From a virus: a stretch of 39,444 nucleotides of DNA. The translations under genes were made by a program, and so were the position numbers. The notes below the pieces were generated by a model. It saw nothing but the letters and a program-made list of their open reading frames with translations. It had not been told where the DNA came from and did no database searches. Shown here in pieces: positions 1 to 39,444 of this stretch (position 1 is its first letter; each line of letters starts with the position of its first letter). The stretch is taken from positions 1 to 39,444 of IMG/VR virus record IMGVR_UViG_3300031616_000016, one strand, 5' to 3'.

Positions 1-145
1 CTGGGGACGTCTCGAAGGTCTACCGCTCGCACGTCCTCGGCTGCATCCTCCTCGGTCTGTACCAGGGCCGTCGCGAGGGGCAGCTCGCGGTCATGGTCTC
101 GCGGCCGGCTGTCACCCGGCTCGAGCGCGAAATGCAGGGCCAGCC
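1..145. repeat. terminal direct repeat, left copy
   Basis: Bases 1-145 match 39300-39444 in the same orientation, with one visible mismatch (T at 19, G at 39318). The two ends therefore overlap and the molecule closes into a circle of about 39,299 bp. The repeat lies inside a coding sequence that is only complete when the ends are joined. A circular contig overlap is the simplest explanation. A true packaged terminal repeat is less likely at this short length. Confidence 0.95.
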
Positions 146-200
146 ATTCACCCTGGAGGTCCGCCCGTGGGGTTCTTCGACGTCATCGGCTCGGTCCTGA
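3..200 (+). CDS. DUF5675-type lysis-region protein, C-terminal part (continues from the right end)
   Basis: This is the C-terminal part of the gene that begins at 39035. Joined across the circle junction it encodes 154 residues. The family (DUF5675) is found in phage and tailocin lysis regions and has no proven reaction. Conserved features seen here are the GNWAGD..K.YRS segment and the GCILLG motif. The codon that is Gly (GGC) at 39317-39319 is Val (GTC) at 18-20. The Gly form agrees with my recollection of the family pattern, so the left copy may carry a variant or an error. The 3' end overlaps the holin gene by 34 bases, which points to coupled translation. Confidence 0.8.
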   Translation, partial: GDVSKVYRSHVLGCILLGLYQGRREGQLAVMVSRPAVTRLEREMQGQPFTLEVRPWGSSTSSARS

Positions 201-691
201 CCGGAGGGCTCGGCGGAATCGTGGGGGCTGGGACCGCCCTCGGCGGCAAGATCATCGACCTGAAGCTCAAGGACAAGGAGCTCGAGGGGAAGCGCCTCGA
301 CCAGGCGCACGAGCTCGCCCTGCGCGACAAGGACATGGCGCAGGCCCGGCTCGAGACCGAGTCGAAGCTCGAGGTCACGAAGATCGACGCCGATTCGGCC
401 GCGGTCCAGGCCGACCTGGGCGCGCTCGCCGCGGCCGTGCAGGCGGACCGGGCGACCTACGGTGATTCGACTCTCGGCCGGATCGTGGACTTCGCGCGCG
501 GGACGGTGCGGCCGGTGCTCACCGCATGGGCCTCGGTCCTCGTCTCCTACGTGACGTGGCAGGCCTTCTCCGAGCTGCACGGCGTGCCGCTCGGGCCGGA
601 GCGGGCCATGGCGCTCGTGAACGACGCAATGTTCTTGGCGGGATTGGCGATCGCTTATTGGTTCGGGAGCCGACCGAACCGGGGGAAGTGA
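167..691 (+). CDS. holin, GTA 3TM-type
   Basis: The 174-residue product starts at GTG 167. A glycine-rich N-terminus is followed by a charged helical stretch with coiled-coil character (about residues 20-100). A C-terminal membrane part follows, with hydrophobic segments near residues 115-135 and 150-165. The motif RPVLT near 115 and the ending YWFGSRP are characteristic of the 'holin of 3TMs, gene-transfer release' family. Such proteins permeabilise the inner membrane so that lysis enzymes can reach the cell wall. The gene lies directly after the DUF5675 gene and before small membrane proteins, which fits a lysis cassette. The membrane topology is inferred from hydrophobicity only. Confidence 0.8.
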   Translation: MGFFDVIGSVLTGGLGGIVGAGTALGGKIIDLKLKDKELEGKRLDQAHELALRDKDMAQARLETESKLEVTKIDADSAAVQADLGALAAAVQADRATYGDSTLGRIVDFARGTVRPVLTAWASVLVSYVTWQAFSELHGVPLGPERAMALVNDAMFLAGLAIAYWFGSRPNRGK

Positions 692-894
692 CGGTGAGCG
701 TCTACCTCATCCTGGCGGGCCATCCCGCCTCGGTCCGCGGCGCCTTCGCCTCCGTCGCCCGCGCCCAGACGGCCGCGCGGTCCCTGCTCTCTCCCGGCGA
801 GGCGTACCGGATCCAGGACTGGATCATTGACTACCCGGCGGCCGAACGCACTGAGTGGTACGAGGTGCCGCCGATTGACGAGCCGCCGCCATGA
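688..894 (+). CDS. small hypothetical protein of lysis cassette
   Basis: A 68-residue product read from GTG 688, which overlaps the holin stop as GTGA; GTG 694 is an alternative start. The first 15 residues are hydrophobic (VYLILAG). The rest is acidic with an unusually proline-rich end (EVPPIDEPPP). I do not recognise a family. Translational coupling on both sides, with ATGA at 891-894 shared with the next gene, argues that it is really translated as part of the lysis operon. Confidence 0.55.
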   Translation: MTVSVYLILAGHPASVRGAFASVARAQTAARSLLSPGEAYRIQDWIIDYPAAERTEWYEVPPIDEPPP

Positions 895-1256
895 TCTCCG
901 CCGCGCTCCCGCCCGAAGTGCAGCAGCAGCTCGTCCCGGTCGGCTGGATCCTCGGTGCGGCCGTGGTTGGGGTTGCTACCATCCTCGGTGTCGCGTGGCG
1001 CGGCTTCCTCTGGTTGCGGTCCCAGATCCGGGAGGTCTCCGACGCGAGCAACGCCAAGGCGCTCTCGTCTGAGGACCACAAGGCGGTGATCCGAGACATC
1101 GTACAGAGCGCGTTCACGGGCCAGGCCGAGGCGGAGCACCATTTCCGCGCTGACGTGTACGCCAAGTTCGCCGAGCAGCGCGCCCGCGCCGATGCGCAGT
1201 CGGAGTCCATCTCCCGGGCGCATCAGCGGATCGACAAGGTCTTGGAGAAGCCCTGA
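891..1256 (+). CDS. single-TM coiled-coil protein, possible lysis accessory
   Basis: 121 residues. A short N-terminal segment is followed by one strong transmembrane helix (about residues 17-42, VGWILGAAVVGVATIL...). The remaining helix is charged, with many Ala, Glu, Gln and Arg residues and a probable coiled coil. One membrane anchor plus a long helical domain is the layout of i-spanins and of some phage anchored accessory proteins. No overlapping o-spanin lipoprotein gene is visible, so the spanin reading is only a possibility. It starts by ATGA overlap with the preceding gene. Confidence 0.6.
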   Translation: MISAALPPEVQQQLVPVGWILGAAVVGVATILGVAWRGFLWLRSQIREVSDASNAKALSSEDHKAVIRDIVQSAFTGQAEAEHHFRADVYAKFAEQRARADAQSESISRAHQRIDKVLEKP

Positions 1257-1270
1257 GGCGCGAGCACGGT

Positions 1271-1540
1271 ATGGAGGACGCCTTCTGGGTGCTCGTGATG
1301 ATCGCCGCGTTCGTCTGGGCGGTGTATCAGGTCGTGAAGGGCTTCGCCGACGGCGAACCAGGTGAGCTGGGCGAGGATCAGGCGAAGCCCGCCCCGGAGC
1401 TCGAGGTCTGCGACCGCTGTGGGCGGAAGGTGGCCGCGCTCGAGTATCACCAGCGGCGGTGCAAGGGCAGCTCGCGGCCGTGGAAGCACTCGGAGGTCGT
1501 CAAGGCATTCAAGCGACGCGAGCGCAAGGACCGGACGTGA
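1271..1540 (+). CDS. membrane-anchored zinc-finger-like protein
   Basis: 89 residues. A hydrophobic helix at residues 5-24 (WVLVMIAAFVWAVYQVV) is followed by an acidic linker. Next comes a Cys/His cluster, CDRCGRKV, with H..RRC twelve residues later (C-x2-C...H-x3-C), and a strongly basic tail. The pattern looks like a C2HC zinc knuckle facing the cytoplasm. I do not recognise the family. The gene sits in the lysis operon, 14 bases after its neighbour, so a lysis or membrane role is inferred from position only. Confidence 0.6.
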   Translation: MEDAFWVLVMIAAFVWAVYQVVKGFADGEPGELGEDQAKPAPELEVCDRCGRKVAALEYHQRRCKGSSRPWKHSEVVKAFKRRERKDRT

Positions 1541-1546
1541 GGCGCT

Positions 1547-1744
1547 ATGGACGCCCGCGAGACCTTGCGACGAGAGGCGCGCCGGTGCCGCGCGATGGCG
1601 GGGGTCTCGGCGCACGCCCGAGACAGGTGGCTCGATGCGGCGAGGCGCTACGACGACGCGGCCAGCCTGGCGGTGATCGCCGAGGTCGTCGCGGGGCAGG
1701 CGGCGGAGGTGGACAGGATGGACGGGACCGACCCCGGACCATGA
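1547..1744 (+). CDS. hypothetical helical protein
   Basis: 65 residues, rich in Ala, Arg and Asp, predicted all-helical with no membrane segment or metal motif. It starts six bases after the previous stop and its stop overlaps an ATG at 1741 (ATGA). That ATG opens only a 25-codon frame. I do not recognise a family. It is retained because of operon packing and composition like the neighbours. Confidence 0.5.
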   Translation: MDARETLRREARRCRAMAGVSAHARDRWLDAARRYDDAASLAVIAEVVAGQAAEVDRMDGTDPGP

Positions 1745-1778
1745 CGGAGCACCCGGCGGCGGTGAGAGGCTCCAGGGG

Positions 1779-1955
1779 ATGGGTCGGGCCCTGCACCTCT
1801 GCGCTCGTTGCCGAGTGACCTTCCTCCTTGGTGATCGCCGGTACGATGCGCTCTGGTGCCCCCGGTGTGGGAGATGGGCGGAGGAGACCTGTGGGGATCC
1901 GGGGTGTGAGCTGTGCCGGGAGAGGCCGGAGAGGCCGGGGGTGAGGGCGGCCTGA
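1779..1955 (+). CDS. Cys-rich zinc-ribbon mini-protein
   Basis: 58 residues from ATG 1779. The product contains an ordered series of cysteines: C-x2-C near residues 8-11, C-P-R-C-G in the middle, then C-x4-C-x2-C near residues 40-47. That gives about seven Cys in a protein this short, an obvious metal-binding pattern of zinc-ribbon type. There is no membrane segment. It is the last rightward gene before the gene-poor region and the leftward integrase. The ribosome binding site is weak, and coupling to the 25-codon frame at 1741-1818 is possible. Function is unknown. Confidence 0.55.
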   Translation: MGRALHLCARCRVTFLLGDRRYDALWCPRCGRWAEETCGDPGCELCRERPERPGVRAA

Positions 1956-1965
1956 AAAAGCTGCT

Positions 1966-2035
1966 GACTTCGCAAGCGTCTCGGCGCCGGGCGGTCCTGG
2001 CGCGCTGGACGGTTCCGACGCGGAGCGGGCGGAGG
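1966..2035 (-). repeat. dispersed tail element, degraded non-genic copy
   Basis: On the + strand this reads GACTTCGCAAGCGTCTCGGC... and ends GCGGGCGGAGGG. It aligns by eye over about 70 bases with the elements at 5985-6058 and 8045-8118. Its minus-strand translation gives the same SxxxSEPSSAxxPPGAExxAKS pattern, but no stop codon or credible gene is attached. The GCGGAGCGGGCGGAGGGGGG end is repeated again at about 2211-2230. Confidence 0.65.
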
Positions 2036-2601
2036 GGGGGGGCACGGTTTCCGGTTTCCCCGGGTCCGCGCGATTCACCTGATGGGAGGCGCGGGAGCCA
2101 ACCCGGAGCGGCTTTCGGGCTGGGTAACCCGCCCACAAGGCGAAGCACCAAGGGCTAACCCCCGTGTACCAGCGCAACGGCCCACTGGCCCGCGCCTCCC
2201 GTTCGCCGACGCGGAGCGGGCGGAGGGGGGCGCGGATGACCTGAATGACGTCAGACTTGGGCACTACGCTCTTAGGCATCGGGTCGATCCTCTCTCGATC
2301 CCGGTCATCGGGGCGGCCGTTGGCGCGGCGCGCCCCTTTCCCGTGGCGCCAAGTCCTAGCAGGGTAATCTGACGTAGCGCCGCGAACGCCCACGTCAGCG
2401 CGCACATCAAGCACACGCTCGCGGCGGCGCCCCAGCGACCTCGCACCGCGTCAACGTCTAGTCCCTCCGGACGATCACGCTCTGGGACGAGGAGCGGACG
2501 GGGCGGGACGGATGGGGTAGGTCTTCCCGAGGCACGCGCACTCGGAGACGTTTCCCCTTCTAACCTGGATGGAGGAAGGCGCGGACGGGGCCCCAGGCGA
2601 A

Positions 2602-2638
2602 GAAGCGCCCCCGAGATCCCGTACCCCAGGGGCGCTTC
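2602..2638. terminator. strong hairpin, likely bidirectional terminator
   Basis: GAAGCGCCCC (2602-2611) is a perfect inverted repeat of GGGGCGCTTC (2629-2638), a 10-bp GC-rich stem with a 17-base loop. It lies just beyond the 3' end of the leftward integrase gene and after the rightward lysis genes. There is no run of T on either side, so classical intrinsic termination is not certain. Confidence 0.55.
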
Positions 2639-2687
2639 AACCTAAGACCCGTCGGACCGCCTACAGGAGATGCACGCGGGGGTGAGA

Positions 2688-4115
2688 CTAACCGCGGCGG
2701 GTGGCGCCGGGCAAGAAGACCACCTTCGAGGCGTCCGGCTCAAGCAGCCGATGCACGTAGCCCTCCCACAACTCGAGCGCGGCCCGCCGCTCCTTCAAGT
2801 AGTCGTAGTGATCGTACGTCTGCCCGATCCGCCCGATCGAGTGGTTGAGGCACCGCTCCGCGATGTGCGGCGCGACCCCCAGGTCGCCGAGCTTCGTCCG
2901 CACGGTGCGCCGGAGGTCGTGCGGCGTGCAGCGGCCCCCGGGCAGCTCGAGTAGGCCGCCGTCGAACAGGCCTCGCAAGGCGTGGGAGAGCGCCTTCTCT
3001 GTGATGTGGCCCCCTTCCGCCTTCGCGCTCGAGACGACCCACGGCGAGCGGCCGGCGATCTTCTTCAGCTCACGGAAGAGGGCCAGCGCATCGGGGGCGA
3101 GCGGGACGATCCAGGGTTTCGCGTCCGGAAGTTGGCTCGGGTTCAGCTTCTGGTTCTCCACCGGGATGGTCCAGATCGCAGCCTCGAGCTCGACGTCCAC
3201 CCATCGGGCCTTGAGGAGCTCTCCGGTGCGGATCCCGATGAGAAGGAGGAGCCGTAGGGCGAGACGCACCTGGAAGAGCAGCCGGCGCGCGCCGGGCCTG
3301 TGCGCGTCGAGCGCGCGCCAGAACGCGGGGATCTCGTCGGGGCCGAGGGTGCGCTTCCCGATCTTCGTCCTCACTCCGAGGGCGTCGCGGCGGAGGACGG
3401 CCGCCGGATTCCGGGCGATCTCCTCACCGAAGGCCTCCGCCCAGCCGAAGAGCTGCTTCAGGTGGTCGAGCACCTTTCCGGCGTGGGAGGTAGCGCCGCG
3501 GTCGATGACCTTGAGGATGATCGCCCGGCAGTCGGCTGTGGTGACGGAGGCGAGCGGCTTGTCGCCGATGGCGGGGAGGATGTCCGTGTCGAGGGTGCGG
3601 CGGACCTCGTCGGGCCGGCGGCGAATCGGGAGGATGGCGCGCCCGTAGAACTCCTCCGCGAGCTCGCGGACGGTCTTCCTCGGGGAAGGGATCGCGAGGA
3701 CCGACCGGGCGGCCTCTTCGAGCCGGCCAACCTCATGCGCGCGCTTCAGCTCCTCGAGACGGTCCCGCGCCTGCGCCAGGGTGACGAAGCCGGGCGCCTC
3801 CTTCATGGACCAGGTGCCGACCGTGAGCGTCGTCTGACGGCGCCCGGCGTCGGGCGCGACATCCGGCGTCGCTGGATGTCGCTGGATGTCGCCCGGCGTC
3901 GCTCGCCCCGTCTCGCCCGGCGCCGCTGGACATCGCCCGGCGTCGGTCCTCCAGTAGACCCAGCGGAAGACCAGGCGCCCCGAGGGCTGGACCCGGAGCT
4001 TCAGCCCGGGGCACTTCGCGTCGACCAGGTCGTAAGGGACCGACCCTGGACGGAGCGACTCGAGGAACTTGGGGGTGAAGCCGAGCGGCGGAGTGGTAGG
4101 CTTCTGGGGAGCCAT
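2688..4115 (-). CDS. int: tyrosine recombinase, P4-type integrase
   Basis: 475 residues from ATG 4115, preceded by a GGAGGG ribosome binding site. The product integrates the phage at a tRNA gene by site-specific recombination. An N-terminal DUF4102 arm-DNA-binding domain (residues 10-120) precedes the core-binding and catalytic domains. Catalytic residues seen are R296 (GIRTGELLK), H399-x2-R402 (PHDLRRT), H425 (ERCLNH) and nucleophile Y434 (QTYDHY). Residues 61-91, in the hairpin of the arm domain, are a repetitive Pro/Gly/Ala/Arg insertion encoded by repeats of GGCGTCG and CTGGATGTCG units (about 3838-3950). The family normally has only a short turn there. attP lies immediately upstream. All catalytic residues are present, so it is probably active. 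Confidence 0.93.
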   Translation of the reverse strand: MAPQKPTTPPLGFTPKFLESLRPGSVPYDLVDAKCPGLKLRVQPSGRLVFRWVYWRTDAGRCPAAPGETGRATPGDIQRHPATPDVAPDAGRRQTTLTVGTWSMKEAPGFVTLAQARDRLEELKRAHEVGRLEEAARSVLAIPSPRKTVRELAEEFYGRAILPIRRRPDEVRRTLDTDILPAIGDKPLASVTTADCRAIILKVIDRGATSHAGKVLDHLKQLFGWAEAFGEEIARNPAAVLRRDALGVRTKIGKRTLGPDEIPAFWRALDAHRPGARRLLFQVRLALRLLLLIGIRTGELLKARWVDVELEAAIWTIPVENQKLNPSQLPDAKPWIVPLAPDALALFRELKKIAGRSPWVVSSAKAEGGHITEKALSHALRGLFDGGLLELPGGRCTPHDLRRTVRTKLGDLGVAPHIAERCLNHSIGRIGQTYDHYDYLKERRAALELWEGYVHRLLEPDASKVVFLPGATRRG

Positions 4116-4242
4116 CGATCCCTCCATGAAGGGGTTCGGCGGTGAGGGCTCCGAGGCGGCTGCGAACCGCTCCGGGGCCCGAATCATGTGGCGCGCAGAA
4201 GACCAGAACGCGCGGCCCAGGTGAAGCGCCTTCTGTGGGTCT

Positions 4243-4263
4243 GGACCAACAACCGGACCAACA
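4243..4263 (+). repeat. paired arm-type site 1 (GGACCAACA x2)
   Basis: Two direct copies of GGACCAACA start 12 bp apart (4243 and 4255). The same pair recurs at 4473 and 4733. This pair lies between the integrase start and the tRNA-like core. Paired direct repeats on both sides of a core are the usual appearance of integrase arm-binding sites. Confidence 0.7.
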
Positions 4264-4385
4264 TGGCGACGGGCAGCGACTGGCGGCGAAGGACGGCGCG
4301 CGACGGCGCCCGTCACAAACCCGCGCAGGTACTGGAGGCGGCGACGGGCGGCGACGGGCGACGGCGGGCGCAGCCGGCCGGGGAT

Positions 4386-4430
4386 GCCTTCACACGGCGG
4401 GGGTCGCTGGTTCGAAACCAGCAGCGCCCA
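4386..4430 (+). other. attP: attP core: 3' part of a tRNA-Val(CAC) gene
   Basis: The 45 bases have exact tRNA geometry: anticodon loop TTCACAC (anticodon CAC), stem 3' strand GGCGG, variable loop GGGTC, T stem GCTGG, loop TTCGAAA, stem CCAGC, acceptor strand AGCGCCC, discriminator A. The 5' half of a tRNA is absent upstream and CCA is replaced by TCA, so this is a tRNA fragment. It sits 270 bp upstream of the integrase start between paired arm repeats. Recombination with the host tRNA-Val gene would restore the tRNA. Confidence 0.88.
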
Positions 4431-4472
4431 TCAGCACTTAACGGATCCGGCAGGGAAGGGGAACCGCGCAGC

Positions 4473-4493
4473 GGACCAACATCCGGACCAACA
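4473..4493 (+). repeat. paired arm-type site 2 (GGACCAACA x2)
   Basis: Two direct copies of GGACCAACA start at 4473 and 4485, again 12 bp apart. They lie 43 bp beyond the attP core on the side away from the integrase gene and 20 bp before the end of the neighbouring HTH gene. Confidence 0.7.
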
Positions 4494-4512
4494 TAGCCGG
4501 AGGGGCGGAACA

Positions 4513-5193
4513 TCACGCCGGGGGACTCACCTTCGGGCGGTGCGCCTCTTCCCAGGCCTCGATCTCGCGCAGGTACCAGCACCGCAAGGCGCCGCAGTAG
4601 TGCGGGACGGGGAACTTCGGCGGCTTCGCCGTGTACCAGTCTCGGATGGTGGTGCGGCCCCGGCCGAGCCGCGCCTGAAGCGCCACGATCTGGATGTGCC
4701 GCCCGGAGCCGGGGCCGACCTCGATCTCCCGCGGACCAACATCCGGACCAACAGCTTCCCCCAGGAGCTTCACCACCTCGAGTCGGAGCGCCTCGAACTC
4801 CTCCCGGATGATGGATCGGAGCTCGGTCAGCGCCTCGGCGACAGTTGGGGCCAGCGCTTCCCCGGGCGTCCCCTGGTAGACCGCCACCGCCGGAGCTCCA
4901 CACCTGGCGCAGGACCCGTCCGCCAGGTGGTGGCTGTCATCCGGGCAGGTACAGCGGGTAGGGGGCGTGGAGGGGGAATGGGGGGCCTCTGGCGGGGCCC
5001 GGAGAGGGGAGCACCACTCCGCGCCCGGGGGCATGGGGGTCTCACAGGCGCAGCGCTCGGCCGGAGCCGGGAGCCCGATGACGAGCCCGCACCCGGCGCA
5101 CTTCTGCATGTAGCCGGGGATGGGGCCGTAGCCGATCTTGCCGTTGCCGGGGGTGGTCCCGTTCGTCGTCCCGTTCGTCTCGTTCCGCTTCAT
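4513..5193 (-). CDS. zinc-ribbon and HTH protein, candidate excisionase
   Basis: 226 residues from ATG 5193. The N-terminal half carries Cys pairs (CAGC near 31, C-A-C near 50, C-T-C and CARC near 82-98) that look like two zinc ribbons. A helical linker (about residues 120-150) follows. The C-terminal 55 residues form a helix-turn-helix of AlpA/excisionase type: ALQARLGRGRTTIRDWYTA, then an aromatic wing and a second Trp-Tyr helix. Its stop lies 20 bp from arm site 2, and arm site 3 is inside the gene. Last gene of the leftward operon, adjacent to attP, it is a good candidate for a recombination directionality factor or integrase regulator. That role is inference. Confidence 0.65.
   Translation of the reverse strand: MKRNETNGTTNGTTPGNGKIGYGPIPGYMQKCAGCGLVIGLPAPAERCACETPMPPGAEWCSPLRAPPEAPHSPSTPPTRCTCPDDSHHLADGSCARCGAPAVAVYQGTPGEALAPTVAEALTELRSIIREEFEALRLEVVKLLGEAVGPDVGPREIEVGPGSGRHIQIVALQARLGRGRTTIRDWYTAKPPKFPVPHYCGALRCWYLREIEAWEEAHRPKVSPPA
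4733..4753 (+). repeat. paired arm-type site 3 (GGACCAACA x2), inside a gene
   Basis: Two direct copies of GGACCAACA start at 4733 and 4745, the same 12-bp period as sites 1 and 2. The gene on the other strand reads this stretch as VGPDVGP. Keeping the whole 21-bp pattern identical within coding sequence suggests selection on the DNA site itself. Confidence 0.65.
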
Positions 5194-5738
5194 CCCTCGC
5201 CTCCATTCGTCGAGGCCGGCGGCAGAAGCAGCCCGCGCTCGACCACCCGCTGCATCCGAGGCAGAAGGATCTCGCCGAGCGTCTCGCCTGAGTCGGTGAC
5301 GACGTTCGCCATGAACTCGGCCTCGAGCGAGGAGATCCCGGAGGCGACGGCCTCGAGCTTCGCCTTGATCACGAGAACGAGGGCGCGCCAGCGCTGGCGC
5401 GTCGCGGCTTCGAGCTTCGCTTTCGTCCCTGCCTCGCGTTCCGTGGGCATCGGGACTGTGAGGCGGATCGCCCGCTCCTTGAACTTGAACTGGATGGTCA
5501 CGACCTCGCGCACGATGCGCTCCTCGGGTTCGATGTCCCACGCGTGCTCGCGCCTGCATGCTTCGATGGCGCGGCCTTCCTGCTCACAGCCCGCGCGCGA
5601 GCAGTGCACGGCCTTGACCTCGGTGCGCTGGTCCCAGCCATAGGCGAACCCGCTCGCGCCGTAGCGCACGAGGACGCGCTCCGCCTCGACGCGGCTCTTG
5701 TCGACGGTGACGGTCGTGCCCTCGGCGTAACGGGTCAT
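5190..5738 (-). CDS. conserved phage protein (MTRYAEGT family), unknown function
   Basis: 182 residues from ATG 5738. The N-terminus MTRYAEGTTVTVDKSR...RYGASGFAYGW is the hallmark of a protein widely found in early regions of temperate phages of GC-rich hosts. Also typical are a β-strand part with IRLTVPMP and a helix RQRWRALVLVIKAKLEAVASGI followed by EAEFMANVV. No function is established for the family. A Cys-containing insertion (HCSRAGCEQEGR, about residues 45-56) breaks the β-rich part and may add a metal site. The stop overlaps the next start (ATGA). Confidence 0.75.
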   Translation of the reverse strand: MTRYAEGTTVTVDKSRVEAERVLVRYGASGFAYGWDQRTEVKAVHCSRAGCEQEGRAIEACRREHAWDIEPEERIVREVVTIQFKFKERAIRLTVPMPTEREAGTKAKLEAATRQRWRALVLVIKAKLEAVASGISSLEAEFMANVVTDSGETLGEILLPRMQRVVERGLLLPPASTNGGEG

Positions 5739-5968
5739 GGTCCACCACCCTCCAGGCTCTTCCCCATCCTGCGCACCAGGGCCCGGACCTCCGCATCAGG
5801 GAAGGTCGCATTCAAGAGCGCCCGGTAGAGCGCGGCCGTCTCGAGGCGGCTCATCCCGAAGAAGGGCGCGCCGGCTTGGCTCACCGGCGCGCCGCGATGT
5901 GGTGGGCCGGCTTTCCCGGTCCCGTTGGCATGGCCGTTACCTCCTCCGTTCTGGTGACCGTTTTTCAT
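5735..5968 (-). CDS. small hypothetical protein
   Basis: 77 residues from ATG 5968. The N-terminal 30 residues are low complexity (Gly, Asn, His, Lys). The C-terminal half is a compact amphipathic helical part (SRLETAALYRALLNATFPDAEVRALVRRMGKSLEGG). There is no metal motif. It overlaps both neighbours by four bases, so it belongs to the leftward operon. I do not recognise a family. Confidence 0.55.
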   Translation of the reverse strand: MKNGHQNGGGNGHANGTGKAGPPHRGAPVSQAGAPFFGMSRLETAALYRALLNATFPDAEVRALVRRMGKSLEGGGP

Positions 5969-6171
5969 GGGTGATCGTCCTCATCAGATTTCGCAGGCGC
6001 CTCGGCGCCTGGCGGTGAAGTCGCGCTGGACGGTTCCGGCGCGGGCTGGACGGAGGGATACGCGCACGTCTCGATGGTGCGGCGCATCCGAAACGCGGCG
6101 AGACACCAGGCAACCTCGATCCGCTCGTCCGTCGTGACATCGCCCTGGCGGCACCACTCGTCGAAGGTCAT
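5965..6171 (-). CDS. small protein with shared C-terminal tail
   Basis: 68 residues from ATG 6171, with AGGAGG eight bases upstream. The N-terminal 40 residues are a compact unit (MTFDEWCRQGDVTTDERIEV...). The last 28 residues are the low-complexity tail SVQPAPEPSSATSPPGAEAP plus AKSD, encoded by the dispersed element at 5985-6058. The same kind of tail ends the genes at 7968-8324 and 8987-9460. The start was chosen by the strong ribosome binding site and the ATGA overlap with the upstream gene. Function unknown. Confidence 0.65.
   Translation of the reverse strand: MTFDEWCRQGDVTTDERIEVAWCLAAFRMRRTIETCAYPSVQPAPEPSSATSPPGAEAPAKSDEDDHP
5985..6058 (-). repeat. dispersed tail element, copy in gene 5965-6171
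   Basis: This 74-bp copy starts CAGATTTCGCAGG and ends GGACGGAGGGA on the + strand. It contains the near-perfect palindrome CAGGCGCCTCGGCGCCTG (5994-6011). Compared by eye with 8045-8118 it differs at about nine of 74 positions. It supplies the last 25 or so codons of the gene and ends about 17 bp from the next start codon. Confidence 0.75.
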
Positions 6172-6626
6172 GGAGAACCTCCTGCCGTGCAGCGCTCGCA
6201 CATCCACGTCGCCTCGAAGGCGCCGCGGGCTCCGCACGACTCGCACGTCCGTGCGGGCTCGATGCTCTGCACGCCACCGCACCGCGCCGGCTTGGCCCTC
6301 GGCTTCCGGTGCTGCTTCGCGTTGGGACAGGTCGCGAAGTGGGACGAGCGCAGCTTCTGCCCCGCGCGCGGCGTTTCGTCGCGGCGCAGCGCCCGGCAAA
6401 CGAAGCCCTCGCCCTCGCGCCAGTAGACGATGACGTTCCCGTCCGGAGTTGGCTCCCAGTCGATGGGCATCGAGCGGAAGCGCCCCGTCTCCTCGTTGCG
6501 GATACGCTGCCCGGCCTCGTCGAGGATGGCGGCCCAGAGGATCGGCGCGCTGCAGCTCGAGCAGAACCTCGGCGAGTGCGTGCGCGGCGCGGGGCTCGCG
6601 GCTTCGCTGTTCGGGTCCGGGTTCAT
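6168..6626 (-). CDS. double zinc-ribbon protein
   Basis: 152 residues from ATG 6626. A Ser/Pro-rich N-terminus is followed by FCSSCSAPILWA (C-x2-C), a stretch rich in charged and aromatic residues, then SSHFATCPNAKQHRK. A second ribbon at the end has CESCGARG and CERC. The first ribbon and the HFATCP.A..HR signature are shared with the 72-residue protein at 11151-11369, so the two are paralogues, this one longer and with an extra C-terminal ribbon. Function unknown; zinc binding and nucleic-acid contact are plausible from the motifs. The stop overlaps the next gene's start. Confidence 0.7.
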   Translation of the reverse strand: MNPDPNSEAASPAPRTHSPRFCSSCSAPILWAAILDEAGQRIRNEETGRFRSMPIDWEPTPDGNVIVYWREGEGFVCRALRRDETPRAGQKLRSSHFATCPNAKQHRKPRAKPARCGGVQSIEPARTCESCGARGAFEATWMCERCTAGGSP

Positions 6627-6633
6627 GGCAGGC

Positions 6634-7227
6634 CTAGAACAGCGCGAGCTGCCCTCGTGGCTTCGGCTTCGGCGCCTGGGTGACAGCTCGCCCGCGGCAC
6701 CATTCGGTCCAGCGCCTCCAGAGCGCCTCGTCGTCGATGCCCGCCGGGTTGTCCTTCCCGGGCGGCCAGAGCCCGGTCTCCTCGTGGAAGGCAGCGGCGA
6801 GCGGGGCGAAGCGTTCGAGAGGGGCCTTGAACCCGTCGGTCGTACCGGGTGCTTCTCCCGGTTGACGATCCTTCACGCCGACGATGCAAGGGCCCCCTCC
6901 AGCGCTCCGCTCCTCGAGCTGCCCGAAGCGTTCGAGAGGAGCGACCGGCTCACCGACACCCGCCGCCCGCCCGCCCGACCCCTGCGGCACAGCCGGTCGC
7001 CCCTCGCAATCGCTCCGAGGATCACGGAACCCGAGGCACTCGTCATCGCACGGCAGGCACAGCGCTGCGTGCACCTCGCCCTGGACGACGTCGTGCCGCG
7101 GGTATGAGTAGTTCGTCCAGGTGGCGATGAGCACGCCGCCCTCCTCGAAGCGGCGGCCGCCAGTCGTGTGGAGCGGCTCGGAGCGGGTGTCGCAACGGGT
7201 GCAAGTGAGGACGTCGCCGGGGTTCAT
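6634..7227 (-). CDS. zinc-ribbon protein with basic tail
   Basis: 197 residues from ATG 7227. Cys pairs near the start (LTCTRCDT, C-x2-C) and later CLPCDDEC suggest an N-terminal zinc ribbon of about 60 residues. A Gly/Pro linker follows, then a helical Trp-rich segment (ALWRRWTEWCRG), and the protein ends with a basic stretch and the hydrophobic tail GQLALF. Proteins ending QLALF or similar can bind sliding clamps through a QLxLF motif. This ending fits that consensus (QLALF), so a contact with the host β-clamp is possible but inferred. I do not recognise a named family. Confidence 0.6.
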   Translation of the reverse strand: MNPGDVLTCTRCDTRSEPLHTTGGRRFEEGGVLIATWTNYSYPRHDVVQGEVHAALCLPCDDECLGFRDPRSDCEGRPAVPQGSGGRAAGVGEPVAPLERFGQLEERSAGGGPCIVGVKDRQPGEAPGTTDGFKAPLERFAPLAAAFHEETGLWPPGKDNPAGIDDEALWRRWTEWCRGRAVTQAPKPKPRGQLALF

Positions 7228-7433
7228 GAGGTGACCTCGCCCTGGTCTTCCGTCGCCAGCTCCACCCGTCCGGCCTCCCTCGCCTGGATCTCCCGGAGCA
7301 GCTCGGCCGCCCGGTGGGTGATGCCCCAGGGCTTGCCCTCTTCGGTGCGCAGGGCGGCGATCTCCGTGAGGAGCCGGTAGACGGCGACGTGGAGAGCACC
7401 GGTCCAGGTGCAAACGGTCGTCGGGCGGGCCAT
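7224..7433 (-). CDS. small hypothetical protein
   Basis: 69 residues from ATG 7433. The sequence is mostly helical (ALHVAVYRLLTEIAALR, then AAELLREIQAREAGR) with one Cys and no metal cluster. It overlaps the start of the following gene by four bases and the stop of the previous one by one base (TGATG). I do not recognise a family. Confidence 0.55.
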   Translation of the reverse strand: MARPTTVCTWTGALHVAVYRLLTEIAALRTEEGKPWGITHRAAELLREIQAREAGRVELATEDQGEVTS

Positions 7434-7675
7434 CAGTCCCCCCATGTCGCTTCGTCTGGGTCGAGCTTCCGGGCGAGCTCCTCGGCCTCCGCCACCGTGT
7501 GCGCCGAGCAGATCCAGCCGCCGTCGACCTCGGCCTTGAGCTGGCACCTCTCCCCGTCGCCGAGCAGGTCGGTATCCTCGACGAGCCGGTGGGGGATGAG
7601 CATGAGGTCCTCCGAGGAGCGGCCCCCGATGCAGGGATCGGTCTCGGTGCAGCCGCAGAGGAGGCAGCGCTTCAT
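7433..7675 (-). CDS. Cys-rich phage protein, CxxCGCTETDPC type
   Basis: 80 residues from ATG 7675. It begins MKRCLLCGCTETDPC, a C-x2-C-G-C-x5-C cluster, and has a second cluster GWICSAH near residue 55. The same architecture occurs in the protein at 9881-10156 (MSTCIICGCSDDRPC...ICSAH), so the phage carries two diverged paralogues. Small Cys-rich proteins of this type are common in early operons of temperate phages; no function is established. The pattern strongly suggests a structural zinc site. Confidence 0.7.
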   Translation of the reverse strand: MKRCLLCGCTETDPCIGGRSSEDLMLIPHRLVEDTDLLGDGERCQLKAEVDGGWICSAHTVAEAEELARKLDPDEATWGD

Positions 7676-7971
7676 GGCCCGTCTCCCGTGTCCCCGTCCA
7701 CGCCGCCGAGCAGATCCGGGGGCACGACATGCAGGCGCATCGGCGGGGGTCTCGAGACGGGGTGGAGGTGGAGGAGCGGCGGGATTCCCGCGGTCCGTGC
7801 TGTCGCGGCGACGCCTCGTAGGTGCTCGAGCTCGTGGGAGAGGATTCGGGCGCTCGCCTCCCGGCCCTCGCGTTTGTGGGACTCGAGGACCTGGCCCAAG
7901 AGGTGGAGCGCGTACTCGAGGCGATCGAGGAGGAAGGAGCAGCCGGTGCAGGGGTCACGGGGGGCGGTCAT
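7672..7971 (-). CDS. small helical protein
   Basis: 99 residues from ATG 7971. A CTGC motif at residues 8-11 is followed by a long amphipathic helix region (FLLDRLEYALHLLGQVL, then ILSHELEHLRGVAATA). The tail is proline-rich. It overlaps its neighbours by four bases on both sides. No family recognised. Confidence 0.6.
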   Translation of the reverse strand: MTAPRDPCTGCSFLLDRLEYALHLLGQVLESHKREGREASARILSHELEHLRGVAATARTAGIPPLLHLHPVSRPPPMRLHVVPPDLLGGVDGDTGDGP

Positions 7972-8324
7972 GGGCGGTCGCCTTTTGCCGCGGAGTTTGT
8001 GGCGGGTTTGTTGGTGCCCTCCACGGCGGAATCAGCAGCAACATCAGATTTCGCAGGCGCCCCGGCGCCGAGCGGTGAAGTCGCGCTGGGCGGCTCCGAC
8101 GCGGGGCGGGCGGAGGGAGGCGCGGCGTGCATCGCATGAAGATGCGCGCGCCAGTTCGCGCCCCCCTCTTCGAGCGCCGCCAGTGCCCGCTCGTAGTACG
8201 GCACCATGGACGCGCACGCCTGGCCGTAGGCGGTCGCCCTGGTGCGCCGACGCGCGGTGGCGATGAGCGAGCGGAGTTCGTCTGCCATGTCCTCGTGACG
8301 GCCACACTCAGGGCAGCGGCTCAT
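7968..8324 (-). CDS. small zinc-binding protein with shared C-terminal tail
   Basis: 118 residues from ATG 8324. It opens with MSRCPECGRH (C-x2-C-x2-H), followed by a helical body to about residue 68. The tail then begins at ARPASEPPSATSPLGAGAPA and continues AKSD, encoded by the dispersed element 8045-8118. It has a further 20 low-complexity residues after the element, unlike the copies at 5965 and 8987, which end soon after it. The N-terminal unit is unrelated to theirs, so only the tail is shared. Confidence 0.65.
   Translation of the reverse strand: MSRCPECGRHEDMADELRSLIATARRRTRATAYGQACASMVPYYERALAALEEGGANWRAHLHAMHAAPPSARPASEPPSATSPLGAGAPAKSDVAADSAVEGTNKPATNSAAKGDRP
8045..8118 (-). repeat. 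dispersed tail element, copy in gene 7968-8324
   Basis: This 74-bp copy starts CAGATTTCGCAGGCGCC and ends CGGGCGGAGGGA on the + strand. The central palindrome is partly preserved (GGCGCC CC GGCGCC). It is the closest relative of 5985-6058, with about nine differences by eye. Confidence 0.75.
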
Positions 8325-8980
8325 GGCCCCTCCTTCGCCGTGTCGGGGGCGAGGGCGCGCATGGTGTTCTCGTCGAAGTCGGGGCAGGCGTCTCGCGTGC
8401 AGTAGTGCTTGAGCCTGCCCCGAGCGTCGAAGTGCGGCGCCTCAGACTCTCGGGGGCCAGGTCCAGCAGCCGGGGGTTGGCGAGTCGGCGTCAGGTCCGC
8501 CAGCGGAGCACCGCTCATGGAAGAACAGGCCGGTGGGGTTGATGGCGCACAGGCCGATGGTGCCGTCGTCGTTGACCTGGGTGACGATGGCGGCGCGGGG
8601 AAGGGGCTTGAACTCTCCTCCGGGTGTTCCGAACGAGTGGTAGTGGACGATGCGGCCAACGGTGGGGGTCTGGAAGGGCATGGCTCTCCTTGCGTTGCTG
8701 CGGGTTGAACAGGACGTGCCGCCGCGTCGAGGGCGAGGGCGGCTAGGAGTTGTCGCAGACATGCTGCCCAGCCGAGGGTTGCTCCGCCATCGACGTGTGT
8801 GCGCCACGCGCAGACAAGATTCTCAACGCGGCCGAGCGCCTCCCGTAGCTGGTCCCGCTCGGCGAGGGCGGTGTCTCGTTCCTTTGCGAGCCCTTTGGCG
8901 ACCCCGGCCCACTCATCGGCGAGGCTGTCCCGCTCTGCGGTCAGCTCGGCCAGGACAGCGGTGCAGTTCTCACAGGTCAT
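8321..8980 (-). CDS. coiled-coil protein, open frame fused to a downstream small gene
   Basis: The frame is open for 219 codons from ATG 8980. Residues 1-90 look real: MTCENC (C-x2-C), then a coiled coil (ELTAERDSLADEW, ERDQLREALGRVENLV) resembling the middle of the protein at 8987-9460, ending AARPVQPAATQGEP, which echoes the shared tail. Codons across 8442-8681 translate to Ser/Thr/Pro filler because another gene occupies a different frame there. The frame then becomes plausible again from an internal ATG at 8518 (MSGAPLADLTPTRQ..., with HYCTRDACPDFDENT), 65 residues. It is either two genes whose intervening stop has been lost, or one 219-residue protein. Confidence 0.5.
   Translation of the reverse strand: MTCENCTAVLAELTAERDSLADEWAGVAKGLAKERDTALAERDQLREALGRVENLVCAWRTHVDGGATLGWAACLRQLLAALALDAAARPVQPAATQGEPCPSRPPPLAASSTTTRSEHPEESSSPFPAPPSSPRSTTTAPSACAPSTPPACSSMSGAPLADLTPTRQPPAAGPGPRESEAPHFDARGRLKHYCTRDACPDFDENTMRALAPDTAKEGP
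8442..8681 (-). CDS. conserved phage protein (GRIVHYHSFGTPGG family), nested
   Basis: 79 residues from ATG 8681, with AAGGAGA just upstream. The pattern GRIVHYHSFGTP, then RAAIVTQV, GLCAINPTGLFF and a C-terminal W.WPPRV is that of a small protein recurring in temperate phages of proteobacteria and actinobacteria, of unknown function. It lies entirely inside the open frame of 8321-8980 but in another frame. The strong ribosome binding site and family match make this the real gene of the interval. Confidence 0.8.
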   Translation of the reverse strand: MPFQTPTVGRIVHYHSFGTPGGEFKPLPRAAIVTQVNDDGTIGLCAINPTGLFFHERCSAGGPDADSPTPGCWTWPPRV

Positions 8981-8986
8981 GGCGGA

Positions 8987-9460
8987 TCACGGCTCCGAAG
9001 AGGAAGAATCAGAAGCGTCAGATTTCGCAGAGCGCCTCGGAACGGGCGGCTCTGTCGCGCTGGACGGTTGTTGTGCGGGCTGGACGGAAGAGAGCGCGAG
9101 GGCGTCCTGGGCGTTCCGCAACGCCATCACGAAGGGTATCTGCCGAATCGAGAAATCAGGCTCGTGGTCCCTGCTGGTGTCGCGAACAAGCGTCCCGTCC
9201 TCGACGAGCAGGAAGACCCGCGCCAGCGCGTCTCGCAGCGCGTCCCGCTCGGCGGTCAAGGCGGCGAGGGCGTCACGGAGATCATCCCCGAGATTGCAGA
9301 TGATCGCGAAGTCCTCGCCCGGGGCTAGAAGTCGTGCGGTCGCGTTGTCCAGTAGCGCCACGAGTGCTTCCTCAACGGCACCGTCCAGCCCGCCCGGAGT
9401 CGCTCGCCCATCGAGGCCGCTACTCTCCGAGTCAGCGTGAGTCAGCTTGTTGTCCTTCAT
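8987..9460 (-). CDS. coiled-coil protein with shared C-terminal tail
   Basis: 157 residues from ATG 9460. An acidic N-terminus is followed by a helical part with coiled-coil periodicity (LTAERDALRDALARVFLLVE). The tail SSVQPAQQPSSATEPP, then SAKSDASDSSSSEP, is encoded by the dispersed element at 9019-9088. The segment ERDALRDALARV is close to ERDQLREALGRV in the downstream protein 8321-8980, suggesting tandem duplication. No enzymatic motif is seen. Confidence 0.6.
   Translation of the reverse strand: MKDNKLTHADSESSGLDGRATPGGLDGAVEEALVALLDNATARLLAPGEDFAIICNLGDDLRDALAALTAERDALRDALARVFLLVEDGTLVRDTSRDHEPDFSIRQIPFVMALRNAQDALALSSVQPAQQPSSATEPPVPRRSAKSDASDSSSSEP
9019..9088 (-). repeat. dispersed tail element, copy in gene 8987-9460
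   Basis: It starts CAGATTTCGCAG and ends GGGCTGGACGG. It is more diverged than the 5985 and 8045 copies: the central palindrome is lost (AGCGCCTCGGAACGGG) but both flanks are preserved. Confidence 0.65.
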
Positions 9461-9654
9461 CGCGTTCCCTCCCCCATGCCAGCATCCTCCTGCGTGTAGC
9501 CGCACCTCCCGCATGTCCCCCCAACTGGCACCTCCACGATCGACGGGTGGCGCTCCATCCGCAGAGCCTCTCTGACCACTCGGTCTCGATCCTCCCCGCA
9601 GGCAATGACAGTCGAGAGCCCAACCCCGGGACGGGCGGTGTAGTGGCGCGTCAA
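9457..9654 (-). CDS. small CxxC protein with TTG start
   Basis: 65 residues from TTG 9654. The start was chosen because TTGA overlaps the upstream stop in the same way as the ATGA junctions of this operon, and GGAGAAGGGAGG precedes it. The body has CGEDRDRVVREALRMERHPS, then CGRCGYTQEDAG (C-x2-C) near the end. I have seen similar phage proteins but cannot name a function. Only one clear Cys pair is present, so metal binding would need a partner or a dimer. Confidence 0.55.
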   Translation of the reverse strand: MTRHYTARPGVGLSTVIACGEDRDRVVREALRMERHPSIVEVPVGGTCGRCGYTQEDAGMGEGTR

Positions 9655-9884
9655 GCGTCGCCTCCCTTCTCCTGCATGGCCCTCTCGAACGCGTGCTCGG
9701 CGGTCTCGCCCTTCTGCATCTCGGCCGGCCGCATCGGCGGAGGCTTCATGGCTATCCTCCGGAACGAAGCCGCGTCGCCGGTAGCGCCGCCCGCTTTTTC
9801 CACCTCTTCCGCCATGAGGAGCCATGCGGCAGCCCAGCCCCCGCCCCATCCCGCCTGGAGCAATAGCCGCTCGCGCTCGCTCAT
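9651..9884 (-). CDS. small hypothetical protein
   Basis: 77 residues from ATG 9884. An N-terminal helix with aromatic and glycine residues (LLLQAGWGGGWAAAWLLM) resembles a short amphipathic or membrane-touching segment. The remainder is charged and helical. It overlaps both neighbours by four bases. No family recognised. Confidence 0.5.
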   Translation of the reverse strand: MSERERLLLQAGWGGGWAAAWLLMAEEVEKAGGATGDAASFRRIAMKPPPMRPAEMQKGETAEHAFERAMQEKGGDA

Positions 9885-10156
9885 GGCGGTTCTCCAATCG
9901 CGTCCCCGAGCCCGAACTCGAAGAGGCCGTTACCGTGCCTGGCCACCGCGAAGCCGTAGCTCGCGAGCTCTTCCGCCGGATGCGCCGAGCAGATCGTGTG
10001 CCCCTGGTCGAGCCAGGAACAGGTGGAGCCGGCGGCGAGCAGGTCCTCCTCGGGCACGAGCCTGTGAACCCAGGCGGCCTCGACGATCGAGGCGAAGATC
10101 GCGGCACCGAGGCAGGGGCGATCGTCCGAGCAACCGCAGATGATGCAGGTGCTCAT
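9881..10156 (-). CDS. Cys-rich phage protein, paralogue of 7433-7675
   Basis: 91 residues from ATG 10156. It begins MSTCIICGCSDDRPC (C-x2-C-G-C-x5-C) and later has TCSW...ICSAH, the same order of motifs as the 80-residue protein at 7433-7675 but with a longer C-terminus. The frame is open upstream to an ATG at 10396, where it would read MSCRCQREPCNPRCPWRN, itself a Cys-rich beginning, so a longer 171-residue form cannot be excluded. The intermediate part reads like filler and overlaps gene 10153-10332, so the short form is preferred. Confidence 0.65.
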   Translation of the reverse strand: MSTCIICGCSDDRPCLGAAIFASIVEAAWVHRLVPEEDLLAAGSTCSWLDQGHTICSAHPAEELASYGFAVARHGNGLFEFGLGDAIGEPP

Positions 10157-10332
10157 GCCGGCATCCTTTCTTCGCCCCGGTAGGCCTGCGCCACATCCAT
10201 CGCCAAGAGGATCGCGAGGCACCGCGGGCACGTCACCCGATCCCTGCGCTCCGTCACCCGTCCCCATGGCCGGCCGCAACGCGCGAACCTCTGCCCGAAG
10301 TCCGTGCGGCGGTAATGGGTGGGACGCTTCAT
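10153..10332 (-). CDS. small zinc-ribbon-like phage protein
   Basis: 59 residues from ATG 10332: MKRPTHYRRTDFGQRFARCG, then a short linker and VTCPRCLAILLAM. The pattern, with an upstream Cys-Gly and a C-x2-C followed by a helix, is typical of small early proteins of temperate phages that form a single zinc ribbon. The stop is ATGA-coupled to the next gene. It is short but well supported by coupling and pattern. Confidence 0.6.
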   Translation of the reverse strand: MKRPTHYRRTDFGQRFARCGRPWGRVTERRDRVTCPRCLAILLAMDVAQAYRGEERMPA

Positions 10333-10395
10333 GGGCGTTCTCGTTTCTCCACGGGCACCGTGGGTTGCATGGCTCTCGTTGGCAGCGACAGGACA

Positions 10396-10575
10396 TCAGC
10401 CTTCAGACGCCTCGGGCTTGGGCTGTCCCCGCCGCGTCGGCGGGTCAGGTTCGGGCTGGACGGCAGAGGTGCGCGGCGCGAATCGCGACGGTATCCAGTC
10501 GCACTCCGTCCACGACGGCAGGGCACCGAGGAGCCACACGCACCGGGGGAAGTGGATGCAGGCTGCACAGACCAT
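10396..10575 (-). CDS. small Cys protein, CxHFPxC...CDWxPSRF type, with tail
   Basis: 59 residues from ATG 10575: MVCAACIHFPRCVWLLG, then ECDWIPSRF. This C-x2-C-x4-C...C-D-W-x-PSRF arrangement is a recognisable small phage protein type of unknown function. After residue 35 it carries SAVQPEPDPPTRRGQPKPEA, a diverged version of the shared Pro-rich tail. The gene ends 64 bases before the next start, the only such gap in this part of the operon. A Cys-rich open frame beginning MSCRCQREPC starts at 10396 inside that gap. Confidence 0.6.
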   Translation of the reverse strand: MVCAACIHFPRCVWLLGALPSWTECDWIPSRFAPRTSAVQPEPDPPTRRGQPKPEASEG

Positions 10576-10578
10576 GGG

Positions 10579-11154
10579 CTATTCCTCCGCTTCGGGTTCG
10601 GGTGCGCTCCGAGCCTTCTTCGGGCGGCCGGGGCCGCGGTGGTGGTCGCGCTCGTGCCAACCAGCTGGTCCGGGGTGAATGAGGGCGCCCGAGGCACGCG
10701 GGGCGCCCTCCCTGCCGTCCGTGCCGACGTGCTTGTCCGGATGCACGAGCTCGTGGAGCTTCCTGTCGAGCTCGGCCTTCGTCCCGCGGTGGAGCGTGAC
10801 CTTCTCGACCTCCGCATCCGGGAAGGCCGCCTCAAGACCACGGCGATCGATGTCCTCCTCCGCGTCCCGTACCCGCTTCGCCGCGGCCAGGATCTCGAGC
10901 ACCGCCGGGTTCCGCTTCCGCTGCCCGATCTCCGTCCCCGGGATCTCCGTCTGGAGGCCGGTCGCCCCCTTGAGGCGGAGCCTCGTCCTGGCGATGGAAT
11001 CGGCGATGACCTCCAGCTCTCCGCGGAACGCCTTGCGGACGGCGCGGGCGTGGCTCTCCAGGTCGTCCCTCTCGTCGAGGAGCGACTCCAGCTCGGCGGA
11101 CAGCTCGGCGTGGAGCTCGGGGGAGAGAGTGGTCTTGCGGGCCTGGGTCCTCAT
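10579..11154 (-). CDS. coiled-coil protein with basic C-terminus
   Basis: 191 residues from ATG 11154, with GGAGG six bases upstream. The N-terminal 70 residues are a long charged helix (ELHAELSAELESLLDERDDL...). A middle domain follows with ILAAAKRVRDAEEDIDRRGL. The C-terminus contains PGRPKKARS, a weak AT-hook-like core (GRPKK). No enzymatic motif. Possible nucleic-acid-binding or nucleoid role, inferred from composition only. Confidence 0.6.
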   Translation of the reverse strand: MRTQARKTTLSPELHAELSAELESLLDERDDLESHARAVRKAFRGELEVIADSIARTRLRLKGATGLQTEIPGTEIGQRKRNPAVLEILAAAKRVRDAEEDIDRRGLEAAFPDAEVEKVTLHRGTKAELDRKLHELVHPDKHVGTDGREGAPRASGALIHPGPAGWHERDHHRGPGRPKKARSAPEPEAEE

Positions 11155-11369
11155 GCTCGCCTCCGGTGCGCCTTCGCCTGCGGGCACGTCGCAAAGTGGC
11201 TCTTCCACCGCGGGCCGCCCGGCGGGGTGAAGAGGCCGACCTTGACGGCCAGCCCATCCACGATCTCAAGGTCCCCGTCCTCGCAGGGCTTGGCATCGAG
11301 GGGCATCGCCTTCCCGCTCGACGTGTGAGCCCACACAATCGCGGCTTCGCAGGTCCGGCAGGTGGCCAT
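11151..11369 (-). CDS. zinc-ribbon phage protein (CxxC...HFATCPxAxxHR)
   Basis: 72 residues from ATG 11369. It reads MATCRTCEAAIVWAHTSSGK, MPLDAKPCEDG, and ends HFATCPQAKAHRRRA. This is a well-populated small phage family in which two Cys pairs or Cys/His form a ribbon. The function has not been established. Its long relative is at 6168-6626. The stop overlaps the following start codon. Confidence 0.7.
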   Translation of the reverse strand: MATCRTCEAAIVWAHTSSGKAMPLDAKPCEDGDLEIVDGLAVKVGLFTPPGGPRWKSHFATCPQAKAHRRRA

Positions 11370-11372
11370 GGT

Positions 11373-12046
11373 CTACCCCTCCCCCGCCAGGATCTCGGCG
11401 AGACGGTCCCGCCCCTTCACGCGCATGCGCGCCTCCGCGATGCAGGCTGCGAGGTCGTCGTCGCTGAGCGTGTGCGGGTCAAAGGCACCTCCGCTCGGGG
11501 CGTGCGGGGGGGGGGCCTCACGGCGTGCTGCTTGCCGTTGCTCGAGGTGGCGCCGCCCTTCTTCCAGGGCGCTCGGCAGCCGGAGCAGATCCCGCTCTTG
11601 TTGTCCGAGCGGAGCGGCTTCGTGCCGCACTTCGTGCAGAGCTTCCTCTCGGGCTCGCCGTTCGCTGGCATCGCCTCCTCCTCGTCTTCGTCCTCGAGTT
11701 CGGGGTCGTCGGGCTCGGCTGGCGCTGCGACCTGGAAGCCCGCCTCGGTGAGCTGCTCGCGCCGCGGTTTGGGCGGTTCGAGCTCCTTCACGAGCTCCGA
11801 GACGAACCTCTCGTTGCGCGCACGGAGGAGGCATGGCCTGGCGCTGCAAACCTCGGGATGGAGCGCGAGCGCGGCGTCGCTGACGGCACCCGAGCAGTAC
11901 CTGCACCGGCCGCCGATCTTCACGAGGCGATCGAGCCGCGCGTTCGTCCGCTCATCCTCGGGGCCGAAGCGCTCCTCGACCAGGGCCTCGACGGCACCAT
12001 GGCCAAACGAGGTCCCGGCGGTGGTGACGAGATCGGCGGCCATCAT
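11373..12046 (-). CDS. zinc-finger protein split by a C10 homopolymer (frameshift)
   Basis: From ATG 12046 the product has GRCRYCSG (C-x2-C), a second Cys cluster with CLLRARN, an acidic linker and CTKCGTKPL...CSGC, two ribbon-like units. After GKQHAV the coding strand has a run of ten C (11506-11515). In frame 0 the sequence then degenerates and stops at 11417. In the frame obtained by adding one base the reading continues as a sensible C-terminus (TLSDDDLAACIAEARMRVKG, then LAEILAGEG) and stops at 11373, three bases before the next gene. The length of the run therefore decides between two C-termini. It could be phase variation, ribosomal slippage or a sequencing error. Confidence 0.65.
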
Positions 12047-12291
12047 CCGGCGCCCTGTGGCTCGTCATCGGTGAGCAGGAAGAAAGGCAGCGGGATGATC
12101 TCGGCCGCGGGGGGGTACGTCTCCTTGAGCTCCCGGTCGAACTCCTCGCAGAGGACGCCCTCGTTCCGCACAGCCAGGCGGTGCACGAAGACGTGGCAGG
12201 GGACGCCGCGCTCGGTGACGCCCTCCCAGATGCGACAGGGGACGCCCTCGATGGTGGTGAGCTTGGTCGTGGAGGTGATGGTGATCTTCAT
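12043..12291 (-). CDS. conserved phage protein (MKITITSTTKL family)
   Basis: 82 residues from ATG 12291. It begins MKITITSTTKLTTIEGVPCR, then IWEGVTERGVPCHVFVHRLAV and FDRELKETYPPAAEIIPLP. This matches a small β-rich protein common in early operons of temperate phages, without known function. Two Cys replace residues that are usually not Cys in my memory of the family (VPCR, VPCH). Coupled to its neighbours on both sides. Confidence 0.75.
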   Translation of the reverse strand: MKITITSTTKLTTIEGVPCRIWEGVTERGVPCHVFVHRLAVRNEGVLCEEFDRELKETYPPAAEIIPLPFFLLTDDEPQGAG

Positions 12292-12494
12292 GGGCGGCCT
12301 CCGTTGGCCAATGACTGGAGCCACGCCCGCCGCGTGCACTCTTCCAAGAGCTTGTCGAGCCACTCTTCTCGATCGGTCAACGCAATCCTCCCGCGCATCG
12401 GGATCCGCCATGGCGGCTCATTCGCCGGAGATAAAGGGCAGCTCCGGGCGTGCGGGTGAAGGAGGATGTCCTCATGGCAACCGTCGCACTCCAT
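12288..12494 (-). CDS. first gene of leftward operon, C2H-type zinc protein
   Basis: 68 residues from ATG 12494, with GGAGG upstream. MECDGCHEDILLHPHARSC gives C-x2-C-H...H-x3-C, a likely zinc site. The rest has the helix REEWLDKLLEECTRRAWLQSL. It is the promoter-proximal gene of the leftward early operon, directly after the operator-bearing intergenic region. I do not recognise the family. Confidence 0.6.
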   Translation of the reverse strand: MECDGCHEDILLHPHARSCPLSPANEPPWRIPMRGRIALTDREEWLDKLLEECTRRAWLQSLANGGRP

Positions 12495-12649
12495 TCCGCC
12501 TCCACAACAAGCGAAGGCGATAGGTAGCGCAGCGCGCGCACATTGCCAAGTGGTAACCCCAAGCGAGCGACGGTATATCCACACGGTGCGACCTAGAACA
12601 GGCCGTTCCAGTGGACGGGCGGTGGGTAACCGTACGCTTGCGTGAAGAA
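12495..12649 (-). promoter_or_regulatory. leftward early promoter region with operator-like repeats
   Basis: 155 bp between the repressor 3' end and the leftward operon. On the minus strand TATACC (around 12572-12577) could be a -10. GGGGTTACCACTTGG (12546-12560) closely matches GGAGTTACCGCTTGG (12997-13011) upstream of the repressor, and a third related GGTTACCC lies at 12620-12632. Shared motifs on both sides of the repressor gene fit left and right operators. Confidence 0.5.
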
Positions 12650-12964
12650 CTACCGCTTCCGCGACCCTAAACCCCCACCCTCCGGCGGAGTGCTTTTGGG
12701 TGGGTCCTCGAACGTGAGGCGATCGAGCGTGAGGGTGGGATCCTGTTTGCGGAAGGTGGCCAGCATCTTGATCGCGATGTCGACGCCAACGGCGCGCTCG
12801 CCGGTCAGGATGCGCGACACGATGCCCTTTGACACGCCAAGCGCCCGCGCCAGGTCCGCGTCTGATCGACCCTCCGCCTGGTATAGATGGCCGCGAAAAT
12901 AGCGAAACCACCGGGTCCATCGCTCACGGACAGCAGCCTCGGCGCGAGACAGTCTGGGGGTCAT
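12650..12964 (-). CDS. XRE-family phage repressor (CI-like)
   Basis: 104 residues from ATG 12964. An N-terminal basic/aromatic helix is followed by a helix-turn-helix (YQAEGRSDADLARALGVS, then KGIVSRILTGERAVGVDIAIK), about residues 28-70. The tail is proline/glycine-rich and there is no C-terminal peptidase domain, so it is a short repressor without LexA-like self-cleavage. It lies between the leftward operon and the divergent Cro-like gene, which is the expected position of the lysogeny repressor. The operator-like repeats at 12546-12560 and 12997-13011 flank it. Confidence 0.75.
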   Translation of the reverse strand: MTPRLSRAEAAVRERWTRWFRYFRGHLYQAEGRSDADLARALGVSKGIVSRILTGERAVGVDIAIKMLATFRKQDPTLTLDRLTFEDPPKSTPPEGGGLGSRKR

Positions 12965-13164
12965 CGAGCCGCGGAGAGTACGTTTCGTAGGCGTGACCAA
13001 GCGGTAACTCCTTCGGAGGCACGAAGATCGGGAGGCTGATGCTCGTCTGCTACCACACCCGGCGGCAAGTGCCATGCGGCAACTTCGTGCTTGCGCAATC
13101 TCCAGCGACCTAAGAGGTGAGCGATCTTGTCTACGCTCGTGGTCGTTGCTACCACACAGGCTCC
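12965..13164. promoter_or_regulatory. divergent repressor/Cro control region
   Basis: 200 bp between the start codons of the XRE repressor and the Cro-like gene. It contains CCAAGCGGTAACTCC (12997-13011), matching the left operator candidate. It also has two direct copies of TGCTACCACAC (13049-13059 and 13147-13157), each preceded by GCTCGT. The second copy lies just before ATG 13165, where binding would block expression of the rightward genes. Confidence 0.55.
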
Positions 13165-13395
13165 ATGACCTCGCTCGCTCGCTGGATGGAAGCGCAGAGC
13201 CGTTCCACGGCAGACGTCGCGGCAGCCATCGGCACATCACACGTCACGGTGTGGCGCTGGCTCACAGGAGCCCGCTCACCGGGGAGGCGTCTCGCGAACC
13301 GGATCGCGGCCCTCACCGATGGAGAGGTCCCCTCTTCGTCCTGGGACAAAAAACCGCGGGGAGCGGGGAGGAGGGGCCCGAGAAAGGCAGCGTAA
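13165..13395 (+). CDS. Cro-like HTH protein
   Basis: 76 residues from ATG 13165; a longer form from GTG 13117 is possible. MTSLARWMEAQSRSTADVAA, then AIGTSHVTVWRWLTGARSP, forms a clear helix-turn-helix of Cro/YdaS type, followed by a basic tail (KKPRGAGRRGPRK). Diverging from the repressor and first in the rightward operon, it is probably the lytic-switch protein that shuts off the repressor promoter. Confidence 0.7.
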   Translation: MTSLARWMEAQSRSTADVAAAIGTSHVTVWRWLTGARSPGRRLANRIAALTDGEVPSSSWDKKPRGAGRRGPRKAA

Positions 13396-13405
13396 GGGAC
13401 GACCG

Positions 13406-14083
13406 ATGAAGGGGCGCCCACGGAAGTGCGACGGCGAGGTTGACTGGGGTTTCGGGTACACGCGACTGCCAAACGAAGCCTTCTTGAGGGACGGGATCGC
13501 GGCGCTGTTCCGGCCCGAACTGCGCTTTCCTGCGCTCGAGATCCTGTGGCGGTGCGCGCACCAGCGCGAGGCCGGGGAGGTCTATTCGAAGAAGCTCGGG
13601 CGGACGGTTCGCCTCGATGCCGGGGAGTGCCTCTTCGGCCGGGACGCCTTCGCGAAGCAGCATGGGATCACCCGCAACGCGGCGCGCCACCTCGCCCTCC
13701 GCCTGGTCGCGCTCGGGTGGATCTCGGTCCGTTCGACGGAATCCAGTATTCCCAAGGTTTCGCCCGGTGGTCCGCCCGGTGCGCGCCCGGTGCGCGCCGG
13801 GTGCCCATCCGTGCTCAGGCTTGTAATGTGGAGGGAAATTCTCCTCACGCGGGCCGAGTCCGCCCGGTGCGCGCCCGAAAGCCGCCCGGTGCGCCGCCCC
13901 GAAGTAATAAGAGATCAACAACCAATCATGGGAGGCGCGCTCGAAAGCGAAGCTTCGGCTCAGGCCTCCCCCGACCAGCTCGCCCTGTGGCCGTGCGCCG
14001 TGGAGCCGCAGGCCAAGCCGGTCGTGACGAGCATCGACTGGCAGCGACGGGACTTCGCCGGGGACAAGGGGCGTCGCGGGTGA
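13406..14083 (+). CDS. O-like replication initiation protein
   Basis: 225 residues from ATG 13406. The N-terminal half matches phage replication proteins with a winged-helix domain: GYTRLPNEAF, LRFPALEILWRCAHQ, VRLDAGECLFGRDAFA and ITRNAARHLALRLVALGWIS. Such proteins bind origin iterons and load the helicase. The middle part (about residues 118-170) is Arg/Pro-rich because it is encoded by CGCCCGGT iterons, which suggests that the origin lies inside its own gene, as in lambda O. The C-terminus is short and no helicase or helicase loader follows, so host DnaB loading may be direct. It ends by GTGA overlap with the next gene. Confidence 0.65.
   Translation: MKGRPRKCDGEVDWGFGYTRLPNEAFLRDGIAALFRPELRFPALEILWRCAHQREAGEVYSKKLGRTVRLDAGECLFGRDAFAKQHGITRNAARHLALRLVALGWISVRSTESSIPKVSPGGPPGARPVRAGCPSVLRLVMWREILLTRAESARCAPESRPVRRPEVIRDQQPIMGGALESEASAQASPDQLALWPCAVEPQAKPVVTSIDWQRRDFAGDKGRRG
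13761..13935. other. ori: candidate replication origin (iterons plus A/T-rich stretch)
   Basis: CGCCCGGT occurs at 13761, 13773, 13784, 13861 and 13883, with a near copy around 13872. The first three are spaced 12 and 11 bp, one helical turn. A stretch unusually rich in A/T for this genome follows (about 13901-13930, GAAGTAATAAGAGATCAACA...). An imperfect inverted repeat GGAGGGAAATTCTCC lies between the two iteron groups. All of this lies inside the replication gene. Confidence 0.6.
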
Positions 14084-14733
14084 CCTGGGACGAGGCCGTC
14101 GCTGAGCAGGCCGCCAGACGGGAACACCTCGCCACTCTCGCTGACGAGGAGCTACTGGCCATCGTGGCGAAAGCCGGCGCGCCGCCCTCCGCCCCGCCGT
14201 TGCCCCCGGCTCCGGGGCTGAGCGAATTCCGCCTCGCTCAAGTCTCACCGCCCCCTAGCGAGACGTGCAGTGCCTTTCGCGTGGCCGAGACGGTCTCGCT
14301 CCCCGTTGATCTGCCGGCCCTGCTGCGCCGGCTCGAACAGGCCTACGTCGACGCGGCGCTACTGCACAGCCGCGACAACAAGGCGGCCGCCGCCGAGCTC
14401 CTCGGGCTGAATCGCACCACGCTCGTTGAGAAGCTACGCACCCGTGACAGGCGCGAATCAGCGGCGGAACGCGTCGCCGAGGATCCAGCTGATGCTCGGC
14501 TCACCACGCGCGACGTCTGTGATCGTCTCCGGGTCTCGAGGTGGACCGTGTGGAACTGGGTCCGCGCGGGCCGGCTTCCTTGGCCGGACAGACGTGGCCG
14601 GCAAGCGCGGTGGCGTCCCGAGGACATCGCCGCCGCGGAGGCGCAGGTCCTCATGTACCCGTACGTGCCGGGGCCGATCGCGGGAGCGGCGCTTCCACCG
14701 GCAACGGACATGGGAGCGGACCTGGGAACGTGA
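14080..14733 (+). CDS. two-HTH transcription regulator (Fis-type plus AlpA/MerR-type)
   Basis: 217 residues from GTG 14080, overlapping the previous stop. Residues about 85-120 (LEQAYVDAALLHSRDNKAAA, ELLGLNRTTLVEKLR) resemble the Fis/HTH_8 DNA-binding domain found at the end of NtrC-type regulators. Residues about 141-185 (LTTRDVCDRLRVSRWTVWNW, VRAGRLP...) form a second helix-turn-helix of excisionase/MerR type. I do not know this pairing as a named phage family. Last in the rightward early operon, it could control middle or late genes or assist origin function. Both are inference. Confidence 0.65.
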   Translation: MTWDEAVAEQAARREHLATLADEELLAIVAKAGAPPSAPPLPPAPGLSEFRLAQVSPPPSETCSAFRVAETVSLPVDLPALLRRLEQAYVDAALLHSRDNKAAAAELLGLNRTTLVEKLRTRDRRESAAERVAEDPADARLTTRDVCDRLRVSRWTVWNWVRAGRLPWPDRRGRQARWRPEDIAAAEAQVLMYPYVPGPIAGAALPPATDMGADLGT

Positions 14734-15051
14734 CGGGGTCAGTCCATCCGGGTGTAACGCCCTAGAATCGCCGCATTCGCCTGGAGGCGCACGCAGAGCC
14801 GCCCCGTCCCATCGCACGGCTTCGCCCCTGCGACGCCCACAGCACCCCGGAGGCGCTCGCGACGCGCCGCGTTTCGGCTGCGCCAGAGAAGCTGCGGAGC
14901 GGCCCATCGAGGAGAGCGGCCCGGCCCCACCCAACCCCCGCCCAGGGCACGTAACCGCCTCCTCACCTCAAGGCGTGTCACCCTTCAGGTCCGTCCCCCC
15001 CCATTCCTGCGGTCGAGGCTTACGTCCGAGGGGGCACCTACAATAGGGTCC
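14734..15051. other. intergenic region upstream of ku, with promoter
   Basis: 318 bp. The open frame on the minus strand (14739-14981) has no ribosome binding site and an Arg/Gly-rich translation, so I do not call it. Close to the ku start is TACAAT (15039-15044), a good -10 element, only seven bases from the ATG. No clear -35 or Shine-Dalgarno sequence is seen. Confidence 0.45.
15039..15044 (+). promoter_or_regulatory. -10 element of a probably leaderless ku transcript
   Basis: TACAAT ends seven bases before ATG 15052, which would place the transcription start at or within a base of the start codon. The bases AGGGTCC between them do not provide a spaced ribosome binding site. Leaderless transcripts are common in GC-rich bacteria and known for the lambda repressor. 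Confidence 0.5.
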
Positions 15052-15810
15052 ATGGCCAAGCGCACCGGCTCAGCCTCGATCCTCCTCGGTCTCACCCGTG
15101 TACCCGTCGCGGTCTTCCCAGGAGCCCAGGATCCGCCCCGGATCTCGTTCTCCACGCTCTGCAAGGAGCACGCTGCCAAGCCCTCTCAGGTCTACCGCTG
15201 CCCCGTCGACGAGAAGATCCTCGAGAAGGAAGAGCAGGCCAAAGGCTACGAGCTCGGGAAGAACCGATTTCTCATCGTCCCCGAGGACGAGCTCGCGGCC
15301 CTCGATACCGACCCGGAGATCCGGATCGACGCCGCGTTCCCTCTCATCGACGTGGATCCCCGGCTCTGGACCGGCCAGGTGCAATACCTCGCCGCGGACA
15401 TCGGCGACGGGCCGGTGACCGACATCGCTGGCGCGCGCGACTTCGCCCGCTTCGCCGCTCGTCTCGAGGAGCGCGGCCTCGTCGCGGTAGGTCGCTGGGC
15501 CTCGCGGGGCACCGATCGCCTGGTGGGGATCTACTCGCGCTCGGGAGACGACGGGAAGGCGCGGCTCGTGCTCCAGGGCATGCGCCGAGCGGCCGAAGTA
15601 CGGGACGTTCACGAAATTGCGGCGGCAGGAAACGCAGAGCCAGGCGGTGAGATTGACACCATCTTGAAGCGGCTCACGGTTTTGCATCTCGACACCGGAG
15701 CCTATCCAGACGAACGGTACGAGCTGACCGTGCAGCTCCTCCAGGCGAAGGCGGAGCAGGCCGCGGCCGAGCCGTCCCCGAAGAAGAAGCCCAAGCGCGC
15801 GGCCCGCTAA
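15052..15810 (+). CDS. ku: phage Ku protein (NHEJ DNA-end binding)
   Basis: 252 residues. Bacterial Ku dimers thread onto double-strand ends and recruit ligase LigD. Family features seen in order: the start RTGSASILLGLTRVPVAVFP (usual form WxGxISFGLVxVPV), a CKEHAAKPSQVYRCPVDEKI segment where the family has a Cys-containing stretch, KGYELGKNRFLIVPEDELAA (usual KGYEYxKGxYVxLxxEEL), the IDVDPRLWTGQVQYLA strand, the RFAARLEERGLVAVGRWASR helix-strand, and a final basic tail (KKKPKRAAR). The length is normal for bacterial Ku. No ligase or polymerase domain is encoded nearby, so it would need host LigD. Phage Ku is known from mycobacteriophages Omega and Corndog, where it aids genome circularisation. 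It heads a small operon. Confidence 0.88.
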   Translation: MAKRTGSASILLGLTRVPVAVFPGAQDPPRISFSTLCKEHAAKPSQVYRCPVDEKILEKEEQAKGYELGKNRFLIVPEDELAALDTDPEIRIDAAFPLIDVDPRLWTGQVQYLAADIGDGPVTDIAGARDFARFAARLEERGLVAVGRWASRGTDRLVGIYSRSGDDGKARLVLQGMRRAAEVRDVHEIAAAGNAEPGGEIDTILKRLTVLHLDTGAYPDERYELTVQLLQAKAEQAAAEPSPKKKPKRAAR

Positions 15811-16212
15811 ATGGCCCCCATCCGCTCAGTCGAGGTGATGGCCCTCGAGTGCGCGGGCTGCTCAGAAACCCATCTCCTCGCGCGGCGGGCGACCTACGAG
15901 GAGATCGAGCTCGCCGAGACGTGGATGGAGACGCACGGCCGCTGCGCCTTCCCGCGGCTCAGCATGGTTCTTCCGCGCACGCCGCGGCCGAGCAGCTCGG
16001 CGAGCGTTGAGGAGTTCCGGTGCACAGCCCAGGCGGCGCTCGTGAAGGCCGCGGCCGAGCTCGAGCTCCTCGCGGCCATGCTCGATCGCCGAGGTATCAC
16101 CGGAGCTGATATCGTGCGGGAGCAACGCGCGACGCTCCTCGGGCTCCTCACCACGCTGAGAGCGCGAGAGGCCCCGAGCTACCCGGAGGGGACAGCCAAT
16201 GCCGATCCTTGA
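15811..16212 (+). CDS. hypothetical protein downstream of ku
   Basis: 133 residues, starting at the base after the ku stop, so translation is likely coupled. The N-terminus has LECAGCSETHLL (C-x2-C) and HGRC later, possibly one zinc site. The C-terminal half is helical (AQAALVKAAAELELLAAMLD). I do not recognise a family. Tight linkage to ku suggests a related role, for instance an accessory of DNA-end handling, but nothing in the sequence proves it. Confidence 0.6.
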   Translation: MAPIRSVEVMALECAGCSETHLLARRATYEEIELAETWMETHGRCAFPRLSMVLPRTPRPSSSASVEEFRCTAQAALVKAAAELELLAAMLDRRGITGADIVREQRATLLGLLTTLRAREAPSYPEGTANADP

Positions 16213-16414
16213 GGGCACCGATCGCCGGCGCGCTTGCGTCTTCTGCGGCGAGCCGCCTGTTCTCCAGGCCGAGCTCGGCGGCGGCAGACGCGCCCCGTTG
16301 TGCGACCGCTGCGCCGCTCAGCTCGCGCGGAAGGAGTACTTCTACGGGAGCGATCGAACGCGTCCGATGTCAGCGGAGAGGCAACGCTATCTTGCGGGAC
16401 TTCGCGCGGAGTAG
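16199..16414 (+). CDS. small zinc-ribbon protein in ku operon
   Basis: 71 residues from ATG 16199, overlapping the previous gene by 14 bases. ACVFCGEPPV and LCDRCAAQLARKEYFYG form a two-pair C-x2-C...C-x2-C zinc ribbon, like ClpX-type or rubredoxin-like knuckles. No further domain. Probably a small DNA- or protein-binding accessory; family not recognised. Confidence 0.6.
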   Translation: MPILEGTDRRRACVFCGEPPVLQAELGGGRRAPLCDRCAAQLARKEYFYGSDRTRPMSAERQRYLAGLRAE

Positions 16415-16470
16415 CAGGATGCGCAGTGCGGGTAATGATTGCAGTTTGCACCCGTACAAAGGGGAACCGC

Positions 16471-16878
16471 ATGACCTTCGAGACGATCATCACAGAGACC
16501 GGGCGGCGCATCGCTGCGCTCGCCGGCCAGATGCTCACGCAGGATCTCACCGCGCGGCTCGTACCGGGGAAGGCTGCGGCCATCGTCGCAGGTACACCCG
16601 TGCCGGCCACGAAGCGAGCGAGGCACCGCCGGAAGCGGGGAGGGGCCGAGAACCTCTGGATCGCCGACAGCAAGGCGCGCCGCGTCCCCACCTTCGTCAT
16701 CCAGATGACCGGCGGCCTCGACACGAAGGCGAAGGTGGTGGAGCGCTTCGGTGAGGGCGCCCGCTTCGAGAAGGGGAAGCCGCCCCCGGCCGCTCTCACC
16801 GCCGCCGAGCGCAAGGCCCTGAAACACCCCGGGCCGGTCGCCGTGCCTGCCACCACGCAACGCCAGGCGGCGGCCTAA
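16471..16878 (+). CDS. basic hypothetical protein in ku operon
   Basis: 135 residues from ATG 16471, preceded by AAAGGGGAACCGC. An N-terminal helix (residues 1-30) is followed by a basic linker (TKRARHRRKRGG). A compact middle with WIADSKARRVPTFVIQMTGG, then KAKVVERFGEGARFEKGKPP, looks like a small folded domain, and the tail is Ala/Pro-rich. I cannot name the family. The basic charge and position suggest DNA contact. Confidence 0.55.
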   Translation: MTFETIITETGRRIAALAGQMLTQDLTARLVPGKAAAIVAGTPVPATKRARHRRKRGGAENLWIADSKARRVPTFVIQMTGGLDTKAKVVERFGEGARFEKGKPPPAALTAAERKALKHPGPVAVPATTQRQAAA

Positions 16879-17025
16879 ATGGCGGCCTCGGGGAAGCACC
16901 CGAAGCGAGGACGAAAGCCGGCCACGAAGACGGCGGCACACAAGCCGGGGATCGGGCGGAAGACGAGCCGGAAACCGAAGACGAAGCGGAGCGCGACGGC
17001 AACGGGCGCGACGCCGGCTGCCTGA
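16879..17025 (+). CDS. histone-like basic peptide with AT-hook core
   Basis: 48 residues from ATG 16879, the base after the previous stop. About a third of the residues are Lys or Arg, interspersed with Pro, Ala and Thr (MAASGKHPKRGRKPATKTAA...). KRGRKP is a canonical AT-hook core. The composition resembles histone-H1-like tails known from myxobacterial proteins. It probably coats or compacts DNA, consistent with the preceding Ku. It is very short, so confidence rests on coupling and composition. Confidence 0.5.
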   Translation: MAASGKHPKRGRKPATKTAAHKPGIGRKTSRKPKTKRSATATGATPAA

Positions 17026-17116
17026 TAGGGACTTCGAGCGGAACACGAGGGGCCGCAGCTTCGCGTTGTGGTCCTCCTTTCTTGCTACGATCGGGATTGC
17101 GTGATGGCCGATCGCA

Positions 17117-17560
17117 TCAAGAAGCCGGTGCGCGCTGCAGCCGCTCCACTTCCGCTCGCAGCCGCTCCACCTCGGCGCGGAGCCGGAAGGTTTCGGCTGC
17201 GTCCCCCTGGAGAACGATCGGCCCCGGCGGCTCCATCATCTTCTTGCGCACGATCGGGTCTAGCAGTTGCTCGCGCTCGCGTGACCATGCCTCGCGTTCC
17301 AGCGCGTAACGCTCCCGGAGTCGTTCATCCTCAGCGTGCATGTCGTCCCGTTGAGCTGCTGCGTTCGCTGCGCCGCGCGCGTTGGTCGCCGCCGCCAGTT
17401 CCGCTTCAGAGCGCTCCCTGGCGAGCCGCTCCACTTCGGCGATGAGCACGGGAATGGCCTTGAGTGCGATGAACGCGAAATCGTCGAGCGGGGCGGCGTT
17501 ACCGGCTGCGCCTTCCGCCAGCCTCTTCCACTCCTCGAGCTGCTTCGGGTTGAGCGCCAC
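17117..17560 (-). CDS. coiled-coil protein
   Basis: 147 residues from GTG 17560. A folded N-terminus (LNPKQLEEWKRLAEGAAGNA, ALKAIPVLIAEVERLAR) continues into a long coiled coil. Near the C-terminus a heptad-like segment RAEVERL occurs twice (RLRAEVERLRAEVERLQ). No membrane segment or metal motif. Last gene of a three-gene leftward cluster (RHH protein, 17602-17934, this gene) in the accessory block. A plus-strand ATG at 17104 is cut into by this gene, suggesting that the cluster was inserted here. Confidence 0.6.
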   Translation of the reverse strand: MALNPKQLEEWKRLAEGAAGNAAPLDDFAFIALKAIPVLIAEVERLARERSEAELAAATNARGAANAAAQRDDMHAEDERLRERYALEREAWSREREQLLDPIVRKKMMEPPGPIVLQGDAAETFRLRAEVERLRAEVERLQRAPAS

Positions 17561-17601
17561 GCCTTACCCCTTCTTCAGTGCGGCGCGTGATCGCGGCCGG
17601 C

Positions 17602-17934
17602 TCACGCGCTCCCGCGAGGATGGTCTTCATCAAGGATCGGCCCCGACCACTTCGCCACCATGGCCTCGTGACCGGCGCGGGCCTCCGCCTCGGTGGAGTA
17701 ACGGTCCTGATCGAGGCTCCCGGTACCGGCACCCTTCCCCGCGAAGACCCTGGTCTCGAAGATGAGCGGCGGGCCGGTGACGCTGGAAGAGGCGCCCATC
17801 CAGACGGTAGAGATCCACTTCCCGTCCGGTAGCGTCGTCTCGGCGACCCGCCGTGCGTCGATGTCCTCGAAGGCGCGCGCCCAGTCCATGAGCTCCATGG
17901 GCTGTCCGTCCCGGTCGTAGTAGAGGGGCCTCAC
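17602..17934 (-). CDS. conserved phage protein (MRPLYYDRDGQPM family)
   Basis: 110 residues from ATG 17934. The order LYYDRDGQPMELMDWARAFE, RRVAETTLPDGKWISTVWMG, PPLIFETRVF, RYSTEAEARAGHEAMVAKW is a well-known small phage and prophage protein, function unknown, predicted β-rich with a C-terminal helix. It follows the RHH gene with a four-base overlap. Confidence 0.75.
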   Translation of the reverse strand: MRPLYYDRDGQPMELMDWARAFEDIDARRVAETTLPDGKWISTVWMGASSSVTGPPLIFETRVFAGKGAGTGSLDQDRYSTEAEARAGHEAMVAKWSGPILDEDHPRGSA

Positions 17935-18152
17935 CGCTTCCCCGCGTTCTTCGTGAGCCAGGCGTCGAGCGCCTCACGCACGATCTGCCCTGCATCGGGG
18001 CGCGTGGCCCCCGCGTCGAGCGCTCGGTGCAACGCCTCGTGTTTGAGCGCTGCCGCCTGCTCGGGCGTGAACGACACCGTCACCTTCTGGTAGCCCTTGA
18101 ACGCTGCCGAGCGCTCCGGCCGCCGCAGTTCTGAGTTCTTTTGGGGCCTCAT
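17931..18152 (-). CDS. ribbon-helix-helix (CopG/Arc-like) regulator
   Basis: 73 residues from ATG 18152. A β-strand (YQKVTVSFTP) followed by helices EQAAALKHEALHRALDAG and DAGQIVREALDAWLTK is the ribbon-helix-helix arrangement. It heads the leftward cluster and faces a divergent gene across tandem CTAG operator-like repeats (18167-18250). It is therefore probably an autoregulator of both directions. It could be an antitoxin, but the partner gene does not look like a toxin. Confidence 0.65.
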   Translation of the reverse strand: MRPQKNSELRRPERSAAFKGYQKVTVSFTPEQAAALKHEALHRALDAGATRPDAGQIVREALDAWLTKNAGKR

Positions 18153-18164
18153 GCCCTCGCCTCC

Positions 18165-18258
18165 GGTTCGCTAGTCATCTAGCCGACTTGTAGCACGGGA
18201 CGGCCGCGTGAGCGAGTCCCTCTTGACTGTAGACGGCTAGTCGGCTAGTCTACTGGAC
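18165..18258 (+). promoter_or_regulatory. divergent promoter with tandem CTAG operators
   Basis: GCTAGTCATCTAGCC (about 18169-18183) and GGCTAGTCGGCTAGTC (about 18235-18250) are two groups of repeated CTAG half-sites, 8 or 9 bp apart, a spacing typical of RHH-protein operators. TTGACT and TAGTCT lie 17 bp apart and frame the second group, giving a credible rightward sigma70 promoter that binding would block. Confidence 0.65.
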
Positions 18259-18474
18259 ATGGTGACGACGAAGCAGGTTGCGAAGATGGTCCGCGGCATT
18301 CTGAAGGCCCTCAACATCAAGGCGAGCGTCCGGGCCGTCCACGGCTGCGGCGTAGATATCGAGGTCGCGGAGATGTCGAACCTCCGCGAGGCCATTCGCG
18401 CCGCCCGAAACGTCGAAGCGCACACCAAGATCCCCGTCACCGCCTTCGGCCCCGGTGGCGTGTGCTCCACCTAG
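18259..18474 (+). CDS. small protein expressed from the CTAG promoter
   Basis: 71 residues from ATG 18259. It has an N-terminal basic helix (TTKQVAKMVRGILKALNI), a β-strand part (SVRAVHGCGVDIEVAEM) and a helix (NLREAIRAARNVEAHTKIP). This α-β-β-α order could be a compact ferredoxin-like fold, but I do not recognise a family. It is divergent from the RHH regulator and probably repressed by it. Confidence 0.6.
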   Translation: MVTTKQVAKMVRGILKALNIKASVRAVHGCGVDIEVAEMSNLREAIRAARNVEAHTKIPVTAFGPGGVCST

Positions 18475-18491
18475 ATGCACCGGAGAACACC

Positions 18492-18750
18492 ATGACGACG
18501 CCCGCCCCCGACGATCTGGACCTCGCCCACCACCTCCTCCGCATGGGCCGAGCCTGCGCAGCCAACGAGCCGATGAGCCAAGAGGACCTCGCCACCACGA
18601 TCGCTCACGTGGTCGTGCCGCGAAGAGGCCGAGGAGGTTCACACCTTCGAGCTCATCGCACGGGCCTACGCCGCCGCGCTCTGCACCCTCGCCGAGGGCG
18701 GCAGCCCAGGACAAGCGAAGGCGGCGGCCTACCGGGCGGTGCTGCCATGA
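18492..18750 (+). pseudogene. small helical protein split by a +1 frameshift
   Basis: From ATG 18492 the first 43 codons read sensibly (DDLDLAHHLLRMGRACAANE, DLATTIAHVV). After about 18618 frame 0 turns into Arg/Gly filler. Skipping one base near 18618-18622 gives an equally sensible end: REEAEEVHTFELIARAYAAA, then AEGGSPGQAKAAAYRAVLP and a stop at 18748-18750. The repaired product is about 85 residues. No start codon supports the second part alone. A lost base in the sequence, a mutation or programmed slippage are all possible. Confidence 0.6.
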
Positions 18751-18798
18751 GAGGGAGGCGGCGCCAAGGGTTCTCGCACCTTCTCCCACATCCTTGAC

Positions 18799-19170
18799 TT
18801 GCATCCATCTTCGATGCGGTGGTGCTATCGCGGCGACTGGGATCGACCTCGCGTGTACTGCGCCGTCCCCGACTGCATCCGGCCTGCGGATGGACGCTAC
18901 TGCTGCTGCCATCGCAAGCGGCTCCAGCGTGGCCAGTCCCTGGGCGCTCCGCTCGACGTGGCGCACCTCTCTCCGCGCGGGCGCGTGCTCGAGGCGGCGA
19001 TCGCGCTCGTCGAGGCCGAGTCAGACGAGGACCACCAGCGCGCCTGGGTGCGGTTGCGGAAGGCGGCCCTCGCCTGGCTCCTCGGGGAAGCCGCGACCGT
19101 CCCCCACCTCGCGGCGCGCCTCGCGGCCCTCCGCTTCGGCGCCGAGAAGCACCGCGGGGCTCGGCGGTGA
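18799..19170 (+). CDS. Cys/His-cluster protein upstream of second recombinase
   Basis: 123 residues from TTG 18799, or 118 from ATG 18814. The N-terminal part has YCAVPDCIRPADGRYCCCHR, then KRLQRG, a C-x5-C...C-C-C-x-R or Cys/His cluster like the short zinc fingers in phage HNH or DNA-binding proteins. The C-terminal half is helical (RVLEAAIALVEAESDEDHQR). It overlaps the recombinase start (GTGA), so the two are co-expressed. A DNA-binding helper of the recombinase is a possibility. Confidence 0.6.
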   Translation: MHPSSMRWCYRGDWDRPRVYCAVPDCIRPADGRYCCCHRKRLQRGQSLGAPLDVAHLSPRGRVLEAAIALVEAESDEDHQRAWVRLRKAALAWLLGEAATVPHLAARLAALRFGAEKHRGARR

Positions 19171-20330
19171 GCCGCCCACGGCGCGTCGCGGGCAACGTCT
19201 ACCGCCGCGCCGATTCCCAGGTCTACTGGCTCTGGTACTGGGACCGAGACGGCAAGCGGCGCCGCCGCGCGAGCTCGGCCGACGAGGCCACCGCCCGAGC
19301 CGAGCTCGCAGCCATCCTCGAGCGCGTGCGCCAGGGCGAGGCCGCGATCGCCGACTCGGGCGAGCTCACCATCGCGGTCTGGGGCGAGCGCTGGGTAGCG
19401 CTCCGGCGCGAGGCCGGGAAGGGCGAGGCGGACAACGAGGCGGCCCACCTCGAGCACCACATCGTGCCGGCGCTGGGCCGGATCTGCCTGCGAGACCTCT
19501 CCACCGCCCAGGTGCTCGACTTCGTCCGGCGCCTCCCGGCCCAACTGGTCGCCACCGGGAGCGGCGAGCGGCTCGCGCCGGCGACGTGTCACAAGGTGGC
19601 GGGCACCCTGCGCAGCCTCTGCCGCGAGGCCGCCAAGCGCGAGCTCATCCAGGCATCCCCCTGCGACTGGGACAAGGGCGACCTCCCCGAACTCGGCGCG
19701 CCGGCGGTGGGCGAGGGCTTCTCCGCGGAGGAGGTCCTGCGGCTCGTCACTGACGAGCGCGTGCCCGAGGATCGCCGCGTGCTCTACGCGCTCGAGTTCC
19801 TGACCGGCATGAGGACCGGCGAGGCCGCGATCCGGCGCTGGCGCGACTGGGATGGGACGAAGACTCCGCTCACCGCCCTGCGCGTAGAGACCAGCTGGTC
19901 GACGCGCAGGCAAGTCGAGAAGGAGACGAAGACCCGCGTGCGGCGCACGATCCCTGTACATCCGGCGCTGGCGCGCATCCTCGAAGGGTGGCGGGGATCG
20001 GGCTTCGCGCGCATCTTCGGGCGCTCGCCTGTGGTGGAGGACCTCATCGCGCCAGGCGAGGGCGGCGCGCCGCGGGCGAACACCGACTCGTGGCGGCTCT
20101 TCCAGGCCGACCTCGAGGTCCTCGGGCTGGGCGCGCAGCGGCACTACGAGACCCGCTCGACGTTCATCAGCTTGGCCGAGGGCGGCGGGGCGGACTCGGC
20201 CTCGATCGCCATCCTCACGCACCCATCGCCGCGCGCCGCGAAGGACCTCTATCGCCGCCTGCGCCTCCTGTGGCCACAGCTCTGCCGCGCGGTCCTGGCG
20301 ATACCGCTCGAGCTGCCCAAAGCAGCCTGA
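19167..20330 (+). CDS. second tyrosine recombinase
   Basis: 387 residues from GTG 19167. An N-terminal arm region (GNVYRRADSQVYWLWYWDRD) and a core-binding helical domain (residues about 70-180) precede the catalytic domain. Active-site candidates are R216 (LTGMRTGEAA), a basic β-hairpin (KETKTRVRRTIPVHP), R330 in YETRSTFISLA, H352 (ILTHPSP) and nucleophile Y362 (KDLYRR). Box II would normally be H-x2-R, and here it is Y327-x2-R330, with a His one position earlier. It is unrelated in detail to the P4-type integrase at 2688-4115. No tRNA fragment or arm repeats are visible nearby, so the target and role are unknown. Confidence 0.82.
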   Translation: MSRPRRVAGNVYRRADSQVYWLWYWDRDGKRRRRASSADEATARAELAAILERVRQGEAAIADSGELTIAVWGERWVALRREAGKGEADNEAAHLEHHIVPALGRICLRDLSTAQVLDFVRRLPAQLVATGSGERLAPATCHKVAGTLRSLCREAAKRELIQASPCDWDKGDLPELGAPAVGEGFSAEEVLRLVTDERVPEDRRVLYALEFLTGMRTGEAAIRRWRDWDGTKTPLTALRVETSWSTRRQVEKETKTRVRRTIPVHPALARILEGWRGSGFARIFGRSPVVEDLIAPGEGGAPRANTDSWRLFQADLEVLGLGAQRHYETRSTFISLAEGGGADSASIAILTHPSPRAAKDLYRRLRLLWPQLCRAVLAIPLELPKAA

Positions 20331-20511
20331 CCTCGACTCGGTGGACGTGCGCGACCACGTCCTCCTCTGCGCCTGCCCGATTCGGTTCCGGTGCGGTTAC
20401 GGAGGCCTCTCTTACGCCTGTGCCACAGCGCGCGCGAACGCCTTGGATATCCGTTCCAGGTGACCATCGAGCGCGTGTGGGACAATACCCGGCGAACCCG
20501 AGGGCCACGCC
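20331..20511. other. short intergenic region after second recombinase
   Basis: 181 bp without a credible gene. GACAAT (20490-20495) could be a -10 element for the rightward genes starting at 20512, but I see no good -35. No tRNA-like core or repeated arm motif was found. Confidence 0.35.
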
Positions 20512-20706
20512 ATGAGCGACGTTCTCAAGGAGGCTGGGCAGGGCGTCGCCATGAGCCTGCACGTCCTCTTGCTCGCTGTGCAGAACGGGCAGACGCATGC
20601 GGCAGACGATGCGTGTGAGGCCCTGGCCAAGACGCTCACGAACTACGGGCACGCCATCGCGGAGATCGTGAAGGAGGCCACGACCCGCGACCCGCGCGCT
20701 AGCTGA
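20512..20706 (+). CDS. small helical protein
   Basis: 64 residues from ATG 20512. Continuous amphipathic helices (LKEAGQGVAMSLHVLLLAVQ, ACEALAKTLTNYGHAIAEIV). No metal or membrane motif. It precedes the HNH and terminase genes, so it may open the late operon. Family not recognised. Confidence 0.5.
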   Translation: MSDVLKEAGQGVAMSLHVLLLAVQNGQTHAADDACEALAKTLTNYGHAIAEIVKEATTRDPRAS

Positions 20707-20739
20707 AACCGTGTCCCGGGATGGGTTGACCATGGGCGC

Positions 20740-21105
20740 GTGGCTGCCCTCAAGCCGTGCGCGTCCCCTGGCTGTCCCGAGCTCACTCGTTCCACCCGTT
20801 GCCCCGAGCACGCCGCGAAGCGCCTCGCGCTCGACGTCCAGGAGCGCGGCTCTTCCACCGATCGCGGGTACGACTCCGTCTGGCGTCAGCTGCGCGATCG
20901 GTACTACCAGCTGCACCCGGACTGCGAGGCGTGCGCGGCGGGCGGCCTCGCCACGCCCGGGCAGATCGTCGACCACGTGACGCCGCACCGCGGGGATGAC
21001 GTCCTGCGCCTCGACGTGCGGAATCTCCAGACGCTCTGCCTCTCCTGCCACCGCCGCAAGACGATGACCGAGGGCGCGGGCTACGTGGCGCGCGGAGTGC
21101 GCTGA
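20740..21105 (+). CDS. HNH endonuclease
   Basis: 121 residues from GTG 20740. The N-terminal CASPGCPELTRSTRCPEH is a small zinc-binding segment. The HNH core follows: YYQLHPDCEAC, IVDHVTPHRGDD (DH is the catalytic pair), NLQTLCLSCHRRKT. Phage HNH proteins next to terminase genes assist DNA packaging in HK97-type phages by stimulating specific cleavage by terminase. The position directly before TerS and TerL supports that role. Confidence 0.85.
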   Translation: MAALKPCASPGCPELTRSTRCPEHAAKRLALDVQERGSSTDRGYDSVWRQLRDRYYQLHPDCEACAAGGLATPGQIVDHVTPHRGDDVLRLDVRNLQTLCLSCHRRKTMTEGAGYVARGVR

Positions 21106-21251
21106 TGGACGCGCCGACCCCAGCGCCCGTGTGCGCCTTGGTGGGCACCCCACCCCCTTCGCATCATATTGGCGACGGGGTGAGCAACCGCGTTGTGGTC
21201 GTCTCTGACCAAACCTCATCCATAAAAAACGCCGCAGGGAAGATCGCGTAA
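21105..21251 (+). CDS. small frame between HNH and terminase genes
   Basis: 48 residues from ATG 21105, which overlaps the HNH stop (TGATG). Its stop TAA overlaps the next ATG (TAATG). The translation (MDAPTPAPVCALVG...SHHIGDGVSNRVVVVSDQTS) has no recognisable domain. The double overlap is what argues for translation; the alternative is a non-coding gap containing the terminase recognition site. Confidence 0.35.
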   Translation: MDAPTPAPVCALVGTPPPSHHIGDGVSNRVVVVSDQTSSIKNAAGKIA

Positions 21252-21622
21252 TGGCGCGCCCGCCCTCGAATGCCGCGCACTCCGGGTGTAAGGCGCTTTC
21301 CAAGCTGCCGCGGGCGCCGAAGGGCATGACGCGCAGGCAGGCGTCCGTCTTCACCCGGTACGGTGGCCTACTCGTCGATGCCGGCACGCTCGCGGCAACT
21401 GACCTGCCGATGCTGGAAAGTGCCGCTCGGGTCCGCGCAACTCTCGACGCGATGTATGCAGATCCTGACGTGTCGGCGGCGACGGTCGCGGCTCTCGAGA
21501 GGCTTCACAAGGAGTGCCTCATCCAACTCGGTCTAACGCCGGCAGCGCGGCGTGGCGGCGGGCAGAGGCTGGACGCTCCGCGTGATTCCGAGAGTGACCG
21601 GATCAGGGACCTGCTCGGATGA
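21251..21622 (+). CDS. terS: terminase small subunit, P27-like
   Basis: 123 residues from ATG 21251. A basic N-terminus (LPRAPKGMTRRQASVFTRYG) is followed by helical segments with LPMLESAARVRATLDAMYAD and ERLHKECLIQLGLTPAARR, the end typical of P27-family small terminases. The product recognises phage DNA and presents it to the large subunit. It overlaps the TerL start by four bases. Confidence 0.8.
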   Translation: MARPPSNAAHSGCKALSKLPRAPKGMTRRQASVFTRYGGLLVDAGTLAATDLPMLESAARVRATLDAMYADPDVSAATVAALERLHKECLIQLGLTPAARRGGGQRLDAPRDSESDRIRDLLG

Positions 21623-23394
21623 ACGTAGCCCACGCAATGGCCGCCCGCGCCAAGCCGCGAAAGCATGCAGCCCGCCGCGTAGCCGAGAGGGAATACGCAG
21701 CCATCGCGGGCGCGTGGGAAGACGACGTCCTGGCTGGACGTGTCCCGGCGGGCAAGCTCGTCAAGAAGGCGATCGCGCGGCAGCGCGGGGATCGCGCGCA
21801 CGAGCCTGACGGCTATGCGTGGGATGAGGACGAAGCGAACAAGGCATGTGCGCTCGCGGAAGAACTCGCGTACCCGAAGGGCCCGAAGCGCGGCAAGCCA
21901 TTCGTGCTCGAGCCGTGGGAGGTGTGGCTCATCCGCGCGATCTTCGGCTGGGTCGACGCGATCACGCGGCTGCCCAGATTCCACAAGATTTCGATCTGGC
22001 TGCCAAAGGGCAACGGCAAGAGCCCACTCGCGGCGGCGATCGGGATCATCGTCCTCGCTCGCGGGCACAAGATCGGCGCGAAGGTCTACGCGGCGGCGGT
22101 CACCGAAAAGCAGGCGAACAACGTCTTCGAGCCGGCACAGGAGATGCTCCGCCACGCGCCGCAAGTGCGCGAGGCGGCGGGCCTGGTCGTCGTCGAGCAT
22201 GCGATCAGGGGCATTGGCGACCCGCGTACCTTCTTGCGGGTCTCAGCCGAAAAGCGTAGCGCCGATGGCTCGGTCGGAGACTGCTACATCGTCGACGAGG
22301 TACACCAGCACCCGACGCGCGCGCTGTATGACGTGCTCGCGAACAACGCGTCCAAGGTGGATGGCTCCCGCATCATAGTCATCTCGACCGCGGGCACCGA
22401 CCAATCGCCGACCGCGATCGGCTGGCTCCTATACTGCGAGGCGAAGGCAGTTCTCGATGGCGCAGTGGACGCGCCGGCGCACTTCGCGCTCATCTTCGAG
22501 GCGGACCGCAAGCGGGCCGATGGGACAAAGACCGACCCGTTCTCCGAGGAGACGTGGCGCCAGGCGAACCCGAACTTCGGCGTGTCGATCTCGGCACGGA
22601 ACTTCAAGACGACGGCCGAGGCCGCGCGCAAGGACCCGACGGCTCAGCCGCACTTCTTCTCGACGCGGCTCGGCTGGTGGGTCCGTTCCGCGAGCGCGTG
22701 GATGGACTTAAACCGATGGGACGCCGCGGCGGTCCAGGTGACCGACGAGCACTTTGACGGCTTCGCCGTGTTTCTGGGCATTGACTACGCCCCAAAGCTC
22801 GATCTCTCGGCGATCGTGCAGGTCGCGGCCCACTTCGATGCGGATGGGAAAAGGCGGTACGTGGTTCGTGGCCACGGCTACCTCCCCGAGGGTTCGCCGA
22901 CGCTCAACGATATCCCGGAGCTCCGCCAGTGGACGGGGAAATGGTTGACGCTCACCCCGGGTGACGCGCTCGATGCCGGGTACCTGCGCCCGCGCATCAC
23001 CGAGATCGTCGCCTGTCACGCGGCAGCGGAGGTGTGCCTCGACCCGTTCGGTGCCGTTGAACTCATGGCATCGCTGCCACGAGAGGGGATCAAGCCCGTC
23101 GAGATCCGGCAGGACTGGAAGCACCACTCTCCGGCCATGACCGAGGTGCAGGTCGCGCTCTCACAGGGCCGGCTCGTGCACGACGGTAGTCCGCTCATGC
23201 GTCTCTGCATGTCGAACGTGATCGCCTTGCCTGACCGGAACAGCAACGTGGTCCCGACGCGAGCGAACGACGCGAAGAAGATTGACCTTGCGGTGGCGTT
23301 CTTGAATGCGATGTACCGCGCGATGGTCGCCGATCTTGTGGTGCCAGACCGCCCGCGCGTCTGGTCCCTCGATGAGCTCGGGGACTTCGCGTGA
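21619..23394 (+). CDS. terL: terminase large subunit
   Basis: 591 residues. The ATPase domain has Walker A PKGNGKSP (about residues 129-136) and Walker B CYIVDEVHQ (D226, E227), followed by coupling motif IVISTAG. The nuclease domain has acidic residues D389 (GIDYAPKLD), D475 (CLDPFG) and D556 (KKIDLAVAF), the three expected for an RNase-H-like metal centre. It is of the HK97/P27-associated type (Terminase_1). It cuts the DNA and pumps it into the procapsid through the portal encoded next. Confidence 0.95.
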   Translation: MNVAHAMAARAKPRKHAARRVAEREYAAIAGAWEDDVLAGRVPAGKLVKKAIARQRGDRAHEPDGYAWDEDEANKACALAEELAYPKGPKRGKPFVLEPWEVWLIRAIFGWVDAITRLPRFHKISIWLPKGNGKSPLAAAIGIIVLARGHKIGAKVYAAAVTEKQANNVFEPAQEMLRHAPQVREAAGLVVVEHAIRGIGDPRTFLRVSAEKRSADGSVGDCYIVDEVHQHPTRALYDVLANNASKVDGSRIIVISTAGTDQSPTAIGWLLYCEAKAVLDGAVDAPAHFALIFEADRKRADGTKTDPFSEETWRQANPNFGVSISARNFKTTAEAARKDPTAQPHFFSTRLGWWVRSASAWMDLNRWDAAAVQVTDEHFDGFAVFLGIDYAPKLDLSAIVQVAAHFDADGKRRYVVRGHGYLPEGSPTLNDIPELRQWTGKWLTLTPGDALDAGYLRPRITEIVACHAAAEVCLDPFGAVELMASLPREGIKPVEIRQDWKHHSPAMTEVQVALSQGRLVHDGSPLMRLCMSNVIALPDRNSNVVPTRANDAKKIDLAVAFLNAMYRAMVADLVVPDRPRVWSLDELGDFA

Positions 23395-24929
23395 GCCTCT
23401 GGACCTCGATCCGGTCGATCATCGCCCGCGGCCTCACCGAGCCCATCGACCCGCGGCGCGGGCAGTCCTACTGGATCGCCCTGCCGTACATCCCGGACGG
23501 CTTGCAGCTAACGGTTCACCAATCCTTCGAGGTCTCGACCGTCTGGGCCTGCTGCAACCTCATCGCGAACAGCATCGCGGCGGCGCCCTGGTACGTGCTC
23601 GACGTCGACCGGAGCGGGAAGCGCTCGAAGCTCGTGGGCGACCCGCTCGCCTACTTGCTGAACGTCGCGCCCAATCGGGACATGGTCGCGCAGTCGGCAA
23701 AGGAGGCGCTGCTGTGGCAAGCGCTCATCCACGGTGATGGCTACGGGGAGATCGTCCTCGACGGCGCCGGCCGAACCGCCGAGCTGTGGCCGCTCCTCAC
23801 CGAGCGGATGCTACCGCCCGGTCGTGACGAGAAGGGCGCCCTCTTCTATGAGTACGTGAACCCGAACGGCCGGTGGGCGCGGCTCGGCGCGGCGAGCGTC
23901 TTCCACCTGCGCGGCCCGAGCCTCGACGGGCTCATGGGCCAGGGCACGGTGGTCACGGCGATGAAGTCCATCGCGACGGCCGCGGCACAGGATCGCTTCA
24001 CCGCCAGCTACTTCGCGAACAGCGCGACGCCCTCTGGGGTGCTCACGACGACGAAGCCGCTCAAGGCCGCCGAGCGCGACTCGCTCAAGCTCGAGTTCGC
24101 GCAGAAGTACGCGAGTCACAAGCGGGCGGGGACGCCCCTCGTGCTCGACAGCGGCACCACCTGGACGCAGCTCTCCGCCGATCCCGACAAGGCGCAGCTC
24201 ATCCAGGGCCGGCAGTTCTCGATCGAGGACATCGCTCGCTACTTCGGCGTGCCCCTGCACCTGCTCGCGTCGCCGCAGGGCTCGCAGGGCTACGGCAAGA
24301 ACCTGTCGGAGATCGGTCACTCGCTCATCAACTTCGGCCTGCGGCCGTGGACAAAGCGGCTCGAGCAAGAGGCACAGGTGAAGCTCGTCGGGCCGCGCTC
24401 GAGCAAGGTCACGGTGATTGACCTCTCGGATCTATCGCGGGGGACCGAGAAGGAGATGGCCGAGGCGGACGAGATCCGCATCAGGTCCGGCGTCAACACG
24501 ATCAACGAGTGCCGTGCCGAGCTCGGCAAGAACCACGGCCCGCCCGAGCTGGATCACCACCTGGTGCTGACGACGCTCCAGCCGGTGGAGAAGGCGCTCG
24601 CACCGACCCCGGCGCCCGGCGCCACGCCCGGCGGCGCTCCACCCAATGGCGTGGATCCCGAGCAGGATCCGGGCGGAGACCAGATCGGGACCGAACCGGC
24701 AGCGCGCGTCAACGCCGACCTCCTGGCCGTGGCGCTCGACGCGCACGCCCGGCGGTTCAATGCCCGGCGCCGGGATCTCGTACGCAACGGATCTGCGGAC
24801 AGGATGCCGGGCGCCGTCGCAGAGCTGCGCGCGCAGATCCCGGAGCGCTTCCGCGCGCTCTGCGAAGCGGTCGAGGCCGGCGCGGATCCGTACAAGGTCG
24901 CCCATCATCACCTGGGAGTAGCCCTATGA
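23391..24929 (+). CDS. portal protein, HK97 family
   Basis: 512 residues from GTG 23391, overlapping the TerL stop. Characteristic segments are VSTVWACCNLIANSIAAAPW, LWQALIHGDGYGEIVLDG, VFHLRGPSLDGLMGQ, RYFGVPLHLL and IGHSLINFGLRPWTKRLEQE. The C-terminal 100 residues are Pro/Gly-rich and end in a helical segment. It forms the dodecameric channel at the vertex for DNA entry and exit. Confidence 0.95.
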   Translation: MSLWTSIRSIIARGLTEPIDPRRGQSYWIALPYIPDGLQLTVHQSFEVSTVWACCNLIANSIAAAPWYVLDVDRSGKRSKLVGDPLAYLLNVAPNRDMVAQSAKEALLWQALIHGDGYGEIVLDGAGRTAELWPLLTERMLPPGRDEKGALFYEYVNPNGRWARLGAASVFHLRGPSLDGLMGQGTVVTAMKSIATAAAQDRFTASYFANSATPSGVLTTTKPLKAAERDSLKLEFAQKYASHKRAGTPLVLDSGTTWTQLSADPDKAQLIQGRQFSIEDIARYFGVPLHLLASPQGSQGYGKNLSEIGHSLINFGLRPWTKRLEQEAQVKLVGPRSSKVTVIDLSDLSRGTEKEMAEADEIRIRSGVNTINECRAELGKNHGPPELDHHLVLTTLQPVEKALAPTPAPGATPGGAPPNGVDPEQDPGGDQIGTEPAARVNADLLAVALDAHARRFNARRRDLVRNGSADRMPGAVAELRAQIPERFRALCEAVEAGADPYKVAHHHLGVAL

Positions 24930-25696
24930 AGAAGAGGTCGACGGCTTCGGCAGCCTCGCCGGTCACGCGGTGCGAGGCGAAGACGGGCGCGGGCGGATCC
25001 GAGCTCTTCCTCTACGGCGACATCGGCGCCGGCTGGTTCGGTGAAGGCATCACCGCAGAGACTGTGAAGGAAGAGCTCGCCACCTGCAAGGGCGCGCTCT
25101 CCGTCTACATCAACTCGGCCGGGGGCTCCGTCTTCGAGGGCCTCGCGATCTACTCGCAGCTCCGGCGCTACGACGGCGGGGCGGTGACCTGCTTCGTGGA
25201 CGGCCTCGCCGCTTCCATCGCCAGCATCATCGCGCTCGCCGGCTCGCGGACGGAGATGTCCCGGGCCTCGCTCATGATGATCCACGAGGCGCAGGCGATC
25301 GTCCTCGGCAACGCCGGCGACATGCGCAAGTGCGCCGACGACCTCGACACGGTCACGGGCACCATGCGCGGCGTCTACACGGCGAAGACCGGCATGAGCG
25401 ACAAGGAGGCTGGCGCCCTCATGGCCGCCGAGACCTGGCTCTCCGCCGCGGATTGCGTGGCCAAGGGCTTCGCCGATGCAATCGTCGCCGACGAGGCTCC
25501 GGACGAGGGCGACGGCGGCGAGGTCGCTGCCCGGCTCGTCGACACCTACCGGAACACCCCTGCGAACCTGCGCCACATGCCGCAGGCGATCGCCCTGGCG
25601 CGAGCCACCCTGACCTTGCAGCGCGACACCCTTCGCCGCTCGCCAGCGGGCGGCGATCCCCGGCCAGCCGGGCGCAGCAGAAACGGCAAGGGGTAG
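24926..25696 (+). CDS. ClpP-like head maturation protease
   Basis: 256 residues from ATG 24926, overlapping the portal stop. S14 features are IYLYGDIG-like LFLYGDIGAGWFGEG, VYINSAGGSVFEGLAIYSQL, catalytic S97 (DGLAASIASI) and H120 (MMIHEAQ), followed by MRKCADDLDT and TWLSAADCVAKGFADAIV. It processes the capsid scaffold domain during head assembly. The basic C-terminal 40 residues probably take part in scaffold contacts. Confidence 0.93.
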   Translation: MKKRSTASAASPVTRCEAKTGAGGSELFLYGDIGAGWFGEGITAETVKEELATCKGALSVYINSAGGSVFEGLAIYSQLRRYDGGAVTCFVDGLAASIASIIALAGSRTEMSRASLMMIHEAQAIVLGNAGDMRKCADDLDTVTGTMRGVYTAKTGMSDKEAGALMAAETWLSAADCVAKGFADAIVADEAPDEGDGGEVAARLVDTYRNTPANLRHMPQAIALARATLTLQRDTLRRSPAGGDPRPAGRSRNGKG

Positions 25697-25713
25697 CACC
25701 CGAAGGAACGAAG

Positions 25714-27006
25714 ATGCTCGAGAAGCTCAGGCAGAAGAGGAACGAAGTCCACGCCAAGATGACCGCGCTCATGGCCGCCGTCGAAGCCGCGGCGCGGGAG
25801 ATGACCGCCGAGGAAACGCAGAGCTTCAAGGCGTGCCAAGGCGATTTCGATTCGCTCACCATCCAGATCGAGAACTACGGCGCCATGGAGGCGCAGAACG
25901 CCCTCCTGGCGCAGCCGCAGCCGCGCAGGACCGACCCGCCGAACCCGGCCGGCGCCACCGCGACCGCCCTCGAGCGCCCGCTCGTAACGGCCGGGAGGGA
26001 CAACCCCACCGGCGGCTTCGCCAGCCTGACAGAGTTCTGCTGTGCCATCGCGTCGGCCGCGGTAGGCGCTCGAGTGGGCCGCATGGACCCGGACCGGATT
26101 CGCGCCGCGGTCGCAACGTACTCGAACGAGGGCGCCGGTGCGGACGGCGCATACGCGCTACCCCCCGACTTCCGGGCGGTCGTGCAGAAGCTGCTCGAAG
26201 TCCACGAGTCGCTCTTCCCGAAGCTCTCGCAGCTCGTGACGCCCAACTACACCGTCACGCTGCCTATCGACGAGGACCCACCGTGGTCCGCCTCCGGGCT
26301 CGCCGCGGCACAGGTGGCCGAGGGCGCCCAGCTCACTCCCGTGAAGCCCGTCCTGAAGCAGCTCACGATACCGCTCCTCAAGTACGGTGATCTCGCCTTC
26401 GTGACGGAGGAGATGCTCGCCGACGGTACGCTCATCGGCCCCTACATCCAGGGGAAGTGCGCCGACAAGATCGGGTGGAAGGTCAATGCGGCCACCTACG
26501 CGGCGCTCCTCACCTCGACCGGAAGGAAGACCACCACCAAGGGCGCGACCGGCGCCGGCCTCCCCGCGACGCTCATCAACCTCCAGCAGATGCTCATCGA
26601 CGGATGGGTGGGCGGGTTCAACGGCCGTGGGATCTGGGTCGCGAACCCAGCCTACATCACCGTCCTGCAGGGCTACACCATCGGCAACTGGCCGGTCTAC
26701 CTGCCGCCGGGCGGGCTCTCGAGCTCACCGCTCGGGACGCTCTTCGGGCGCCCGATCGTCTTCTCCGAGCTCTGCAATGCGATCGGGACCGAAGGTGACC
26801 TCATGTTCTTCGTGCCGGACCAGGTCTATGGCGTCTCGAAGACCGACGGCCTCCGCGCCGACACGTCGATCCACTTCGCGTTCGATCAGGACCTGACCGC
26901 GTTCCGCTTCTACATTCGGGCCGCGATCAAGCACAAGTGGAGCGCGGTCATCACCCGCCCCGACGCCACCACGGCAAGCTCGGTCGTCACGCTGCAGACC
27001 CGGTAA
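25714..27006 (+). CDS. major capsid protein, HK97 fold
   Basis: 430 residues from ATG 25714. The N-terminal 65 residues are a coiled-coil scaffold or delta domain (MLEKLRQKRNEVHAKMTALM...), followed by a Pro-rich linker where the preceding protease would cut. The mature part contains FASLTEFCCAIASAAVG, the spine-like region KLSQLVTPNYTVTLPI and the P-domain ANPAYITVLQGY. It ends with VYGVSKTDGL and FRFYIRAAIKHKWSAVI, typical of HK97-type capsids. It is the main head subunit. Confidence 0.93.
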   Translation: MLEKLRQKRNEVHAKMTALMAAVEAAAREMTAEETQSFKACQGDFDSLTIQIENYGAMEAQNALLAQPQPRRTDPPNPAGATATALERPLVTAGRDNPTGGFASLTEFCCAIASAAVGARVGRMDPDRIRAAVATYSNEGAGADGAYALPPDFRAVVQKLLEVHESLFPKLSQLVTPNYTVTLPIDEDPPWSASGLAAAQVAEGAQLTPVKPVLKQLTIPLLKYGDLAFVTEEMLADGTLIGPYIQGKCADKIGWKVNAATYAALLTSTGRKTTTKGATGAGLPATLINLQQMLIDGWVGGFNGRGIWVANPAYITVLQGYTIGNWPVYLPPGGLSSSPLGTLFGRPIVFSELCNAIGTEGDLMFFVPDQVYGVSKTDGLRADTSIHFAFDQDLTAFRFYIRAAIKHKWSAVITRPDATTASSVVTLQTR

Positions 27007-27017
27007 GGAGAGATCCC

Positions 27018-27398
27018 ATGCCCATCCACAATGGAAACTGCCCAATGATCGGCGGCGCGGCGCCGATCAGTATTGCAGCGGCCGGCAACCAGCAGACCGG
27101 CTGGATCGACGTCCGGCCGTACCCGAGCATCCGCTGCCTGGTGATGACCGGGGCCGGCGGCGGGACGCCCGCGATGAGCTTCCAGCAGGCGAACACCGCC
27201 GCGGGTGGTGGGGCCAAGGCGCTCGCGGGCTGGGCGGTGGGCTCCTACGCGAACGCCGCGATCGATGTCGACAACCCGAGCGACAAGCTCGACAAGAACG
27301 GTGGTTTCGGCTGGATCCAGGTCACCACCACGATGACCGGCGGTGCGGGCACGATCTGCTGCACCGACGTGCTCGGCCAGGACGGCAACGCAGCCTGA
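27018..27398 (+). CDS. probable capsid decoration or stabilisation protein
   Basis: 126 residues from ATG 27018, with TAAGGAG upstream. A Gly/Ala/Thr-rich β-type sequence (NQQTGWIDVRPYPSIRCLVM, AAIDVDNPSDKLDKNGGFGW, IQVTTTMTGG) without helices. The position directly after the capsid gene and the small β-rich character fit a head decoration protein. No family match is claimed. A strong hairpin (27420-27440) follows, so the head genes up to here may be expressed most. Confidence 0.55.
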   Translation: MPIHNGNCPMIGGAAPISIAAAGNQQTGWIDVRPYPSIRCLVMTGAGGGTPAMSFQQANTAAGGGAKALAGWAVGSYANAAIDVDNPSDKLDKNGGFGWIQVTTTMTGGAGTICCTDVLGQDGNAA

Positions 27399-27419
27399 GA
27401 GGCCAGCGCCTGGACGGGT

Positions 27420-27440
27420 CCCCGACCATCTCGGTCGGGG
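27420..27440 (+). terminator. hairpin after capsid genes
   Basis: CCCCGACC (27420-27427) and GGTCGGGG (27433-27440) pair perfectly with a five-base loop ATCTC. No T run follows, so it may attenuate rather than stop transcription, or protect the 3' end of the capsid messenger. Confidence 0.55.
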
Positions 27441-27478
27441 GCCTACTCGAGGCGGCCAACCGCACGAAGGAGAACGAC

Positions 27479-27694
27479 ATGGAGAACCTCAAGGACTACG
27501 GAACGCCGAGCCTCGTCCGCCTGCTCGAGGTCGCGCGGGTGAAGTTCGACGAGATCGGGGCCGACCTCGTCTCGAAGCGAGCCGAGATCGAGGCCCTGGA
27601 GGCGGAGCTCACCTCGCGCGCCCCGCCGCCGCCGCCGGAAGAACTGACGCTCGCGATCGGGGCCGGGCGCGAGAAGGCGCTCAAGGCAGGGTGA
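27479..27694 (+). CDS. small helical protein in head operon
   Basis: 71 residues from ATG 27479, with AAGGAG upstream. Helix and coiled coil (VRLLEVARVKFDEIGADLVS, RAEIEALEAELTSR), then PPPPPEE and a short helix. It lies between capsid and connector genes. No family recognised; possibly an assembly chaperone. Confidence 0.6.
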   Translation: MENLKDYGTPSLVRLLEVARVKFDEIGADLVSKRAEIEALEAELTSRAPPPPPEELTLAIGAGREKALKAG

Positions 27695-27697
27695 TCC

Positions 27698-28315
27698 ATG
27701 GCGGCGGGCGACCTCTGCGCGGCGGCCGACGTGAAGGCCTATCTCGGCAAGAACGACGCCGGTGACGATACGCTCCTCGCCGGGATCGTCTCTGCCGCCT
27801 CCGCCTGGCTCGCGAGCCAAATAGGCCGGGACATCACCTCGCAGGCGTACAACGAGACCCGGAGCGGCGACGGGACCGGTGCCCTGCGCCTCCGCCAGTC
27901 GCCGGTCATCACCGTCCAGTCGCTCACAGTGGATGGCATCGCGGTCACCCCGCGCGACGCGAACAACGAGGGGTGGGCGCTGCAGGATGACTGGCTCCTC
28001 CTCTCCGGGCCGTCGAGCGGGGCCGGCATGTCGGGACCCTACGGTCCCTACGTGAGCGGGACGAAGATGACCACACTGCGATACACGATCGGCCTCGCGA
28101 ACGTGGTCATCGGCTACACCGCGGGGTACGCGACCGTGCCGCCCGACCTGAAGCAGGCGGCGGTGGAGCTCGTCGGGGAGACGTTCCAGCGCCGGGACCG
28201 GCTCGGGATGATGTCCCGGAGCCTCGGTGGCGAGGTGATGACCGCCTTCCAGACCCTCTCCCTGAACGTGAGCCTGAAGAGCACGATCGCGGCCTATCAG
28301 GTGGTGAGGCTCTGA
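27698..28315 (+). CDS. head-tail connector (gp6-like adaptor)
   Basis: 205 residues from ATG 27698. The beginning DLCAAADVKAYLGKNDAGDD, then LLAGIVSAASAWLASQIGRD, is characteristic of phage head-tail connector proteins of gp6/gp8 type. A β-rich middle (SPVITVQSLTVDGIAVT) and helix PPDLKQAAVELVGETFQRRD follow. It would form a ring under the portal. Confidence 0.8.
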   Translation: MAAGDLCAAADVKAYLGKNDAGDDTLLAGIVSAASAWLASQIGRDITSQAYNETRSGDGTGALRLRQSPVITVQSLTVDGIAVTPRDANNEGWALQDDWLLLSGPSSGAGMSGPYGPYVSGTKMTTLRYTIGLANVVIGYTAGYATVPPDLKQAAVELVGETFQRRDRLGMMSRSLGGEVMTAFQTLSLNVSLKSTIAAYQVVRL

Positions 28316-28866
28316 TGCCATCCGATCTCGAGATCCGGCTGGACATCAAAGGCGGCACGGAGGTCACCGACCACTTCAACGCCGCGGGCGACGCGGTGCG
28401 GGAGTCGGTGAAGGCGACGCTCGACTCGCTCGGGGCCGAGATCGCGGCCGGCGCGCGGGCGGCGGTGCCGGCCCAGCGCGCGCGCAATGCCATCTTCTAC
28501 CGGGTGCAGGATCGCGGGTCCGGGGCGCTCTCGGTCATCGTGAGCGTGCGGCGCCGCATGCGCTGGGTCGAGCAGTTCGAGTACGGGACGGTCGGCACGG
28601 GGCCGGACGCTACCCGCGGCACGGTGGACATGGGCGTGCGGGCGTACACGCGCCACGCTGCGGCCAACGACGTGTTCCAGGTGGTGGGCCGCTCGCGCCG
28701 CAAGCTCGCCGGCGCCGGCGTCGTCTTCGTCCGCTCGTATCTGCACAAGTTCCACATGCCCATGCACCCGTTCATGGGGCCCGCCTTCGAGGCGGTGAGG
28801 GACTCGATCCTTCCGCGCATCGCAGGGGCGGCACGGGCCGCGCTTCCCGGCGGAGGGGGTACCTAG
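28315..28866 (+). CDS. HK97 gp10-like head closure/minor tail protein
   Basis: 183 residues from ATG 28315, one base overlap with the connector stop. It has SLGAEIAAGARAAVPAQR, then SVRRRMRWVEQFEYGTVGTG and the C-terminal MPMHPFMGPAFEAVRDSILP, the signature end of HK97-gp10-type proteins. It connects head and tail. The middle (residues 95-145) is somewhat longer than usual. Confidence 0.8.
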   Translation: MPSDLEIRLDIKGGTEVTDHFNAAGDAVRESVKATLDSLGAEIAAGARAAVPAQRARNAIFYRVQDRGSGALSVIVSVRRRMRWVEQFEYGTVGTGPDATRGTVDMGVRAYTRHAAANDVFQVVGRSRRKLAGAGVVFVRSYLHKFHMPMHPFMGPAFEAVRDSILPRIAGAARAALPGGGGT

Positions 28867-29309
28867 TGGCGCTCGACAGGGAGGCCATTGCAGCGGCGAT
28901 CGTGGCGCGCGTGCAGGCCGCGTGTCCGATCATCCCGTTCGTAACGCGCTCCCCGGTCGAGTTCGCGACGCAGCAGGCGACGATGCAGCCGGTCGCGCTC
29001 GTCCTGTGCGGGGAAGACAAGGCCCAGCGCGAGCAGCGGAAGCCCCCAGTCTGGACGTTGACCGTGCAGGTGAACGTCTGCGCGAAGAACCAGACGTCGC
29101 CCGCGTCGCCGGACACGCAGCTGAACGCCCTCGCGCTCCAGGTGGAGGCGGCCTTCGAGCGGCAGGCGACGGAAGCGACCGCGGACAAGTGGCAGACGAC
29201 GCTCGGTGGCCTCGTAGAGCGCTGCTGGGTGACCGACGTCCTGCGCCGGCAAGGGCAAGACGAGGGCGAGGTGGTGATCATGCTGGAGATCCTGGCGGTG
29301 GGACCATGA
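28866..29309 (+). CDS. tail terminator-like protein
   Basis: 147 residues from GTG 28866. A helix (LDREAIAAAIVARVQAACPI) followed by alternating strands (PVALVLCGEDKA, WTLTVQVNVCAK) and a helix with LNALALQVEAAFE, then RCWVTDVLRRQGQDEGEVVI, is the usual order in gpU-like terminators placed at this point of siphovirus operons. Such proteins cap the tail tube. Identification is from position and secondary structure pattern. Confidence 0.65.
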   Translation: MALDREAIAAAIVARVQAACPIIPFVTRSPVEFATQQATMQPVALVLCGEDKAQREQRKPPVWTLTVQVNVCAKNQTSPASPDTQLNALALQVEAAFERQATEATADKWQTTLGGLVERCWVTDVLRRQGQDEGEVVIMLEILAVGP

Positions 29310-29509
29310 GCGACGAGAACGTGAGCAGCACCGAGGGGGAGATCCCGGCCGTCATCATCGCCGCGCCGTCACCGACCGACGAGCTCGTCGACGCCTGGTT
29401 TCAGGAGACGACCTCGAACCGGGGCCTGGATGTGGCGGTCTTCAACTGGCTGTCGGCTCAGCGGGATGTGCTCAAGGCCCGGCTTCTCAATCTGAAGGGA
29501 AAGGAATAG
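29306..29509 (+). CDS. small protein before tail tube gene
   Basis: 67 residues from ATG 29306, four-base overlap. An acidic N-terminus is followed by the helical segment ELVDAWFQETTSNRGLDVAV, then FNWLSAQRDVLKARLLNLKG. Small proteins of this kind occur between terminator and tube genes. Function unknown. Confidence 0.55.
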   Translation: MSDENVSSTEGEIPAVIIAAPSPTDELVDAWFQETTSNRGLDVAVFNWLSAQRDVLKARLLNLKGKE

Positions 29510-29512
29510 GTC

Positions 29513-30244
29513 ATGATCAGCTTCAATGTCGGGTTCGCGTCTGCCATCCCCGCGGGTGCCAACCCCACCCCCATCCCGTTCGCCATCCTCGACGGGTTCT
29601 CCGTGGACGTGAAACCCGAGTACGCGCTGTACGACGGGCAGTGGATCCACACCAAGGTGGTGGCGCTCAAGAAGGCGAAGACGTCGGGCAAGATCGACAC
29701 CATCGCCGTGTACGCGGGCGCCCTCGCCCAGATATTCGGGGCGACCCCGGCGGTCGGCGCACAGATCCCGATCATCAACGAGGTGAAGCTCGCTCTTTCC
29801 GGCGCGGCCTACACGGTGGCGCAGGGCGCGGCCTTCGCGGCCGACTGCTTCGTCATGAACCTCACCACCGGTGCGCAGATGGTCCGCGTGGCGGCCGCGC
29901 CGTCCGCCGGTCAGTACACGGTCAACCCCGCGACGGGGGCCTACGCCTTCAACGCGGCCGACAACGGCTCCAACTTCAGCTTCACCTACACGTACACCGG
30001 CGCGGCGGTTGGGAAGCAGACCCTCATCCAGAACGCCGTGGGCGCGCTCGTGACCGGCGTCCAGCTCTACGGCTTCGCGCCGAACACGAGCGGCAAGCCA
30101 CTCGGAGTGAAGGTCTGGAACGCCTACTTCGACAGCTACGCGCTCGCCTTCAAGGCGGACGATTTCGTGAAGAAGAGCCTGTCGTGGTTCGCGGCGGAGG
30201 ACCCGGCGACCCAGAACATCATCACGCAATGGACGGGCGAGTAG
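29513..30244 (+). CDS. major tail tube protein
   Basis: 243 residues from ATG 29513. The sequence is β-rich with FSVDVKPEYALYDGQWIHTK, VVALKKAKTSGKIDTIAVYA, DCFVMNLTTGAQMVRVA and VWNAYFDSYALAFKADDF. Size, β character and the position before the G/GT chaperones identify it as the tube protein that polymerises around the tape measure. Confidence 0.82.
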   Translation: MISFNVGFASAIPAGANPTPIPFAILDGFSVDVKPEYALYDGQWIHTKVVALKKAKTSGKIDTIAVYAGALAQIFGATPAVGAQIPIINEVKLALSGAAYTVAQGAAFAADCFVMNLTTGAQMVRVAAAPSAGQYTVNPATGAYAFNAADNGSNFSFTYTYTGAAVGKQTLIQNAVGALVTGVQLYGFAPNTSGKPLGVKVWNAYFDSYALAFKADDFVKKSLSWFAAEDPATQNIITQWTGE

Positions 30245-30251
30245 ACGCTCC

Positions 30252-30551
30252 ATGCTCGAGACGAAGACGATCACGGTGCGGGGCCGCACCTTCGTGATTT
30301 CCGAGCTCACCATCGACGACATCGAGGCGTGGGAGACGGGCATGCGCGAGATCCAGAAAGGCGGCGCCACCCTCACCGGCCTCCACGCGGTGCAGAAGAA
30401 GGCCTGCGCCGCGTCGCTCAGGGCCGCAGGCGTCACCGACCCGGCCGAAGTGGGGCAGCTCCCGCCCCGCGCGCTCACCGAGCTCGTGAGCGCGGTCATG
30501 GCCTTCTCGAACATGACGGCCACCGAGGGGGAAGCGAAGGGGAGCCCGTAG
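30252..30551 (+). CDS. tail assembly chaperone (G-type)
   Basis: 99 residues from ATG 30252. VRGRTFVISELTIDDIEAWE and helices to the end. In siphoviruses this gene is made in two forms. The short form ends at TAG 30549. The last codons contain GAG GGG GAA (five G at 30527-30531) and AAG GGG AGC, both places where a ribosome can slip back one base into the frame of 30530-30820. Confidence 0.8.
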   Translation: MLETKTITVRGRTFVISELTIDDIEAWETGMREIQKGGATLTGLHAVQKKACAASLRAAGVTDPAEVGQLPPRALTELVSAVMAFSNMTATEGEAKGSP

Positions 30552-30820
30552 GCTGGCCGGAGATCCGCGGGCTCCTCGCAACAGCTCTCTCGAAGCTCCC
30601 GGCCGAGGTGGGAACGATGACGCTCCGGCAGTTCCAGGGCCTGCTCGTCCACTGGAAGAAGGCGCCCCCGGCGCACCTCGGGATAAGGCGCCTGGAGCGT
30701 CTCGTGAAGGCGTGGATGGGCGTTGCGGAGGAGACCGAGAGGCCACAAGCGCCGAGGCCACCCCCGACCGAGGCCGAGATCGCCTCGCTCGTTGCCCTCG
30801 CGCAGGGAGGAGCGCGCTAG
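30530..30820 (+). CDS. T extension of tail assembly chaperone, by -1 frameshift
   Basis: 97 codons in the -1 frame relative to the G gene. The translation becomes meaningful after the G stop: WPEIRGLLATALSKLPAEVG, TMTLRQFQGLLVHWKKAPPA, a helical chaperone-like part. There is no start codon with a ribosome binding site near its beginning. Slippage at the five-G run 30527-30531 would produce a 189-residue GT fusion, which in lambda binds the tape measure and recruits tube subunits. It ends one base before the tape measure start. Confidence 0.72.
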   Translation, partial: GSEGEPVGWPEIRGLLATALSKLPAEVGTMTLRQFQGLLVHWKKAPPAHLGIRRLERLVKAWMGVAEETERPQAPRPPPTEAEIASLVALAQGGAR

Positions 30821-32419
30821 ATGGGAGACATCGCCCAGGTCGAGATCCGCGCCGCGGTCGATCAGTTCAAGACCGACATGGCCTCGGCCGGCGCGTCCTT
30901 CCGGCAGGTCATGCAGGGGATGGGGTCGGACGCGACGAGCGTGCGGCCGGCCCTCGAAGAACACGGGAGCCTCATCAGCTCCCTCTCGGAGAAGCTGCGC
31001 GAGCACCGGACCGAGCACGTTCAGACGGCGCGCGCGGTCCACAGCTTCACGTCCGAGCTCGAGGGGATCATCGGGCCCGGGAACGAGGCGGCGAAGGCTC
31101 TGGGCATGGTGGTTGGAGGTTTCGCAATAGGCGGCCTCATGGGGGTCGCGATCGAGGGCGTAAAGCTCCTCGTCGAGAAGATCCGGGAGGTACCCGAGGG
31201 AGAAGCCGAGGCGGCGAAGGCGCTCAAGTCGTGGATGGACGAATCCGACGCGCGGATCAAGGCGGCAGGGAAGGAGCTCGACGCGCTCGCCGACAAGTTC
31301 GACCATGTCACCGGCGCCATGAAGGCGCTGCGATCCGCCGGTGGAGTGGGCTTCGACATCGGCGAGGTGAAGAAGCAGATCGAGTCAGCCCAGGACCTCA
31401 TCGCCTATGTCGCGGACAACCCCGACCAGGAGGAGATGTTCGCACCCGGCGTCGAGAAGGCGAGCAAGGAGCTGCCCGGCCTCATCGCTAAGCTGCAGGA
31501 GCTGCAGAAGGAGCAGGCGATCCTCCAGGGAGCCGCCAACGTCGCCGACGCAGGCGCGTTCGCAACGGCCGAACGAGAGGCCTCGAACGCCGTCCGCGTC
31601 CGACTGGCGCAGCAGGCGGTAGATCAGGAGAAAGCGACCGCGAAAGCGATCGAAGAGAAGAAAAAGGAGATCGAGGCGCAGAAGGATCTCGACCTCAAGA
31701 ACTACGCCAATGAGCTCGGGCTCGAAGAGGCGGCAGATCGGGAGAAGACGAAGCTCGCCGACAAGGCGCTCGCAGCCGACAACGCGCGCATGGAGACGGA
31801 ACGCCAGGAGCACGAGAAGGCCGCTGCGGACCTCGTGAAGGCGCAGGCGAAGGCCACCGAGGCGCTCATGAAGGATGCCGACATGGTCGGTAAGTCCTTC
31901 GGCGCGGCCTTCGCGGGGATCATCGACGGCTCGAAGAGCATGTACCAGGCGATCGGCGACGTGATGAAGTCGATCGTCAAGGCCGTCGTCGACGCGGCGG
32001 TGAAGAGCGTGGAGGCCTACGCGATCTCGGCCGAGGGCGCGGCGGCATTCTCTCAGGCCGGGATCCCGATCGTCGGCCCCATCCTCGCGGTGGGTGCCAT
32101 CGCGGCCATGGGGGCGCTCTTCGATGGGCTGCTATCGAAGCTGACATCGTCGGCGGGCGGCTACGAGGTCCCGAGCTACGTCTCCGCCTCTCTCGGCGTT
32201 CTCCACGCCAATGAGACGGTGCTCCCCGCCGACCTCTCCACGGGCCTGAAAGACATGATCCGCGGCGGCGGCGCGAGCGGCCAGGCTGCCCCCACCTCCC
32301 AGGGCGACACCTTCGTGATCCACGCCCTCGACTCCCGATCCTTCGAGGACGCCCTGCGCCGGAACGCGAGCGGGCTCCTGAAGGTCAAGGGCGAGCTCGT
32401 CCGCAAGAACCGCTGGTGA
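30821..32419 (+). CDS. tape measure protein
   Basis: 532 residues from ATG 30821. An N-terminal helix (QVEIRAAVDQFKTDMASAGA) precedes one hydrophobic segment (AAKALGMVVGGFAIGGLMGV, about residues 90-115). A long Lys/Glu/Ala coiled coil follows (about 150-360, EKKKEIEAQKDLDLKNYAN). The C-terminal part has SMYQAIGDVMKSIVKAVVDA and Gly-rich hydrophobic helices. It sets tail length. At roughly 0.15 nm per residue it predicts a short siphovirus tail of about 80 nm. Confidence 0.85.
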   Translation: MGDIAQVEIRAAVDQFKTDMASAGASFRQVMQGMGSDATSVRPALEEHGSLISSLSEKLREHRTEHVQTARAVHSFTSELEGIIGPGNEAAKALGMVVGGFAIGGLMGVAIEGVKLLVEKIREVPEGEAEAAKALKSWMDESDARIKAAGKELDALADKFDHVTGAMKALRSAGGVGFDIGEVKKQIESAQDLIAYVADNPDQEEMFAPGVEKASKELPGLIAKLQELQKEQAILQGAANVADAGAFATAEREASNAVRVRLAQQAVDQEKATAKAIEEKKKEIEAQKDLDLKNYANELGLEEAADREKTKLADKALAADNARMETERQEHEKAAADLVKAQAKATEALMKDADMVGKSFGAAFAGIIDGSKSMYQAIGDVMKSIVKAVVDAAVKSVEAYAISAEGAAAFSQAGIPIVGPILAVGAIAAMGALFDGLLSKLTSSAGGYEVPSYVSASLGVLHANETVLPADLSTGLKDMIRGGGASGQAAPTSQGDTFVIHALDSRSFEDALRRNASGLLKVKGELVRKNRW

Positions 32420-32422
32420 CCC

Positions 32423-34156
32423 GTGTCGAGCCTCGTCTTCCCCTCCTCGCTACCCGGCTTCTCCCCCGTCGTCACGAGGGAGCCCTACTCGAAGACGGTC
32501 GTTCAGGAGGGGCTCTCGGGGAAGGAGATCCGATCGACCTGGTGGAGCTCTCCCCGCTACCGCTACCGGGTGGGGTTCGAGTTCCTGCGCTCGGCGGCTG
32601 CGTACGCGGAGCTGCAGCAGCTCGCCGGCCACTTCGCCCGCCACTTCGCGCAGCTCGATTCGTTCCTGTTCACGGACCCCGACGATTGCAGCGTGACTGA
32701 CCACGGCTTTGGGGTGGGGAATGGCAGCACCACCACGTTCCAGCTCCAGAGAACGCTGGGGGGTTACTATTCCGACGCGATCGGGACGTATCCGCAAAGC
32801 AGCAAGCCGCGGACGAACCTCTGCCTCTACTCGCAGGACTTCCACGATGCGTCCTGGGTGGGGTCGGCTGGCGGGACAGGAGCAAGCGGCGCTGTCATCG
32901 CCGATGCCTGCGCCGCCCCGGACGGTACCGCTACCGCCGATCAGATCACTCTAAACCGTGGATCGGGTAACACCTTCACCGATCAGTCGTGGATCTATCA
33001 CGGCAGCATCCCGACCCCGTCTGGAGCCCAGTGTGTCGGCTCTATATGGATGCGAGCTGCGTCAGGAACGTGCGATGTCGCGTGGCGGCCAGACGGAACC
33101 GCCCTTCCGCTCCAGGTCGTAACGCTAACGACCGCATGGCAACGGTTCACGGTTGCTTACGTGGCGTCCTCCTCTGCAACTGTGTTCGAGATCAAGTCGC
33201 GCGGCACAATAACCACCACCAATAGCCCCACGTTCTTCGCGTGGGGTTGCCAGGTCGAGTCAGGCTCCGTCGCAACCGCGTATATTCCCACCACTTCCGC
33301 CGCGGTTACCGTCACCCCCGCCTACTGGCCTGCAATGGGCGACGGATTCGAGCCCGTCCAGGAGCCCAACGGGCCGATCTCCGTCTTCCTCGACAAGGAC
33401 TGGCAGGGATACCGGCAGCTATGCCCGTGGGCGCGGACGAACCTCGCCCTCTATTCCGCGCAGATTGACCAATGGGCCCTGTCCCAACTCACCGTCACCG
33501 CTAATAACGCGACTGCGCCCGACGGAACGGCCACCGCCGATACCCTCACGAAAAGCAACACCACAGCCGGCGCCATCGCAGATCAGAGCGTCACCGTCGC
33601 GGCGGGGGCGCAGTACACCTCTTCCGTATGGTTGCAGGGCACGGGCACCTCGACTCGCGCGGACTTCGGGCTCTACTCCGGTTCCTGGCCGGCGTGGACG
33701 GCGCAGATCGTCTCTGGTCCAGGCACACTCGCCGCCTCCAGCGGCGCGGCCGGAACCCTGCCCTCCATCACCGGCCTCTCGACGACGCAATGGACGCGAG
33801 TCGCAGTGACAGTCGCGGCGCTCGCCACGCCTTCGAGGCCGCGGATCTATCCCGACACCTCTGCCTCCACGACGAGCGGCGCGGCGATCCGGGCCTGGGG
33901 CGCGCAGGTGGAGGCCGGGCCGACAGCGACCCAGTACATCCCCACGGTTGCGACCTCCGTCACCGCCCCCGCTGACTACACCCTCGCCGCGGGAGGCCTG
34001 GTAACCCTCGCGTCAGCCCCCGCGGTTGGCGTGGCTCTCTCGTGGACCGGCAGCTACTTCCGTCGCGTCCGGTTCTCCCAGGACAATCTCTCCGCCGAGA
34101 GGATCCTCTCCCAGCTCTGGCAGGCGCAGGGCGTCGAGCTCGTCTCGGTGAAGTAG
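32423..34156 (+). CDS. DUF2460 distal tail protein with two inserted carbohydrate-binding-like domains
   Basis: 577 residues from GTG 32423. The DUF2460 fold, as in GTA distal tail protein g12, is seen at the start (FPSSLPGFSPVVTREPYSKT, STWWSSPRYRYRVGFEFLRS, residues 1-110) and at the end (GLVTLASAPAVGVALSWTGS, YFRRVRF, 510-577). Between them are two similar β-domains, about 130-295 and 338-508. Each begins RTNL.LYS and ends W.CQVE or WGAQVE followed by YIPT, the pattern of CBM_4_9-like carbohydrate-binding modules. The residues between the two domains match the fold's middle strand. The product probably forms the distal tail ring with receptor-binding modules on its surface. Confidence 0.78.
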   Translation: MSSLVFPSSLPGFSPVVTREPYSKTVVQEGLSGKEIRSTWWSSPRYRYRVGFEFLRSAAAYAELQQLAGHFARHFAQLDSFLFTDPDDCSVTDHGFGVGNGSTTTFQLQRTLGGYYSDAIGTYPQSSKPRTNLCLYSQDFHDASWVGSAGGTGASGAVIADACAAPDGTATADQITLNRGSGNTFTDQSWIYHGSIPTPSGAQCVGSIWMRAASGTCDVAWRPDGTALPLQVVTLTTAWQRFTVAYVASSSATVFEIKSRGTITTTNSPTFFAWGCQVESGSVATAYIPTTSAAVTVTPAYWPAMGDGFEPVQEPNGPISVFLDKDWQGYRQLCPWARTNLALYSAQIDQWALSQLTVTANNATAPDGTATADTLTKSNTTAGAIADQSVTVAAGAQYTSSVWLQGTGTSTRADFGLYSGSWPAWTAQIVSGPGTLAASSGAAGTLPSITGLSTTQWTRVAVTVAALATPSRPRIYPDTSASTTSGAAIRAWGAQVEAGPTATQYIPTVATSVTAPADYTLAAGGLVTLASAPAVGVALSWTGSYFRRVRFSQDNLSAERILSQLWQAQGVELVSVK

Positions 34157-34163
34157 AGAACCC

Positions 34164-35045
34164 ATGCGCAGCGCTCCCTCCGCGGTGCAGACCGGCCTCA
34201 TGAACGCCACCTACGTGTGGCGCGCGGACCTCTACACCGTGACCTTGGTGAACCCTCCAGCGGGGGTCGCGAGCGTCCTCTACTTCACCTCCGCTGACGT
34301 GGATCTGAACGTCTCGGGCGTGACCTACGCCTGCGGGGCAGTGCTGCGGCGGGGGAACATCCGCCAGAGCGCGCGGCTCGAGGTCGATGCGCTCGATGTG
34401 GAGCTCGCGGGGAGCCTCCTCCTCGGAGCGCGCACGCTTTCGACGTGGGCCGCGCTCGGCCTGTTCGATGACGCCCGGGTGAGGATCGATCACCTGGTCA
34501 GCACCACACCCCTCGATGTCTCCTGGGGTCCTGTCCCGTCCTTCTACGAGGGGCGCGTGGCCGGCGCGGAACCATCGCCGACGACGCTTCGGCTCACCGT
34601 GAAGAGCGAAGTCGAGGCGCTCGACGGGGTGCTGCCCAAGTTCCTCTTCTCCTCGGGCTGCATGCACGCCGTCTATGACGCCAACTGCGGGGTGTCGCGC
34701 GCCGCGTTCACCTCGTCCGGGAGCGTGACGGGGACGCCCTCCGCCTCCGCGTTCAACTCGAACCTCACGTCGCACGCGGACAATTACTACAACCTCGGCG
34801 TCCTCACCTTCAACGGCAACGTCACCGCCGCGCTGGTCGGGGTGCGCCGCGCGGTGCAGGCCTACGCCACGTCGGCCGGGCTGTTCACGCTCGCCCAAGC
34901 AGCGCCCGTGTCCCCCGCCAATGGCGACACCTTTTCCGTCTACCCCGGGTGTTCCCGCCTGTGGACGACGTGCCTGAACGTGTTCGCCAACACGGCCGCC
35001 TTCCGGGGTTTCCCGCACATCCCGGATGCGGCAGGGGGGCAATAG
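34164..35045 (+). CDS. DUF2163 tail hub protein (GTA g13-like)
   Basis: 293 residues from ATG 34164. LYTVTLVNPPAGVASVLYFT and VDLNVSGVTYACGAVLRRG at the start, and SSGCMHAVYDANCGVSRA near residues 164-181, are diagnostic. The end is YPGCSRLWTTCLNVFANTAA, then FRGFPHIP. The four Cys (about 166, 175, 262, 269) match the cluster seen as an iron-sulfur centre in the GTA hub protein. It lies between the DUF2460 and hub/fibre genes as in GTAs. The NlpC/P60 peptidase gene that usually follows in GTAs is missing here. Confidence 0.85.
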   Translation: MRSAPSAVQTGLMNATYVWRADLYTVTLVNPPAGVASVLYFTSADVDLNVSGVTYACGAVLRRGNIRQSARLEVDALDVELAGSLLLGARTLSTWAALGLFDDARVRIDHLVSTTPLDVSWGPVPSFYEGRVAGAEPSPTTLRLTVKSEVEALDGVLPKFLFSSGCMHAVYDANCGVSRAAFTSSGSVTGTPSASAFNSNLTSHADNYYNLGVLTFNGNVTAALVGVRRAVQAYATSAGLFTLAQAAPVSPANGDTFSVYPGCSRLWTTCLNVFANTAAFRGFPHIPDAAGGQ

Positions 35046-37718
35046 ATGGCCACGCACGGAAGCCGCCCCGCCCCGCCGTCGCGTCCGCTCCCCAAGGGAG
35101 CACAGCCGGTCAAGCTGCCCAGCGCGAGCGATCTGGCCATCCAGCGCTCGGAGTCCGGAATCGCGATCCCGATCGTCTTCGGCACGGTCAAGGTCTCGGG
35201 GAACATCCTCGAGCGGTTCGCCCCCGTGAACTCCAGCGCCGGGACGGTCGCGTGGGACGGGTTCAGCAACGCCGCTCCGCTCTGGCAGCCCAGCACCGCA
35301 TACGCTCGCGGTACGGTGGTGGTGGTTTACCGCAGCGCCTCATGGACCCAGGCGGGCAACGACCCCACCTCGGTCAACGTGGCACCCTTGCTGTGCGTTC
35401 AGGCGGGGATATCAGGCTCGGGCTACGCTCCGGTCGGCGCCGCGTCGGTGCGGACTCCTAGCCCGATCACCGACGGGACGTGCCAATGGCTGTGGATGCT
35501 CCCGGGTTACCTGCACTATCTCGTGATCGGAATCTGTGAGGGCCCGATCGTTGGGGTCGGTCAAATCTGGCAGGACACGCTCCATTACGCGGCCCCCAGC
35601 AACGTGGCCTCGGTAGAGATCCATGATGGGGTCAACTGGCGCGTGAACGTGCTCGCGGGATCGCAGCCCCAGTCCCGTCCCGCTTGGTCCGCCGGGCTGT
35701 GGAACTCGGTCATCGGCGCGGGCAGCCTCGTCTCGGGATCGGACACCTACGGCTCGACGGCGTGCCTGTTCCTGCACCAGCTCTCAGCCTCGTCCGCGGC
35801 CGCTCCCGGCATGTCCTTCGAGGTGAAGGGCCTCTACTCGTCCGGCGTCGATGCGAACCCCGCTGACATCGCGATCGACCTCCTCACGCACTCGCGCCGC
35901 GGGCTCGGGCTCCCCTCCTCGCGCATCGACTCCGTGAGCACGGGCGCGGGTGCCGCCTCCTGGCGCACCTACTGCCAGGCGGCCGGGCTCCAGCTGTCCT
36001 GGGCGATCACGTCCCAGCAGAAGGCGCTCGACCTCCTCGCGCAGCTGCTCGAGGCGACCAATACCGAGTGTGTCTGGTCGGGGGGCGTGCTCAAGTTCGT
36101 GCCGTTGGGCGGAAGCTCGATCACGGCCAACGGGACGACCTTCACGCCCAACACCACCCCGGTCTACGATCTCGGGCCCGACGACTTCCTCGAGCCCCTG
36201 GAGGTGACGCGCGTCTCCTCGACCGACACCTACAACAGTGTGCCCGTGCAGTACGTGGATCGGGCCTCGGGGTACTCCACGGTTGTGGTGGACGACCCTG
36301 AAATGTCGGACGTCGATCGCCGCGGGCTCAAGCGTGACTCTCCGATCGCCCACCCGTTCGTCCTCGCCCCCGCCTCCGCGATCATGCTGTCGCGAATCGC
36401 CGCGCAGCGCTCGCTCCAGGTCCGGAACACCTGGACGGTCCGGCTCGGCTGGCGGTACATGCTCATCGAGCCCACGGATCTCCTGACCCTGACGGATCCT
36501 GTCTTCGGGCTCAATCGCTGGCCGGTGCGCGTCGTGGCCTGGGAGGAGGACGCGGAACAGGGCACCATCACGCTCACCTGCGAGGACTGGCCGTCCGGGG
36601 TCGCGAGCGCGGCCGCGTACACGCCGCAGGCGCGCGACGGCTACCAGCCCAACGTGCCCACCCCGATCAACGGGCTCGTGCTCCAGCCTGGCGCGGTGAC
36701 GGGTGACATGATGGGGGCAGGGCAGGTTGGCACTGGCCACATGTCCTCCGGCCCCGGGGTGAACCTGCTCTACAACAGCGATTTCTCGGCCGGGGTGCCC
36801 AGCGCCTCCGTCAACCCCAGGGGCGGAATCAGTTGGGCCGCGGGGGGAGGGGCCGCCGTCACGGGTGCGGGCCTGTATGCCGACCCGTCGTGGACGTTGG
36901 CCGGAGACCTCGACCCCAAGAACGCCAACCACGACAATACGTTTTACGTCTATGAGTCAGGCCACGCTGGAGGGGCGGGGTACGTGGACTGTCGCTTCAC
37001 TACCCTCCTCCCCGTGGACCCCTCCAAGCGCTACGCCTGGAGCATTCACACGGGCGCGAATCGCTGCAACCTGGTGTGCTGGATTGAATGGATTAAGAGC
37101 GACGGCACGTCTTATAGCTCGATCCGATCCCTGAGCCCCACCACCGCGGCGGGCGGTAACATTAACAACCAGGAAGCGGTGGGCGGGGCCTTGCTGTCCG
37201 GGTGGAAGCGCATCTTTTCGACCGACGCACCCCCCTCTGATGCTGCTTACGCGCGCGTGCTGGTCCGCAAAGCCGACACGGTGGCGGGGCAGGCCGATAG
37301 CTACATGTTCGTGTGCCGCGCGCAGTTTGAGGAGATCGGGATCGGGGCCACGTTTCCGGGGCCGTGGGTGCCGAGCGCATACAGCACCACCAATCCAGCT
37401 GGCGCATCCGTAACCAAGCTGAGCGTCGCCCTTCAGGGCAATTGGTATGATGACGGGGGAGCACACCCCCTCGCCTGCTGGGTCGATCACAGCGGCAACG
37501 TGCGCCTAAGCGGCCTGATTCATCGCGCCGTGTCCGCGGCCCCGTACGCTTTCGTTATGCCGGTAGGAATGCGCCCCGCGATTATGCGGACGTTCGTATT
37601 GCCGGACGGGGGTGGCACGACCACGTGCAACGTGAACCCGGATGGGACTGTGTATTTTAGCGGCAATCTCGGTACCGTGTTTACGCTGGATCCGATCGCC
37701 TATGTGGCGGAACAATAG
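35046..37718 (+). CDS. tail hub and central fibre protein with C-terminal binding domains
   Basis: 890 residues from ATG 35046. The N-terminal 550 residues match phage tail-tip proteins: SESGIAIPIVFGTVKVSGNI, VIGICEGPIVGVGQIWQD, QKALDLLAQLLEATNTECVW, YDLGPDDFLEPLEVTRVSST and TWTVRLGWRYMLIEPTDLLT. From about residue 575 a jelly-roll-like domain (NLLYNSDFSAGVPSA, then WIEWIKSDGTSYSSI) is probably a carbohydrate-binding or fibre module. The last 100 residues (LQGNWYDDGGAHPLACWVDH...) look like a receptor-binding tip. Codon use after about 36,750 is visibly more A/T-rich than upstream, a sign of exchange. Confidence 0.82.
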   Translation: MATHGSRPAPPSRPLPKGAQPVKLPSASDLAIQRSESGIAIPIVFGTVKVSGNILERFAPVNSSAGTVAWDGFSNAAPLWQPSTAYARGTVVVVYRSASWTQAGNDPTSVNVAPLLCVQAGISGSGYAPVGAASVRTPSPITDGTCQWLWMLPGYLHYLVIGICEGPIVGVGQIWQDTLHYAAPSNVASVEIHDGVNWRVNVLAGSQPQSRPAWSAGLWNSVIGAGSLVSGSDTYGSTACLFLHQLSASSAAAPGMSFEVKGLYSSGVDANPADIAIDLLTHSRRGLGLPSSRIDSVSTGAGAASWRTYCQAAGLQLSWAITSQQKALDLLAQLLEATNTECVWSGGVLKFVPLGGSSITANGTTFTPNTTPVYDLGPDDFLEPLEVTRVSSTDTYNSVPVQYVDRASGYSTVVVDDPEMSDVDRRGLKRDSPIAHPFVLAPASAIMLSRIAAQRSLQVRNTWTVRLGWRYMLIEPTDLLTLTDPVFGLNRWPVRVVAWEEDAEQGTITLTCEDWPSGVASAAAYTPQARDGYQPNVPTPINGLVLQPGAVTGDMMGAGQVGTGHMSSGPGVNLLYNSDFSAGVPSASVNPRGGISWAAGGGAAVTGAGLYADPSWTLAGDLDPKNANHDNTFYVYESGHAGGAGYVDCRFTTLLPVDPSKRYAWSIHTGANRCNLVCWIEWIKSDGTSYSSIRSLSPTTAAGGNINNQEAVGGALLSGWKRIFSTDAPPSDAAYARVLVRKADTVAGQADSYMFVCRAQFEEIGIGATFPGPWVPSAYSTTNPAGASVTKLSVALQGNWYDDGGAHPLACWVDHSGNVRLSGLIHRAVSAAPYAFVMPVGMRPAIMRTFVLPDGGGTTTCNVNPDGTVYFSGNLGTVFTLDPIAYVAEQ

Positions 37719-37719
37719 G

Positions 37720-38034
37720 TCAGCACCCGTCCCCCACGGAGAGCACCGGATCGGTGGCGCCGTCCGCGGCAAGCACGGTCAGCCTTACCCGGGTCCATAC
37801 CGAATAAGTGGCGCAATCCCACGCGCAGCTACGAACGGTTGTCGGGGCGACGCCCGGAAGCGTGACGGACTGGTCCGACACCCGATCCGCGTTGGGGCAC
37901 TCAAGGCCCGCGGGGGTGACGCTAAAATCGGGGGTCGTGGCCGATTGTTCCGATCGGCCCGCAGCTTCCGGCCCCCCGCACCCCGCCAGCGCCAGCACCA
38001 GCGCCGCAACCACCGCCGCGATCGTCGTCTTCAT
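37720..38034 (-). CDS. lipoprotein, probable lysogenic conversion gene
   Basis: 104 residues from ATG 38034, with GGGAGA upstream. MKTTIAAVVAALVLALAGCG is a signal peptide with lipobox LAGC, so the mature protein is anchored by its Cys. The mature part has three more Cys-containing segments (GLECPNADR, RSCAWDC) and ends VGDGC, suggesting disulfides. It is the only leftward gene in the late region, placed between fibre and lysis genes. That is the usual location of a moron that changes the host envelope or excludes superinfecting phages. The exclusion role is inference. Confidence 0.7.
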   Translation of the reverse strand: MKTTIAAVVAALVLALAGCGGPEAAGRSEQSATTPDFSVTPAGLECPNADRVSDQSVTLPGVAPTTVRSCAWDCATYSVWTRVRLTVLAADGATDPVLSVGDGC

Positions 38035-38325
38035 GGGGCTCTCCCTCTCAGTGGGAAGCGTAGGCACGGGGCATTCCGCGCCTGAGATGCGAGGGTTTCG
38101 GGAGCGACCCTATCCCCGCGCCTACGAGTGAGATCCTCGCACGCTCGGTCTCACCTACACCATGCGCAGTAGCACCCGGAACGGCCCCGTGAAGCGGTGT
38201 CGCGTGGCCGCTGGACGTAGCGAGCCTGGCCGCTCTTCGGCGCCTCCCGGGAAACCGCGTCCCGCCCCGAGCGTACGATCCTCCCGTGATCGTTCAGGAC
38301 CTACAGTGAGCACAGGAGGGACGGC
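38035..38325. promoter_or_regulatory. control region between lipoprotein and lysis-side genes
   Basis: 291 bp without a gene. GTAGGCACGGGG (38060-38071) and CCCCGCGCCTAC (about 38114-38125) form an 11-of-12 inverted repeat in the leftward promoter region of the lipoprotein gene. ACGATC (38275-38280) and GATCGT (38288-38293) form a 6-bp inverted repeat upstream of the rightward gene at 38326, which has AGGAGG before its start. Promoter boxes are not clear. Confidence 0.4.
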
Positions 38326-38553
38326 ATGGGCGTGCGCATCAAGTGCGACAAGTGCAACGCGGTGATCGGGGACGTTGACTTCCAGAGCCACTGCGAGATC
38401 GGCCCCGATCCTGGCGGCCAGGGGGTGGTGGTCAACGTCACGTTCCTCCGGCCGGCCGCGAACTACAACGCGGTCATGAAGCCGAACGGCGCACGCCGGA
38501 TCCTGTGCGACACCTGCAAGACCGCCTTCGACGCCCTCGTGGCGGGGTACTGA
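38326..38553 (+). CDS. small zinc-ribbon protein
   Basis: 75 residues from ATG 38326, preceded by AGGAGG seven bases upstream. IKCDKCNAVIGDVDF and RRILCDTCKTAFDALV are two C-x2-C pairs separated by about 44 residues, a complete zinc ribbon around a β-rich insert. The first of the rightward genes around the lysis cassette. Function unknown. Confidence 0.7.
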   Translation: MGVRIKCDKCNAVIGDVDFQSHCEIGPDPGGQGVVVNVTFLRPAANYNAVMKPNGARRILCDTCKTAFDALVAGY

Positions 38554-38555
38554 TC

Positions 38556-38759
38556 GTGCCCTCCGACGACAAGCGCGACAAGCACAAGCAGTCCCTCTAC
38601 CTCCCCGAGGAGATGGTGGACGAAATAGTGGCCGAGGCGGCGCGGCAGGATCGCTCCCTCTCCTGGATCGTCCAGCGCGCCTGGAGGCTCGCGCAGCCGG
38701 CGATCGCGTCACTCCCCGGCCGGAGCGATCAAGCGTCGGCAGGAGAGCAGGCCGGCTGA
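38556..38759 (+). CDS. TIGR04563-like ribbon-helix-helix protein
   Basis: 67 residues from GTG 38556. KHKQSLYLPEEMVDEIVAEA, then RQDRSLSWIVQRAWRLA, matches the small TIGR04563 family known to me almost only from myxobacteria. Its strand (QSLYLP) and two helices resemble a ribbon-helix-helix DNA-binding fold. It could regulate the lysis-side genes. Its presence is the best pointer in this window to a Myxococcota host. Confidence 0.75.
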   Translation: MPSDDKRDKHKQSLYLPEEMVDEIVAEAARQDRSLSWIVQRAWRLAQPAIASLPGRSDQASAGEQAG

Positions 38760-38762
38760 CCC

Positions 38763-39038
38763 ATGCTACGCCTCGCCGCGATCGTCCTCGTCGTCGCCGG
38801 CGCCGGCAGCTTCGCGATCGCGACCTGGCTCCTCTACTACCGCCACCCGAACGACCTCCGGGTCGTCATCCGGCTCGATGTCGAGCGCGAGGCGGACGGC
38901 CAGTGGTTCGCCAGCACCGCCACGCTTCCGGGGGTGGAGGCACGCGCCAGGACGCGGAGGGACGCCCTCACGCGCGCCTGGGCGCTGGCGCTGCGGGCCT
39001 TGGCGGACCGGCTCGAGCGCGGCGAGGCCTTGCCGTGA
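38763..39038 (+). CDS. membrane-anchored HicB-like domain protein
   Basis: 91 residues from ATG 38763. An N-terminal transmembrane helix (residues 3-26, LAAIVLVVAGAGSFAIATWL) is followed by a complete HicB-type αβ domain. The domain reads VVIRLDVEREADGQWFASTA, TLPGVEARARTRRDALTRAW and ALALRALADRLERGE. HicB proteins are usually soluble antitoxins with a HicA partner. No HicA-like gene is next to it. The domain here may serve as a protein-binding module on the membrane. It overlaps the DUF5675 gene (GTGA). Confidence 0.7.
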   Translation: MLRLAAIVLVVAGAGSFAIATWLLYYRHPNDLRVVIRLDVEREADGQWFASTATLPGVEARARTRRDALTRAWALALRALADRLERGEALP

Positions 39039-39444
39039 GACGCCTCCTCCTCCTCCGAGCTCGCTCGACGGACCAGGGCACGCTGGGCGCGCTCCTGCGC
39101 GAGGACGGGTCACGGATCGCGTACACGCTCGAGTTGCCGTGGCGCGAGAACCGGCCGCGCGTCTCGTCCATCCCGCCCGGTGCCCCGCCGCCCGGCGAGT
39201 ACGTGTGCAAGCTCAGGCGCTCGCCCAAGTTCGGGCCGGTCTACGAAGTGACCGGAGTCGCGTGGCGCTCGCTCATCCTCATGCACACCGGCAACTGGGC
39301 TGGGGACGTCTCGAAGGGCTACCGCTCGCACGTCCTCGGCTGCATCCTCCTCGGTCTGTACCAGGGCCGTCGCGAGGGGCAGCTCGCGGTCATGGTCTCG
39401 CGGCCGGCTGTCACCCGGCTCGAGCGCGAAATGCAGGGCCAGCC
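39035..39444 (+). CDS. DUF5675-type lysis-region protein, N-terminal part (continues at base 1)
   Basis: Starts at GTG 39035, overlapping the previous stop, and is cut by the window end. It reads RARSTDQGTLGALLREDG, then YTLELPWRENRPRVSSIPPG and EYVCKLRRSPKFGPVYEVTG, followed by LMHTGNWAGD and KGYRS, which match the DUF5675 family well. The protein is completed at bases 3-200 for 154 residues in all. Family members accompany holin genes, so a wall-directed function in lysis is likely though not demonstrated. Confidence 0.83.
   Translation, partial: MRRLLLLRARSTDQGTLGALLREDGSRIAYTLELPWRENRPRVSSIPPGAPPPGEYVCKLRRSPKFGPVYEVTGVAWRSLILMHTGNWAGDVSKGYRSHVLGCILLGLYQGRREGQLAVMVSRPAVTRLEREMQGQ
39300..39444. 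repeat. terminal direct repeat, right copy
   Basis: This repeats 1-145 with one mismatch (39318 G versus 19 T). The G variant encodes Gly in the KGYRS motif of the DUF5675 protein, which is the expected residue, so the right copy is the more credible one. Confidence 0.95.

Follow-up and report, generated by a model that had tools for sequence, protein, structure and literature searches.

Results

A dispersed element in the small-gene operon

The window analysed here is the whole 39,444-nucleotide stretch of viral DNA, and its small genes include several whose products end in a proline/alanine/serine-rich C-terminus encoded by a dispersed element of about 75–100 bp, which we refer to as T3 (Table 1). 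Four ungapped copies, all in a single orientation, define an 83-nt family (cores of copies A–D), and profile matches to copies A, B and C put the full length at about 100 bp. Against the other three cores, copy A scores 101, 70.7 and 65.3 bits, whereas 100 dinucleotide-shuffled versions of the window gave 31.9 bits at best; in self-comparison the element thus stands far above the GC-rich background. The original prediction had listed further members of a roughly 74-bp element, for which the support is weaker. The diverged copy (10396–10470 as predicted), missed by both blastn and our first profile, was recovered only by a profile whose training set excluded it, and the 5′ fragment is borderline, scoring 46.4 bits against up to 45.5 bits in 30 whole-window shuffles. 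Copy D lies outside every called gene, between the end of a plus-strand gene (1744) and an integrase gene (2688–4115). Genic copies had also been expected to end within about 25 bp of the next start codon, which holds for copy A (start 5968, 14 bp away) but not for copy C (about 36 bp from the start at 8980) or copy B (about 71 bp from that at 7971).

Table 1 Features of the T3 element, its carrier genes and the short junction modules in the window
Feature	Position	Strand	Description
Copy A	5969..6066, core 5982-6064	-	C-terminal tail of 5965-6171 product; profile E 1.1e-22
Copy B	8027..8126, core 8042-8124	-	Tail of 7968-8324 product; profile E 1.6e-22
Copy C	8998..9101, core 9016-9098	-	Tail of 8987-9460 product; profile E 3.8e-22
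Copy D	1949..2043, core 1961-2043	-	Non-genic; E 2.5e-15
Element 5′ fragment	2206..2235	-	Non-genic; significance borderline
Diverged copy	10391..10475	-	End of 59-aa ORF 10396-10575 (..SAVQPEPDPPTRRGQPKPEASEG); profile E 5.5e-4
Carrier gene 1	5965..6171	-	68 aa, MTFDEWCRQGDV..
Carrier gene 2	7968..8324	-	118 aa, MSRCPECGRHEDM..
Carrier gene 3	8987..9460	-	157 aa; orthologue G1_068 (L039:7129-7482)
Module T2	8319..8357	-	Codes ..ALAPDTAKEGP
Module T4	7968..8020	-	..TNSAAKGDRP + ATGA

The element is shared by a small group of related phages

T3 was found in the window and in five further contigs, of which four are IMG/VR phages and one comes from a MAG. A profile search of these six contigs (169,674 bases) returned 21 copies at E<1e-3, eight of them outside the training set; the controls gave nothing better than 0.014 (244 kb of unrelated loci) and 0.15 (reversed sequence). 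The copies are mostly 75–90% alike at the DNA level. Their ends vary, as the aligned copies have no constant termini and show two different 3′ ends, and conserved halves flank a variable centre of 5–6 bp (permutation P 0.007, a pattern noticed post hoc).

We considered whether T3 is a repeat of the host. The MAG that holds contig L033 has no second convincing copy, and across 294 genomes of the phylum to which this MAG belongs we obtained two partial matches, weak and GC-rich, that we judged to be chance. Searches of known phages and plasmids (INPHARED and PLSDB) gave no match to the element. A pattern scan of genome contigs produced seven matches, of which only L015 was real, and the viral pattern matches L012, L021, L023 and L024 proved unrelated. 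Among relatives picked via conserved early proteins (L043–L045, L048, L049, L050, L054 and L058), no convincing copy was present.

Tails sit on unrelated carrier genes and differ between orthologues

As predicted, the frame SVQPASEPPSAT..PPGAEAPAKSD ends proteins with unrelated N-termini: translations and body families place the seven clear T3 tail copies on six unrelated families, and with modules T1, T2 and T4 (below) included there are 27 tailed genes across 22 body families. Nor is the tail a conserved part of each family when orthologues are compared. Carrier gene 2 is tailed and its orthologue (L033:9540–9797) is not, whereas G1_067 and G2_006 have a common body and different ends. Likewise, the body of carrier gene 1 is related to that of G2_007 (L034:3911–4147) but the ends differ, and the match between carrier gene 3 and its orthologue runs through the element before giving way to different ends and different downstream genes. 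In G2_006, two genes have been fused via a T3+T2 junction with loss of the stop codon. In two further genes, G1_050 (L038:15513–16850) and an L056 gene (844–1455), the element is read in another frame. Because some copies are intergenic or in another frame, the unit is the DNA and not the peptide.

The tail peptide drifts while the DNA is conserved

The tail might instead be a functional C-terminal peptide (a disordered linker, or a localisation or degradation signal) that recombination has spread for its benefit to the small proteins. All seven clear tail copies use one reading frame and lie at or near the gene 3′ end, the P/A/S-rich composition is retained, and in copy C a −1 and a +1 indel together restore the frame. 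However, the residues of the shifted patch in copy C differ from those of the other tails, and tail-free orthologues exist. Differences among tail copies fall almost equally on the three codon positions (83:106:126), compared with 15:8:22 and 10:5:25 in genes from the same phages, and only 53 codon differences are synonymous as against 166 replacements (24% synonymous). In addition, the non-coding copy D resembles the tails as closely (60–83%) as the tails resemble one another (63–89%). The tail peptide drifts neutrally while its DNA is conserved; we therefore regard a functional peptide as highly improbable, although the single shared frame could reflect some selection on the tail.

Short modules at gene ends carry the start signals of the next gene

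The small-gene operon also reuses short end modules that carry the Shine–Dalgarno sequence and the ATGA or GTGA start of the next gene. Module T1 codes for ..KAEGREP* and module T2 for ..DTAKEGT*; the T2 module of the window carries AAGGAGGGG together with the ATGA start of carrier gene 2, and T2 is also present in L006, L013, L033 and L036. Module T4 is common to the window and L033:4733–5176 (..TNPAAKGERP), and the end of G2_005 is a T2/T1 hybrid. A stop/start spacing of −4 was found at 18 of 22 T1/T2 junctions, and also at 24 of about 49 other junctions. T3 itself sits upstream of the −4 stop/start site.

Breaks in collinearity coincide with T3 copies

For the close pair formed by G2 (L034) and L056, a left flank that is 95% identical is followed by 961 bp in G2 and 349 bp in L056, after which identity resumes, at 88–90%, where a T3-like copy has its 5′ end (G2 4021, L056 1383). 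A 153-bp segment that contains an inverted pair of T3 copies is then found in G2 only, and beyond it the two phages are 99.7% identical. Each of the three breaks is no more than 24 bp from an element (simulated P=0.0012, for one pair and a pattern noticed post hoc). The jump in flank identity from 90% to 99.7% across the 153-bp segment indicates recombination. Upstream of Ku, G1 can be matched to G2 and to L056 starting exactly at the T3-like 5′ end (G1 39231), and around this copy the downstream gene is the same in the three phages and the upstream gene is different in each, that of G1 being unrelated.

Across all phages, the excess of gene-order breaks at element junctions is in the expected direction but not significant, because breaks are common at element-free junctions too: the downstream neighbour was conserved in 0/14 comparisons with a tailed gene and in 6/37 without. 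The downstream genes of the tail copies are all different, and we rejected the idea that the element travels with the start of the downstream gene.

Palindrome, RNA structure and insertion

The palindrome noted in the original prediction, CAGGCGCCTCGGCGCCTG, is present in the copy at 5982 and specific to it, and so is not a feature of the family. A nucleic-acid regulatory element (an operator, a site of antitermination or processing, or a portion of the translation start region) that is translated incidentally would fit the conservation at the DNA level, the mostly sense orientation, the conserved halves around a variable centre, and the location of copies near gene starts, including those upstream of Ku in G1, G2 and L056 and upstream of a recombinase gene. 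Yet the transcript element originally proposed finds no structure in its favour: folding of eight copies gave z-scores of −1.7 to +0.2 and no conserved structure, the consensus fold has 14 pairs of which 0/14 show a compensatory change, and no Rfam family was matched in the window. With folding, alifold and Rfam all negative, we rejected a conserved hairpin or RNA. The element also occurs at few of the about 20 junctions per operon and has no fixed downstream gene. We accordingly consider a regulatory element decidedly unlikely.

A somewhat stronger alternative, though one we still think unlikely, is a miniature mobile element akin to a Rickettsia palindromic element (RPE), a mycobacterial interspersed repetitive unit (MIRU) or a MITE. 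It would be inserted whole, both at the ends of genes and in intergenic DNA, by a phage or host enzyme acting in trans, with the coupled stop/start position as a tolerated niche. Copies that are intergenic, in-frame and out-of-frame would be expected of such an element, and the 153-bp copy-bearing segment that G2 has and L056 lacks might be an insertion; inverted pairs lie upstream of tyrosine-recombinase genes (L034 5941–6026 and L036 9043–9254), and T3 is MIRU-like in its range of sizes and in running with transcription. Against this, T3 lacks the terminal inverted repeats and constant termini of a MITE, and no target duplication was seen around the 153-bp segment, the one presence/absence site, across which identity jumps as described above. 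Copy number is low (about one to five per contig), and the clear tail copies are all in one frame. The Rickettsia-like palindromic element, inserting in frame, that was suggested at first is likewise unsupported: the palindrome is not conserved, the single presence/absence site has no target duplication, and a common frame in all seven clear tail copies is unlike random insertion.

Tyrosine recombinase genes are present in the window (19167–20330), in L034 (6201–7358) and, as Xer-like genes, in L038 (2088–3071) and L036 (9310–10320). The element, with its conserved halves and variable centre, might conceivably be a recognition site for the extra recombinases in a dedicated system for shuffling cassettes, with integron-like exchange of small early genes together with their translation signals, but we give this reading very little weight. 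An integron attC site closes the cassette with an imperfect hairpin and has two core boxes, RYYYAAC and GTTRRRY; neither box was seen, by eye, at the aligned copy ends, and there is no conserved hairpin.

Discussion

Because breaks in collinearity coincide with copies, orthologues exchange tails and the tail peptide is neutral, a recombination linker that shuffles small genes is the best supported of the three options first put forward. We think it probable that T3 is a dispersed DNA boundary sequence that joins swapped early-gene blocks and is sometimes translated as a passenger tail. On this model, the uncultured phages of this small, related group would have their small early genes and gene blocks joined at T3, and recombination between copies, in two genomes or in one, would replace the gene on one side while the other side is kept. 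A copy that lands in frame behind a gene would then be translated as a P/A/S-rich passenger tail. T1 and T2 would act as companions at the extreme gene end, contributing the next gene's Shine–Dalgarno sequence and 4-base stop/start overlap; since they carry these start signals, a swapped cassette would stay translationally coupled. The copies may actively promote the exchanges, and homologous recombination or annealing may be the mechanism. No phage-encoded annealase was recognised among the window proteins scanned, which represent part of the genome.

Whether phage mosaicism arises by homologous exchange at short boundaries or by illegitimate joining and later selection is an old argument. 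Boundaries with recognisable, multi-copy sequences in several genomes make the boundary-exchange model directly testable. Puzzling shared protein tails would find an explanation as DNA passengers, and shared C-termini of small phage proteins should not be taken as functional domains.

Conserved boundary sequences in phage mosaicism are also known from lambdoid phages. Elements of this kind had been thought undescribed for phages; there is in fact a single mycobacteriophage precedent, in Island3 and Brujita, where the adjacent, unrelated proteins gp67 and gp68 of Island3 have the final 18 residues and about 50 bp of DNA in common; the authors, comparing Island3 with Brujita, interpreted this as recombination within a short boundary sequence that is shared (PMC3029335). 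As here, gene ends are shared and bodies differ. Island3 offers one pair in one phage, whereas T3 has about 21 copies in six contigs, some intergenic or out of frame, and the T3 phages, unlike Island3, also have separate modules bearing the next gene's start. T3 is therefore best read as a multi-copy, multi-phage variant of conserved boundary sequences.

Other systems resemble T3 in part. RPEs are repeated palindromic DNA elements translated in frame within unrelated proteins. The Rickettsia proteins that bear them are tabulated in PMC2635572, and T3 is similar in its in-frame coding copies (seven) but different in that the palindrome is found in one copy only. The promoter early stem-loops (PeSLs) of T4-type phages (Arbiol 2010 and Comeau 2014, cited in PMC4503421) are repeated short cassettes between small early genes for which a role in modular shuffling was proposed. 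A PeSL is a promoter plus a stem-loop terminator, whereas T3 is without a conserved stem-loop and has copies inside reading frames. The SAS and ESAS of Cluster K mycobacteriophages are start-site repeats that several related phages have at some of their non-structural genes (PMC3203893). SAS is 13 bp, ESAS is a 17-bp inverted repeat, and both are tied to particular gene families (PMC3203893); T3 is longer, switches partners and shows no inverted repeat that is conserved. Finally, MIRUs are short repeats that insert at DTGA, where stop and start codons are coupled with −4 spacing, and they point in the direction of transcription (PMC12548453). A MIRU brings a short ORF of its own that is coupled to the gene downstream, whereas the repeat seen here forms the end of the gene upstream.

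Extent and placement of the T3 repeat

In the window, the copy of T3, a dispersed repeat found at gene ends and between genes, at 5982–6064 aligned with those at 8042–8124, 1966–2036 and 9018–9088 at 101, 70.7 and 65.3 bits, respectively, whereas the top score in 100 dinucleotide-shuffled windows was 31.9 bits; the repeat claimed in the original prediction is thus genuine. A profile trained on 13 copies detected 21 places at E<1e-3 in six contigs, 8 of them outside the training set, and these include window 10391–10475, which recovers a weak copy predicted at about 10396–10470 (the best control matches had E-values of 0.014 for unrelated loci totaling 244 kb and 0.15 for reversed sequence). 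The full element spans ~100 bp and has two 3′-end variants in the alignment, AAATCTGACGTTGCTTCTGATTCC and AAATCAGCAGCT. Midway, a hypervariable block of 5–6 bp separates conserved halves (alignment A3, columns 54–58; permutation P 0.007, post hoc).

T3 also turned up, by pattern and profile scanning, in five contigs besides the window (G1–G4 and L056). All T3-bearing contigs are metagenomic, and it is unlikely that the within-contig repeats are assembly joins. The window, an IMG/VR phage record of 39,444 bases, carries a 145-base repeat at both ends and so probably represents a genome that is complete or circularly permuted; Pfam searches identified a tyrosine integrase, a Ku protein and a large terminase. 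With genes called by a custom codon-usage caller (a few were added manually), seven T3 copies form in-frame C-terminal tails on six unrelated N-terminal bodies. Others are intergenic, some as inverted pairs, and T3 is translated in a different frame in G1_050 and in an L056 gene.

Contigs carrying T3 and coordinates of features
Feature	Contig or locus	Position	Remark
G1	IMGVR_UViG_3300037483_001430		loci L006, L037–L039
G2	IMGVR_UViG_3300044774_000040		loci L013, L034, L035
G3	JAFGKN010000159.1		loci L015, L033; binned in Planctomycetota MAG
G4	IMGVR_UViG_3300044786_000175		loci L022, L036
L056	IMGVR_UViG_3300042191_000208		
Terminal repeat	window	1–145, 39300–39444	direct, 145 bp, 99% identical
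Intergenic T3	window	1949–2039	
Intergenic T3	L036	7919–8011, 9043–9126, 9169–9254	inverted pair 9043–9254
Intergenic T3	G1	39134–39234	
Intergenic T3	L034	5941–6026	inverted pair
T3 in different frame	L056	844–1455	gene
Ku family	window	15052–15810	Pfam/NCBIfam
Ku family	L034	4157–4987	Pfam/NCBIfam
Ku family	L038	18190–19062	similarity to preceding two
Tyrosine recombinase-like	window	19167–20330	
Tyrosine recombinase-like	L034	6201–7358	
Tyrosine recombinase-like	L038	2088–3071	Xer-like
Tyrosine recombinase-like	L036	9310–10320	Xer-like
Integrase	window	2688–4115	
tRNA 3′-half-like	window	4378–4436	GGTTCGAAACC..; upstream of integrase
GGACCAACAnCCGGACCAACA	window	4243–4267, 4473–4497, 4733–4757	flank 4378–4436
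79-aa gene	window	8442–8681	
Longer ORF	window	8321–8980	coiled-coil start, T2 end
AERDRLREALR segment	window	8835–8864	
AERDRLREALR segment	L006	4064–4104, 4321–4377, 5227–5262	
AERDRLREALR segment	L033	6245–6281, 6678–6719	
Short tandem repeats	window	3869–3955, 13759–13892	TCGCTGGATGTCGCCCGGCG; GCCCGGTGCGC

A T3-like copy lies immediately upstream of Ku in G1, G2 and L056, and the recombinase-like genes of L034 and L036 each have an inverted T3 pair upstream.

Conservation as DNA

Differences among tail copies were distributed over the codon positions as 83:106:126, and 53 of 219 codon differences were synonymous; ordinary genes from these phages gave 15:8:22 and 10:5:25. The noncoding window copy was 60–83% identical to tail copies, which were 63–89% identical among themselves. 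These comparisons indicate that T3 is conserved as DNA, not as peptide. Across different phages, tail copies diverge by 11–26% (all positions; the diverged copy at window 9016–9098 left out), less than third positions of these phages' genes (about 27–43%, derived from the codon-position counts), which fits later exchange or DNA-level constraint. No structure was supported: the consensus fold had compensatory change in 0 of 14 pairs, and folded copies gave z-scores of −1.7 to +0.2.

Gene boundaries at T3

Several comparisons speak for exchange. G2 and L056 are 95% identical as far as G2 3061, then differ completely (961 bp in G2 versus 349 bp in L056) until 88–90% identity returns at G2 4021 and L056 1383, where a T3-like copy has its 5′ end; their next difference is a 153-bp segment containing an inverted T3 pair, beyond which identity is 99.7%. 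Each of the three breaks has a T3 or T2 copy no more than 24 bp away (simulated P 0.0012; single pair, post hoc). G1 matches both contigs starting at the same T3-like 5′ end, preceded by a third, unrelated gene, and window 8987–9460 and G1_068 are orthologous through T3, followed by different ends and downstream genes. Alignment columns 33 (G/A) and 88 (T/A), taken as markers, show all four combinations across T3 copies, which fits recombination inside T3 and could also reflect repeated mutation. Over all phages, 0 of 14 comparisons that involve a tailed gene kept the downstream neighbor, versus 6 of 37 that involve none, the expected direction but not significant. The data show that boundaries coincide with T3 copies, not that the copies cause exchange; T3 is possibly a mobile element or a regulatory one.

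The nearest description found is that of Island3 gp67/gp68, which have 18 C-terminal residues and about 50 bp in common, explained by the authors through boundary-sequence recombination and in their words the first mycobacteriophage example (PMC3029335). PeSLs (PMC4503421), MIRUs (PMC12548453) and SAS/ESAS (PMC3203893) each behave partly as T3 does, but none matches it in every defining feature.

Companion modules

Three further gene ends recur in the operon: T2 (GACACGGCGAAGGAGGGGACGTGA, coding ..DTAKEGT-stop), T1 (AAGGCGGAGGGACGGGAGCCATGA, ..KAEGREP-stop) and T4 (..NPAAKGERP-stop). T1 and T2 contain the next gene's Shine-Dalgarno. A 4-base stop/start overlap occurs at 18 of 22 T1/T2 junctions versus 24 of about 49 others in these operons; because it is frequent there too, overlap as such is not special, and what distinguishes T1/T2 junctions is the repeated sequence. 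T3 immediately precedes T2 in G1_068 and G3_011, and other ends follow it in the window. The intermediate ends of G3_014 (LAPPSV-DAAKEGT) and G1_066 (APPSIQP-DSAKEG) resemble T3+T2 with internal deletions; the G2_005 end is a T2/T1 hybrid, and G2_006 fuses two genes via a T3+T2 junction from which the stop codon has been lost.

Other features

The tRNA-like stretch and flanking GGACCAACAnCCGGACCAACA copies are probably an attP with integrase arm sites; ARAGORN found no complete tRNA. The 79-aa gene, which has relatives at the DNA level in many mycobacteriophages, sits in another frame within the longer ORF, as if inserted. A second dispersed segment, coding the coiled coil AERDRLREALR, occurs within many of the small proteins. 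The short tandem repeats lie in or near genes, the N-terminal part of the integrase among them.
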